Positions 1-41,067 of a stretch of 41,067 nt of DNA are shown here, piece after piece. The notes beneath the pieces are model-generated. The model saw only the letters and a list, made by a program, of their open reading frames with translations. It was not told where the DNA came from and ran no database searches. Both the position numbers and the translations under genes were made by a program. The DNA lies in NCBI GenBank assembly GCA_017859955.1, contig JAFNAB010000037.1:1-41067 (forward strand), given 5' to 3'. Position 1 is the first letter of the stretch. Every line of letters begins with the position of its first letter. Source of the stretch: Holophagaceae bacterium (GTDB taxonomy: Bacteria > Acidobacteriota > Holophagae > Holophagales > Holophagaceae).

Positions 1-138
1 ACAGGAATTCCGCCTCCCTCGGCCTTCGGCTGGAAAACGCTCCGCGTTTCCCACAGGGGCCTCCGCCAAAAGCCATCAGCAGCACATTTGTAATTGTCGC
101 TGCCTCAAATGCACAAGGGTAGTTGTCGCTGACGCACA
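1..138. other. Left flank with IS21-end-like repeats
   Basis: No gene is visible here. Between about 88 and 138 two related stretches occur, each with TTGTCGCTG followed a few bases later by a CAAAT/CACAT motif (near 97 and 123). Multiple short direct repeats of this sort are typical of the ends of IS21-family elements, so this may be a terminal remnant of one, into which the IS1595-type element then inserted. The assignment is inference; no IS21 gene adjoins it. Confidence 0.3.
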
Positions 139-146
139 TTCCTAAT
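139..146. repeat. Target site duplication, left copy
   Basis: The 8 bases TTCCTAAT abut the left inverted repeat and recur exactly at 1201-1208 after the right inverted repeat. Eight base pairs is the duplication length known for IS1595-family transposition. Confidence 0.9.
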
Positions 147-168
147 CCTGATTATCCATGTGCCTCCG
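147..168 (+). repeat. IS1595-type element, left inverted repeat
   Basis: This 22-bp terminal repeat begins CCTGATTATCC and pairs with 1179-1200 with three mismatches. It lies directly inside the left target duplication. Confidence 0.85.
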
Positions 169-244
169 AAACCCCGGGATGAGGCGGGTTTTGGACAGTT
201 TTTGTCATTCCATGGAACCGAACCTTCGGATCGGGAGGTGTTCC

Positions 245-1195
245 ATGGCCATCAATCAGATCCAGTTCCAAAAGGGGCTGTCTTTTCGGGATTTCCAAGC
301 TCGGTACGGCACGGAAGTGCAGTGTATGGACGCCGTAGTGAAGGCAAGGTGGCCACACGGGTTTCAATGCCCGAAGTGCGGTAGCGGTGGGGCCTACTTC
401 TTGACTCCTCGGAAGTTGTTTCAGTGCAAGGCCTGCCGTCATCAGACATCCGTCACCGTGGGGACCGTCATGGAGTCCAGCCACCTCTCTCTGAGGACCT
501 GGTTCGAGGCCATGTACCGGCTTTCGCATGGCAAACACTCCATTTCGGCTCTGGAACTCAAGCGATATCTGGGCGTCCGATACCCCACTGCCTACTACCT
601 GAAGCAGAAGATCCTTTGCGCCATGAGTGCTGCAGAATCGGACCGGCAGCTCAAAGACCGGGTTGAGATCGATGATGCCTATGCGGGTGGAGCTACCCAC
701 GGCGGCAAGCGTGGCCGTGGGGCTCCCGGGAAACAGCCCTTCCTTGTCGCGGTTCAGACCGCGATGGAAAACCACAGGCAGGTCATCTATGCCGTGCTCA
801 AGGCCCTGACGGACTTCAAGCTTGAAACGATCGAGGCATGGGCCGCGAACACATTGGCCCCCGGAACCCACGTGGTATCGGATGGGCTTCACTGCTTTCG
901 TGGCGTAGCCGCATCCGGTGCCTCACACGAACCCATCAAAAGCGAGGGCGGTTGGAGGGGCTCCAAGATGGAGGCCTTCCAGGCCGTGAACACGGTCATC
1001 TCCAACTTGAAGGGCAATATTCTCGGAGTCTGCCGCTGGTGCAGCGCACGGCACCTGCCCAGATACCTTGCCGAGCACCAGTTCCGATTCAATCGCCGCT
1101 TTAACCTACAGGCGATCTTCCCTGCCTTGTTCGCCGCAGTCTCAAAGACCGGGCCTCACCCCGTCCGCCTCCTGGTTGCGGAGGCATGTGGATAA
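245..1195 (+). CDS. IS1595-family transposase
   Basis: This gene encodes the DDE-type transposase that would cut and paste the surrounding element. From the ATG at 245 it is 316 residues. An N-terminal zinc ribbon is seen as CPKCGS then CKACRHQ (about residues 41-65), followed by an ISXO2-like catalytic domain with acidic motifs VEIDDAY and VVSDGLH. The C-terminal signature is the conserved FRFNRR. The frame is open back to 158, but the ATG at 245 is preceded by GGGAGG at good spacing and matches the expected N-terminus. The stop lies within the right inverted repeat. No frameshift is visible, so the gene looks functional. Confidence 0.92.
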   Translation: MAINQIQFQKGLSFRDFQARYGTEVQCMDAVVKARWPHGFQCPKCGSGGAYFLTPRKLFQCKACRHQTSVTVGTVMESSHLSLRTWFEAMYRLSHGKHSISALELKRYLGVRYPTAYYLKQKILCAMSAAESDRQLKDRVEIDDAYAGGATHGGKRGRGAPGKQPFLVAVQTAMENHRQVIYAVLKALTDFKLETIEAWAANTLAPGTHVVSDGLHCFRGVAASGASHEPIKSEGGWRGSKMEAFQAVNTVISNLKGNILGVCRWCSARHLPRYLAEHQFRFNRRFNLQAIFPALFAAVSKTGPHPVRLLVAEACG

Positions 1196-1200
1196 CCAGG
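1179..1200 (-). repeat. IS1595-type element, right inverted repeat
   Basis: Reverse complement of the left terminal repeat with 19 of 22 positions matching. It contains the transposase stop codon and is followed immediately by the right target duplication. Confidence 0.85.
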
Positions 1201-1208
1201 TTCCTAAT
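1201..1208. repeat. Target site duplication, right copy
   Basis: TTCCTAAT, identical to 139-146, adjoining the right inverted repeat. Confidence 0.9.
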
Positions 1209-1223
1209 TGACGCCGCCCAAGG

Positions 1224-1322
1224 TTCGGGAATTCTGGATAACTTGGATAAACCTGGGTAAACCCTGTGGCTGGTTACGGGGTTTACCCAAGCTACTTGGT
1301 TTACCCGAGTTTTCGGGAATTT
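1224..1322. repeat. Nested inverted repeats flanked by a direct repeat
   Basis: A perfect 11-bp inverted repeat (1254-1264 with 1279-1289, TGGGTAAACCC) is nested in a weaker 12-bp one (1242-1253 with 1298-1309, 10 of 12). The whole is flanked by a direct repeat of TTCGGGAATT (near 1225 and 1313). The GGTTTACC core therefore occurs four times in alternating orientation. It could be a recombination or protein-binding site, an element end, or a hairpin-forming small repeat. No function can be fixed from sequence. Confidence 0.55.
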
Positions 1323-1460
1323 GCAATGGAGTCAAAAAGGTTGCCGAAGCAACGCTGAGGGGAGACAGGAATTAATGATCGTGGGGAAGCGGCATACAGA
1401 AGCTACGCAGGCTGAACGATTGGTCACCGGTCGCGGACTGACTTGCCATCGTTGTTCTGC

Positions 1461-4442
1461 CTATCGATCGAGACGGACACGAAGTCGCCTCGCCCGTTCG
1501 CGAAATGCGGCTTCGCCACCCTCAAGGATGTCGCAGACTGCCCTACGGATCTCAGCGTTTTCCAGCCCACCCGCGACATAGCTGATCGGAGGCAGACCGC
1601 CTAAAGGATGCGGGCCGGCTTCAGCTACGATGATCTGATCCGCATCGGTGTTGATCACAAGGTTGGCGTTGTGCGTCACCATGATTACCTGGCGTTTCGC
1701 CTTCGCTGCGATGAACAGTGGCACTAGCTCGTCGAAGACGGACTTCGGGTCGAGATTTTCCTCGGGCTGGTCGATGATCAGAGGCCGGTCGTCAGAATGG
1801 TCTAGCGCGAGGTAGAGCAGCAACAGGACGATGCCGCGTGTACCTGGAGACAGTTTGCTGATGTCGATACCGTCGTAGGAAATCTCATAGCGGATGGCAA
1901 TATGGTTGGTTCCGAAGAGCCAGTGGGCGAACTGCTTTGACCACGCACGGAACTCATTTTGCTGGGTTGGGGCATATGGCGCGTGCGACAGGAGGTCTTT
2001 CAGGTATTTCCCCATGAAGGCCGTCATGGCGGCCTTCACGTCGGCGGCCGATCCGGTTTCCCATGCGGGATTGAGAGCGTTCGTCGCAGCTGCGATCAGC
2101 GAGCCGCGACCATAAAAGGCACCCGCCTTGCGTCGGTCGAGGAGCTGCTCTTCGGCAATCGAGCCCCAGGCCTGGACGTCGGCAATCCTGCGGACCGAAA
2201 AGCTCAGATTCTTGAGTGTGCCCGACGATGCGGAAAGGCGCGCCATCAGCGGTGCGTATAGGCCAGCCAGAGCGCCTTGCTCGTTGATGATGGCCTCGAA
2301 CACGCGGCCATAGGTTTCGTCGCGCTCAGTCTGCAAGTCCTTCCGTCGTGCTGCCGCACCCTGGGCGTCAGTGAGCCGCGTTTCCAATGTCTGAAGCGCC
2401 GAATTCTCCTGAGCGATCCGATTAGTGAGCGCTGTGTATTGCTCACGAACTAGCCTGTCCGCGCTGAACAGCGCCTCGAGTCGCGTCATCTCTGCGACGA
2501 TCAGCGCAAGAGGAAGCGCCGCGAGATCGGCGTCGTCGGCAATTAGGGCGACATTGGGATCGCCGGGCGACGACGGAACGCCGCTTAGCCTACAAATTTC
2601 ACCGTCGGCCCATGCGATATAGGACGTGAGGCTCTTTTCAACATCACCTTGGTAGATCAGCAGGAACTCGTCCCACTGTTTGGTGTCGAGGCCGCTGTCG
2701 TTGTGTCGCGTCTGGGTCTGGCGGAGCATTTCAGGTGCACCGGTGGCACGCATGCCGCGAACCTCGCTCTGCAGTGCGACGAAGGTGCGGCGCTGATTGC
2801 CGAGGGCATGGAGCTTGTTCCTGAGCCACTGCGCCGCCCCGCTTAGCTGGGTGTGTCTGGCGACCTGTGCCTCGGTGCCCTTGACCACTAGCTTGGCCTG
2901 GTCGGCGGTATAGTCGGCGATCAGCTTCTTCTTTTGCCCGACCTGCGTGATCAGGCTGGGCACGAGGCTCTCCTTCTCGAGCTCGGTGGCGATGCCGTCG
3001 GAAATGTCGGCAATCGCCTCCGCCTCGCGCTCTCGGGCTTGCTGGAAGCGAGCGGTCTGCTGCTCGCGAAGCTCGGCGAAGTCGAGCGCCCATTCGCGAT
3101 CGTCTTGCGAGTGGGATTCGAAGATAACACGCTCGATTTCTTCAACGAGACCATCGGAGACCCCCTTGGCCGAGCACAGTTCCTCGACGAATTGCTGGGA
3201 GAGATACCTCGCGCGCGGGAACGACGTATGGCCGTTAGCGTCGTCGCCATCGAGAGCGCGCGTCACCGTCGCGCCACCGCCCCAGGTCAGAGTCACGGTG
3301 GCATTACCGATTAGTTTGCGTGCGCGTGCAAGGAACGATGGGCTGATGGTCTCGTCGGCGCCCCAACCAGCTGGAGTTATTGCGTCGCATCCGGCAGCGA
3401 TCACATCGGCCAGCGCCGTCTTGCCCGAACCCCGCGCGCCAATGATGGCGACCAGGCCGGGATTGAGCGGAATATCGGGCGTGGACGCCCAATTCGCATC
3501 CTCGATCTGCACATGCGAGATGACCTGTGACGGCATGCCCGAGCTTGGTGACTGCTCGCCGACATAGGCACGGCCTTCCGGATCGATGCAGGCCTGCTTC
3601 AGGGCGTCGAACGCCAACGCACCCTTGATCCACGAGAAGCGATTGTCGACGGGCTGCCCCACGGACTTCTGGTCGTGGGAATCGCTGCCATGGAGACACG
3701 GCTTGCACCCGCCATAGCGCAAGCGCAGTTGTTCGACGCTGATGCCTCGTTGGCCGATCCAAAATTCACGCTGCGCGGGGTTGCTGGAGAAAATGATGTG
3801 GGCGAACTTTTCTATCTCCTGACGCACGGTCGCGTCGGCGGCCTGACGGACGCCGGAAGTGCCGTCACTGGCGCCGCCAGCAACGGCGATCAGAATGTTC
3901 TTTTTCGCCCATTCGCTCTCGTCCATAACCTTTCGCAATTGATCGAAATTGACCTTGAACTGCGTGGCACCGTGTCGGAGTGCCACGGCGTCGTCAGTGA
4001 TGCTTGAGTCTGCGCGTTTGCCCAGCTTTATCAGCTCCTCGCGCGTGCAGTCAAAGCGGTCGTTGAAGGCGTGGAATTGAAGACGCCTTAGGATGCGCTT
4101 CACCTCCGAGAGGTGATCGGGCTCTTCAGGGCTGACCAGCAAGTGGACGTTCACGAAGCCTGTTTTGGCCGCCACGTCGAGGCGTAGCTCGATGTTCGGG
4201 AAGAGCAGCGACACGCCGGGCAGTCGGCCTGCAGCCTTATGCTTAAGGAATTCCTCGTAGGTGTCGGTAACGTAGTAGTCGGTGACCGCGACCGCCTCGA
4301 CCTTCGGCGTCAGGCCTTCGAGTGTCGTGAGGTAGGAGTTCCAGGGGTCGGAAACACCGAACTGATTGTTAAGGATTGTGCCGGGAGCATGGATATGCGG
4401 CTCCCATCTGTGCCATTCAGAACCGCGACTGATCACTTCCAT
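1461..4442 (-). CDS. TrlF-type protein: PHP domain fused to ABC/SMC-like ATPase
   Basis: This protein of up to 993 residues joins a PHP-type metal-dependent phosphoesterase domain to a split ABC/SMC-like ATPase, the architecture of TrlF-family AAA-like ATPases. PHP metal-ligand motifs are HIH (16-18) and HGSDSH (251-256). Walker A is GARGSGKT (335-342). A long charged, probably coiled-coil middle follows. The ABC signature region LSPGTRG, Walker B IIDQPEENLD and H-loop THNAN come in the last 150 residues. All key motifs are intact. An ATG at 4442 has GGAG almost abutting it; the GTG at 4436 has better spacing. Such ATP-gated nuclease-like proteins often lie in defence islands, and AbiE and mobile elements are close, so a defence role is plausible but inferred. 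Confidence 0.85.
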   Translation of the reverse strand: MEVISRGSEWHRWEPHIHAPGTILNNQFGVSDPWNSYLTTLEGLTPKVEAVAVTDYYVTDTYEEFLKHKAAGRLPGVSLLFPNIELRLDVAAKTGFVNVHLLVSPEEPDHLSEVKRILRRLQFHAFNDRFDCTREELIKLGKRADSSITDDAVALRHGATQFKVNFDQLRKVMDESEWAKKNILIAVAGGASDGTSGVRQAADATVRQEIEKFAHIIFSSNPAQREFWIGQRGISVEQLRLRYGGCKPCLHGSDSHDQKSVGQPVDNRFSWIKGALAFDALKQACIDPEGRAYVGEQSPSSGMPSQVISHVQIEDANWASTPDIPLNPGLVAIIGARGSGKTALADVIAAGCDAITPAGWGADETISPSFLARARKLIGNATVTLTWGGGATVTRALDGDDANGHTSFPRARYLSQQFVEELCSAKGVSDGLVEEIERVIFESHSQDDREWALDFAELREQQTARFQQAREREAEAIADISDGIATELEKESLVPSLITQVGQKKKLIADYTADQAKLVVKGTEAQVARHTQLSGAAQWLRNKLHALGNQRRTFVALQSEVRGMRATGAPEMLRQTQTRHNDSGLDTKQWDEFLLIYQGDVEKSLTSYIAWADGEICRLSGVPSSPGDPNVALIADDADLAALPLALIVAEMTRLEALFSADRLVREQYTALTNRIAQENSALQTLETRLTDAQGAAARRKDLQTERDETYGRVFEAIINEQGALAGLYAPLMARLSASSGTLKNLSFSVRRIADVQAWGSIAEEQLLDRRKAGAFYGRGSLIAAATNALNPAWETGSAADVKAAMTAFMGKYLKDLLSHAPYAPTQQNEFRAWSKQFAHWLFGTNHIAIRYEISYDGIDISKLSPGTRGIVLLLLYLALDHSDDRPLIIDQPEENLDPKSVFDELVPLFIAAKAKRQVIMVTHNANLVINTDADQIIVAEAGPHPLGGLPPISYVAGGLENAEIRRAVCDILEGGEAAFRERARRLRVRLDR

Positions 4443-4556
4443 CTCCAGATTGACATTCTCGTTTTTGTCGCCGCATGCCGCCTCAAAGGAATGGCCTAAC
4501 GTACGAAGCTAATCGGCAGCACAACCAATCGGACGCTGAGCGCTTGGTTCGGCCAA

Positions 4557-4808
4557 TTAATACTCTCGAACTAGGCAGGCCTTTTTGTTTGGATCCTTAT
4601 CCACACGGTATTTAGCTCCACACTGAGGGCAGATAGAGTGGTTATCCCAGCCAAACTGGTAGTAACACCGACCAAGGATCGGCAGAGAGTCACCACAGTG
4701 GCAGTACCATGCAGCATTGTTGCCTTCGGCCCGTGCCTTGCTATTTGGGTGGTGCAAAAAGACTACATCAATTTCATGATAAACGAGAGCCTTATCGGGT
4801 TTGGGCAT
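4557..4808 (-). CDS. Small zinc-ribbon protein, hypothetical
   Basis: An 83-residue protein that I do not recognise. It has cysteine pairs CHC and, later, CPQC with a further cysteine between (GRCYY), a pattern consistent with one zinc ribbon in the second half. The ATG at 4808 has AGGAG six bases upstream, so it is preferred over the longer open frame to 4958. It is upstream of and codirectional with the TrlF-type gene (115 bp gap) and could share its transcript, but no functional link is shown. Confidence 0.6.
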   Translation of the reverse strand: MPKPDKALVYHEIDVVFLHHPNSKARAEGNNAAWYCHCGDSLPILGRCYYQFGWDNHSICPQCGAKYRVDKDPNKKACLVREY

Positions 4809-6278
4809 CGGAACTCCTAGGCGAGAAGCATGGTTAGAGTTAGGCGTTAAGGCGTGTCTAGTTTTCTGTGTGCCCAATCTCGGCGCAGGTAAAAGTATGT
4901 GATGATCGAACCGCACCCATGCCAACCCAGCATCCGAAATAGGCAGGCGACTTTTCACGGATGGCGGCTTTTTTCATTCCCCATGATGCTCCCATATGAG
5001 ACTTCTTGGAATGCCTTTTATGCCTACTTCACCTACTCCCGCATCACCCCTGGGCCTCCAGGTGGCGTGGTCCCACTGGTCACAGGCACGAACACCTCGC
5101 CAACATCCCGCGTCCGTAAAAGCTAGGCCGCCTTGCGATGATCCCCAGTTGTCCTCCTCCTACAGTTCGCGAACCATCCTCCGCCCCGCCCTATCGACCC
5201 AATGGGAAGCATGGAAACTTTGCTAAATTTTGCCGGTGTTTTAAATATAAGAATTAAATAAGGTTAAATCCATCGGAGTCTTGACCCTGTAACCGAATCC
5301 GTCTCAGCCTCCCTCGCATGGATCTGGACCCGCAGTACCCGGAGCTGGATCGGACCGGCGATTTTATCGGCTACAAGGTCGTCAAGCGCCTCGACAACTG
5401 CTCCGCCTGCCGTCCCTTCCTCCAGGGCATTGCTAAGCCCGGTAACGGCTTCAGCCGCGGCCCAACGGGCTATCGAGGAGCTGCCCCCTGTCCACAGAGA
5501 AGAAAGCCTTCTTCCTGGCCCGCGTGCCTAAGGCGCCGGAGCCTCCTTTCCCCCTGCTCGCCGATGAAGCCCGACGCTCGGCCACCCGCTCCGGGTAGCT
5601 CGCCGCCAATGCCCGCAGTGCCTCCCTGAACTCCTCTGTGTTGAGGCTGGCGTAGTCTAGATGGGGCAAGTCAAGATGACGATCGCTCATCCGGGGAGCA
5701 TATGCTCGGGACAGACGGTGAGCCACACGAAACCCGGGCGGGTCACCCTTTAGGGGATTCCAGTCGATCCACATGGCCTCATTCAGACACTCCTTCCGGT
5801 TCGCGCCGGAGGCGATCACCTCTGACAGGCAGCCAGAGGCGCCCCAGGCGCGCATCAGAGGCCGTAGCCTCGATCCACGCCAGCGACCATTCCGGTGTTT
5901 CGCCCTAAGCGACAGTCGCCACAGCTAGGGCCTGGAGCGTTGGCGAACCAGCAGCTTCCGCCCGTCCGGGTCCCGCTCCTTGACGGACGCCATCCCCGCC
6001 ACTTTTGCGGCGTAGGCCTGGATCACTTGATCAAGGGTCAGGGAAGGCATGGGATTGAAGACACTCCAGTTTCATTTTCAGCAATCCCCGTTGGCCAGTC
6101 GAAAGACAAGCACGCCTCAAGCACTTGGGACTGCCCAGGGCTATCCGGAAACCCCAGAAGGATTGGGGCTCTGGGGGCAAGCCGGCGTCCGGCCGGAGGC
6201 CCGGGAGCAGGCACTCCCTACAGGCAACTCGCACCGGTGCGTATCCCACCAAGGGCCACCAGATCTGCATGTTTACTC
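4809..6278. other. 1.5-kb stretch without an intact gene
   Basis: I find no convincing complete gene here. A notably AT-rich patch at about 5222-5275 stands out against GC-rich surroundings and could be a promoter. The plus-strand frame from 5318 (opening MDLDPQYPELDR) looks natural for about 40 codons and then becomes proline/arginine-rich, so it may be the start of a truncated gene. The minus strand carries the decayed gene described at 5451-6048. Confidence 0.5.
5451..6048 (-). pseudogene. Decayed gene, first copy of a duplicated family
   Basis: On the minus strand an ATG at 6048 opens a natural-looking 41-codon start (MPSLTLDQVIQAYAAKVAGM, then the motif ERDPDGRKLLVR) that ends at an early stop. 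Downstream frames on the same strand to about 5451 (for example NTEEFREALRALAASYPERV) look like the remainder of a protein broken by frameshifts. The AAKVA..MAS..ERDPD.RKLLVR block recurs in the remnant at 8653-9000, so two diverged copies exist. Function is unknown to me. Confidence 0.4.
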
Positions 6279-6316
6279 AAAAATTAATGAATATTGTTAA
6301 AAATTAAGCATTGTTT
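6279..6316 (+). promoter_or_regulatory. AT-rich tandem repeats upstream of the AbiE operon
   Basis: Two adjacent direct repeats (6279-6298 and 6299-6315) share AAAAATTAA and ATTGTT in the same order, in an AT-rich island just before the ATG at 6345. AbiEi-type antitoxins are known to bind repeated sites in their own promoter, so these are good operator candidates; the repeats are seen, the binding is inferred. Confidence 0.45.
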
Positions 6317-6344
6317 TTTTAACGCTTTTCCTCATACTTTCCCC

Positions 6345-7025
6345 ATGGCGTATAGCAGTCACTCTCCCTCCAACCCGACCCCTGAGCCCCTGCCGGGGCC
6401 CAGGGCCAGCGAGGCTTCCATCAGCAAGCAGCTGGAGGCAAGGATCCGCCGTCAGTCCAAGGCCTATCCAGAGCGGGTCTTCACGCCCTCGGACTTTTCT
6501 GACCTGGGATCCCCCCACAGTGTCGGCATGGCCCTCATGCGCCTGGTCCGGACGGGTGCCCTCAGGCACCTCGCCAGAGGCCTCTACGATGTCCCCAGGA
6601 CCCACCCCCTGCTCGGTGAGCTCCTCCCCACGGCCGAGGCCATCGCCCAGGCCCTGGCCCGCCGCGACGGGGCGACCCTGCTCCCCATGGAGGCCATGGC
6701 AGCAAACCTCCTGGGGCTCTCGGAGCAGGTTCCGGCCAAGGCTGTGTTTCTCACAGACGGGCCCGACCGTCTGGTGACCATCGGGCCCCTCACCGTTCAA
6801 CTCCGGCAGCGGCCGGTGAAGCAAGTCAGCAAGCCCGCCCCCACCAGCAGCCTGGTGTTCGCCGCGCTCCGAAGCCTGGGTAAAGAGCATGTGAGCCTGG
6901 AACGAGTCAGCCACCTGCAGGAGACCCTTTCGGCCAAGGACAGGAAGCGCCTGATGAAGGACCTGCCCCTGGCCCCGGCCTGGATGCATCCCTTCCTGCG
7001 CCATATCGCCGGAGAGAAGCCGTGA
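6345..7025 (+). CDS. AbiEi-type antitoxin, winged-helix transcriptional regulator
   Basis: A 226-residue AbiEi/DUF6088-type antitoxin. The N-terminal winged-helix part is seen at about residues 25-85 (VFTPSDFSDLG, LVRTGALRHLARGLYDVP), followed by the C-terminal antitoxin domain. In the AbiE family the antitoxin blocks the nucleotidyltransferase toxin and represses the operon. The ATG at 6345 is preferred to the longer frame beginning with TTG at 6294, because the extra residues are non-conserved in character. Its stop overlaps the toxin start in GTGA, so translation is probably coupled. Candidate operator repeats lie just upstream. Confidence 0.88.
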   Translation: MAYSSHSPSNPTPEPLPGPRASEASISKQLEARIRRQSKAYPERVFTPSDFSDLGSPHSVGMALMRLVRTGALRHLARGLYDVPRTHPLLGELLPTAEAIAQALARRDGATLLPMEAMAANLLGLSEQVPAKAVFLTDGPDRLVTIGPLTVQLRQRPVKQVSKPAPTSSLVFAALRSLGKEHVSLERVSHLQETLSAKDRKRLMKDLPLAPAWMHPFLRHIAGEKP

Positions 7026-8044
7026 CCCCCTTTGCCCTCCAGCCTGCCGCCGAGCAGCGGGTGCTCATCGAGCAGATCGCTGCCCGCCGGGGCATCCTCC
7101 CCCTCATTGTCGAGAAGGACTTCTGGGTCTGCTGGGTGCTCGGGCGGGTCTTTGCCACGCCCGGCGTGGCCGAGAGCCTCGTATTCAAGGGCGGCACCAG
7201 CCTTTCGAAGGTCTTTGGAGTCATCGATCGCTTTTCCGAGGATGCGGATCTCTCAGTGAGTCCCGCGGTTCTCGGCTTCACCGAGACCGACCTGGATGAA
7301 GCACCCTCGGCCACCCAGCGCAGCAAGCGAATGCAGCGGCTGGCCGCCGCCTGCGAAGACCATGTGCGTGAGGTCATCCAACCACGCCTGGAAGACTCCA
7401 TCCAGGATGTCCTGGGCCTTCCCAAGGGAGGGGCCCCCTGGCTGAGGTTTGAGATCGACCCGGTCGCGGGCACTCCGAACATCTGGTTCCGCTATCCCTC
7501 CGTCCTGCCCCAGGCCGGAGGCTACATCGCCAAGCAGGTGAAACTGGAACTCGGGGCCCTCACCGACCAGCAGCCCACCGGCCGTCACACCATCCAGCCC
7601 CTGCTCGCCGATGCCCTCGGCCTGATCTTCGACGACTTCCAGTGCCCAGTGGTGGCCCTGGAGATGGAGCGCACCTTCTGGGAAAAGGCCACCATCCTGC
7701 ATGCCGAGTTCCACCGCCCCGCCGGGCAGCCGATCAAGGACCGATCCGCCCGCCATTACTCGGATATGGCGGCCCTGTGGCGCCACCCAGGCCGCAATAG
7801 GGCCCTGGAGCGGATGGATCTTTTGGCAGATGTCGTGCGTCACAAGAGCCGTTTCTTTGCCTCCTCCTGGGCCAGCTATGACACAGCCATTGCGGGGTCC
7901 TTTCATCTCCTGCCACCGCAGGTTCGGGAAGCGGAACTTGCGAGAGACCTCCATGCGATGAGCCCGATGTTCCTGGGCGCTTCGCCAACCCTGGCCTCCA
8001 TCCTCCAGGCCCTCGCCGAGGCTGAGGCTGCCCTGAACAGCTGA
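7022..8044 (+). CDS. AbiEii-type nucleotidyltransferase toxin
   Basis: A 340-residue toxin of a type IV (AbiE) toxin-antitoxin system. AbiEii-family enzymes are DUF1814 nucleotidyltransferases, related members of which modify tRNA 3' ends. The conserved motifs are present: FKGGTSLSK (about residues 58-66), the acidic pair in RFSEDADLS, ERTFWEKAT..H and RHYSDM. It starts at a GTG that overlaps the antitoxin stop by four bases. Length and motifs are normal for the family and no break is visible, so the pair looks functional. A phage-defence role by abortive infection is known for AbiE and inferred here. Confidence 0.9.
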   Translation: MTPFALQPAAEQRVLIEQIAARRGILPLIVEKDFWVCWVLGRVFATPGVAESLVFKGGTSLSKVFGVIDRFSEDADLSVSPAVLGFTETDLDEAPSATQRSKRMQRLAAACEDHVREVIQPRLEDSIQDVLGLPKGGAPWLRFEIDPVAGTPNIWFRYPSVLPQAGGYIAKQVKLELGALTDQQPTGRHTIQPLLADALGLIFDDFQCPVVALEMERTFWEKATILHAEFHRPAGQPIKDRSARHYSDMAALWRHPGRNRALERMDLLADVVRHKSRFFASSWASYDTAIAGSFHLLPPQVREAELARDLHAMSPMFLGASPTLASILQALAEAEAALNS

Positions 8045-8124
8045 ATCCCTGGGTTCCGACCAGAACATGTGAACCTGTTCAGGCCCCGGACCATATCAAA
8101 CAACAGTGGCCCCACATTCCAGGG

Positions 8125-8675
8125 GTGCCTCTTTCCGGGCTCTCGGGCTTTCCCCTTGGGGATGCTCGAGTCGCTCTTGACGCCGTTCTCATTCCGGACT
8201 CGAAGGCCCTCCAGCCCTCTCGCCCCCATCGTGGATCGGTGGACCATCCACGCAGTGGTGGCGCCCGTTACCTGCTCCGGCTCTATCGCCGCCTGGGGGA
8301 TCCCAAGCAGGCAAGTCGGGCCAACCAGGCCGGCCTCGAAGCCCTCCATGAGGATGAGGCGGGGCTCTGCGCGTTCAACGCCTGGTGGAGCAGGAAGGTT
8401 CGAGCCGCGGCCTCCGGGGCGCCCGGCAGTCCAACAACCGGGCCTTTCAGGCGGCCCTCCTTGGCTGGCGGACCGCCTTTCCCGAACCCATGGCCTCCCA
8501 ATGCATCACATCGGCCCTTCAGGCCGCCGCCTCCACATGCTCCTCGCACCTGGCCGAGGTCTTCGAAGAGGCCCCGGAGATCCAAGAGTCATTCCAGAAT
8601 TCCATCCTGATGGGCCTCTGGCAGGCGGCTGGACTGGAGGAGCCATCCGCCCTCACTCCAACACCGCGTTCTTGA
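8125..8675 (+). pseudogene. Possible frameshifted hypothetical gene
   Basis: Two plus-strand frames read like one protein. The first (8125 to about 8380) contains ARYLLRLYRRLGDPKQASRA and ALHEDEAGLCAFN. The second (about 8385 to 8675) contains SNNRAFQAALLGWRTAF and HLAEVFEEAPEIQESFQNS and ends at TGA. A single shift near 8375-8395 would join them. I do not recognise the family. GC-rich shadow frames can look natural, so confidence is low. Confidence 0.35.
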
Positions 8676-9000
8676 TCACTTCGGCCCGACAGGCATCCCA
8701 GGCCCGGGCTAGGGGGTCCAAGTGTAACCGCCCCAGGTCCAGCCCCCGTCCGGGTCCGCTTCATCGGCCGGAGGCTGCCATCCGCCGCACACCCGGAGGC
8801 GCCTCGATCAACGCCTCCCGAGCTGTCCCGCTCCCCGCCGCCGAGGACAGCACATGGTGGGCCAATCCTGGGCCATCGGCGAGTCACCCAGACGAACCAA
8901 CAGCTTCCGCTCGTCAGTCAGGATCGCGCTCATTGAGGGACGCCATTTCCGCCACTTTCGCAGCCCAGTGGCTGCAGTCCAGTGACCGGCCCCATCTCCA
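8653..9000 (-). pseudogene. Decayed gene, second copy of a duplicated family
   Basis: Minus-strand frames give WAAKVAEMASLNERDPD, then after a frameshift ERKLLVRLGDSPM, then VLSSAAGSGTAREALIEA in another frame, and finally LGRLHLDPLARAWDACRAEV running to TGA at 8653. Several frameshifts are needed to join them. The first block matches the remnant near 5933-6048 in both DNA (about 8897-8970 with 5947-6020) and protein. The family is not recognised. Confidence 0.45.
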
Positions 9001-9010
9001 CTCATGGCCT

Positions 9011-9147
9011 TTAGCGTTTTGGCTTTCTACCCGGGACGCGTGGCCTAAAGAGGTCGTCCTCTGCATCCGCACCAGGCACCTCATCCTCATCAAAAATCCG
9101 GGAATCAACACGACAAGCGGGTTCCCCGAACTCTGGAGCGACACCAG
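9011..9147 (-). other. Open, acidic reading-frame tail after the 274-residue gene
   Basis: Downstream of the stop at 9148 the frame shared with the relaxase stays open and reads naturally (ELSDLTGVAPEFGEPACR, then DEDEVPGADAEDDL) to a stop at 9011. It has no obvious start codon of its own. It may be a coupled small gene, a C-terminus joined by a frameshift, or chance. Confidence 0.3.
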
Positions 9148-12100
9148 TTAAGTCACTGAGTTCTCGCAGGTCACATCGACCCAAAGACCGCCCATGTGAT
9201 CCAGCAGCATGACCAGCATGCTCATCTCCTCTCCCGCCAAGCAGATCGTCGTACCGACCACCGTCGGAACGACCAGATGACCCGTTTCCTGGTGCCGAAG
9301 TAAGGGAGCCTCTCCCGCCCGAATGCAGTCCCCGGAACGGATGAGCAGAGGGACCATCGCACCGACCTGGGGGCTCATCCACGCAAGCCAGAGGTCGGGA
9401 CTGGGGGCCACCGGCAACGCCATGGGGGGCACGACAATCCTCCCCCGTTTCGTGGGGTCCAGAAGGCGGGTGGTCAACACTTCCTCCGGCATCGCCATCC
9501 ATAGCCCGTACACCAGATCCTCCTTGAAGGCTGGCCAGGCTTGGCCCAGCGCCCAGCGGGCCTCGTCCGGAAGCAGACGAGAGAGAACCAACGGCAAACA
9601 AAGCACTTCCGTTACATAGGGAGCCGACCACACCATCCAGACCTCGGAAATCACTCTCTCGGCATACTGCGCGAGCTTCTTCCGGAGAAATGGCGGAATT
9701 ATCTGGGGATTTTCCTGCCGGTGCCTCATCGCCCACGCTCCATCCTCCGAATCGAGGCGAAGCAAACCAGCCGCTTCCGCCAGTTCCCAGGTATTCAGAG
9801 CCTTCGACTCTGGGTTCACCCACGGATCCAGAAAGGGACGGGAAGCGAGCTTCCACGGTGCCTGCTGGACGAGAGCCCAGGTAGGCAACACAGGCGCAGT
9901 ACCTACGGCGACGTCGGTCGCGGGGTCGGTAACCTTTTCGTGGATAGGGGTCACCTTCAACGTGCTGTTCATGGCGTTCTCCTTTTTCAGGCCAAAATCC
10001 AAAAAATCCCATTAACTTACTGAGCGGCCGATTTGCGCTGGACTCATGGCCCTCCTTCCAGGAGCCAGATGAAAATTCCACCGCCAATACGTCATTCGGA
10101 CACGCCTTATCCCCACCGAACCTCTCCAGCACGCCTCCAACCCAACTTGCCACCCCCAAAGTGTGCGCAGCCAGTCGCACCCACTGCCCCCAGCCCTTCA
10201 AAGTCTGAGTGAGGCGCCCGAAGCGGATGTCTCGGAGAGGCCACTGCCGTATGCCTCCAGCAGCGGTTGCCACAGGAATGCCTCTGGCCTCTGCTCCCGA
10301 GCCTCCACCCAACAGAGGTTGAGGGCCGCCTGCGATCGGTAATCCGGCGTAGCGGCCCAATTCGGGACCTTCGCCTGCTCTCTGAGCCAGTGCTCCAGGG
10401 CGGCCAATTCCTGACGCGTCGTAGGGACCTGCTGACCGGGCTGCCACCCTGGCAACTCCTCCCAAACGCTGGACGGAACATCCGGCCACTGCTTCACGGG
10501 CATCACCCCCAAGGTCGTAAGCGCCACGGAAGCTACGACTTCCAGAACCGGCTGAAGCAGGAGCTGAGGTACCTGCCCAGCAGGTTCCAGTTGCCCTGCC
10601 ACCATATCCCACCGGGCTGGCAGGAGACTCAAGGCCTCCTGCTCTGCCTGCCGAAGGAACGAACCCAGAGCCCACCCTGGCACTGCAATGAGAAGCCCCT
10701 CTGGGAGGTAGGAGCACTGTCCGGACACCGCCCTCAACTCCTTGGAGGAATAGGGTGCCCACGGCTTGCCTCGCTTCAGGGTCTCCTCCCACTTCCCCTC
10801 GGGGCCAAAGCGCCAGTTCCGCACCGATGCGGGGAATCTCCGGGCTTCCTCGGCCTGTCGGACCCAGGTCTCTATCCCCCGAGGCGGCACCCACTCCCTC
10901 GATTCCGGAGGCCGAGAATCGAAGGGCGCCAGCTCCGGGGTCGGACGCATTTCCCATTTCTGGGCATGTTTCCAACCCAGAGCCTGCCAAGCAGTTAGGC
11001 TCTCCTGGTACTCCAACCTCAACGCATGCACCCGCTCGTTCCACACCGCCCGATCCGCGGCGTAGGCTTTCCGGGCCTCCTGGTCCTGGAGACTCCCCGT
11101 GAAGATCGGCTCCGCGGGCAGGAGCGGTTCCGGAGGAGCCTTCCCTTGGGCGCGAGCCACCTCCTCCATGGGAACCTCGATCGCCACTCGCCGCCAGAGC
11201 AAGCGTCGCGTGAATACCCGGCAGCACAGCAGCCACCAGGGAGCCGCACTTGGCTCGGACCTCTGAAAGTCGGGCAAGCCCGAGAGATGTGAGCCGGTAC
11301 GCGACTCTTCCATTTTCTCTATCTCCTCTCAAATGACCGGCTTTTTTCAACTTGCTCAGCAAATTGCAATCGCTTTTCTCGAGAAAATCCGTCCGAAGAC
11401 CTCCTTCCCCGGCCGAATGGACCAGAAGGAGAATCCGTGAATAGTCCGAGGTCCACCGAATCCGAGCCTTTTTACTGGAGTCTGCGAGATCGACGGGGCT
11501 CCCTCCGATGGCCATCACCACCCCAAGCACTTCATTCCGCTTCTCCTGGACCAGTTCCGCGGCGGAATTGAATTGCGGGCCAACGCCCGGCAAGGCAATC
11601 CCCGCCTCCAGTCGCACCTGGGCCACAGCCAGGTCCTGCTCATAGAGAGCTAGCCGCCTCGTCAGTTCTTCAGCCCCCAGGATGGCCCCACCATCACCCA
11701 AGAAGCCTAATAAATTCATCTTTTGGACAATGACTTTCCGCCTTTTCTCACCAGAAAGAGGGCCGAGCAATGCTTGAGTCTCTGCTCCGCCCAAGGCTTT
11801 GCGAAGCAACTCGAGTTCCCTCGATGTTAGAGGAACGGTTCCCCCAAGGGCTGACTTCATCTCTTGGAAAGCCAGTATCTCAGCCCTTCTCTTGCGTTTA
11901 ACGCTTCCTGCCAGAATCACCAAACCGTCAGGACCGTGTACAGTCGCGCCCTGCACCTGCCCTGCCCCCGCAGATGCAGGGCCACGTTGGAGCTCCACCC
12001 GGAAGCCATGCTCAGCGGCTTTTGCCACCATGGCCTCCGTCACCCGAGCACGTCCTCCACCAGGCTTGGACATGTTCCGCACACAGCTGCCGTTATCCCA

Positions 12101-12682
12101 GGTGCGCCACTCCCGCAGGTGCCAAGCGGGGAAAAAGGTAAGGACGTGAGCGTGATAGTGAGTTTCTCCTGCCCGATTCTCGGCGTGATAGTAAACAAGC
12201 GTGAGCGTCTGAGCGGCATGCCACTCCCGCTCACCCTTTCCAGCCCGGACACGGACAGCCTGCCGCTCGACCTCCTGCCGATGCGCGCGAACGCCCGCTG
12301 CCAGCACTTCCCGGGCCCTTTCGGGGTAGTCAGCCAGAGCCTGGCTCAGCTCGCACGGCAGAGTCACGAGGGCCTCTTTGGGGGGCCGAAAGAACCCGTT
12401 CCCCCGGGTCAACTTGCCGTGTGCCCGATCACACCCATGGGCCAAGTTGTGTATCAGGTCCGGCGGCGGAAGTTCGCTCTTACTCGGGTCCCACCCCAAC
12501 CCCTGCCACAGTTCCGGGTGCCACACCTCTGGGCGGACCCGTCCATCGCGGCTCAGATACCCGTGACAGGTCTCGAAGCCACCGGCCTCAGTCCGGCTTT
12601 GCAGGTGTGTGCCGAAGTATTCGACCACGCCGGCAGCCGTTCGTGCACCGGCCTCGGCATCATACCGGATCAGCACGTCCAC
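9011..12682 (-). CDS. TrwC/MobF-like relaxase at the start of a 1,223-codon open frame
   Basis: Only the first 480 or so codons (12682 to about 11240) look like a protein. They resemble a divergent TrwC/MobF relaxase, the enzyme that nicks DNA at oriT for conjugative transfer. The metal-binding triad is seen as H166 with HYHAHV (175-180) after an ENRAGET segment, and a tyrosine lies near the N-terminus (Y22). A winged-helix-like segment follows at about 415-460. Beyond that the frame stays open for 2.2 kb but is Gly/Arg/Ser-rich and overlaps two more natural genes in another frame, so it is probably not all translated. It starts at GTG, 16 bp after the accessory gene. Confidence 0.5.
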   Translation of the reverse strand: MDVLIRYDAEAGARTAAGVVEYFGTHLQSRTEAGGFETCHGYLSRDGRVRPEVWHPELWQGLGWDPSKSELPPPDLIHNLAHGCDRAHGKLTRGNGFFRPPKEALVTLPCELSQALADYPERAREVLAAGVRAHRQEVERQAVRVRAGKGEREWHAAQTLTLVYYHAENRAGETHYHAHVLTFFPAWHLREWRTWDNGSCVRNMSKPGGGRARVTEAMVAKAAEHGFRVELQRGPASAGAGQVQGATVHGPDGLVILAGSVKRKRRAEILAFQEMKSALGGTVPLTSRELELLRKALGGAETQALLGPLSGEKRRKVIVQKMNLLGFLGDGGAILGAEELTRRLALYEQDLAVAQVRLEAGIALPGVGPQFNSAAELVQEKRNEVLGVVMAIGGSPVDLADSSKKARIRWTSDYSRILLLVHSAGEGGLRTDFLEKSDCNLLSKLKKAGHLRGDRENGRVAYRLTSLGLARLSEVRAKCGSLVAAVLPGIHATLALAASGDRGSHGGGGSRPREGSSGTAPARGADLHGESPGPGGPESLRRGSGGVERAGACVEVGVPGEPNCLAGSGLETCPEMGNASDPGAGALRFSASGIEGVGAASGDRDLGPTGRGSPEIPRIGAELALWPRGEVGGDPEARQAVGTLFLQGVEGGVRTVLLPPRGASHCSARVGSGFVPSAGRAGGLESPASPVGYGGRATGTCWAGTSAPASAGSGSRSFRGAYDLGGDAREAVAGCSVQRLGGVARVAARSAGPYDASGIGRPGALAQRAGEGPELGRYAGLPIAGGPQPLLGGGSGAEARGIPVATAAGGIRQWPLRDIRFGRLTQTLKGWGQWVRLAAHTLGVASWVGGVLERFGGDKACPNDVLAVEFSSGSWKEGHESSANRPLSKLMGFFGFWPEKGERHEQHVEGDPYPRKGYRPRDRRRRRYCACVAYLGSRPAGTVEARFPSLSGSVGEPRVEGSEYLGTGGSGWFASPRFGGWSVGDEAPAGKSPDNSAISPEEARAVCRESDFRGLDGVVGSLCNGSALFAVGSLSSASGRGPLGAGPSLASLQGGSGVRAMDGDAGGSVDHPPSGPHETGEDCRAPHGVAGGPQSRPLACVDEPPGRCDGPSAHPFRGLHSGGRGSLTSAPGNGSSGRSDGGRYDDLLGGRGDEHAGHAAGSHGRSLGRCDLRELSDLTGVAPEFGEPACRVDSRIFDEDEVPGADAEDDLFRPRVPGRKPKR
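9148..9972 (-). CDS. Hypothetical protein of the mobilisation-like block
   Basis: A 274-residue protein that I do not recognise. It is rich in tryptophan and proline, has no clear signal peptide or transmembrane segment, and its composition is natural (for example PWKLASRPFLDPWVNPESK and LAQYAERVISEVWMVW). The ATG at 9972 is supported by AGGAG six bases upstream; the frame extends to 10002 without a better signal. It lies last in the minus-strand block after the relaxase and the 371-residue gene, suggesting cotranscription. It is nested in another frame that is open across the whole block. Confidence 0.65.
   Translation of the reverse strand: MNSTLKVTPIHEKVTDPATDVAVGTAPVLPTWALVQQAPWKLASRPFLDPWVNPESKALNTWELAEAAGLLRLDSEDGAWAMRHRQENPQIIPPFLRKKLAQYAERVISEVWMVWSAPYVTEVLCLPLVLSRLLPDEARWALGQAWPAFKEDLVYGLWMAMPEEVLTTRLLDPTKRGRIVVPPMALPVAPSPDLWLAWMSPQVGAMVPLLIRSGDCIRAGEAPLLRHQETGHLVVPTVVGTTICLAGEEMSMLVMLLDHMGGLWVDVTCENSVT
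10003..10201 (-). other. Possible small coupled ORF between the two hypothetical genes
   Basis: The stop of the 371-residue gene sits in TTGA, giving a possible TTG start at 10201 in the relaxase frame. The next 60 codons read naturally (KGWGQWVRLAAHTLGV, then VGGVLERFGG), but the frame has no stop before the next gene begins at 9972. A real stop would need a one-base shift near 10015. Tentative. Confidence 0.25.
10198..11313 (-). CDS. Hypothetical protein, 371 residues, tryptophan/proline-rich
   Basis: I do not recognise a family. From about residue 49 (MEEVARAQG) onward the sequence is natural, with many Trp, Pro and Glu residues and no membrane segment. The ATG at 11313 has GAGAGGAGA at good spacing, yet the first 45 or so residues are arginine/cysteine-rich and overlap the part of the relaxase frame that still looks like coding sequence. 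The true start may therefore be at 11169 or the protein may be joined to the relaxase by a frameshift. Context is a minus-strand mobilisation-like block. Confidence 0.6.
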   Translation of the reverse strand: MEESRTGSHLSGLPDFQRSEPSAAPWWLLCCRVFTRRLLWRRVAIEVPMEEVARAQGKAPPEPLLPAEPIFTGSLQDQEARKAYAADRAVWNERVHALRLEYQESLTAWQALGWKHAQKWEMRPTPELAPFDSRPPESREWVPPRGIETWVRQAEEARRFPASVRNWRFGPEGKWEETLKRGKPWAPYSSKELRAVSGQCSYLPEGLLIAVPGWALGSFLRQAEQEALSLLPARWDMVAGQLEPAGQVPQLLLQPVLEVVASVALTTLGVMPVKQWPDVPSSVWEELPGWQPGQQVPTTRQELAALEHWLREQAKVPNWAATPDYRSQAALNLCWVEAREQRPEAFLWQPLLEAYGSGLSETSASGASLRL

Positions 12683-12698
12683 GGCGCCCCCAGGGCCC

Positions 12699-12971
12699 TT
12701 AGCGAGGTATCACTTGCAGGGCCCGGCGGAGTGCCGTGCCACCGGCCTCCAGAAGCGCTGCAACCAAGGCTCGGTTATCCAGGTGTAGCCCCTCAGCAGC
12801 TACCACGATGGCCCTCCAGTGTTCTGCCGCGGGCCCAGTGAGGGTCACTTTTAAGGTCACCTGCCCCGAAGATCGCCCCGCCAACTGAGCCTCGATCTGC
12901 CGGGCCAGACGACTGCTCCTCGTCTGTCGACCCCTCGCCACTTCCCTGGCCTCAGCCTCGGTCCCGTCCAT
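12699..12971 (-). CDS. Small protein upstream of the relaxase, possible relaxosome accessory
   Basis: A 90-residue basic protein opening MDGTEAEAREVARGRQ, with an arginine-rich N-terminal third and a helical C-terminus (LDNRALVAALLEAGGTALRR). I recognise no domain. The ATG at 12971 has AGAGGAGGG upstream. It sits 16 bp before the relaxase, the position of DNA-binding accessory genes such as mobC in mobilisation operons; that role is inferred from position, size and charge. Confidence 0.55.
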   Translation of the reverse strand: MDGTEAEAREVARGRQTRSSRLARQIEAQLAGRSSGQVTLKVTLTGPAAEHWRAIVVAAEGLHLDNRALVAALLEAGGTALRRALQVIPR

Positions 12972-13007
12972 AGCCCGCCCTCCTCTGTTGCCTTCCCCTA
13001 ACTCGAA

Positions 13008-13475
13008 TCAGGTCTCTGTCACTTTTCGCGGAAGCACTTTACGCCCACCCCCGCTGGGTGGGCTGGAATCCCCAGATCCTGGTACAGAGGACTGCTCCTG
13101 CGAAACCCGCGGACGCCCAAAGGTCGCCCTTGTTTCGCCGCAGCTATCCACACTCAAAGACCATGGAACTCGCCCGTTTAGCCCTACAGAGACCACTTCT
13201 GCCTCCCGCCAGCTCTTGCGCTTTGGACTACCATTCGATGTGGACATTTTACCACAAAACATCAAATGTTCAAAAATTTTCCATCGAATACAATCCCGGG
13301 TGCCCACAAATACGAATACCTTCACCCGCTCACCAGCTACCTCCAGCCAGCATTCCCCAAAATCGACCTGGAGCTGCTGCCCGGGCCCCGTTTCGAAACG
13401 CAAGGTGGCCCGCTCTACAGTTCTCAGGCTGACCAGTGATTCCTCGCTCCGCGAGTTCCTGGCGTAGCGGGGCTC
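13008..13475 (-). pseudogene. istA: IS21-family transposase (istA) fragment
   Basis: The minus-strand frame contains LRFETGPGQQLQVDFGE followed by VKVFVFVG. This matches the start of the IstA catalytic domain, where RFET..G.QAQVD.G precedes the first strand. After about residue 70 the similarity stops and the rest is unrelated low-quality sequence. The N-terminal half is missing, since a group II intron remnant abuts it at 13474. It is a dead fragment; no istB is present nearby. Confidence 0.7.
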
Positions 13476-13510
13476 GAGTAGGCACCCCCGTTGCCGGGGC
13501 ACATCTCACG

Positions 13511-13541
13511 GAAGCGTGCAAGTGCTGTTCACACACGGCTC
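13511..13541 (-). ncRNA. Group II intron domain V-like element
   Basis: Minus-strand sequence begins GAGCCGTGTGTG and ends GCACGCTTC, resembling the conserved domain V hairpin (GAGCCGT...ACGGTTC) with at least one broken pair, as expected for a decayed copy. A short GC-rich hairpin (CCCCGGCAACGGGG, 13482-13500) downstream would be domain VI. Confidence 0.45.
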
Positions 13542-13591
13542 TTCGGGATGACGGGTTATGACCCCCGCCACCGGCCGGTTCACGAACTCTC

Positions 13592-14335
13592 CTATCCCGG
13601 CGACAGCACGGGCTGCGCCAGGGCAACGACGTCTGGGCGTTTGGATTGCCACTTCTCCCAGATGGACACGAGCCCCCGCTTGGCGAAAACACGCGTTGCA
13701 GAGTCCCCGGTCCACCGCGAGGCTGTGGCTCAGTGTCCATAAGGACTTCCGTCCGTCATAGACACTTCTCCAGGCCGTCTTTCGACTCACGCCCAGCCGA
13801 ATCAGTTGGATTGCTATGCTTCGCTTGCTTTTCCACTGCTTTAGCTGGATGCACGCAGCCGGCGCCGGATGTGTGCATCCAGATACTTCAGCGTCTTTTC
13901 CTCCCCACATGTGCAGATACCAAAGAACCCGATCCATCCTTCAGATACCCATTGGTCTGCCGGATGCACTCGCGCAGCGAGTTCCCCCACGTTCTTGGCG
14001 TCAGTTCGCGGATTCGCCTGTCTATCCGCTCTTTCGAGCGTTTTGACAGCAACACTTCCACCTCTCCCTCCAGCGGCTCTCGCCGCAGACTGAATCCGAG
14101 GAAATGCCGCTCCTCCGGGTGCGCAACGGCGCTCTTCTGCTCGTTCACCTTGAGGCGCAACCACTTCTCGATGAATCGGCACACCCTCTCCATGGCTCGT
14201 TTTCCTGCACGTTCACTGCGGACGTAGATGTTGCAGTCGTCCGCATAGCGCACGAAGCGATACCTTCGCCTCGCAAGCTCAGTATCCAGCTCGTCGAGAA
14301 CGATGTTACTGAGCAACGGGGAAAGAAGGCCGTTC
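13592..14335 (-). pseudogene. Group II intron reverse transcriptase/maturase, 3' fragment
   Basis: The fragment starts at the SPLLSNIVLDELD segment of the RT fingers/palm and retains the catalytic VRYADDCNIYV motif, the FLGFS motif, and the maturase domain (GWIGFFGICTCG, then LGVSRKTAW). It ends with a natural C-terminus at TAG 13592. Three frameshifts, near 13960, 13855 and 13680, are needed to read through, and the first half of the protein is absent. It therefore cannot encode an active enzyme. Confidence 0.8.
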
Positions 14336-14480
14336 TTTCCATGGGCCTTATGTTTCTTGGCCAGGCCACTCATGCTCGGTTCCACGGGTGATATGGGCAT
14401 GCATCGCTAAAGGCCAAAGGGCTGGGCTTTCAACCTTAGCAACGGTGGACTGGCTCAGTTGGGATGGGAGATGATATGTC

Positions 14481-14687
14481 GTGATTGAAGCGAGTGACGC
14501 CAGTGACCGAACCATGAACCAGACTGTTCCAAATGACTCCTCCCGACTCCTTCTCCTTGAGGAGCTTGCTTTGGGAATCCTTCGGGATATGAAGCTAACT
14601 CCTGCAGACAGAGATGCCTTAGAGAGAGCTGTTCATGTTGCCCGCTCCCTCCGAAGGCTTCCCGCGGGCTCTGAAGTTAAGCCATGA
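14481..14687 (+). CDS. Small hypothetical protein before the LysR gene
   Basis: A 68-residue frame starting at GTG; an in-frame ATG at 14514 is an alternative start. Its second half looks like a real helical protein (LALGILRDMKLTPADRDALER). No family is recognised and the ribosome site is weak. It ends 40 bp before the preferred start of the tandem-HTH LysR gene and might be a leader or cotranscribed gene. Confidence 0.4.
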   Translation: MIEASDASDRTMNQTVPNDSSRLLLLEELALGILRDMKLTPADRDALERAVHVARSLRRLPAGSEVKP

Positions 14688-14727
14688 CTTTCAAGCCCAG
14701 GTAGGCTTGGGGCTGGGGGAGGCTCTG

Positions 14728-15915
14728 GTGGATGCGCGTCAGTTACGCAGTTTCATGGCTGCAGCGAAGTTCTTAAGTTTCAGCAAGGCAGCAAAGCATC
14801 TCGGCATGACTCAGCCGACCATCAGCTATCAGGTTGCCTCCCTGGAGCGCTCCCTTGGGCTGAAGCTCTTTGTCCGGAGTACCCGGGCGGTCCACCTCAC
14901 GCCGACCGGGCTTTACTTCTTCGGCCAAGTGCAAAGATTGTCCGCCGAATTCGAGGCCATGGTGCCCCAATGCCAAGTTCCTTCTGAAGGAAGTTGTGAA
15001 GGGGGAAGCGGGCCTGGTCCGTACTTGGACGTCCGGCAGCTTCAGTGCTTCCTTGCGGTGGCATCCTCTCAAAGCTTCACCAGGGTGGGGCAGAGCAGAT
15101 GCAGGACCAGACCAGGTATTAGCTATCAGGTGGTGGCTTTGGAGAAGTCCCTTGGCAAGAGCCTTTTCCAACGTGGGCATAACTTCATCTCTCTAACAGA
15201 GGTTGGGCGAGCCTTTGCGGAACAAGTGCACGATCTGTTGACCGATTACGAGCACGTTCTCCTCCAGGCCAAGGGTATCGAGAAAGAGGAAGGGAGGGGC
15301 TTGACCATCGGATTCCTGGACGGAGTTCTGACGCAGACACTTCCGGGGCTCATTCGGGCATTCTCGATGGCCTGCCCAGGGGTGCGAGTGAAGACGATGC
15401 ATGTGTCCCTTGCCCGCATGCTGGATGCCATCCTGGCTGGGGAGATCGATTGCGGGTTCGCTCCGACTTTCGATCATGTATGTCTGGATGGTGTCCAAAG
15501 TCTAGTGGTTCTTCGAGATAGGATGGTGGCGGTCATGTCGGAAGATCACCCCTTCGCCAATCGGGAGAAACTGAGGCTTTCGCACCTTAAGGGGCAGCCC
15601 TTACTGAGTCTCGCCGAGAGTGTCGGGGGACTTGGGGTCAAGTGGCATAGGTCCCTGTGTGCAAAGTGGGGCCTGGACTCCAGCCTGACTGAATATTCGC
15701 CAGATTTCCCCTCCATGTTCATGGCCATCGGAATGGGGCAAGGGATTGCCATCCAGCCGCGGCAGATTCTCCAGGAATACGGCAATGTCCGCATTCGAGC
15801 TGTGGCGTTGGAGGATGACGATGTGGAAGTCGAGTTCGTTGTGGCTTGGAGAGCTGAGGGGAGCAATCCCCTCCTGCCTACGTTCCTGCAGGGCTTCAAT
15901 CAGATCAGTGGCTAA
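14728..15915 (+). CDS. LysR-family regulator with two tandem HTH domains
   Basis: A 395-residue transcription regulator, about 90 residues longer than a usual LysR protein (near 300). The first HTH domain spans about residues 1-72 (VDARQLRSFMAAAKF, SFSKAAKHLGMTQPTISYQV, LFVRSTRAVHLTPTG). A glycine/serine linker follows, then a second, more diverged HTH at about 99-165 (LDVRQLQCFLAVASS, SFTRVGQ, LEKSLGKSLFQRG). The remainder is a normal LysR effector domain. The GTG at 14728 is chosen because GGGGGAGG precedes it and the product then starts like a canonical LysR; the frame is open to 14635. It probably controls the codirectional VOC/dehydrogenase genes downstream. Confidence 0.85.
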   Translation: MDARQLRSFMAAAKFLSFSKAAKHLGMTQPTISYQVASLERSLGLKLFVRSTRAVHLTPTGLYFFGQVQRLSAEFEAMVPQCQVPSEGSCEGGSGPGPYLDVRQLQCFLAVASSQSFTRVGQSRCRTRPGISYQVVALEKSLGKSLFQRGHNFISLTEVGRAFAEQVHDLLTDYEHVLLQAKGIEKEEGRGLTIGFLDGVLTQTLPGLIRAFSMACPGVRVKTMHVSLARMLDAILAGEIDCGFAPTFDHVCLDGVQSLVVLRDRMVAVMSEDHPFANREKLRLSHLKGQPLLSLAESVGGLGVKWHRSLCAKWGLDSSLTEYSPDFPSMFMAIGMGQGIAIQPRQILQEYGNVRIRAVALEDDDVEVEFVVAWRAEGSNPLLPTFLQGFNQISG

Positions 15916-16334
15916 CCGTTATCGAGATAGAGCCTGTTGCCTCATTCTGCAACCCGCTTTTCATAGAAAAAACTTTCGCATGTGAATTCATTAAACATTA
16001 CACATGGGCCCACACAGCCTTTAATGAGATGTATTTAATTAATTAGAAATTTTCATCTCGCTTTACCGAGAACCTAGTCATTCCAATTTTGCGTTGGACC
16101 CTTTTGCGATGCCTTCCATACTGGATAAGTCAACCACATGACTTCTTCGAAAGAACCTACGGCAAAGGGCGTAGATATATAGGCATTTTGTATCAATTTA
16201 GACCTTGGATTTGGGGTCCAATCGCCGCATTGCATGAGCTTGATTTTTGAATACCTATTCACAGTTTAAACTGCGACGAATCTACTCGTATATATCGACA
16301 CAAAAAACACCATATAACGTTGATAGGTGAGGCT
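15916..16334 (+). promoter_or_regulatory. AT-rich intergenic region, probable promoter of the VOC operon
   Basis: This 419-bp gap is much more AT-rich than its neighbours. It contains an inverted repeat GAGATG...CATCTC (16026-16031 and 16054-16059) around an AT-rich core. The minus-strand frame at 16074-16262 has no convincing features. As the gap between a LysR gene and its likely target operon it is a good place for LysR-type sites, but none can be assigned firmly. Confidence 0.4.
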
Positions 16335-16781
16335 ATGTCAGAACTTAAAGAGAATGTAAAATTGCCAATTAGGCCACTTCACCAAGGGATCAGCGTTGCT
16401 GATATGGAGGCCTCCATCGCCTGGTACGAGAGGATGTTTGGATATCAAGTCGTTTCAGACGCCTATGTGCCCCAATTGCCAGCCCGGATCGTGTTTATGG
16501 AACTCGGCGATTGGAGCATTGAACTCTTCCATGTGGATGGATCCGCATCGCTTCCCAATGATCGGCGCATCCCCAACCTGGACATCAGGACCCACGGAAC
16601 CAAGCATGTCGCATATCTGGTGGACGATATTGTCAGCCTGATGGACGATCTGAAGGCCAAGGGGGTGGATGTGGCTATGGACATCTTTCCGATGGCTGGC
16701 GATAAAGTTGCCTTTATCCGCGACAACACCGGCAATCTGATCGAACTTATTCAGAAGCCAACCTCTGGCCAGCCTGCCTGA
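16335..16781 (+). CDS. VOC-superfamily metalloprotein (glyoxalase/dioxygenase fold)
   Basis: A 148-residue protein of the vicinal oxygen chelate superfamily. Two beta-alpha-beta-beta-beta modules are visible, with likely metal ligands H16 (LHQGIS), E63 (SIELF), H91 (KHVAYL) and E137 (LIELIQ). Family members bind a divalent metal and act as glyoxalases, epimerases, lyases or ring-cleaving dioxygenases, and the substrate cannot be read from sequence. The ATG at 16335 follows AGGTGAGG. It is the first gene of a probable three-gene unit with a medium-chain dehydrogenase and a beta-helix protein, downstream of the tandem-HTH LysR gene. Confidence 0.82.
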   Translation: MSELKENVKLPIRPLHQGISVADMEASIAWYERMFGYQVVSDAYVPQLPARIVFMELGDWSIELFHVDGSASLPNDRRIPNLDIRTHGTKHVAYLVDDIVSLMDDLKAKGVDVAMDIFPMAGDKVAFIRDNTGNLIELIQKPTSGQPA

Positions 16782-16888
16782 ACGAATTCGACGACCCAAC
16801 GTTGCATACCATTACCCGACAAATGGATATGGGTGGCTATTCGTATGCAGCACTTTTTAATCACTTTTAGGTGAAATGGAGTTTTAGC

Positions 16889-17935
16889 ATGGAAACCCAG
16901 TACGCCGTTGCCGAGCCCGGCAAAGTTGTTCTTAAGACCAAGACCCTGGCCAAGCCCGGCCCCGGTCAGGTTCTGCTCGAAGCTGAATACAGCACCATCA
17001 GCATGGGCACCGAGAACGCCCTCATGGGCAACCACATCGTGCCCCTGCCCCAGCCCATCGGCTACAGCATGGCCGCCCGGGTCATCGAAGTCGGTCCTGA
17101 TGTCACCGATCTCAAGGTGGGCGATCCCGTCGTCACCACCGGTCAGCACGCCCAGTACCTGCTGATGGATGCCAAGAACTGCACCCCTGCCCCCCACGGC
17201 ATCGACATGCAGCAGGCCGCCTTCTTCAACCTGGCTCACACCGGCATGTATGCCATCCGCCGCACCGGCATCAAGCTCGGCGAGCCCACCCTGGTCATGG
17301 GTCAGGGCCTCGTGGGCGCCATCACTGCCCAGCTGGCCCGTCTCGCTGGCGCCATGCCCCTCATCGTCACCGACCTCGACGACCGCCGTCTCGATAACGC
17401 CCGCAAGATGGGCGTGCATTACGCCATCAACCCCAAGACCCAGCCCGGCGAGCTGGAGCGGGTCATCGAGAGCATCGGCTGGGGCGGCATTCCCGTGATC
17501 TTCGAGGCCACCGGCGCCCGCAAGCCCCTGGACCAGGCCTTCGAACTGGTCTCCGAGCGCGGCCGGGTCATGATGATGTCCCAGGTCCACGGTGGCGACG
17601 CCCCCCAGTACGACACCAACCTGATGATGAAGGGCGCCACCCTCATCGGCGGCTACATCAACTCCAAGCCCTTCGCCCTGAAGCGGGCCGATCTGACCAT
17701 CAAGGGCGAGTGGCCCCCGGTCATGGGCGACAACTTGGTCCGTTACGTCAACTCCGACACCTGGACCAGCGACGAGGATATCCGGGTCATCCTGAACCTC
17801 ATCAAGTTCGGCTCGCTCAATATCACGCCCCTGATCAGCCACCGCTTCGAGTTCGAGGATATCTCCAAGGCCTACGACATGGTCTGGAACCTGGATCCCA
17901 ATCTCCTCGGTGGTGTCATTCGCTGGAAGAAGTAG
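16889..17935 (+). CDS. Medium-chain dehydrogenase/reductase lacking zinc ligands
   Basis: A 348-residue NAD(P)-dependent medium-chain dehydrogenase. The GroES-like domain is N-terminal, and the Rossmann motif GQGLVG lies at 138-143 with the cofactor-selecting acidic segment TDLDDRR (161-167). The usual catalytic-zinc cysteine is replaced (YSTISMGTE at 34-42) and the four structural-zinc cysteines are absent; the only cysteine before residue 100 is C98. This resembles the BchC-like branch rather than classical zinc alcohol dehydrogenases. Start ATG at 16889 with GGAG upstream. It lies 107 bp after the VOC gene and 62 bp before the beta-helix gene, suggesting one small catabolic or modification pathway. 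Confidence 0.85.
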   Translation: METQYAVAEPGKVVLKTKTLAKPGPGQVLLEAEYSTISMGTENALMGNHIVPLPQPIGYSMAARVIEVGPDVTDLKVGDPVVTTGQHAQYLLMDAKNCTPAPHGIDMQQAAFFNLAHTGMYAIRRTGIKLGEPTLVMGQGLVGAITAQLARLAGAMPLIVTDLDDRRLDNARKMGVHYAINPKTQPGELERVIESIGWGGIPVIFEATGARKPLDQAFELVSERGRVMMMSQVHGGDAPQYDTNLMMKGATLIGGYINSKPFALKRADLTIKGEWPPVMGDNLVRYVNSDTWTSDEDIRVILNLIKFGSLNITPLISHRFEFEDISKAYDMVWNLDPNLLGGVIRWKK

Positions 17936-17997
17936 GCAAATCAACCTAGTCGCGATCTCGAGTGACCGCTCACGAATTACAAAAAGGGATTCATACA

Positions 17998-19189
17998 ATG
18001 AGCATAATCAAGGCCAAGAACATCAGCAAGCCGTCCCGGCTGCCGTCCACGCTGTCCGTCAAGACCGAAGACATCATCATGGGTGTCAATGCCGGTCTCA
18101 ACCCGGGCAAGCCCATCATCAATGGCCCTGCACGGCAGCGGCACGGGCGTCTGCAGCCCTGCCGTCGGCCTTGCGGTCACCCAGCATGGTGACCTGACGG
18201 CCAACAACGTCGTGATCGATACCGCCGGCAAGAGCCGCTTCTGCTCGGTGGCCGAGAAATTCAGCACCCTGCGGGTCAACGACTCGGTGCTGTATGCCCA
18301 TGGCGAACCCTTTGGTGAGGGCTACGCCCCGGCCACCGGCCTCATGCAGACGCCTCCTCCCCCCCTGGAGATCGGCGGCAACTGCCGCACCCACTGCAGC
18401 ATGAGCAACTCATACACATACTTCAACCGCTGCAAGATCATCTGCGACGGCTGGGGCGCCCTGTCCACCGAGGTCGCTGAAGGCTTTGTCTACCTCGAAG
18501 CCAACGATTGTGAAGTGATCGCCACCAAGAAGGGCTACGGCGCCTATGCCGACCCCGATTGTCATGACGTCTTCAACAACTGCCGTTTCGATGTCGATGG
18601 CATGGCCGGGATCATTGCCGGTGAAGGCGACATGACCTTCAACAACTGCGTGTCGAAGTGCGCCACCTATTTTGTGCTGAGCCACAACGTCTGCGGCGTG
18701 CCGGAAGAAGTCAGCTCGCTGTTCGTCAACGGTGGTTCGATCGTCACGGGCAAGGACGTCGTCCTGGTCAAGAGCGAGAACACCCAGCTGGAATTTGATG
18801 GTGTCAAGATCGCGGCCGGCAACAAGGTCCTGGTGCGCACCATCAAGAACGACGACCCCTGCGCCACCGTGCCCAGCGCCACGCCCTACGGCGTCAACGT
18901 GGTGTTCAAGAACATGAACCTCGAAGGTGACCTGCTCCACGAGGATCCGGAACGTGCCATGTGGATTTCCATGGCTGCCGTGACCTACCTTGGCGCCATC
19001 CACAACGGCAACTTGGCCCTCGACCAGGCCAGCAAGTGGATCGCCACCGCCGATTCGACCGTGACCCTGACCGCCGACGTCTATCCGGCTCAGCTGGATG
19101 CCCTCAAGGGTGTGACCATCACCGCTTTTGGTGCCGAAGCCGGCAGCTACGACCTGCCCGGCGGCGGCAAGCTGGTAGTCAAGGCCTGA
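17998..19189 (+). pseudogene. Right-handed beta-helix protein broken by a frameshift
   Basis: The ATG at 17998 opens a frame (MSIIKAKNISKPSRL to PIING, then divergent sequence) that loses similarity at about 18133. The next frame continues as LHGSGTGVCSPAVGLAVTQ and runs to TGA at 19189. Restoring GC at GGC|CCTG (about 18123-18130), giving GGCGCCCTG, would join both into one protein of about 397 residues. The long part has repeated short strands and turns (YFNRCKIICDGWG, FNNCRFDVDG, FNNCVSKCATY) typical of a right-handed beta-helix. No signal peptide is seen, so it would be cytoplasmic. It is the last gene before a strong terminator. Confidence 0.72.
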
Positions 19190-19222
19190 GGACAGCGTTT
19201 GCCATCAGCTGTGAACCAAAGA

Positions 19223-19269
19223 AACCGCTTTGCAGGCGACCAAGGTCGTCCTGCAAGGCGGTTTTTTTT
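19223..19269 (+). terminator. Strong intrinsic terminator
   Basis: A long near-perfect hairpin (CCGC.TTGCAGG.GACC paired with GGTC..CCTGCAA.GCGG) is followed by eight T residues at 19262-19269. It closes the VOC/dehydrogenase/beta-helix unit 34 bp after the last stop codon. Confidence 0.92.
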
Positions 19270-19466
19270 CTGATCACTGCATCAAAGGGGTCATTCACCC
19301 CACCCCACTCTGGGATGGCGCCGGAGAGTGTGATCCGGCGATCCGCTTCTATGACCTTCGATCAGTGGACCTTGCCCAGGGCACCCTCCCTATGACTGGA
19401 AGGATGTTACGGAAATAAGGGCGCCTGACCTGTAGTGGGCGGGTGTCCGCTGGGTGGCGGTGAGGG

Positions 19467-20279
19467 TCATTGTAGTGGGGAATCGTTGAGGAGGGCTTTG
19501 AGGGCCCGGTTGTCGTTGGCGAGTTCTTCGACGAGGTTCAGGTATTCGCGGACAAGCCTCTGGCTGATTTTCACGGCATAGCTGATCTCCTGGACGTTGA
19601 AGCCCTTCTGGTGACAGAGGAGCACCTGCTTGAAGGCCTTGAGGTAGCGGTGGGCGGCTTCGGGGCTGTGATCGGTGGCTCGGCAGACTTCCTCGACCTT
19701 GCGGCCTTCGAGCACGATCATTCGGACGATCTGGCGCTTGTGGGTGAGGGTCGGGCCAATGTCATGGATCACGCCTCGGCGCGGGAGGTAGCGCCCGTGT
19801 TCAGCCTCCCAGGTCCTGGCGTAGTGGCTCACGGTGCTGGGCGAGATCTTGAGGAGCACGGCACAGTCGCTGTTCGTGAGTACCCCGTCCTGTTCAAAGG
19901 CCTGCTGGAACAGGCGGGCCACAGCCTCCTGCTTCTGCTCCCGGAGTTTCATGCCTGCAGCCCGGTCCTGAGCATCCCGCCCCTGCACCAGATCCAGGAT
20001 TACCGGCGTCAGGCGGCTCTGGGTGATGCGCTTGCCGTAGGAGGCCTTCTCCAGCTTGTGGACGGCCGTCCATTGGATCTGCCCCTGTCGCAGGTGGCTG
20101 GTCTGGGGATAGAACTTCCTCACGAGATCCGCGATGAGCTGGACCAGCACCTGGCGGGTCTTGGCTCCCCCGAGCTGGGGGCATTCGTTGGCAAAGAAGG
20201 ACTCCAGCGCCCCTTCGAAGTTCTTGAACTGCATAGGGCCGTAGATGCTGTGATGCTGCTCGGTCTGCTCTCGCATCAT
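19467..20279 (-). CDS. DUF1670-family protein
   Basis: A 270-residue protein of the DUF1670 family, of unknown function. The C-terminal half contains two helix-turn-helix-like segments (LKISPSTVSHYARTWEAEHG at about 145-165 and VEEVCRATDHSPEAAHRY near 205), so DNA binding is plausible. The ATG at 20279 overlaps the stop of the upstream paralogue in ATGA, and GGAGG precedes it, so the two genes are translationally coupled. No break is visible. It lies between the VOC cluster terminator and the thiol-redox island. Confidence 0.75.
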   Translation of the reverse strand: MMREQTEQHHSIYGPMQFKNFEGALESFFANECPQLGGAKTRQVLVQLIADLVRKFYPQTSHLRQGQIQWTAVHKLEKASYGKRITQSRLTPVILDLVQGRDAQDRAAGMKLREQKQEAVARLFQQAFEQDGVLTNSDCAVLLKISPSTVSHYARTWEAEHGRYLPRRGVIHDIGPTLTHKRQIVRMIVLEGRKVEEVCRATDHSPEAAHRYLKAFKQVLLCHQKGFNVQEISYAVKISQRLVREYLNLVEELANDNRALKALLNDSPLQ

Positions 20280-21158
20280 GGCCTCCCGCTCGTGCTGGAG
20301 GTTTCTGGCCTGGGCAAAGGTCCCCCCTTTTTGAGGTCCTCAGCCTCGTAGTGCTGTGCCCCGATCAGATCAATCTCTTGGAACCGCCGCTGGTAGGCCT
20401 TCCTGTGGCGGTGCGCCTCGTAGATGTCCAGGAAGGTCCGGGTGCCTCCGGACGAGATGCCCACGGTCAGTGCAATCTGGAGGGGATGGAATCCCTTCCG
20501 GGCCAGGAACACGACCCGGCAAAAGGTGTGGATGTAGCGCTCCACGGCGTGCAGGGTGTGGTTGATCCGCCGGGCCACCTCCACGGCCTCCAGGCCCTCC
20601 AGCCAATGGCCGATGGCCGATGGCGACACCCTTATGGGAGACCCCGGGACCGATGTCCTGGATCTGCCCCCGCGTGGCCACAAAGATGCCCTGCTGCTCG
20701 CGCAGCTCCCTGACGTCCCGGCGGATGGTGCGCGTGTCGCTCTGCAGCAGCAGCGCCAGATCCTCCTGGCTGAGCAGGCCGCCCTGCTCACGGGCCTCCT
20801 CGGTGAGCCGCTGGATCAGAACCTTCCGTCGGGCGGCCTGACCCAGGCGATGGATCAGCTGTAGGTCGTCCTTCCCTTCGAATAGCGTGAGGACCACCGT
20901 GACCATCCGACATTCCCGGATCGGTTTGCCTGCCCCTTGCCCCGCCGCCACGCACTCGTAGCGCATCTGCCCCGTCCGCAGTGGACCAGCACCCGGCTCC
21001 GTGAAGTAGACCTCTCGGGTCATGGTTACCAGGACATCGGCTTCCCAGGGGCTCAACCCCGCTCCCTGGACCGCCAAAACCTTCAATCTCTGGTCCTGGG
21101 TCTTCAGTTCCAAACGTCGGGCTTGATCTTCAACCCTGTTCTCGGTTGTCATCATCAT
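20276..21158 (-). pseudogene. DUF1670-family protein, disrupted by a 7-bp duplication
   Basis: A paralogue of the following DUF1670 gene. From the ATG at 21158 (AAGGAG upstream) the frame is normal to GQIQDIGPGVSHKGVAIGH, then leaves frame. The correct frame resumes as AIGHWLEGLEAVEVARRI and continues to TGA at 20276, overlapping the next start. The break coincides exactly with a 7-bp tandem duplication at 20608-20621; removing one unit restores a continuous protein of about 290 residues. This could be a recent mutation, a phase-variable site or a sequencing error. Confidence 0.8.
20608..20621. repeat. 7-bp tandem duplication causing a frameshift
   Basis: Two adjacent copies of GGCCGAT on the plus strand. 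One copy fewer restores the DUF1670 reading frame on the minus strand. Confidence 0.85.
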
Positions 21159-21190
21159 GGGTTTCTCCTTGGGTGGCCTTAGCAACCAAA

Positions 21191-21272
21191 AGCATCGGCA
21201 ACGATGCCTTCCCAGGCGAAACCCGCCTCTTTCAAAGACCCTTGGGATGCCTCAGCACCCCAGGGGTCCTAC
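21191..21272 (-). promoter_or_regulatory. Hairpins upstream of the DUF1670 pair
   Basis: A perfect 6-bp stem with a GCAA loop (21192-21207) and a longer inverted repeat (GACCC..GGG with CCC..GGGGTC, about 21238-21267) lie in the leader of the DUF1670 genes. They may be an operator or a leader RNA structure; this is only a suggestion. I see no attenuator U-run. Confidence 0.3.
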
Positions 21273-21352
21273 CTACAGGGCATTTGTCCGAATCGGAAAT
21301 CATGAAAGTGGCATTTAGTTAAAGACTTTCAATTCGTTCAACGATCCACCAA

Positions 21353-21727
21353 TCATTCCAAGTCGAAGGGCACCATGTAAATGACATCATCAATCTTGCG
21401 TCCCTTGAGCAATTCGCAATGCCTCATGATGGTCATCTGCCTATCCACCTCCAGGGCCGTCAACCCGAATGCCTCAGACAAGGCTGGTTTCGTGGCCCGG
21501 CCTTGGGCAACGACGTATTCGTAAATGCTTTTCTGAAGGGCCGTGAGGCCATCCGTGCCCGTCTGGCCCGCCGCAGCCCGATGTGTCTTAGCGGAATGCA
21601 CAGCTGCCACATCGCATGTCCTCAGGGGTTCGATCGCCTGGATATAGCAGTCCTCACATAAGACGCTCCCAAAGTGTTCGCAGGATTCTCCATCCGATAT
21701 AGGCTGTCCGCACTTTGCACATTCCAT
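21353..21727 (-). CDS. Small protein: LIM-like zinc finger plus winged helix
   Basis: A 124-residue protein. The N-terminus has paired cysteines MECAKCGQPI and then VLCEDCYIQA, a LIM/double-zinc-ribbon-like module in residues 1-42. The C-terminal 65 residues look like a winged helix (LQKSIYEYVVAQGRATKPALS, then VDRQMTIMRHCELLKGRKID). The ATG at 21727 has GGAGG upstream. The first 40 residues closely resemble the 60-residue protein at 25843-26025, so the two derive from one family. A regulatory role is inferred. Confidence 0.7.
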   Translation of the reverse strand: MECAKCGQPISDGESCEHFGSVLCEDCYIQAIEPLRTCDVAAVHSAKTHRAAAGQTGTDGLTALQKSIYEYVVAQGRATKPALSEAFGLTALEVDRQMTIMRHCELLKGRKIDDVIYMVPFDLE

Positions 21728-21901
21728 CGCCAAACCTCCAGAGCTGTCATGCGGCCACAATAGCTTATAACCAACTTTGCATCGCCTTTTTCGAGGCCAT
21801 CTGCACCGATATGTTTCCATAGAGCCGAATTTCAGCGGGATTCAACTTTTCACCTTGCACCACATTTCAACTGTATTACCATTTGGTTGTTGAGCGTGCC
21901 A

Positions 21902-22231
21902 ATGAAACCCCACCTGACCAACCCCATGATCGAAGAAGTGAGCGAACTCTTTGCGGCTTTGGGGGATCCGTCCCGCCTCAAAATCCTCCGCTCCCTGCTG
22001 GATGCGGGCACCCCGCTCAGCCAGGGGGCCCTCGCTGAAGCGGCAGGCCTCTCCCAGGCCAATGCCAGCAAGCACCTAGCCAGCCTAGTCCGGGTCGGAC
22101 TGGTGTTGCGCGAGCCCCAGGGCAACAGCGTCATTTTCAAGCCCATGCTCCCCCTAGTCGAAGACATCTGCGGACTGGTCTGCGGCCATGTCAGCGAGCG
22201 AGCGAGGAGCACCTACAAGGCCTTGGGCTGA
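21902..22231 (+). CDS. ArsR-family transcriptional regulator
   Basis: A 109-residue winged-helix repressor of the ArsR/SmtB type. The conserved opening of the family is seen (LFAALGDPSRLKILRSLL, about residues 17-35), with the recognition helix AAGLSQANASKHLASL. Two cysteines near the end (CGLVC) could sense metal or redox state. It heads the plus-strand genes that include a thioredoxin fusion and an arsenate reductase and probably represses them. The ATG at 21902 is used; the ribosome site is weak and the frame is open to a TTG at 21887. Confidence 0.88.
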   Translation: MKPHLTNPMIEEVSELFAALGDPSRLKILRSLLDAGTPLSQGALAEAAGLSQANASKHLASLVRVGLVLREPQGNSVIFKPMLPLVEDICGLVCGHVSERARSTYKALG

Positions 22232-22257
22232 GTTTTTTTACCTGGGAGTATTCCTAT

Positions 22258-22485
22258 ATGACTAAAAGGATAAGATTCTTACTCCCCTTCAGCACCCGGA
22301 CCCTCATGGCAGCCCTTGGGATGTCGCTGAACCTGAGCCAGCCCCTCTATGCCGGAGGGCGAATCCAGGACGCCGGACAAGCCGGGGGAGCGATGGCCCG
22401 CTCCGAGACCTCCCTCCAGGCCCATCGCCACCAGCAGGTGGCCCGCCACAGGGCATCCTTCCTGCGTCCAATGACTAGGAGGTAA
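22258..22485 (+). CDS. Small hypothetical protein, probably exported
   Basis: A 75-residue protein with a basic start and a hydrophobic stretch to about residue 32 ending SQPLYAGG, resembling a signal peptide. The remainder is polar and rich in His, Gln and Arg. The ATG at 22258 has GGGAG at moderate spacing. It sits between the ArsR gene and the YgaP-like gene, and the next gene starts 2 bp after its stop, so it is probably in the same operon. Function unknown. Confidence 0.5.
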   Translation: MTKRIRFLLPFSTRTLMAALGMSLNLSQPLYAGGRIQDAGQAGGAMARSETSLQAHRHQQVARHRASFLRPMTRR

Positions 22486-22487
22486 CC

Positions 22488-22700
22488 ATGAACGCCGACC
22501 GCATCATCCACACCTTCGCGGGCGCCCTCGTTCTTGCCAGTCTCGCCCTCGCCCACTGGCACAGCCCCTACTGGCTCTGCCTCACCTTCGTCGTCGGCCT
22601 GAACCTCTTCCAGAGCGGCCTCACCAACTGGTGCCTGGGAACCCAGATCCTGGTCAAGCTGGGCGTATCCAAGGATGGGGCCTGCGGGCTGAAAGGATAG
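22488..22700 (+). CDS. YgaP-like (DUF2892) membrane protein
   Basis: A 70-residue protein with two hydrophobic segments (HTFAGALVLASLALAHW, then YWLCLTFVVGLNLFQSG) of the DUF2892/YgaP transmembrane type. It also has the family's conserved FQSGLTNWCLG region with a cysteine. In YgaP this domain anchors a rhodanese; here it is a stand-alone gene. AGGAGG precedes the ATG. The next gene begins 2 bp downstream, showing an operon with the thioredoxin fusion and arsenate reductase. Confidence 0.75.
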   Translation: MNADRIIHTFAGALVLASLALAHWHSPYWLCLTFVVGLNLFQSGLTNWCLGTQILVKLGVSKDGACGLKG

Positions 22701-22702
22701 TC

Positions 22703-23257
22703 ATGGTCACACTCCTTGAATTGAAGCGGGTCGCCATCGGCGTCCTGCTGGGCGGCGCCATAGGCTTTGCCTATCAGAAGCTTGTGGGCTGCCGCACCGG
22801 CACCTGCCCACTCACTGCCACCCCATTGCGCGCCATCACCTACGGCGCGGTCATGGGTTTACTCTTCGCCCTTTCGGCCTGTTCAAGAAATGAACGGGCC
22901 AAAACAGTCACCCCCCTTTCCTCCACGGAGTCGCACATGTCTGCTTCCAACGTCATCCACCTCACCACCGGCGCCTTTGACAAGGTGAAGGCCCAGGACA
23001 AGCCCGTCCTGATCGACTTCTGGGCCCCCTGGTGCGGCCCCTGCCGGACCCAGGGACCGATCCTTGACCAGGTCTCCAGCCGCATCGGCGACAAGGCCAT
23101 CGTGGCCAAGGTCAATGTGGACGAGGAACCGGGCCTCGCAGCCCCCTTCGGGGTCCAGGCCATCCCGACCCTGGTGATCCTCAAGGGGGGCAAGGTGGTC
23201 CAACGCTTCACCGGCGTCCAGCAGGCTGAGACCCTCATTCGGGCCCTGGAGAAGTGA
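22703..23257 (+). CDS. DUF6132-like membrane segment fused to thioredoxin
   Basis: A 184-residue frame. Residues 1-60 resemble a DUF6132-type small membrane protein ([20 protein letters not shown] and [10 protein letters not shown]). Residues 79-184 are a complete thioredoxin with WCGPC. In the alternative frame the first part would end naturally as FGLFKK at TGA 22891-22893, and an ATG at 22937 with CGGAG gives a stand-alone thioredoxin. A one-base loss near 22871 therefore seems to have fused two adjacent genes. Thioredoxin would still be made from 22937 and would reduce the arsenate reductase encoded next. Confidence 0.8.
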
Positions 23258-23268
23258 ATGGAGAGCAT

Positions 23269-23688
23269 ATGAATCCCAAGAACATCCTCTTCCTCTGCGT
23301 GGCCAACAGCGCGCGCTCCCAGATGGCCGAAGGCCTGGCCCGTCAGATGTTCCCGGAGGTGGTCATCCAGAGCGCGGGCAGCCGCCCGAGTCGCGTGAAT
23401 CCTCAGGCTATCGAGGTCATGGCCGAGCTGGGCATCGATATTAGCGCCCACCGGAGTAAGTCTGTTGGAGAGATCGATCAGGCCAGTGTCGAGGTGGTGA
23501 TCACCCTCTGCGCCGAGGAAGTCTGTCCCCTCTTTCTTGGGAAAGCCGAGCGGATCCACTGGCCCATACCGGATCCTGCATGCAAAGTGACCGCGCCCAC
23601 GCAGGAGGAATCGCGGGCGCCTATGCGGGCCGCCCGGGACGAAATCCGACGTAGGCTGGAGGCGTTCAAAGTCGAACGATTCGATTAG
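23269..23688 (+). CDS. arsC: Arsenate reductase, thioredoxin-coupled (LMW phosphatase fold)
   Basis: A 139-residue ArsC of the low-molecular-weight phosphatase type, which reduces arsenate to arsenite with thioredoxin. The P-loop C-X5-R is CVANSAR (residues 11-17), and two further cysteines in [10 protein letters not shown] provide the relay. The aspartate of PIPDPA is also present. The ATG at 23269 follows GGAGA; the thioredoxin stop lies 12 bp upstream, fitting direct functional coupling. A phosphatase role cannot be excluded but the extra cysteines favour arsenate reduction. Confidence 0.87.
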
Positions 23689-23709
23689 AAAGATCGGGCT
23701 TGCGATGGC

Positions 23710-24132
23710 TCACCAGCGCCCAGCACCTTGGCGACTCCAGGATGGGATACCGTTTCTGTCGCGCAATGTAAGGCTCTGGCTTCCCTTGGCAACTTCGCGG
23801 GCGATGACGTATGGTTTCCCGCCATCGGACAACCTGGAACCAGTCAAGGTCAGCGTGTCACCTTGGGATACGCTGAATTTGCGACTATCCAGGAAGGATG
23901 TCGGGCCGAGATGGACCTCCACAACCTCGTTCTCTGTCTTCAACAGCACATGGGTCCCGGTCATTCGCCGCCCCATGCTGGGGTGGAGCACGCTGGTGAC
24001 CGTCCCAGCCACGGTGACTTCGCGGGCGGGATCATAGGGCCGCTGCGCGAGAGAAGCCCGTGGGCCATAACCCTGGGAATAGAGGGGTGAGATCAGGAGA
24101 ATAGGAGCCAAAAACCAAAGTGCTTTCTTCAC
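23710..24132 (-). CDS. Secreted small protein, possible OB-fold
   Basis: A 140-residue protein with a signal peptide (basic start, then ALWFLAPILLISPLYSQ). The mature part is beta-rich (REVTVAGTVTSVLHP, VVEVHLGP, GDTLTLTGSRL), consistent with a small OB-fold. Start is GTG at 24132 with AAGGAGG upstream; the frame is open to 24168. It converges with arsC, the stops being 21 bp apart. Periplasmic; function unknown. Confidence 0.65.
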   Translation of the reverse strand: MKKALWFLAPILLISPLYSQGYGPRASLAQRPYDPAREVTVAGTVTSVLHPSMGRRMTGTHVLLKTENEVVEVHLGPTSFLDSRKFSVSQGDTLTLTGSRLSDGGKPYVIAREVAKGSQSLTLRDRNGIPSWSRQGAGRW

Positions 24133-24197
24133 AAGGCCTCCTTCGGCGATGCGGGAATTCCCGCGCACAAGGTAGACCCAGAGAGAGCACCTAAGGT

Positions 24198-25091
24198 TTA
24201 GCTATTTACCTTAATGGATGCCGATTTATTAAAGTTAGCATCCTTAAGAATAATGGCCACTATCAATGACAGACTCAACAGTGCAAATGCCAGAAGTCCG
24301 ATTTGGAGCGCTGTCATGCCTGCCCAGACAACGGCATCCCGATCGCCGTGTAGGAACTCCAGTCCGAAGCGCAGGAGGGAGTAGCCTCCCAGGTGAGACC
24401 AGAAGGCCTGACTCCATGATCCCTGGGCTTTCGTCAACCTGCGGACCAGAAGGAGGATCATGACCGCGAGCAGCAGATCCCCGAGAGCCTCGTAGAGCTG
24501 GGTGGGATGAAGCGAAGCCGTCATCAGGGACCCCGGATCCGTGAAGCCCTGCCGAACGCTCCATGTCCAGACTTCGCTTGGAACGCGGTCATCGGGAGCC
24601 AAAGAGGGGAAGAATACCCCGAACTTGGCCATGGGGACGCCCCATGGCAGGTGGGTCGGCGTGCCCCAAGCATCCCCGTTCAGGAAGCACCCAACCCGAC
24701 CGATGGCCTGCCCAGCCAACACGGCGGGGCTGGCGATGGCAAAGGAACGCCAGAAATCAGCACCTCTTCTTTTGAAAAAGAGAAAGGCTGTAAGGACGCC
24801 TCCCGCAAGTCCACCCGTGATGGAAAGCCCCCCCTCCCATAACCGGAAAAACGAGAGGGGTGCGGTAAGCAGCGACCCCAGATCCCAGAAGGCGAAGTGG
24901 AAGACCCTGGCGCCCACGATGGCGCCTAGGATGATCCACACGAGACTGTCCAGGAAGACCCGGCTACCGAGTCCAGCCCGCTCCAAACGTCGGACGATCC
25001 AGACCGCAGCCACCAGAATGGACACGAAAAAGTAGAACCCCTCATAGAAGTAGGCGGTCTTGAACCCCATATTCAGATGGACAGGCCACAT
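24198..25091 (-). CDS. lgt: Prolipoprotein diacylglyceryl transferase (Lgt) homologue
   Basis: A 297-residue multi-pass inner-membrane protein of the Lgt family, which transfers diacylglycerol to the lipobox cysteine of prolipoproteins. The family signature GQAIGRVGCFLNGDAWG (about 127-143), GLSITGGLAGG and HPTQLYEALGDL are all present. It is at the distal end of the minus-strand thiol-redox cluster, an unusual place for a housekeeping gene, so it may be a second, cluster-specific copy with a particular substrate. That is inference; whether the genome has another lgt is not visible here. Confidence 0.88.
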   Translation of the reverse strand: MWPVHLNMGFKTAYFYEGFYFFVSILVAAVWIVRRLERAGLGSRVFLDSLVWIILGAIVGARVFHFAFWDLGSLLTAPLSFFRLWEGGLSITGGLAGGVLTAFLFFKRRGADFWRSFAIASPAVLAGQAIGRVGCFLNGDAWGTPTHLPWGVPMAKFGVFFPSLAPDDRVPSEVWTWSVRQGFTDPGSLMTASLHPTQLYEALGDLLLAVMILLLVRRLTKAQGSWSQAFWSHLGGYSLLRFGLEFLHGDRDAVVWAGMTALQIGLLAFALLSLSLIVAIILKDANFNKSASIKVNS

Positions 25092-25137
25092 GAGATCTCC
25101 TGAAGATGGTTATGGGAGCCACCCGTCAGAAGTTCCG

Positions 25138-25330
25138 TCACCGGAGACCCGAGAACCCTCGGGCCTCCAGGAGGTTCCCTGTGGCTTGCTCCAACCCCGT
25201 CACGGCCTCGGCATACCCGATCTGGGCCTGGAGATCTTCTTTCCGCAGACGGTGGGTCAACTGCGCGGCCTTCACTCCCTCCTGGGTTGCCTCGACGCTC
25301 AGCGTGTGGGCGCGGGTCCAGGTGCTTCCC
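25138..25330 (-). pseudogene. TolC-type outer-membrane efflux protein, C-terminal fragment
   Basis: The minus strand encodes the helical C-terminus of an outer-membrane efflux factor (VEATQEGVKAAQLTHRLR, DLQAQIGYAEAVTGLEQA, then NLLEARGFSGL) ending at TGA 25138. It has no start and no upstream part. Its 5' end overlaps, in another frame, the 3' end of the rhodanese gene. It looks like the residue of a deletion that removed an efflux operon between the two. Confidence 0.6.
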
Positions 25331-25772
25331 CCCCGGCGATGGGACGGTCGGCTCTCGCCCAGGCTCGGAAACCATCCCGGAAGGTCCTGACTCCTGTGAA
25401 CCCAAGCTCCCGCAAGCGTTGCGCCAGGAACAGGCTATCCGTGCTGCAACACCCATTGCAGTAGACGATCATGGGTTTGTTGCGATCGGCTTGTGGGCTT
25501 TTCAGGAAGGCCGCCAGACGGGGTTCGAAATCCTTCTCCCAGATTGGGAGGTTCAGGGCGCCTGGGATATGCCCATAGAAATAGTCCTCTGGCGAGCGGG
25601 CGTCCAGAAAGAGAACGCCCTCCTGAAAACCGCTCAGGGTTTGGCTGAATGAGGCGATCGGGACGGCTGGAACGCCAGTTTCCGTTGGCGGAGGGGTCGC
25701 CACCAACGGGGGAACACCGCCCAGAAGAAGGAGTGTCAGAATGCAGCCTTGCAGATGTTCAAATGGCCTCAT
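25299..25772 (-). CDS. Exported rhodanese-domain protein
   Basis: A 157-residue protein with a signal peptide-like start (HLQGCILTLLLLGGVPPLVA) and one rhodanese domain in the rest (FLDARSPEDYFYGHIPGA, then the active-site loop YCNGCCSTDS). Rhodaneses carry sulfur or selenium as a cysteine persulfide; the extra cysteines in the loop are unusual. It would act in the periplasm. The 3' end overlaps a TolC fragment, so its C-terminus may be altered (PGPAPTR). It lies in the minus-strand cluster with CcdA and thioredoxins. Confidence 0.82.
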   Translation of the reverse strand: MRPFEHLQGCILTLLLLGGVPPLVATPPPTETGVPAVPIASFSQTLSGFQEGVLFLDARSPEDYFYGHIPGALNLPIWEKDFEPRLAAFLKSPQADRNKPMIVYCNGCCSTDSLFLAQRLRELGFTGVRTFRDGFRAWARADRPIAGGEAPGPAPTR

Positions 25773-25842
25773 GACATGTCCCCGATCTGGAACCTGTCAA
25801 GTCGCCAGGCCGTGACTGGGATTGCGAGCCCCATGGGCCGGG

Positions 25843-26025
25843 TCATCTCGCACTTCCACCACGGCCCGGACCTGGCAGGCTCGGCCTTCCCGTGGAGGCG
25901 ATGCCGTTCCCCAATGTGGGGGAAGGAGATAGCGCCTCGATGTAGCAGTCCTCGCAGAGCTTCTTCCCCTGGAAGTCGGAGGCGTCATTCTCCTGTATGG
26001 ATTTCTTGCAGATGGCACATTCCAT
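25843..26025 (-). CDS. Small LIM-like zinc-finger protein
   Basis: A 60-residue protein with MECAICKKSI and KLCEDCYIEA, closely matching the N-terminal half of the 124-residue protein at 21353-21727 but without its winged helix. The tail after residue 32 is Gly/Ser/Pro-rich. ATG at 26025 with GGAG upstream. It may be a truncated paralogue or a genuine stand-alone zinc finger. It lies 23 bp after the DGC-domain gene. Confidence 0.6.
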   Translation of the reverse strand: MECAICKKSIQENDASDFQGKKLCEDCYIEALSPSPTLGNGIASTGRPSLPGPGRGGSAR

Positions 26026-26048
26026 GGCGGTCTCCGGGGCGCAATCGC

Positions 26049-26417
26049 TCAAACCTGGGGAACTTCTTTCTGGATTCGCTGAGTCATATCCGCGATGACG
26101 GTTTCGTCGATCAGGGTCTTCCCCTTCTCCACACCCAGTTCTGTCAGGACGAAGGATGTGTGGGGCAGCCCGCGGCGTTCGAAGATCTTGCGCCCGCATG
26201 CGGTGGGACACCCATCGATTACAAGATTCAGTTCCGAATCCCGGGCGCTCTTGAGGTAGCCCTCCAGTTCTGCGCCGATGGCCGCCAGGCAGAACATCTT
26301 GGCGTCTCCCTGGAGATTGAGACGTCGGGCCACCTGATCAGCCAGATAGCCGGTGTTGGCTGCGCCAGAACAGGCGAAAACCAAGTGCTTGGAGGAGGCA
26401 GAGCAGTTGCATTTCAT
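26049..26417 (-). CDS. DGC-domain putative zinc-binding protein
   Basis: A 122-residue protein of the DGC-domain type, named for the motif seen here as VIDGCPTACGRKIFE (about 66-80). Other conserved cysteines include CNCSAS and FACSGAAN at the N-terminus and MFCLAAIG near 43. The family is thought to bind zinc or another metal via its cysteines, but its role is not established. The ATG at 26417 has AGGAG upstream. It is in the minus-strand operon between ccdA and the zinc-finger gene. Confidence 0.78.
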   Translation of the reverse strand: MKCNCSASSKHLVFACSGAANTGYLADQVARRLNLQGDAKMFCLAAIGAELEGYLKSARDSELNLVIDGCPTACGRKIFERRGLPHTSFVLTELGVEKGKTLIDETVIADMTQRIQKEVPQV

Positions 26418-26451
26418 GGGATCTCCTTGTGGGAATGGGCCTGGGGAAGCC

Positions 26452-27162
26452 TCAAGCCGGGAAACGGGTCTTCCAGGCGAGCATGAGCACCCAGAGAGCG
26501 CAGCCGCTCAGGAGAAGCCCCATGGTCTTGGGCAGCCAGCGGCCTAGGACCTGGGAGAAGCGACTCTGGGCATACTTGCTGGCCCAACCCGAGGAAGCCC
26601 CCGCCAGGAAGAGGAGCAGGACATGGCCAAGGGCATAGACAAAGAGCAGCACGCCGCCCCAGAGGACCTGCTTCTGGAGGGCCACCAAGGTGAGCACCGC
26701 CGCCAGGGCTGGGGTGGCACAGGGGGCCGAGAGGGTTCCGGTCAGCCCTCCCAGGGCGAAGGCCCCGAGCAGGCCCGCACCCTGGAAGCGGTGCAGGTGT
26801 CCATGGGCCTTGAAGGGCAGCGCGTAGAGGCCGAGCAGGTGCAGACCGATGCCCAGCAGGACTAGGCCGAGGATGGCCTTCCAGCCCCAACCGATATCCC
26901 CCAGCAGGGAGCCTGAGATCGCCGCCAGAAGGCCCAGGGCCGTAAAGGCCGCTGCGAGGCCCAGCACGAAGACCCCCGAAAGGACTACCGGGTGGTGGCG
27001 GCCCTCGCTGGTGCCCCCAGTGAAGCCCACCACCAAAGGGGCGGCCACCAGGACGCAGGGATTGGCCGAAGTCAGCAGCCCGCCCAGGAAGACGATGCCG
27101 AGCTGCTGATAGGCCGGGGCCTGGGCGACCGCATCGGCAAGACGTTCGACTAGGCCACCCAC
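26452..27162 (-). CDS. ccdA: CcdA-type transmembrane thiol-disulfide transporter
   Basis: A 236-residue six-helix membrane protein of the CcdA/DsbD family that moves electrons from cytoplasmic thioredoxin to extracytoplasmic thiol proteins. The two conserved redox cysteines are seen in TSANPCVLVAAP (first helix) and LSAPCATPALA (fourth helix). It starts with ATG at 27162, overlapping the stop of the preceding exported thioredoxin gene, which is its likely partner. Confidence 0.88.
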   Translation of the reverse strand: MGGLVERLADAVAQAPAYQQLGIVFLGGLLTSANPCVLVAAPLVVGFTGGTSEGRHHPVVLSGVFVLGLAAAFTALGLLAAISGSLLGDIGWGWKAILGLVLLGIGLHLLGLYALPFKAHGHLHRFQGAGLLGAFALGGLTGTLSAPCATPALAAVLTLVALQKQVLWGGVLLFVYALGHVLLLFLAGASSGWASKYAQSRFSQVLGRWLPKTMGLLLSGCALWVLMLAWKTRFPA

Positions 27163-27548
27163 TACTTCAATCCAGCCTTGGCCAGGGCCGAGATGAATTC
27201 ATCCTTGCCCCAGAAACCGACGTGGCGGAGGACCTCCTTGCCGCTGGCGTCGAAGATCACCTGGGTGGGCATGGCCATGACCCGGTGCTTCCGGGCTTCC
27301 TCAAGGTACTGGGTCACGTAGAAGTTCCGGACGTTTGCCCGATTGCCATACTGCCGCTGGAGCTGTCCTAGAATGGGCTGCATCTTCACGCAGGGAATAC
27401 AGGTAGGGCCACCGAACTCAATAACGCTCCACTTGCCGGATTTGAGGGTCTGCTGAAGCCCTGCGGGGTCGAGGGCGGGCACGGAACTCTGGGCTGACAG
27501 GGCGGCTGAAGCGACCAACACCAGGGCGCTGAGGCGCGGAAGACTCAT
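27162..27548 (-). CDS. Exported thioredoxin-like protein
   Basis: A 128-residue thioredoxin-fold protein with a signal peptide (LSALVLVASAALSAQS). The active site is CIPC in FGGPTCIPCVKMQPIL (about residues 52-67), and the cis-proline is in VMAMPTQV. ATG at 27548 with AAAGGAG upstream; the longer frame to 27590 is not needed. It is immediately upstream of ccdA (one-base overlap), so CcdA probably keeps it reduced in the periplasm. Confidence 0.87.
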   Translation of the reverse strand: MSLPRLSALVLVASAALSAQSSVPALDPAGLQQTLKSGKWSVIEFGGPTCIPCVKMQPILGQLQRQYGNRANVRNFYVTQYLEEARKHRVMAMPTQVIFDASGKEVLRHVGFWGKDEFISALAKAGLK

Positions 27549-27586
27549 GGTGACTCCTTTGAAATGGGTGGACGGGTGTGTCGGAA

Positions 27587-27820
27587 TCAACCCTGCAAGA
27601 ACTTGAGGATCTCGTCAGGACTGGCGGCCTTGCCCTGGATGCGGAGCTTGCCGTCGATGGCCAGGGCGGGGGTGGAGAGGATGCCCCGGGCAGCCATGGC
27701 CGCATAGTCGGAGATCTTGACGATCTCGTGGGCGCCGCCAGACTGCTCCACGGCGAGCTTGGCATTCTTGGCGAGGGTCTCGCACTTGGCACAACCGGGA
27801 CCAAAGACTTCGATAAGCAT
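27587..27820 (-). CDS. Small thioredoxin-like redox protein (CAKC)
   Basis: A 77-residue cytoplasmic thioredoxin-fold protein of the redox-active disulfide protein type. It begins MLIEVFGPGCAKCETL, giving the CxxC site at residues 10-13, with the cis-proline in LSTPALAIDG. Such short proteins often sit next to ArsP-like permeases. It is 8 bp downstream of the permease gene and likely cotranscribed. Confidence 0.87.
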   Translation of the reverse strand: MLIEVFGPGCAKCETLAKNAKLAVEQSGGAHEIVKISDYAAMAARGILSTPALAIDGKLRIQGKAASPDEILKFLQG

Positions 27821-27828
27821 GGCTTCTC

Positions 27829-28917
27829 CTAGAAAAGAGCGTTGAAGAGGTAACCCACCAGCAGGATGCCGAGGGCCACGACGCCAATGAAGGTGGCGAT
27901 GAGCTTGGGGCGCATGACCCGCCGGAGGATGACCGTTTCAGGGAGCGAGAGCCCGATGACGGCCATCATGAAGGCCAGGGTGGAACCCAGGGCGGCACCC
28001 TTGCCCAGCAGGGCCTCCACGATGGGCAGGACCCCTGCGGCGTTGGAGTATAGGGGTACGCCCACGACAACGGCCAGCGGAACGCTGTACCAGGACTTCT
28101 TCCCCAGCAGCCCGGCCATGAACGACTCCGGCACGTAGCCGTGGATGAGCGCACCGACGGCGATGCCCGCCAGGATGAAGGGCCAGACCTTGCCAACGAT
28201 GTCTTTGACCCCTTGGACGGCGAGATGGATGCGCTCCGCCAGGGTGGACTTCTCTTCCTCCTCGCCATCCCCCATGGCTGGGGCCTTGAGGGCGTCCTGC
28301 ACCCAGCCTTCCAGGTGGGCCTCCATCCGGAGGCGCCCCAGGATCAGGCCCGAGAGGAAGGCGATGGCGAGGCCCGTGCCCGCATAGATCAGGGCAATCT
28401 TCCACCCGAACATGGCCAGGAGCATGCCAAGGGCCACCTCGTTGATCATGGGGGCCGCCACCAGGAAGCTGAAGGTCACCCCCAGCGGGACTCCGGCCCG
28501 CAGGAAGCCGATAAAGAGGGGCACGGCAGAACAGGAACAGAAGGGGGTCAGGATGCCGAAGGTGGAGGCGAGGGCGTTGCCCAGGCCGGTACCACGTTTG
28601 GAGAGGACATCGCGGACCTTGGTGGGGCTGATGAAGGACTGGAGAAAGGTGACGATGAAGACCACCAGGGTGAGCAGGAGCAGCACCTTGGGCACGTCAT
28701 AAAAGAAGAACGCGACCGCCTCGCCCAGGTGAGACTTGGGGGTGAGACCGAAGAGGCCGAAGGCGATCCATTCAGAGATACGATGGATCACCATGTAGAG
28801 AACGACCCAGGCAGGTAAGGCCAGGCACAGCCACCCGCCCTTCCTAAGAAAGCCCGGGAGCTTCTCCCCTGTCGGTCCGTTCGAGGGTGCGCAGGTGCAG
28901 GGCGGGTGATCAGACAT
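27829..28917 (-). CDS. ArsP/SO_0444-like permease (DUF318)
   Basis: A 362-residue inner-membrane permease with about ten hydrophobic segments in two halves separated by a charged loop (GEEEEKSTLAERI near 218-230). The conserved TPFCSCSAVPLFIGFLRAG motif (about 121-139) identifies the DUF318/ArsP family, members of which export trivalent organoarsenicals or metals. It overlaps the ArsR-type regulator gene upstream by 8 bp and is followed by a small thioredoxin. Substrate is inferred; no acr3 or arsB lies in the window. Confidence 0.84.
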   Translation of the reverse strand: MSDHPPCTCAPSNGPTGEKLPGFLRKGGWLCLALPAWVVLYMVIHRISEWIAFGLFGLTPKSHLGEAVAFFFYDVPKVLLLLTLVVFIVTFLQSFISPTKVRDVLSKRGTGLGNALASTFGILTPFCSCSAVPLFIGFLRAGVPLGVTFSFLVAAPMINEVALGMLLAMFGWKIALIYAGTGLAIAFLSGLILGRLRMEAHLEGWVQDALKAPAMGDGEEEEKSTLAERIHLAVQGVKDIVGKVWPFILAGIAVGALIHGYVPESFMAGLLGKKSWYSVPLAVVVGVPLYSNAAGVLPIVEALLGKGAALGSTLAFMMAVIGLSLPETVILRRVMRPKLIATFIGVVALGILLVGYLFNALF

Positions 28918-29302
28918 GACTCACCCCCTTCTCCTCGGCAGCCTGAACCTTGCGGCACACCACGGCAACGGCCTGTTTCTGAACCATGCCCGCACGCATC
29001 CGGTCCATCTCGGACTCCGGCAGCTTCACCGCTTCGGCAAGGATGGCGCTCAGCAGAGGATTTCCCTCGAATCCAGGCATGACGGACACGAATACCCATC
29101 GCCCTTCCTTGCGCTCGCTGACAAAACCTGCCCGCCGGAGTTCCCGCAGGGCCTCCGAGACTGACGACGGCGGCACCTGGAGGGTCTCGGCCACCTGGCA
29201 GACGCTCATCTCGCCGCCATGCAAGAGAGCCAGGACGCGCAGCCGGATTGGATGCGATACCGCCTTCAGCTTTTCCACCAACGTTTTCGTTTCAGCAGGC
29301 AT
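28910..29302 (-). CDS. ArsR-family regulator heading the permease operon
   Basis: A 130-residue winged-helix regulator (AVSHPIRLRVLALLHGGEMS, with recognition helix VPPSSVSEALREL and wing SERKEGRWVFVSV). Cysteines in SVCQVAE and VVCRKVQ could be sensing residues. The ATG at 29302 with GGAAGG upstream is used; the frame extends to 29395. Its stop lies inside the permease start region, so it is the first gene of a minus-strand operon that it probably represses. Confidence 0.87.
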   Translation of the reverse strand: MPAETKTLVEKLKAVSHPIRLRVLALLHGGEMSVCQVAETLQVPPSSVSEALRELRRAGFVSERKEGRWVFVSVMPGFEGNPLLSAILAEAVKLPESEMDRMRAGMVQKQAVAVVCRKVQAAEEKGVSHV

Positions 29303-29690
29303 TGCCGTCCACCTTCCCTGTCTGTCCGGGAGGCAATACGGCCTCCCACTGGGAAGAGTATAGACATTTCGAATAATTCCGAAACTACAAAACACAAGCT
29401 CGACGCTTCAATTTCTGACGATAAATATGTAAATCATATTTTTTCAACGAACTCATACAACACCCAACGGCCATCCGCTTCTTGGAACTCGTCGTTTCGG
29501 CGTTGTCAGGACGGGATGAATTTCCATCGTTCGGCCTTTGCTTTCTCGCAGGCTTGATACTTCTCGCGCCCGCGATAGGCGAGCAAGCCTGAAGCCATGA
29601 TGCAGATGGCCCGCGCCCTATGTGGCCGCCCGAAATCCTCGCTATTGCATTTCCAAGCATTTCCCTTCACAACTAAATATGGAGGAATCT
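29303..29690. other. Divergent intergenic region, 388 bp
   Basis: This region separates the ArsR-led minus operon from the plus-strand DUF134 gene and must hold both promoters. It is AT-rich around 29365-29450. Short minus-strand frames around 29440-29590 (for example GREKYQACEKAKAERWKFIPS without the first residues, and RRNDEFQEADGRWVLYEF) look like the debris of an unidentified small gene. Nothing else is recognised. Confidence 0.4.
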
Positions 29691-30005
29691 TTGGCCCGCC
29701 GTCCCTGCTGCAAACAAATCGAAGCCCTGCCCGAAGTCCGCTACTTCAAGCCCCGCGCCGTCCCTCTGGCCGAACTGGAGGAGGTTATCTTGACCATGGA
29801 AGAGCTTGAGGCCCTGCGCCTGGCTCACCTGGAGGGACTTCACCAGAAGGAGGGAGCCGAGTGCATGGCCGTTTCCAGGGCCACCTTTGGACGCGTGCTG
29901 GAAGCAGCCCATCGCAAGGTGGCCAAAGCCCTGGTTGAAGGCTGCGCCCTCCGGATCGAGGGCGGCAGCTATTCCATCAAGGGTGGAGAAACAGAGACCT
30001 GCTGA
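29691..30005 (+). CDS. DUF134-family DNA-binding protein
   Basis: A 104-residue DUF134 protein, a family with a sigma-70-region-4-like helix-turn-helix. The opening ARRPCCKQIEALPEVRYFKP, the ILTMEELEALRLAHLEG segment and the recognition helix AVSRATFGRVLEAAH (about 60-74) are typical. TTG at 29691 is preferred because GGAGG lies five bases upstream and the product then begins like the family; an ATG at 29679 is in frame. DUF134 genes often neighbour NifX-like and Mrp genes in anaerobes, as here. Confidence 0.85.
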   Translation: MARRPCCKQIEALPEVRYFKPRAVPLAELEEVILTMEELEALRLAHLEGLHQKEGAECMAVSRATFGRVLEAAHRKVAKALVEGCALRIEGGSYSIKGGETETC

Positions 30006-30011
30006 AAACGT

Positions 30012-31718
30012 TCAGCCCTTTTCCTCCTCCTTCATATCCCTTTCACAGGCCACGAATTGGGTGTGGATCCCCTTCCACAGGACGTATCGGCGATACCCCC
30101 CGGAAAGATTGCGAACCCGGAAACCGTGTTGGGCCAGGATCCGGGCTGCCACATAGCCCCGGAGGCCCACTCGGCAGAAGACCAGCAGTTCCTTGTCCCG
30201 CGGAAGCTCCCCAAGCCGGGAGCGCAGGGTGTCCACCGGCAGGCAAGTCGCCCCGGGGATGGAACCGGTGGAATATTCCAGAGGTGAGCTGACATCCATG
30301 AGGAACTGCTCCCCGGAAAGAGCCTGGAGCTCTTCCAGTTCCCACAGGTCCACATCTCCTCTCAGGACATTGGAAGCAACAAAACCGGCCATGTTGACCG
30401 CATCCTTTGCGCTGCCGAAGGGCGGAGCGTAGGTGAGTTCCAGGTCCTCCAGATCGAAGACCGTGAGTCCGGCCCGCTGGGCCACCGCGAGGACATCAAT
30501 ACGCTTGTCCACGCCCTCCACTCCTACGGCCTGGGCTCCCAGGATGCGCCCCGTTTCAGGCTCAAAGAGGAGCTTGAGGGAAATGGGGTGGGCGCCGGGA
30601 TAGTAGGTGGCGTGCTGCGGAGGATGAAGGTAGACCTTGCGGAAGGGGATCTGCTTGCGCTGGAGGGACGCTTCAGAGAGACCGGTCATGCCGAAGGCCA
30701 GATTGAAGACCTTGCAGATGGCTGTCCCCTGGGTTCCCTTGTAGCGACTGGCCCTCCCCAGAATGACCTCCGCAGCGATACGTCCCTGGCGGTTGGCTGG
30801 ACCGGCCAGAGGCAGCATGGCCGGGGCCTCGCTCGCGAAGTCCCGCACCTCCACGGCATCCCCGACCGCAAAGATGTGAGGATCGCTGGTGCGCATCTGA
30901 TCATCCACCAGAATGCCCCCCGTGGAGCCTATGGCCAGTCCGATCTCCCTGGCCAACGCAGTCTCAGGGCGTACCCCGACGCTCAGAATGGCCAGATCAC
31001 AGGCAAGGCCTTGTCCATCATCGAGGCGGGCAAAAAGGTGGTCCCCTTGATCCTCGAAGGCAGAGACGGACGTGCCAAGACGCAAGTCCACCCCCTGCCG
31101 GAGGAGTTCTTCGTGGAGAGGAAAGACCATATCGGCGTCCGCCACGCCAAGCACATGAGGCAGACGCTCCACCAGACACACCTCCATACCCCGATGGCGG
31201 AGGGATTCCGCGAGCTCCAGACCGATATATCCGGCCCCCACCACGAGGGCTCTCCCGGATCCGGCAGGGGGGACGGCAGCCAGAATGCCATCCATATCCT
31301 CCAGGTTCCGCAGAGTGAATACCCGGCGGTCATCCGCTCCGGGGAGTGGGGGACGGATGGGAGTGGCCCCAGGACTCAGGATCAAAGCGTCATAGGGCTG
31401 CCAGTAGGTCTCTCCCGTCTGAAGGTTCCTGGCCTGAACCGTCTGAGTGACCGGGTCGATGGCCAGGACTTCGGTACAGACCCGCACATCCAAAGCAAAC
31501 CGGGCCTTCAGACTCTCGGGCGTCTGCACCAGCAGGCTCTGGCGTTCAGGGATGACCCCGCCAATGTGGTAGGGAAGCCCGCAGTTGGCGAAGGAGACAT
31601 GAGGCCCCCGCTCAAAGAGGACGATCTCGGCACCTTCGGATAGGCGACGGGCCCGGGCCGCAGCGCTGGCCCCCCCTGCAACTCCCCCGATGATCACAAT
31701 GCGTGGCGATGCGGACAT
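30012..31718 (-). CDS. CoA-disulfide-reductase-like flavoprotein with C-terminal rhodanese
   Basis: A 568-residue FAD-dependent pyridine nucleotide-disulfide oxidoreductase of the CoADR-rhodanese type. The FAD motif GGVAGGASAA (11-20), the single active cysteine C46 in SFANCGLPYH, the NAD(P) motif VVGAGYIGLELAE (about 157-169) and the FAD site IFAVGDAVE are present. The last 100 residues form a rhodanese domain with active loop VFCRVGLRG. Family members reduce CoA disulfide, persulfides or polysulfide. It fits the sulfur/thiol theme of the region. It converges with the DUF134 gene (6-bp gap). Confidence 0.9.
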   Translation of the reverse strand: MSASPRIVIIGGVAGGASAAARARRLSEGAEIVLFERGPHVSFANCGLPYHIGGVIPERQSLLVQTPESLKARFALDVRVCTEVLAIDPVTQTVQARNLQTGETYWQPYDALILSPGATPIRPPLPGADDRRVFTLRNLEDMDGILAAVPPAGSGRALVVGAGYIGLELAESLRHRGMEVCLVERLPHVLGVADADMVFPLHEELLRQGVDLRLGTSVSAFEDQGDHLFARLDDGQGLACDLAILSVGVRPETALAREIGLAIGSTGGILVDDQMRTSDPHIFAVGDAVEVRDFASEAPAMLPLAGPANRQGRIAAEVILGRASRYKGTQGTAICKVFNLAFGMTGLSEASLQRKQIPFRKVYLHPPQHATYYPGAHPISLKLLFEPETGRILGAQAVGVEGVDKRIDVLAVAQRAGLTVFDLEDLELTYAPPFGSAKDAVNMAGFVASNVLRGDVDLWELEELQALSGEQFLMDVSSPLEYSTGSIPGATCLPVDTLRSRLGELPRDKELLVFCRVGLRGYVAARILAQHGFRVRNLSGGYRRYVLWKGIHTQFVACERDMKEEEKG

Positions 31719-31869
31719 GGCAGCCTCATTTGAAAGAACTGGCCATCAGACTATTCCGGAATAATTATATCCGCAACCAGAAACACGAAAAATCATCTTG
31801 ACCATTATGAGCATCCGCTCAATACTTCATTCGAGCACTTGCTCACTACTTTAGCCCAAGGATGCAACC

Positions 31870-32235
31870 ATGCCCAAGATCGCCGTCACCAGTGAAGGAC
31901 CGAGCCTCCAGGACGCCGTGGACCCGCGCTTCGGCCGGGCGGGGGGGTTTGTGGTCGTGGATACGGAAAGCATGGCCACTACTTACGTAGACAACGGCGC
32001 TTCCCAGGTCATGGCCCAGGGTGCAGGGATCCAGGCAGCTGAAAACATTGTCAATGCAGGAGCCGAAATCCTGCTGACGGGCTTCGTCGGACCCAAGGCC
32101 TTCGCGGCCCTCCAGGCAGCCGGGGTCAAGGTGGGACAGAACCTGGAGAACCTCTCCGTCGGCGAGGCCATCGAGCGCTTCAAGTCCGGAACAGTGACCT
32201 TCGCGGAAGCCCCCAACCGTGAGAGCCACTCATGA
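31870..32235 (+). CDS. NifX-like (dinitrogenase cofactor biosynthesis domain) protein
   Basis: A 121-residue protein with the NifX/NafY/NifB C-terminal fold, which binds iron-sulfur or molybdenum-iron cluster precursors. Seen are IAVTSEGPSLQDAVDPRFGR at the start, AAENIVNAGAEILLTGFVGPKAF in the middle and KVGQNLENLSVGEAI near the end. It is the first gene of a tight operon with two ferredoxin-Mrp ATPases (ATGA overlap), so cluster trafficking is the likely role. Confidence 0.87.
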   Translation: MPKIAVTSEGPSLQDAVDPRFGRAGGFVVVDTESMATTYVDNGASQVMAQGAGIQAAENIVNAGAEILLTGFVGPKAFAALQAAGVKVGQNLENLSVGEAIERFKSGTVTFAEAPNRESHS

Positions 32236-33101
32236 TCGTTGCCATTGCCAGCGGAAAGGGAGGAACCGGGAAGACCACCGTGTCCGCCTCCCTCACGGCC
32301 ATCTGGGAGCGCCCCGTGGTAGCTGTGGATCTGGATGTGGAGGAGCCCAATCTCCACCTCTTCCTGAAGCCAGAGCTCATCTCCACGGAGACCGTCAACC
32401 TGGAGGTTCCGGTGCTGGAGCCTTCAGCCTGCACCCTCTGCCGGGCCTGCTCGGAGCTCTGCCAGTTCAAGGCCCTGGCCATCTTCGGCAAGACCCTCAT
32501 GGTCATGCCCGAGATGTGCCACGGCTGCGGCGGTTGTTTCGAAGTCTGCCCCGCGGAGGCCCTCAAACGGGGGAACCGGGAACTGGGAGTCATGGAGATC
32601 GGCCACAGCCGGGGCCAGATCCCCTGTCTCACGGGTCGCCTTCGCGTAGGTGAGTCCATGAGTCCGCCCCTCATGCGCCACATCCGCCACCGGATGGCCG
32701 AAATGGCCAAGGACATGAATGCCGACCTCATCATCGACGCCCCCCCCGGAGTGAGCTGCCCGGCCATGAACGCTGTGCAGGACAGCGATGTCATCCTCCT
32801 GGTCACCGAACCCACCCCCTTCGGATTCCACGACTTCCAGTTGGCCTGGCAGGCCTTCGCGCCCCTGGGCAAACCCATGGGAGTCGTGGTCAACCGGGCG
32901 GGACTCGGGGATGACCGGGCCTACGCATTCTGCGAAGCCAAGGGCCTGCCAATCCTGGCGGAGATCCCCTATCGGCGGGAGATCGCCGAGCACTACGCCA
33001 AGGGAGGACTCCTGGCGGAAATGGACAGCGAAATGCGCTGGCGATTCGCCAGCCTCCAGGAAGGCCTGGACCGCCTGAACCGGGGAGTTTCCCATGCGTG
33101 A
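32232..33101 (+). CDS. Mrp/MinD-type ATPase with ferredoxin insert (1)
   Basis: A 289-residue P-loop ATPase with deviant Walker A GKGGTGKTT (8-16) and a two-[4Fe-4S] ferredoxin insert, CTLCRACSELC then CHGCGGCFEVC (about 63-107). The later IIDAPPGVSCP segment is the conserved Walker B region. Such proteins carry or insert Fe-S clusters in an ATP-dependent way. Start overlaps the NifX-like gene stop (ATGA), and the end overlaps the second paralogue by 8 bp. It would act as a pair with that paralogue, possibly as a heterodimer. Confidence 0.9.
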   Translation: MIVAIASGKGGTGKTTVSASLTAIWERPVVAVDLDVEEPNLHLFLKPELISTETVNLEVPVLEPSACTLCRACSELCQFKALAIFGKTLMVMPEMCHGCGGCFEVCPAEALKRGNRELGVMEIGHSRGQIPCLTGRLRVGESMSPPLMRHIRHRMAEMAKDMNADLIIDAPPGVSCPAMNAVQDSDVILLVTEPTPFGFHDFQLAWQAFAPLGKPMGVVVNRAGLGDDRAYAFCEAKGLPILAEIPYRREIAEHYAKGGLLAEMDSEMRWRFASLQEGLDRLNRGVSHA

Positions 33102-33969
33102 GATCGTCGTCATCAGCGGCAAGGGGGGCACCGGCAAGACCTCCCTCACGGCAGCCTTCGCCCATCTGGCGCAGGACAAGATTCTTTGCGATCTGGACGT
33201 GGACGCCCCCGATCTGCACATCCTCCTGGAGCCCCAGACCCGACGTCAGGGAGCCTTCCTCTCGGGCAACGAGGCCATCATCGACCCGGGGCTCTGCCAG
33301 GCCTGCGGGCTTTGCGCGGAAAAGTGCCGCTTCGGTGCCATCCAGGCCGTCGAAGGAAGCTTCCGCGTGAACGCCTCCCGGTGTGAGGGCTGCAAGGTCT
33401 GCGTGGCCCTTTGCCCTCACCAGGCCATCGACTTCCAGGATCGCCTCTGCGGCACCTGGTACCAGAGTGAGACCCGCTTCGGTCCCATGGTCCACGCCCA
33501 GCTCTTCCCCGGCCAGGAGAACTCCGGCCGCCTGGTCTCCCTCCTGAAGCAGCAGGCCCGGGAACTCGCCCAGCAGAAGGGCATCGACCTGATCCTCAGC
33601 GATGGAACACCCGGAATCGGATGTCCGGTGATCGCCTCACTCTCCCAGGCCACCCTGGCCTTGATCGTCACGGAACCGACCCCTTCGGGCCTCCACGACC
33701 TGAAGCGGATCGCGGACCTCTGCGAGCACTTCCGCATCCGAACGGCTGTGCTCATCAACAAGTGGGACCTGAACCTGGACCATACAGAGGCCATCGAAAC
33801 CCTCTGCGCGGAAAAGGGCTATGTCCCGGTGGGCCGCCTTCCCCATGACATCCAGGTGGCCCAGGCCATGGTGCAGCGCAAGGCTGTGACGGAGCTGGAG
33901 GAGAACCCCTTCAACCTCCAGGTGCGCCAGATCTGGAAAACCATAGAATCCCTGCTTCCCAATAACTGA
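33094..33969 (+). CDS. Mrp/MinD-type ATPase with ferredoxin insert (2)
   Basis: A 291-residue paralogue of the preceding gene with the same layout. Deviant Walker A is GKGGTGKTS (8-16), and the ferredoxin insert is CQACGLCAEKC then CEGCKVCVALC (about 68-110). The Walker B region is ILSDGTPGIGCPV. All eight cluster cysteines are present. The 8-bp overlap with the preceding gene implies balanced synthesis of the two. Fe-S cluster delivery is inferred from family and neighbours. Confidence 0.9.
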   Translation: MREIVVISGKGGTGKTSLTAAFAHLAQDKILCDLDVDAPDLHILLEPQTRRQGAFLSGNEAIIDPGLCQACGLCAEKCRFGAIQAVEGSFRVNASRCEGCKVCVALCPHQAIDFQDRLCGTWYQSETRFGPMVHAQLFPGQENSGRLVSLLKQQARELAQQKGIDLILSDGTPGIGCPVIASLSQATLALIVTEPTPSGLHDLKRIADLCEHFRIRTAVLINKWDLNLDHTEAIETLCAEKGYVPVGRLPHDIQVAQAMVQRKAVTELEENPFNLQVRQIWKTIESLLPNN

Positions 33970-33984
33970 CCCAAGGAGAACGCC

Positions 33985-34368
33985 ATGAACAGCAAGACAC
34001 GCATCGCCATCCCCTCCGCCATGCCCGGCGGGCTCGAAGCTGAACTCGGCCAGCACTTCGGCCACTGTGATCTCTACACCATCGTGGATGTGGAGGGCGG
34101 GAAGGTCTGCCAGGTGAGCACCCTCCCCAACGTTCCCCACCAGCAGGGGGGCTGCATGGCCCCCGTCAACCACCTCGCGCAGAACGGCGTCAACGCCCTG
34201 ATCGCCGGTGGCATGGGTTTCCGCCCCCTCATGGGCTTCAACCAGGTGGGCATCGAGGTCTACCACGGCGCCACGGCAGAAAACGTGGATTCCGCCGTAA
34301 AGGCCTGGCTCCTGGGCGCCCTGCCCCGCTTCACCCGCGATCAGACCTGCGGCGGCGGGCAGCACTGA
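33985..34368 (+). CDS. Second NifX-like cofactor-binding protein
   Basis: A 127-residue NifX/NifB-C-terminal-like protein (LGQHFGHCDLYTIVDVEGG, then GVNALIAGGMGFRPLMGF). Compared with the first NifX-like gene it has extra histidines and cysteines (HQQGGCMAP, CGGGQH at the end), which may bind metal. It follows the second Mrp ATPase by 15 bp with AAGGAG upstream. It belongs to the same operon. Confidence 0.87.
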   Translation: MNSKTRIAIPSAMPGGLEAELGQHFGHCDLYTIVDVEGGKVCQVSTLPNVPHQQGGCMAPVNHLAQNGVNALIAGGMGFRPLMGFNQVGIEVYHGATAENVDSAVKAWLLGALPRFTRDQTCGGGQH

Positions 34369-34369
34369 G

Positions 34370-34729
34370 ATGCGCATTGCCATCATTACTCAGCGAAAGG
34401 ACTCCCTCGCCGCATTCTCGGCGGGACTGGCAGCCCAGGGGGCGCAGACCGACTGGCTCTCCACCCCCAAGCAGGCCATCGACCAGGCCCGCATCTACCC
34501 ACGCAACATGGTCATCCTCGATGATCAGACCGGGGATTTCCGAGCCATCCTCTCGGATCTGATGGAGGCCAACGCCCTGCTCCACACTGCTGTGATCACG
34601 CCCATGGATGCGGAGAGCTTCCACGAAGCGAGCGAGGGCCTGGGCGTCCTGAGTTCCCTGCCCCCCTCGCCCAATGCGGAACATGCCCATTACCTGATGG
34701 ACAAGCTCAAAGAAGTCCTAGGGGGCTGA
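34370..34729 (+). CDS. Receiver-like hypothetical protein
   Basis: A 119-residue protein with an alpha/beta layout like a CheY receiver (RIAIITQRKDSLAAFSAGL, then NMVILDDQTGDFRAIL with aspartates where the phospho-acceptor lies, near residue 46). The N-terminal acidic pair and the conserved lysine of active receivers are not obvious, so it may be a pseudo-receiver. It starts 1 bp after the NifX-like gene and ends 1 bp before the thioesterase gene, hence operonic. Function unknown. Confidence 0.6.
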   Translation: MRIAIITQRKDSLAAFSAGLAAQGAQTDWLSTPKQAIDQARIYPRNMVILDDQTGDFRAILSDLMEANALLHTAVITPMDAESFHEASEGLGVLSSLPPSPNAEHAHYLMDKLKEVLGG

Positions 34730-34730
34730 T

Positions 34731-35237
34731 ATGGAGGGGGAGGCGGTTCAAGGAACCCTTGAGAGCACCCGGTCCCGGCTGCACGAGCACTGTATCGTGT
34801 GTTGGGACCGGCACCCCTTCGGGCTCAAGGTGGCCTACCATGCCGTAAATCAACACACGGTGGAAGGAAGCTTCCCCTGCGGCAAGTCGTACGAGGGTTA
34901 CGGAGGCGTCATTCATGGCGGGATCGTTTCCAGCCTCCTGGATGGCGCTATGGCCAACTGCATTTTGGCAAAAGGACTTGAGGCCTACACCGTGGACCTC
35001 CGCCTTCGCTTCCGGGGTGCGGTCCGGGCAGGGGTCGATGCCCTTATCCGAGGGGAATGGCTCCGCAACGAGGGGCCCCTCCATCTCCTCCAAGCCTCGC
35101 TCTCCCAGGAGGGAAAGATCCTGGTGACCGCACGGGCCAAGTTCTTCGTCGGAAACCCCACGGGAACCCCCCGCCCCCTACCCATGGGAGAGGCTGCCCG
35201 GGAGCTCATCCGGGAATCCCGGAAGCGGCTCCGCTGA
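34731..35237 (+). CDS. PaaI-type hotdog thioesterase
   Basis: A 168-residue hotdog-fold acyl-CoA thioesterase-like protein. The conserved GGVIHGGIVSSLLDGAM (about 58-74), containing the HGG motif, and the later strand YTVDLRLRFRGAVRAG are typical of the PaaI group. An N-terminal HCIVCW motif with two cysteines is noticeable. It lies 1 bp after the receiver-like gene. Substrate is unknown. Confidence 0.83.
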   Translation: MEGEAVQGTLESTRSRLHEHCIVCWDRHPFGLKVAYHAVNQHTVEGSFPCGKSYEGYGGVIHGGIVSSLLDGAMANCILAKGLEAYTVDLRLRFRGAVRAGVDALIRGEWLRNEGPLHLLQASLSQEGKILVTARAKFFVGNPTGTPRPLPMGEAARELIRESRKRLR

Positions 35238-35257
35238 GCCAGAAAGGACGCTCCGTC

Positions 35258-36199
35258 ATGCCATCCTCGCCCCTGGAACTGTTCGTCACGAACCTCGAAG
35301 AGGGGTACGGCGCCACCAGCCTGGGCAGCGTGGGGGGGGCTTTCAGCACCATCCTGCTGGCCCTCCTCGTCCCAGGAGATCATGTCATCGCAAGCACTTC
35401 AGCACCCCTCTCCCAGCCCAGGCTCACGGAGCACCTCCGAACCCGCTTCGGTGTTGAAATAGAAGAGGTGGACACCTCAGACATGGGTGCACTGCGAACC
35501 GCCATGAAGCCCACGACTCGCCTGTTGTGGGTGGAAACACCATCCCGCCATGGGCTCAAGGTCACCAACCTTGCGGCGGCCAGCCAGATCGCCCGCAGCA
35601 ACCGCGCTCTGCTGGCTGTGGACTCCAGCTTGGCAGGGCCCCATGTCCAGGCGCCATTGAGCCTGGGGGCCCATCTTGTCCTGCACCCCCTCAGCCGCCT
35701 GCTGGGGGACAAGAGAGCCAAAGGGGCGATGGTGGTGACCAGACAGGGGGCGCTCCACAAAAGAATCCGGGAGATGAGCCGCGTCCTGGGGAACCGCCTT
35801 AAGCCCGAACGGCTACCAATGCTGCCTCAAGGCATATCGACCCTGGCCTTGCGCACGGAACGCTCCCAGGAAAACGCCAAGGATGTTGCAGAATGGCTGG
35901 CAAGCCATCCTCAAGTAGCCTGGGTACACCATATCGGCCTGGAAACCCACCCGCACCACGAATTGGCCCGGCACCAGATGCGCGGCCCCGGCCCAGGCAT
36001 CGCCTTCGAGCTGAGGGCCGGGAAGAAGGCCGCGCTGGAGCTCCTGCCCCGGATTCCCAGCTTCGAAGCCTGGGCCGACGCCTTCGGCATCCTCCACCTC
36101 ACGGTCGGCTTCGAAGACATCCAGGACCTCATGGAAGAACTGGACGAAGGCCTCAAGCGCGTCAAACGTTCCACCCCCCGTGCATTGGGAGACGAATGA
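35258..36199 (+). CDS. Cys/Met-metabolism PLP-fold protein lacking the PLP lysine
   Basis: A 313-residue relative of cystathionine gamma-synthase/lyase enzymes. The PLP-binding aspartate region is kept (VDSSLAGPHVQAPLSLGAHL, 121-140), but the segment that normally reads HSATKYLGGH is HPLSRLLGDK, placing R147 at the Schiff-base lysine position. The N-terminal 60-70 residues of the family are also missing. It therefore should not do normal PLP chemistry and may be regulatory or degenerate. ATG at 35258 with AAAGGA upstream; the longer frame to 35057 overlaps the thioesterase. The stop overlaps the biotin synthase start in ATGA. Confidence 0.8.
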   Translation: MPSSPLELFVTNLEEGYGATSLGSVGGAFSTILLALLVPGDHVIASTSAPLSQPRLTEHLRTRFGVEIEEVDTSDMGALRTAMKPTTRLLWVETPSRHGLKVTNLAAASQIARSNRALLAVDSSLAGPHVQAPLSLGAHLVLHPLSRLLGDKRAKGAMVVTRQGALHKRIREMSRVLGNRLKPERLPMLPQGISTLALRTERSQENAKDVAEWLASHPQVAWVHHIGLETHPHHELARHQMRGPGPGIAFELRAGKKAALELLPRIPSFEAWADAFGILHLTVGFEDIQDLMEELDEGLKRVKRSTPRALGDE

Positions 36200-37146
36200 A
36201 ACAGTGCCCCACCCCCCAGGCCATCCGGGCCATCCATGACCAGCCCTTCCCAGAACTGGTGCGCCAGGCGATGGCAAGCCACCGGCAGCACTGGAACCCC
36301 CTGGAAGTCCAGCTCTGCGTCCTGGATGCCCTGAAGACCGGGGACTGCTCCGAGGACTGCGCCTACTGCGCCCAGAGCGCCCACCACACCACCACACTCA
36401 AGGCGGATCCTCTCAAGGATCGAGACAAGGTGCTGGAGGGGGCCCGGCGCGCCCTGGAAAGCGGCGCCACCCGCTATTGCATGGCCACCTCGGGACGTGG
36501 CATCCAGGAGGGCCCGGACTTTGACCGGGTCCTGGAGATTGTGCAGTCCGTGAGCGACCTGGGCCTGGAGCCCTGCGTCAGCCTGGGGCTCATCCATGAA
36601 GGACAGGCCCGGCGCCTCAAGGCTGCCGGGTGCGCGATCTACAACCACAACCTGGATTCCAGCCGACTGGTCTACCAGCGGATCGTCTCCACCCACACCT
36701 TCGATGAGCGCCTTGAAACCATCCGGGCCGTGCGGGAGGCAGGTCTCCAGGTCTGCTGCGGCGGGATCCTGGGCCTGGGGGAGAGCCTGGAGGACCGGAT
36801 CCACTTCCTCCATGAACTGGCCAGCCTGGACCCCATTCCGGACGCCATCCCTTTCAATATCCTGGTGCCCATCCCCGGCACCCCCCTGGAAGGGATGCCG
36901 CCGCTGCCTCCCCTGGAGGCGATACGGGTCATCGCCACCGCCCGGATTCTCTTCCCCACCAGCCGGATCCGCCTGGCGGCGGGCCGCACCAGCCTCAGCC
37001 CGGAAGCCCAGGCCCTCGCCTTCCTCTGTGGCGCCAATTCCATCTTCTCCGGCGAGAAGCTGCTGACCACGCCGGGGAGCGAGGCTGATTCCGATCAAGT
37101 CCTGCTGAGAAACCTGGGGATGCACCCAGAAGGAGGCAAGTCTTGA
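36196..37146 (+). CDS. bioB: Biotin synthase
   Basis: A 316-residue radical-SAM enzyme that inserts sulfur into dethiobiotin. The [4Fe-4S] motif is CSEDCAYC. The [2Fe-2S] ligands have counterparts in RYCMATSG, EPCVSLG, QVCCGGILGLGE and the arginine of IRLAAGRTSL. The YNHNLDSS motif is present. All catalytic residues look intact and length is normal. It overlaps the preceding PLP-fold gene by four bases and the ZIP gene by four. No other biotin genes are in the window. Sulfur enzymes nearby could supply its cluster. Confidence 0.93.
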   Translation: MKQCPTPQAIRAIHDQPFPELVRQAMASHRQHWNPLEVQLCVLDALKTGDCSEDCAYCAQSAHHTTTLKADPLKDRDKVLEGARRALESGATRYCMATSGRGIQEGPDFDRVLEIVQSVSDLGLEPCVSLGLIHEGQARRLKAAGCAIYNHNLDSSRLVYQRIVSTHTFDERLETIRAVREAGLQVCCGGILGLGESLEDRIHFLHELASLDPIPDAIPFNILVPIPGTPLEGMPPLPPLEAIRVIATARILFPTSRIRLAAGRTSLSPEAQALAFLCGANSIFSGEKLLTTPGSEADSDQVLLRNLGMHPEGGKS

Positions 37147-37871
37147 TCGCGAACACCCTGATCGCAGCCCTTTGTGTGGGCCCAGGCAGCGTCTTCCTGG
37201 CCAGCCAAGTCTTCAGACTGCCTGAGGAGACCCTCCGGAAGCTCACCCCCAGGATCCTCAGCTTTGCCGTTGGGGCCCTCCTGGCCATGGCCCTCCTGCG
37301 CATGCTCCCCCACGCCCTTGCGCAGGGGGCCCCGATGCCCGTCCTGAAAACAGCCCTGGCGGCCATCCTCCTGCTCTTTCTCCTGGAACGTTTCCATATC
37401 CTGCGCCACTGCCACGAATTCCAATGCCCCGAACATGCGGACATGCCCATGCGCCTCTTCATGGGCAATGCCTCCCATGCCCTGGTGGATGGCATCGCCT
37501 TGGCGCTGGCCTTCCAGGGGGGAAGCCTGCCAGGTTGGGTGTTTGCGTTCGCCCTCATGGGGCACGAAATCCCCAAGGCCCTGGTGAGCCTGGTACTCCT
37601 GAAGGAAGGACGGGATATCGCCGTAGCCATGATCTGGAACCTCATTCCGAGCCTCTTCACGGTGGTCGGAGCCCTGGCGACCGCCCTCAGCATCACCTTC
37701 ATGAAGCCCCTCACCCCCTATGCACTGGGCGCGGGAGCGGCCTTCTTCCTCTATCTCGCCCTTGCTGATCTCGTCCCCAGGCACCGCAGGGCTCCCAGCG
37801 GGACAGAATCCATTTGGCAAACAGCCCTCGTCCTGGCTGGCGTGGGCGTCATTCTCCTGATCCCTCACTAG
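37143..37871 (+). CDS. ZIP-family metal transporter
   Basis: A 242-residue membrane protein with about eight hydrophobic segments. The ZIP metal-site motifs are seen in helix 4 (HALVDGIALALAF, about 113-125) and helix 5 (LMGHEIPKAL, about 139-148). A histidine/cysteine-rich loop (HILRHCHEFQCPEH) between helices 3 and 4 could bind metal. It starts at TTG, overlapping the bioB stop in TTGA, with GGAGG upstream. It would import zinc or iron for the metal-cofactor genes of this operon. Confidence 0.87.
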   Translation: MIANTLIAALCVGPGSVFLASQVFRLPEETLRKLTPRILSFAVGALLAMALLRMLPHALAQGAPMPVLKTALAAILLLFLLERFHILRHCHEFQCPEHADMPMRLFMGNASHALVDGIALALAFQGGSLPGWVFAFALMGHEIPKALVSLVLLKEGRDIAVAMIWNLIPSLFTVVGALATALSITFMKPLTPYALGAGAAFFLYLALADLVPRHRRAPSGTESIWQTALVLAGVGVILLIPH

Positions 37872-38092
37872 GGGGAAGTCCGGTCCAACCACTAACCCAT
37901 TGCGAGGATGTTCTCGCCCACCCCGGGAGAAAGACATGCCAAGACGAGACGGAACCGGCCTCATGGGGCAGGGATGCACGAGGGGACGAGGTGGCGACAT
38001 AGGTCCCGGGTGCTGTCAGGGACGCTGGTCCAGGGCCTTCGGCTGGCTCCGGCGCCTGGGGAATCAACGCTGACAACTAAAAGGGGAGTGAG
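37872..38092 (+). other. Intergenic region before the CGGC gene
   Basis: A 221-bp GC-rich gap. A hairpin with stem CCAGG.GCC/GGC.CCTGG lies at 38030-38059, shortly before the ribosome site at 38086. It might be a leader structure or a weak terminator without T-run. I recognise no known riboswitch. Confidence 0.35.
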
Positions 38093-38533
38093 ATGAAGAT
38101 CGGCATCATCATCTGTGGACGCTACCAGGACTGCGGCGGCGGCAAGTGCTTCAAGGCCCTGCGGGAACGCCTGGGCAGCTTTGCCCGTTACCCCAAGGAG
38201 GAACCTCTGGAGGTCGTCGGGTATTCAACCTGCGGAGGCTGTCCTGGGGGCAATGTGGAATACCTCCCGGCCGAATTCCAGAAGAACGGATGCCAAGCCG
38301 TCCACCTCGCCACGGGGCTGGTCGTGGGCTACCCCCCTTGTCCCAATATCCGGAACTTCAAGAGTTTCATTGAAGGGCACTATGGCCTTCCGGTCGTGGT
38401 GGGCACCCATCCCATTCCCCTGAAATACATGGAGACCCATCGCCAGCTTCCCTTCTGGAAAGAGGCGCGGATGCAGGAACTCGCCAACGAACTCCTGTCC
38501 GATGCTCCAGAGGTCATGGAGTCCTACAACTGA
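38093..38533 (+). CDS. CGGC-domain protein
   Basis: A 146-residue CGGC-domain protein, a cysteine-rich family of unknown but probably metal-binding role in anaerobes. The defining STCGGCPGGN motif is at about 46-55. Other cysteines are in IICGRYQDCGGGKCF near the start, NGCQAV and YPPCPNI. The ATG at 38093 follows GGGGAG. It stands between the metal-cofactor operon and thrS. A second, broken CGGC-like remnant is found at 40850-40991. Confidence 0.85.
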   Translation: MKIGIIICGRYQDCGGGKCFKALRERLGSFARYPKEEPLEVVGYSTCGGCPGGNVEYLPAEFQKNGCQAVHLATGLVVGYPPCPNIRNFKSFIEGHYGLPVVVGTHPIPLKYMETHRQLPFWKEARMQELANELLSDAPEVMESYN

Positions 38534-38583
38534 ACCCCTCCCGCCCCCTCCACCAGCGCGGAACATTGACTTTCGAGGACTCC

Positions 38584-40497
38584 ATGCCGATTTCCATCCA
38601 ACTCCCAGATGACTCCGTACGCCAGCTCCCAGATGGGGCGACGGGCATGGATCTGGCAACCTCCATCAGTCCCAGGCTCCTGGATGCAGCCCTGGCGACA
38701 CAGGTGGACGGCCAACTAAAGGACCTCACCCATCCCTTGCCTGAGGGTGCCCAGGTGGCCATTCTCACGGCCAAGAATCCCGAAACCCTGGACCTCATCA
38801 GACACTCCACGGCCCACCTCCTGGCCCAGGCCGTGAAGCGCCTCTTCCCCACAGCCAAGGTGGGCATCGGCCCGGTCATCGAGGACGGTTTCTATTACGA
38901 CTTCCTGGTGGAGACATTCTTCACCCCGGAGGACCTGGCGTCCATCGAGTCTGAGATGAAGCGGCTGGCCGATGCGGACATGCCTGTCTCCCGGGAGGAA
39001 GTGGACCGGGCAGCCGCCATTGAGCGATTCACGGCCCTGGGTGAGCCCCTCAAAGTGGAACTGGCAGGAGCCATCCCGGAGGGAGAACCCCTCGCCCTCT
39101 ATCGCCAGGGGGATTTCCTGGATCTCTGCCGCGGCCCCCATGTGCCCAACACCGGCAAGCTCAAGGCCTTCAAGCTGACCCACACCGCCGCCGCCTACTG
39201 GAAGGGGAGCGAGAAGAACGCCCAGCTCTGCCGCATCTATGGCACGGCCTTCCATACCCAGAAGGACCTCGACGAGCACCTCGCCCGTCGGGAGGAAGCC
39301 AGAGCCCGTGACCACCGAAAGCTGGGCCGGGAGCTGGACCTTTTCTCCTTCCACCCGGAAGCCCCTGCCTCCCCCTTCTTCCACCCCAAGGGCACGGTGG
39401 TCTACAACGGGCTGCTGGATTACCTCCGGAGTCTCTATCGCCGCCGGGGGTACCAGGAGCTGATCACACCCCAGGCCCTGGATGTGAGTCTATGGAAGAC
39501 CTCGGGGCACTACGACAAGTATCAGGAAAGCATGTATTTCACCGAGGTGGACGAGCGGGAGTATGCGCTGAAGCCCATGAACTGCCCCACCCACTGCCTC
39601 ATCTACGGCACCGACAAGCACAGCTACCGGGACCTCCCCATCCGCTATGCGGACTTCGGCCGAATCCACCGCTACGAGCGCAGTGGGGTCACCCAGGGCC
39701 TCACCCGGGTGCGCACCTTCTGCCAGGACGACGGCCATATCATCTGCACACCGGAACAGATGAAGCCTGAGATGGCGGCATTCTTCACCTTCCTGCGGGA
39801 GGTCTACGCCACCTTCGGATTCGAGGATGTCCAGGTGGCCCTTTCCACCCGCCCCGAGCAGCGCCTGGGTAGCGACGAGGTCTGGGATCAGGCCGAGGGA
39901 GCCCTCGCAGATGCTCTTCAGGAAGCGGGCGTGGCCTACCACATCAATCCCGGGGAGGGCGCCTTCTACGGCCCCAAGATCGAGTTCCAGGTGCTGGATG
40001 CCCTGCGCCGCCCATGGCAGCTCGGCACGGTCCAGGTGGACTACTCCATGCCCGCCCGCTTTGGTCTCACCTACATCAAGCCCGACGGCAGCGAAGGCAC
40101 CCCGGTGATGCTGCACCGGGCCATCCTCGGGAGCCTGGAGCGATTCATCGGCATCCTTATCGAGCACTGTGCCGGCGCCTTCCCCCCATGGCTCGCCCCC
40201 GTCCAGATCGCGATCCTGCCCATCACAGACCGGGCCCACGACTATGCCCGGCAGATCCACTCCCGGGCCCTGGACCTGGACATCCGAGCCGAGCTGGATC
40301 TGAGGAACGAGAAGGTCAACGCCAAGATCCGGGATGCTCAGCTCCAGAAGATTCCCTACATGCTCGTACTGGGGGATCGGGAGGCGGCCGATGGCACCGT
40401 CTCGGTGCGCCACCGCCGGGACGGCAACCTGGGCACCCAGGCCCTGGAGGCCTTCCTGGAAAACGTGCAGCAGCAGATCCACAAACGTGAACGCTAG
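38584..40497 (+). CDS. thrS: Threonyl-tRNA synthetase
   Basis: A 637-residue class II synthetase charging tRNA-Thr. It has an N-terminal TGS domain (1-62), then an editing domain with HSTAHLLAQ and DLCRGPHVPNTG. The catalytic core follows with class II motifs and zinc ligands in LKPMNCPTHC, and an anticodon-binding domain makes up the last 100 residues. All motifs are intact. The ATG at 38584 has GAGG five bases upstream; the frame is open to a TTG at 38566. Confidence 0.97.
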   Translation: MPISIQLPDDSVRQLPDGATGMDLATSISPRLLDAALATQVDGQLKDLTHPLPEGAQVAILTAKNPETLDLIRHSTAHLLAQAVKRLFPTAKVGIGPVIEDGFYYDFLVETFFTPEDLASIESEMKRLADADMPVSREEVDRAAAIERFTALGEPLKVELAGAIPEGEPLALYRQGDFLDLCRGPHVPNTGKLKAFKLTHTAAAYWKGSEKNAQLCRIYGTAFHTQKDLDEHLARREEARARDHRKLGRELDLFSFHPEAPASPFFHPKGTVVYNGLLDYLRSLYRRRGYQELITPQALDVSLWKTSGHYDKYQESMYFTEVDEREYALKPMNCPTHCLIYGTDKHSYRDLPIRYADFGRIHRYERSGVTQGLTRVRTFCQDDGHIICTPEQMKPEMAAFFTFLREVYATFGFEDVQVALSTRPEQRLGSDEVWDQAEGALADALQEAGVAYHINPGEGAFYGPKIEFQVLDALRRPWQLGTVQVDYSMPARFGLTYIKPDGSEGTPVMLHRAILGSLERFIGILIEHCAGAFPPWLAPVQIAILPITDRAHDYARQIHSRALDLDIRAELDLRNEKVNAKIRDAQLQKIPYMLVLGDREAADGTVSVRHRRDGNLGTQALEAFLENVQQQIHKRER

Positions 40498-40506
40498 AGG
40501 AGTCCC

Positions 40507-40833
40507 ATGGAAATCCAGCAAGCCCTGAACCACTACGCCGGCAAATCCGGTCTGCGCCTCAACTGCGCTCAGTCCGTTGCCGCAGCCTTCGGAGAAGATC
40601 CTCAGGCTTTCGCGTCATGCGGGAGCGGACGCGCGCCCGAGGGCTGGTGCGGTGCCGCCTATGCCGCAGCCCACCTCACCGGGAACCCGGAAGCCATCCG
40701 GGGAGCCTTCCACGAGCGGGCCGGGGCTGTCACCTGCCAGGCCATCCGCCGGAACCGTCAACTCCCCTGCCCGGGCTGCGTCGAGACCGCCGCCCGCCTT
40801 ACAAAAGAGCTCAAAAACGGGTGCGAGGCCTAG
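40507..40833 (+). CDS. C_GCAxxG_C_C-type putative redox protein
   Basis: A 108-residue cysteine-rich protein of the C_GCAxxG_C_C family (putative redox-active). The expected pattern is seen as LNCAQSV, WCGAAYA, VTCQAI and PCPGCVE, with an additional SCGSG. Family members occur in anaerobes near redox or metal genes; activity is not established. GAGGAG precedes the ATG at 40507. It lies 9 bp after thrS. Confidence 0.83.
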   Translation: MEIQQALNHYAGKSGLRLNCAQSVAAAFGEDPQAFASCGSGRAPEGWCGAAYAAAHLTGNPEAIRGAFHERAGAVTCQAIRRNRQLPCPGCVETAARLTKELKNGCEA

Positions 40834-40849
40834 AGATGAACCCAACCGA

Positions 40850-40991
40850 GGAGCCCAGGCCATCGTTTTCGCGTCCTGCATCTCCCTGGGAAACCCCATC
40901 GACAGGCCTTGTCCTCACTATGAAGCCATGCGAAACGCCATCGTAGAAAGATCGGACCCGGAATCCTGGTCATCGATTACACCAACTAGCC
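40850..40991 (+). pseudogene. CGGC-family C-terminal remnant
   Basis: A plus-strand frame reads AIVFASCISLGNPIDRPCPH then EAMRNAIVERS, then with a one-base shift near 40960 continues GPGILVIDYTN to a stop at 40989-40991. The SC...P...CP..., ending DYT-N, resembles the C-terminal part of CGGC proteins. No N-terminal part is present, so it is a decayed fragment following the C_GCAxxG gene. Confidence 0.5.
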
Positions 40992-41034
40992 TTCCACCTC
41001 TCCGGCCCAGGCCGGACCTTCTCTGAACCGAGCC

Positions 41035-41067
41035 ATGACCACATTCGACCCCATCCCCACCCGCACC
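41035..41067 (+). CDS. Start of a further gene, cut by the window end
   Basis: An ATG at 41035 opens a frame beginning MTTFDPIPTRT that runs off the window. The ribosome site is weak. Nothing can be said of its function. Confidence 0.35.
   Translation, partial: MTTFDPIPTRT

Follow-up and report, generated by a model that had tools for sequence, protein, structure and literature searches.

A relaxase frame of a Holophagaceae bacterium stays open across two complete genes in another frame of the same strand, and relatives within the family repeat this arrangement. We analysed a 41,067-nucleotide stretch of DNA (the window), one whole contig of a 3.76-Mb draft genome in 224 contigs. From the reading frames, it is very probable that the relaxase frame and the nested genes are both coding. 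We read the relaxase frame as being translated through the nested genes because the arrangement recurs, because the frame holds no stop where 29.0 were expected, and because a basic end is conserved beyond the nested genes. Both frames were open over the shared DNA for nine nested genes in eight loci, and selection on the second frame was seen in stop avoidance, in a matched control and in the conserved tail. Taken whole, a conserved overprinted gene set on mobilisable Holophagaceae elements, with the mechanism proposed below, is the account we consider probable.

Layout of the relaxase region

The relaxase frame (9011-12682, minus strand, GTG start) is free of stops over 1,223 codons and crosses both nested genes, as a preliminary description of this DNA had stated; we delimited it from the ORF list and from stop avoidance. 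Its first ~480 codons (11243-12682, minus strand) are the conserved core, a trans-esterase of the TrwC/TraI fold and, after it, a region that weakly matches ArsR/MarR-type winged helices, as found by Pfam, homologue search, an AlphaFold model and fold and profile comparison. The two nested proteins of 371 and 274 residues, described earlier in another frame of the same strand, were recovered from the ORFs at 10198-11313 and 9148-10002. Both genes share one frame, +1 relative to the relaxase, and sit entirely within the relaxase frame. Nested gene 1 (10198-11313, minus strand) has 371 codons and an ATG start, and is weakly homologous to the nested genes of the loci L020, L022, L023, L024 and L056 (hhalign E 8e-4). 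Nested gene 2 lies in an ORF of 284 codons (9148-10002) and most likely starts at the ATG at 9972, which leaves 274 codons (9148-9972, minus strand); its start was placed with the ribosome site, and profile comparison detected no homologue. As described, a good ribosome site of the AGGAG type precedes each ATG, at 11323-11327 for gene 1 and at 9979-9983 for gene 2 (both minus strand). The start at 9972 moves the gap between the nested genes from the 10003-10201 first described to 9973-10197 (minus strand), which the open relaxase frame spans. The other segment then named, the C-terminal tail of the relaxase frame past the last nested stop (9011-9147, minus strand), stands as described and ends in RPRVPGRKPKR. 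Directly upstream of the relaxase lies a 90-codon gene (12699-12971, minus strand), a putative relaxosome accessory gene; tblastn found matches to it in L014, L015, L016 and L021, in each case upstream of the relaxase.

Homologous loci and stop avoidance

A search of 100 sampled genomes with the first 480 codons hit nine, among them the genome of the window itself. A profile search with a 12-row alignment, built from the 12 loci then known, collected 15 loci in 12 of 77 Holophagaceae genomes. The same profile hit 12 of 93 genomes in a sample of the class, all of them the same ones, with nothing further; in a sample of the phylum, matches outside Holophagaceae were weak and limited to part of the domain. 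Searches of plasmids and of viral contigs gave no useful lead, nor did searching genome contigs with the window protein.

The 15 loci fell into two architectures. Eight were overprinted: in these the relaxase frame crosses a complete +1-frame gene and ends 122-254 nt past the nested stop (window 137, L019 254, L020 122, L021 191, L022 143, L023 167, L024 185 and L056 128 nt). The first nested gene starts at relaxase codon 426-464 in all eight, and the window alone has a second, at codon 904. In the remaining seven (L014-L018, L055 and L057) the relaxase carries an in-frame C-terminal part and terminates where, or close to where, a downstream gene in the +1 frame begins. When starts are best placed the two genes share about 11-20 nt, except in L016, whose relaxase ends 8 nt short of the downstream gene. 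The preliminary description had named, as evidence that would refute it, close homologues whose relaxase frame has stops just past codon 480 while the nested genes are unchanged; none turned up. In the nearest homologues, L014 and L015 (42% identity), the relaxase stays in frame to about codon 630, and the downstream gene showed no detectable relation to the nested genes by profile comparison. In a tree of the relaxase core, drawn like the motif counts below from 14 of the 15 loci (L057, which has no N-terminus, was left out), the eight overprinted rows form one side of a branch with weak support (65/71), so that one origin or one loss would suffice.

This recurrence decided between the options first put forward, which were overprinting, frame-switching between segments and sequence error. 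The same arrangement in independent genomes excludes sequence error. That assembly or sequencing fused the frames, a thought invited by the fragmented draft from which the window comes, has a negligible chance of being right, as the arrangement is also found in other genomes, one of them assembled as a single contig (G015, which carries L022). Frame-switching is unneeded because the relaxase frame is itself open and each nested gene is equipped with a start and a ribosome site of its own. Overprinting, in contrast to these two, is borne out by eight of the 15 loci, by the lack of any relaxase-frame stop over nine nested genes and by the conserved C-terminal end downstream.

The nested genes have 202-371 codons, and all nine have their own ATG and a purine-rich ribosome site. 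A codon-position GC profile, the check proposed with the preliminary description, gave the nested genes a normal GC1/2/3 pattern (GC3 0.73-0.89) and the relaxase frame across them a shifted one. As the normal third-position signature belongs to the nested frame, we infer that this frame came first and that the relaxase was extended over it later. In 15 of 15 loci the gene that is nested in the relaxase or lies downstream of it is in the +1 frame, as it would be if programmed +1 frameshifting fused the relaxase core to the nested protein and the open relaxase frame were a by-product. We regard such fusion as quite improbable. Frameshifting needs no open original frame, yet stops have been purged from the relaxase frame; all nine nested genes can start on their own; and the +1 phase is also the one that dominates long same-strand overlaps of bacterial genes (phase-1; PMC2542354).

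We next turned to the absence of stops. A relaxase-frame stop requires a nested codon ending in T followed by a codon beginning with AA, AG or GA. Shuffles that kept each nested protein and its codon counts and permuted synonymous codons predicted 38.9 stops over the nine nested genes (2,687 codons in eight loci), where none was found. Scaling to the codon-context bias of 112 host genes lowered the expectation to 29.0, for which the Poisson probability of none is ~3e-13. Both values refer to ATG-to-stop shuffles of nine genes; an earlier shuffle had used stop-to-stop frames of eight genes, without L056. In the window, nested genes 1 and 2 hold no stops against 8.9 and 7.9 expected by shuffling and 6.4 and 6.2 after scaling. 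The downstream genes of the seven non-overprinted loci, a matched control, carry 77 stops vs 90.7 expected.

These counts bear on a simpler reading, in which the relaxase functionally ends near codon 480 and a GC-rich nested gene happens to leave its (3,1,2) shadow frame stop-free. Host codon context does lower shadow stops somewhat (observed/expected 0.85 over 141 control genes, 4 of which have none). As control genes we used ORFs in place of annotated genes, choosing the longest non-overlapping ones with 200 codons or more; the 112 used for scaling were those of the 141 with GC3 0.65-0.92. In these 112 the observed/expected ratio is 0.21 for TAA, 0.27 for TAG and 1.13 for TGA; the bias thus accounts for avoidance of TAA and TAG, not of TGA, which is the commonest expected stop. 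Taken singly, four of the eight overprinted loci (L021, L023, L024 and L056) have scaled expectations of only 1.2-1.7 stops, and each of these alone could be open by chance. The expectation is 3.6 for L019, 3.2 for L020, 3.7 for L022 and 12.6 for the window alone. Chance openings would not yield eight of 15 loci at such expectations. The split into long and short relaxases was made on openness itself, though the loci had been collected by similarity to the N-terminal core alone. Chance openness of the set was rejected by the synonymous shuffle, by codon permutation and by the host-gene control. Against none in nine nested genes, the matched genes carry their 77 stops, and a basic C-terminus recurs past the nested stop. 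We therefore hold chance openness to be highly improbable and retain overprinting. Among the non-overprinted loci, the L014 downstream gene (5892-6653) has 3 relaxase-frame stops vs 9.4 expected, which could reflect partial clearing of stops, an overprinted state since lost, or noise.

The basic tail, the overprinted peptide and the nested proteins

After the nested stop, the relaxase frame of seven overprinted loci ends in GRKPKR (window), GRSRKR, ATRRR, PGRKR, PGRRR, RGRK or MTRKR, while that of L019 ends in FRPRLP, which is not basic. At least two of the last three residues are K or R in 7 of 8 overprinted loci vs 69 of 1,106 control ORF ends, and all three are in 5 of 8 vs 5 of 1,106. The binomial probabilities, ~3e-8 and ~1e-10, treat the loci as independent, though they are partly related. 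Codons and stop codons of the tails differ between loci, which places the conservation at the level of amino acids; such conservation could hardly persist unless ribosomes reached the tail in the relaxase frame. The tails SHGHK and SHGRRI of non-overprinted relaxases were considered as the same signal and dropped, as they overlap the start codon of the next gene.

The peptide between core and tail is less constrained. Similarity of the shadow peptides beyond that imposed by the nested frame was slight in ten pairs from five of the nine nested genes (score z 0.0 to 2.0, identity z -0.8 to 1.7). A first pairwise test had looked positive because stops in the shuffles were penalised; it became weak once stop cells were left out, and we do not claim sequence conservation of the shadow. 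Across the set, the Cys codons TGC and TGT are depleted in the relaxase frame while TGG is not, although the window's own overprinted stretch is not Cys-poor (2.2%). With the shadow peptide hardly conserved, selection is visible only in openness, in fewer Cys over the set and in the tail. Gly, Pro, Ala, Arg and Ser abound in the overprinted stretch, and hydrophobic residues make up 13-22% of it vs 28-32% of the core, a composition as expected for a linker.

A barely conserved shadow peptide would also suit a frame kept open for reasons of translation or mRNA, such as coupling to the internal starts or protection from termination, with the extended protein idle. The basic C-terminus, conserved as amino acids through different codons 122-254 nt past the nested gene, tells against this, as does the loss of TGC and TGT but not TGG. 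We judge an idle extension to be unlikely and favour a translated, functional tail.

Type IV secretion signals of one known kind consist of positive residues clustered at the C-terminus, and a VirB/D4 system can recruit MobA via its last 48 residues (PMC10025392). By their sequences, the ends of seven of the eight overprinted loci form such a cluster. Among 11 host genomes, coupling proteins were found in three (PF10412) and two (PF02534), and none lay on any relaxase-bearing contig; this rarity suggests mobilisable elements that would use a secretion system in trans.

Five nested proteins (L020, L022, L023, L024 and L056) align with a mean column identity of 41%. Weak links join window gene 1 and the L019 protein (hhalign E 1e-3) to these five, and profile comparison related neither the L021 protein nor window gene 2 to the family. 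Window gene 2 had been taken by eye for a relative, as had the downstream genes of the non-overprinted loci; profile comparison supported neither. The nested proteins that were scanned fitted no family in Pfam, NCBIfam or PADLOC, and a nested-protein model was poor (pLDDT 57.5), with no PDB match at E <= 0.001.

We propose that translation of one mRNA would start at the relaxase start and again at the strong internal ribosome sites. Ribosomes on the relaxase would pass through the nested genes in the shadow frame, adding the basic tail last, while those starting internally would make the nested protein or proteins in the +1 frame. An older downstream gene was presumably overrun as the relaxase lengthened at its 3' end, and the overprinted stretch would be a flexible linker presenting the tail. 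The tail would most likely be the signal by which a type IV coupling protein, provided in trans, recruits the relaxase, and the nested proteins may be co-produced mobilisation accessories in the manner of MobB. These two roles together are a tentative proposal to which we give a little under an even chance.

The relaxase core, known systems and neighbouring genes

Residues 78-232 of the core match Pfam TrwC just above the cut-off (26.4 bits, cut-off 25), and the NCBIfam MobF score is 28.7 bits with a cut-off of 100. An AlphaFold model of the core (pLDDT 86.6) matched 27 PDB chains at E <= 0.001 in Foldseek, all of them TrwC/TraI relaxases (best E ~1e-6, probability 1.00), which places the core in the HUH trans-esterase fold of MOBF. 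The core sequence profile matched TraI at E ~2e-9; the winged-helix fold matches in the last part of the core have E above 0.1. A three-histidine motif (H166 in 14 of 14 loci, H177 in 13, H179 in 14) aligns with the histidine stretch of TraI and presumably binds metal. In motif I, Y22 occurs in 12 of 14 loci and H26 is invariant (L014-L024, L055, L056 and the window); the MOBF tyrosine pair is absent from motif I in these 14. MOBF relaxases have two or more tyrosines there and a C-terminal SF1 helicase domain, and MOBV relaxases use histidine as nucleophile (PMC12857230). When all 1,223 residues of the frame were scanned, Pfam and NCBIfam yielded only TrwC/MobF and no helicase domain. By analogy, the nucleophile of this relaxase may be a histidine. 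The core shares fold and histidine motif with the MOBF relaxases TrwC (R388) and TraI (F, pKM101, pCU1); unlike them it has no motif I tyrosine pair and no detected helicase, and it scores below the NCBIfam MobF cut-off. It is TrwC-like, and we do not call it a member of MOBF.

To our knowledge, gene overprinting of this kind is rare outside viruses, and long, fully embedded and evolutionarily retained overlapping genes have seldom been accepted in bacteria. The relaxase gene mbeA of ColE1 overlaps the small mobilisation genes mbeB and mbeD in another frame. The ColE1 relaxase, however, is of the MOBP(HEN) type (PMC12857230), whereas the Holophagaceae core has the TrwC fold. The closest precedent is RSF1010 (IncQ), where mobB, which is needed for mobilisation, likewise lies as an accessory gene inside the relaxase gene mobA/repB in a different frame (PMC2200642). 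RSF1010 MobA is a MOBQ relaxase (PMC12857230), unlike the TrwC-fold core of the window. The Holophagaceae genes also differ from RSF1010 in that the nested genes reach 202-371 codons, up to two lie in one relaxase, and past them the relaxase runs on to a basic tail that is conserved. The likeness to RSF1010 is seen in the gene arrangement, and the scans of nested proteins against Pfam and NCBIfam gave no fitting family. We did not find the arrangement described in the literature on Holophagaceae relaxases and relaxase overprinting that we covered, mostly papers open without subscription.

We see roughly even odds for a broader reading. A TrwC-fold relaxase lineage would have built its whole C-terminal part (about 265-770 residues) by shifted-frame reading of neighbouring genes, and would have kept these frames clear of stops through deep divergence in order to attach a basic secretion tail. 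In the window, 645 codons in two complete genes would be covered in this way, which may be one of the longest conserved same-strand overprints of any bacterium, and the invariant histidine may replace the MOBF tyrosines. If true, a protein can gain its C-terminal half, export signal included, when its gene extends at the 3' end across a neighbour. The case offers a comparative control, with overprinted and non-overprinted relatives within one family, together with statistical support for selection acting on the second frame, and its functional hypothesis is simple; other relaxase operons are worth searching for the same arrangement.

Several other genes of the window were noted. Beside the relaxase region, on the plus strand, a DUF6088 and AbiEii pair (6294-8044) resembles a type IV toxin-antitoxin-like abortive infection module. 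A 993-codon ATPase-like protein (1461-4442, minus strand) matches several candidate anti-phage ATPases, Ppl best, and an IS1595-type transposase lies at the contig end (158-1195, plus strand). The genes at 24198-31718 (minus strand) encode an ArsP-like permease, an ArsR-type regulator, Lgt, a thioredoxin, a DsbD-like protein, a rhodanese and a disulphide reductase, an apparent metal/redox island. Three overlapping ORFs at 19467-21185 (minus strand) match DUF1670. Two of the three match consecutive sections of the profile, each in a frame of its own, which suggests a frameshifted copy beside an intact one.

What the first reader, a model, noticed from the sequence alone, without database searches (positions are those of the whole stretch)
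35258..36199. Cys/Met PLP-fold protein with arginine in place of the Schiff-base lysine
Alignment of VD..L..P..Q.PL.LGA...H....(K)..LG places R147 at the catalytic lysine, and the N-terminal arm is missing. Yet the reading frame is intact and tightly coupled to bioB, suggesting a retained non-enzymatic role.
Basis: partly seen in the sequence, partly recalled or inferred. Interest (0 to 1): 0.6.

Follow-up and report, generated by a model that had tools for sequence, protein, structure and literature searches.

The report
Dead methionine gamma-lyase kept by selection
A gene that once encoded a sulfur-amino-acid-cutting enzyme has lost nearly every part needed to hold its vitamin B6 cofactor, yet two diverged copies survive intact beside a biotin synthase gene, so the protein very probably does a non-catalytic job; what that job is remains unknown.

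Summary
ORF 35258-36199 (313 aa) is a Cys/Met-metabolism protein closest to methionine gamma-lyase (MGL), and R147 sits at the Schiff-base lysine. The N-terminal arm, Y114, N161, S208, the S340 segment and R375 are gone or replaced; of the main contacts only the cofactor-ring Asp is kept.

A second copy lies on another contig of the same assembly (64% aa identity), with His at the lysine site, the same truncations and the same thioesterase/bioB neighbours. Between the copies dS is about 1.06 and dN/dS 0.26 (0.18-0.35). About 25 nonsense changes would be expected under neutrality; none is seen. The old active site drifts while the C-terminal half is conserved. Relatives carry a full-length, Lys-containing MGL next to the same thioesterase; two others have thioesterase-bioB with nothing between.

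Best reading: a retained, probably cofactor-free MGL pseudoenzyme, most likely acting through protein contacts in an Fe-S/ORP-like gene cluster with a second bioB. Selection is shown; the mode of action is inferred. It was seen in one assembly only, among 77 family and 396 phylum genomes.

The parts
35258..36199 (+). Lys-less, truncated methionine gamma-lyase homologue (pMGL), 313 aa
   Evidence: AF2 pLDDT 88, Foldseek to MGL 2.6e-33, TM 0.88 by query length
35696..35698 (+). R147 codon CGC at the Schiff-base lysine position (K211 of P. putida MGL); CAC His in the second copy
35405..35407 (+). P50 at the position of stacking Tyr114 (Arg in the second copy)
35621..35623 (+). D122, the kept cofactor-ring contact (Asp186)
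36095..36097 (+). H280 in place of the substrate-carboxylate Arg375; about 45 residues with Ser340 deleted just upstream
35924..35977 (+). His-rich stretch VHH..LETHPHHE..RHQ (residues 223-240), conserved in both copies, partly new relative to active MGLs
34731..35237 (+). Hotdog thioesterase, upstream neighbour; next to active MGL in relatives
36196..37146 (+). bioB2, second biotin synthase with canonical motifs; start overlaps pMGL stop (ATGA)
34370..34729 (+). 119-aa protein of unknown family in the same cluster
33985..34368 (+). NifX/ORP-like protein (dinitrogenase iron-molybdenum cofactor family)
33094..33969 (+). MinD/Mrp-like P-loop ATPase with 4Fe-4S domains
32232..33101 (+). MinD/Mrp-like P-loop ATPase with 4Fe-4S domains
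31870..32235 (+). NifX/ORP-like protein (dinitrogenase iron-molybdenum cofactor family)

Best explanation
The ORF encodes a pseudoenzyme. A methionine gamma-lyase gene that followed the thioesterase gene lost its N-terminal arm, the Ser340 segment, the Schiff-base lysine and nearly all cofactor and substrate contacts, then was duplicated or diverged as part of a larger cluster and kept under purifying selection. It probably does not form an aldimine or bind PLP in the usual way. Shown: the residue losses, the shared truncations, the selection signal, the intact frames. Inferred: that it works by protein-protein contact through its retained C-terminal half, as a docking or stabilising subunit for cluster partners such as BioB2, the thioesterase or the Fe-S/NifX-MinD proteins. 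Probability that it is a selected, non-catalytic protein: about 0.85. Probability of the docking mode: about 0.4.
For: MGL contacts for phosphate, ring stacking, Schiff base and substrate carboxylate are invariant or nearly so in 33 homologues and replaced here except Asp186 and the Ser88 position (residue roles from PMC9865163 and PMC9307983). The second copy shares both truncations and the neighbours. dN/dS 0.26, CI 0.18-0.35, pN below pS in every 60-codon window. About 25 nonsense hits expected under neutrality, none seen. Former active-site positions differ between the copies (V/T25, G/Q26, P/R50, R/H97, S/A146, R/H147), while residues 161-180, 201-260 and 281-300 are 70-85% identical. A confident compact fold is predicted. 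The codons CGC and CAC differ by one base, so the Lys codon was most simply lost before the copies split.
Against: No partner or phenotype is shown. The pseudoenzyme is found in one assembly only, and close relatives do without it, so it is dispensable at genus level. Its dN/dS is at the high end of its neighbours (mostly 0.05-0.27). Whether the second copy is in the same cell or comes from a sister species is not settled.
Confidence: 0.65

Rival explanations
1. Decaying pseudogene whose frame is still open by chance or because bioB translation needs it.
For: Long stem branch with many radical losses; dN/dS to active MGLs about 0.3-0.55; gene absent in G001 and G023.
Against: Amino-acid-level constraint between two copies at dS about 1; about 25 expected stops, none seen. 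Coupling alone does not conserve protein sequence, and G001 joins thioesterase and bioB directly with its own ATGA overlap.
Confidence: 0.1
2. Non-catalytic subunit of a hetero-oligomer with another PLP enzyme of the genome, like regulatory pseudo-subunits of PLP enzymes.
For: The fold is retained; the genome keeps four canonical Cys/Met enzymes; pseudoenzyme activators derived from PLP enzymes are known (TSB-like, PMC12727527).
Against: No active MGL orthologue of the closest clade was found in this genome (best canonical paralogue 36%), and the inter-subunit N-terminal arm is missing.
Confidence: 0.12
3. Neofunctionalised metal-binding or cluster-assembly protein using the conserved His-rich stretch at residues 223-240.
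For: Y->H225, Q->H233 and R->H239 are new relative to active MGLs and identical in both copies; neighbours are NifX-like, 4Fe-4S ATPase, ZIP and CGGC proteins.
Against: Geometry of the His residues was not examined; identity of two related copies is weak evidence; several of the His are ancestral.
Confidence: 0.1
4. Still a PLP or PMP enzyme using Arg or His as base, as in lysine-less PMP dehydratases such as ColD (from memory).
For: Asp186 kept; the second copy has His.
Against: Phosphate-binding loop, Ser208, Tyr59/Arg61, Tyr114 and Arg375 all lost; pocket residues differ between copies.
Confidence: 0.03

Closest known systems
Methionine gamma-lyase (TIGR01328 / PRK07503; P. putida 1gc0, F. 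nucleatum 7bqw)
   Same: Sequence family, fold of the large domain and part of the small domain, Asp186, gene slot beside the thioesterase in relatives
   Different: No Schiff-base lysine, no N-terminal arm, no Ser340 segment, no Tyr114, Asn161 or Arg375; scores 157-188 bits against equivalog cut-offs of 550-666
Pseudoenzymes derived from PLP enzymes, e.g. plant TSB-like (PMC12727527); SPTLC1 and antizyme inhibitor from memory
   Same: A PLP-enzyme paralogue that lost essential residues and is retained
   Different: TSB-like differs from its parent at two key residues and has a known partner; here the whole site is dismantled, a different fold family is involved, and no partner is known
Desulfovibrio ORP / MrpORP Fe-S cluster system (PMC6345978)
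   Same: Neighbouring genes: P-loop ATPases, 4Fe-4S and dinitrogenase-cofactor (NifX/ORP) domains
   Different: No Cys/Met homologue, thioesterase or bioB is mentioned in the passages read; only domain-level resemblance was tested

Membership tests
Methionine gamma-lyase (active enzyme) | Schiff-base lysine (K211) | tested here: not met
   R147 in the window copy, His in the second copy, K in 33 of 33 others
Methionine gamma-lyase (active enzyme) | N-terminal arm with Tyr59/Arg61 binding the partner's PLP phosphate | tested here: not met
   ORF begins at MGL residue 65; the same start in both copies
Methionine gamma-lyase (active enzyme) | Stacking Tyr114, Asn161, Ser208, Ser340, Arg375 | tested here: not met
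   P/R, R/H, P/P, deleted, H/H in window/second copy
Methionine gamma-lyase (active enzyme) | Score above the MGL equivalog cut-off | tested here: not met
   157.1 bits vs 549.7 (TIGR01328), 188.4 vs 666 (NF005695)
Cys/Met metabolism PLP superfamily by descent (PF01053) | Above Pfam gathering score and same fold | tested here: met
   192.7 bits vs 27; Foldseek probability 1.00, TM 0.88 by query
Pseudoenzyme under selection | Catalytic residues lost, sequence conserved at dN/dS below 1 | tested here: met
Pseudoenzyme under selection | Demonstrated lack of activity and a demonstrated non-catalytic role | not testable with these tools
   needs purified protein or a knockout
Biotin synthase (neighbour bioB2) | CxxxCxxC, YNHNLD and RLAAGR motifs; equivalog score | tested here: met
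   366.9 bits vs cut-off 225; motifs aligned with the housekeeping copy

The most novel reading that the evidence does not exclude
The dead lyase has become a structural or metal-binding component of an Fe-S/NifX-MinD assembly that serves a second biotin synthase: a former sulfide- or thiol-releasing enzyme in that cluster replaced by a scaffold, with new function placed in the His-rich C-terminal face.
Probability: 0.12. Interest if true: 0.65.

Novelty: new variant of a known kind. Interest (0 to 1): 0.42.

Why it matters
Pseudoenzymes from PLP enzymes are known, but here the whole cofactor site, not one residue, is dismantled in a Cys/Met-family protein that stays under purifying selection, and closely related genomes show the same slot with an active enzyme, with the dead one, or empty. 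That makes the step from enzyme to non-enzyme directly testable in one operon, and it points to an unexplored association of thioesterase, MGL and a second biotin synthase with ORP-like Fe-S genes.

Tried and rejected
Lys-less relatives elsewhere: none in 77 family and 396 phylum genomes (scores fall from 642 to 267 bits), and a pattern scan of genome contigs gave two distant homologues only (the scan is pattern-limited). G013's 630-aa match looked like an active-site insertion but is a run of N in a scaffold; G028's 494-aa match is an MGL N-terminus joined to an O-acetylhomoserine-sulfhydrylase-type body, probably a misassembly; neither is degenerate. A replacement lysine in the loop after R147 (K152, K155) is not conserved in the second copy. 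Tetranucleotide composition did not decide whether contig C220 belongs to the same organism. Paper searches for a Lys-less MGL pseudoenzyme found none. PF02113 was a wrong guess and uninformative.

Full report
Observation. The ORF at 35258-36199 translates to 313 aa without interruption. Pfam PF01053 matches at 9.5e-57, but only over profile positions 57-315 of 381. The best solved relatives are methionine gamma-lyases, 1e-48. Against P. putida MGL (1gc0) the alignment runs without gaps with an offset of 64, so R147 faces K211. In an alignment with 33 Lys-type homologues, the positions of G89, Y114, N161, D186, S208, T210, K211 and R375 are invariant in those 33; the window protein has V, P, R, D, P, S, R and H. 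Roles of several of these residues are taken from papers: phosphate contacts Gly/Met/Ser/Thr, Tyr114, Ser340 and Arg375 (PMC9865163); Tyr58*/Arg60* and Ser339 in the C. freundii numbering (PMC9307983). The roles of Asp186 and Asn161 rest on general knowledge of the family. The Tyr/Arg arm lies before the first residue of this ORF, and the Ser340 segment is inside a deletion of about 45 residues.

A second copy. The same assembly holds a second such gene on contig C220. It is 64% identical, begins and ends at the same alignment positions, lacks the same segments, has His at the lysine site, and lies between the same thioesterase and bioB genes with the same ATGA overlap. The Arg codon CGC and the His codon CAC differ by one base, so loss of the Lys codon most simply predates the split (inference). 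The whole cluster from the CoA-disulfide-reductase-like gene to thrS is present on both contigs at 79-88% nucleotide identity, and further blocks match too. rpoB is single in the assembly and a third, more distant thrS lies on the rpoB contig, which makes an in-genome duplication of an accessory cluster plausible; a contig from a sister species is not excluded. Both readings leave two diverged lineages of the gene.

Selection. Between the copies NG86 gives dN 0.274, dS 1.06, ratio 0.26, bootstrap 0.18-0.35; pN is below pS in every 60-codon window. 2.6% of single-base changes in this ORF make a stop, so about 25 would be expected at this divergence without selection; there is none. dS near 1 and the high GC make the exact values rough, but a ratio near 1 is excluded. 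Most neighbours have ratios of 0.05-0.27, with a higher value only for the short NifX2 gene, whose dS is unusually low. Conservation is uneven: most positions of the old active site differ between the copies, while residues 161-180, 201-260 and 281-300 are 70-85% identical. Against active MGLs the ratio is about 0.3-0.55, and the tree has a long stem before the two copies, attached near the thioesterase-linked MGLs rather than the cystathionine gamma-synthases (long-branch caution applies).

Origin. In relatives G006, G007, G015 and G032, and in G013 across a scaffold gap, a full-length Lys-type MGL follows the thioesterase. In G029 an active MGL precedes the bioB2 gene. In G001 (same genus) and G023 thioesterase and bioB2 are adjacent with nothing between. 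So the slot is found with an active, a dead or no MGL. No other Lys-less member of this clade turned up in 77 family and 396 phylum genomes: scores fall from 642 to 267 bits.

Neighbours. The bioB here is a second copy with canonical motifs; a housekeeping-type bioB, found across most of the family, lies elsewhere at 61% identity. The BioB2 type was seen only in G000 (two copies), G001, G023 and G029. The rest of the cluster has NifX-like proteins and P-loop ATPases with 4Fe-4S domains, resembling at domain level the Desulfovibrio ORP/MrpORP system, where such a protein transfers Fe-S clusters in vitro (PMC6345978).

Structure. AlphaFold2 with ten sequences gives pLDDT 88, pTM 0.87, and Foldseek finds MGL structures first (2.6e-33, TM 0.88 by query length). 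The other alignment rows are full-length homologues, so the model may lean towards their fold.

Mechanism. Shown: loss of the site, selection, drift of the pocket, shared truncations. Inferred: no PLP chemistry; function through protein contacts of the C-terminal half, most likely with cluster partners. The ancestral enzyme could have supplied sulfide or a thiol to the Fe-S/BioB2 system; this is a hypothesis with no direct test here. Rivals: decay (unlikely on the dN/dS), a pseudo-subunit of another PLP enzyme (no close active MGL in the genome), a metal-binding neofunction (His-rich stretch, geometry untested), a Lys-free enzyme (pocket gone).

Verdict. It is a new variant of a known kind, pseudoenzymes of PLP folds, confined as far as seen to one assembly.

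Noticed in passing
window 29645-40814 and 14679-19190; L051 and L087 (contig C220): Most of the cluster and a LysR-ADH block are duplicated on another contig at 79-88% nt identity; NifX2 alone has dS 0.20 against 0.5-1.2 for the other genes, as if homogenised by gene conversion.
   Followed up: partly
window 38566-40497: Second threonyl-tRNA synthetase in the cluster (three in the assembly with the C220 copy); the housekeeping-like one is 77% identical on the rpoB contig.
   Followed up: partly
window 36196-37146: Second biotin synthase of a separate type (74-82% among G000, G001, G023, G029) linked to the thioesterase and, where visible, the NifX/MinD genes.
   Followed up: partly
window 14635-15915: LysR-type regulator with two HTH_1 domains in tandem before one substrate domain; a similar one is on C220.
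   Followed up: no
window 34370-34729: 119-aa cluster protein with no Pfam or NCBIfam match; relatives found in G000 (two copies), G001 and, at 45% identity, G023.
   Followed up: no
window 9011-12682: Long minus-strand ORF with a weak TrwC relaxase match, suggesting a mobile element left of the cluster.
   Followed up: no
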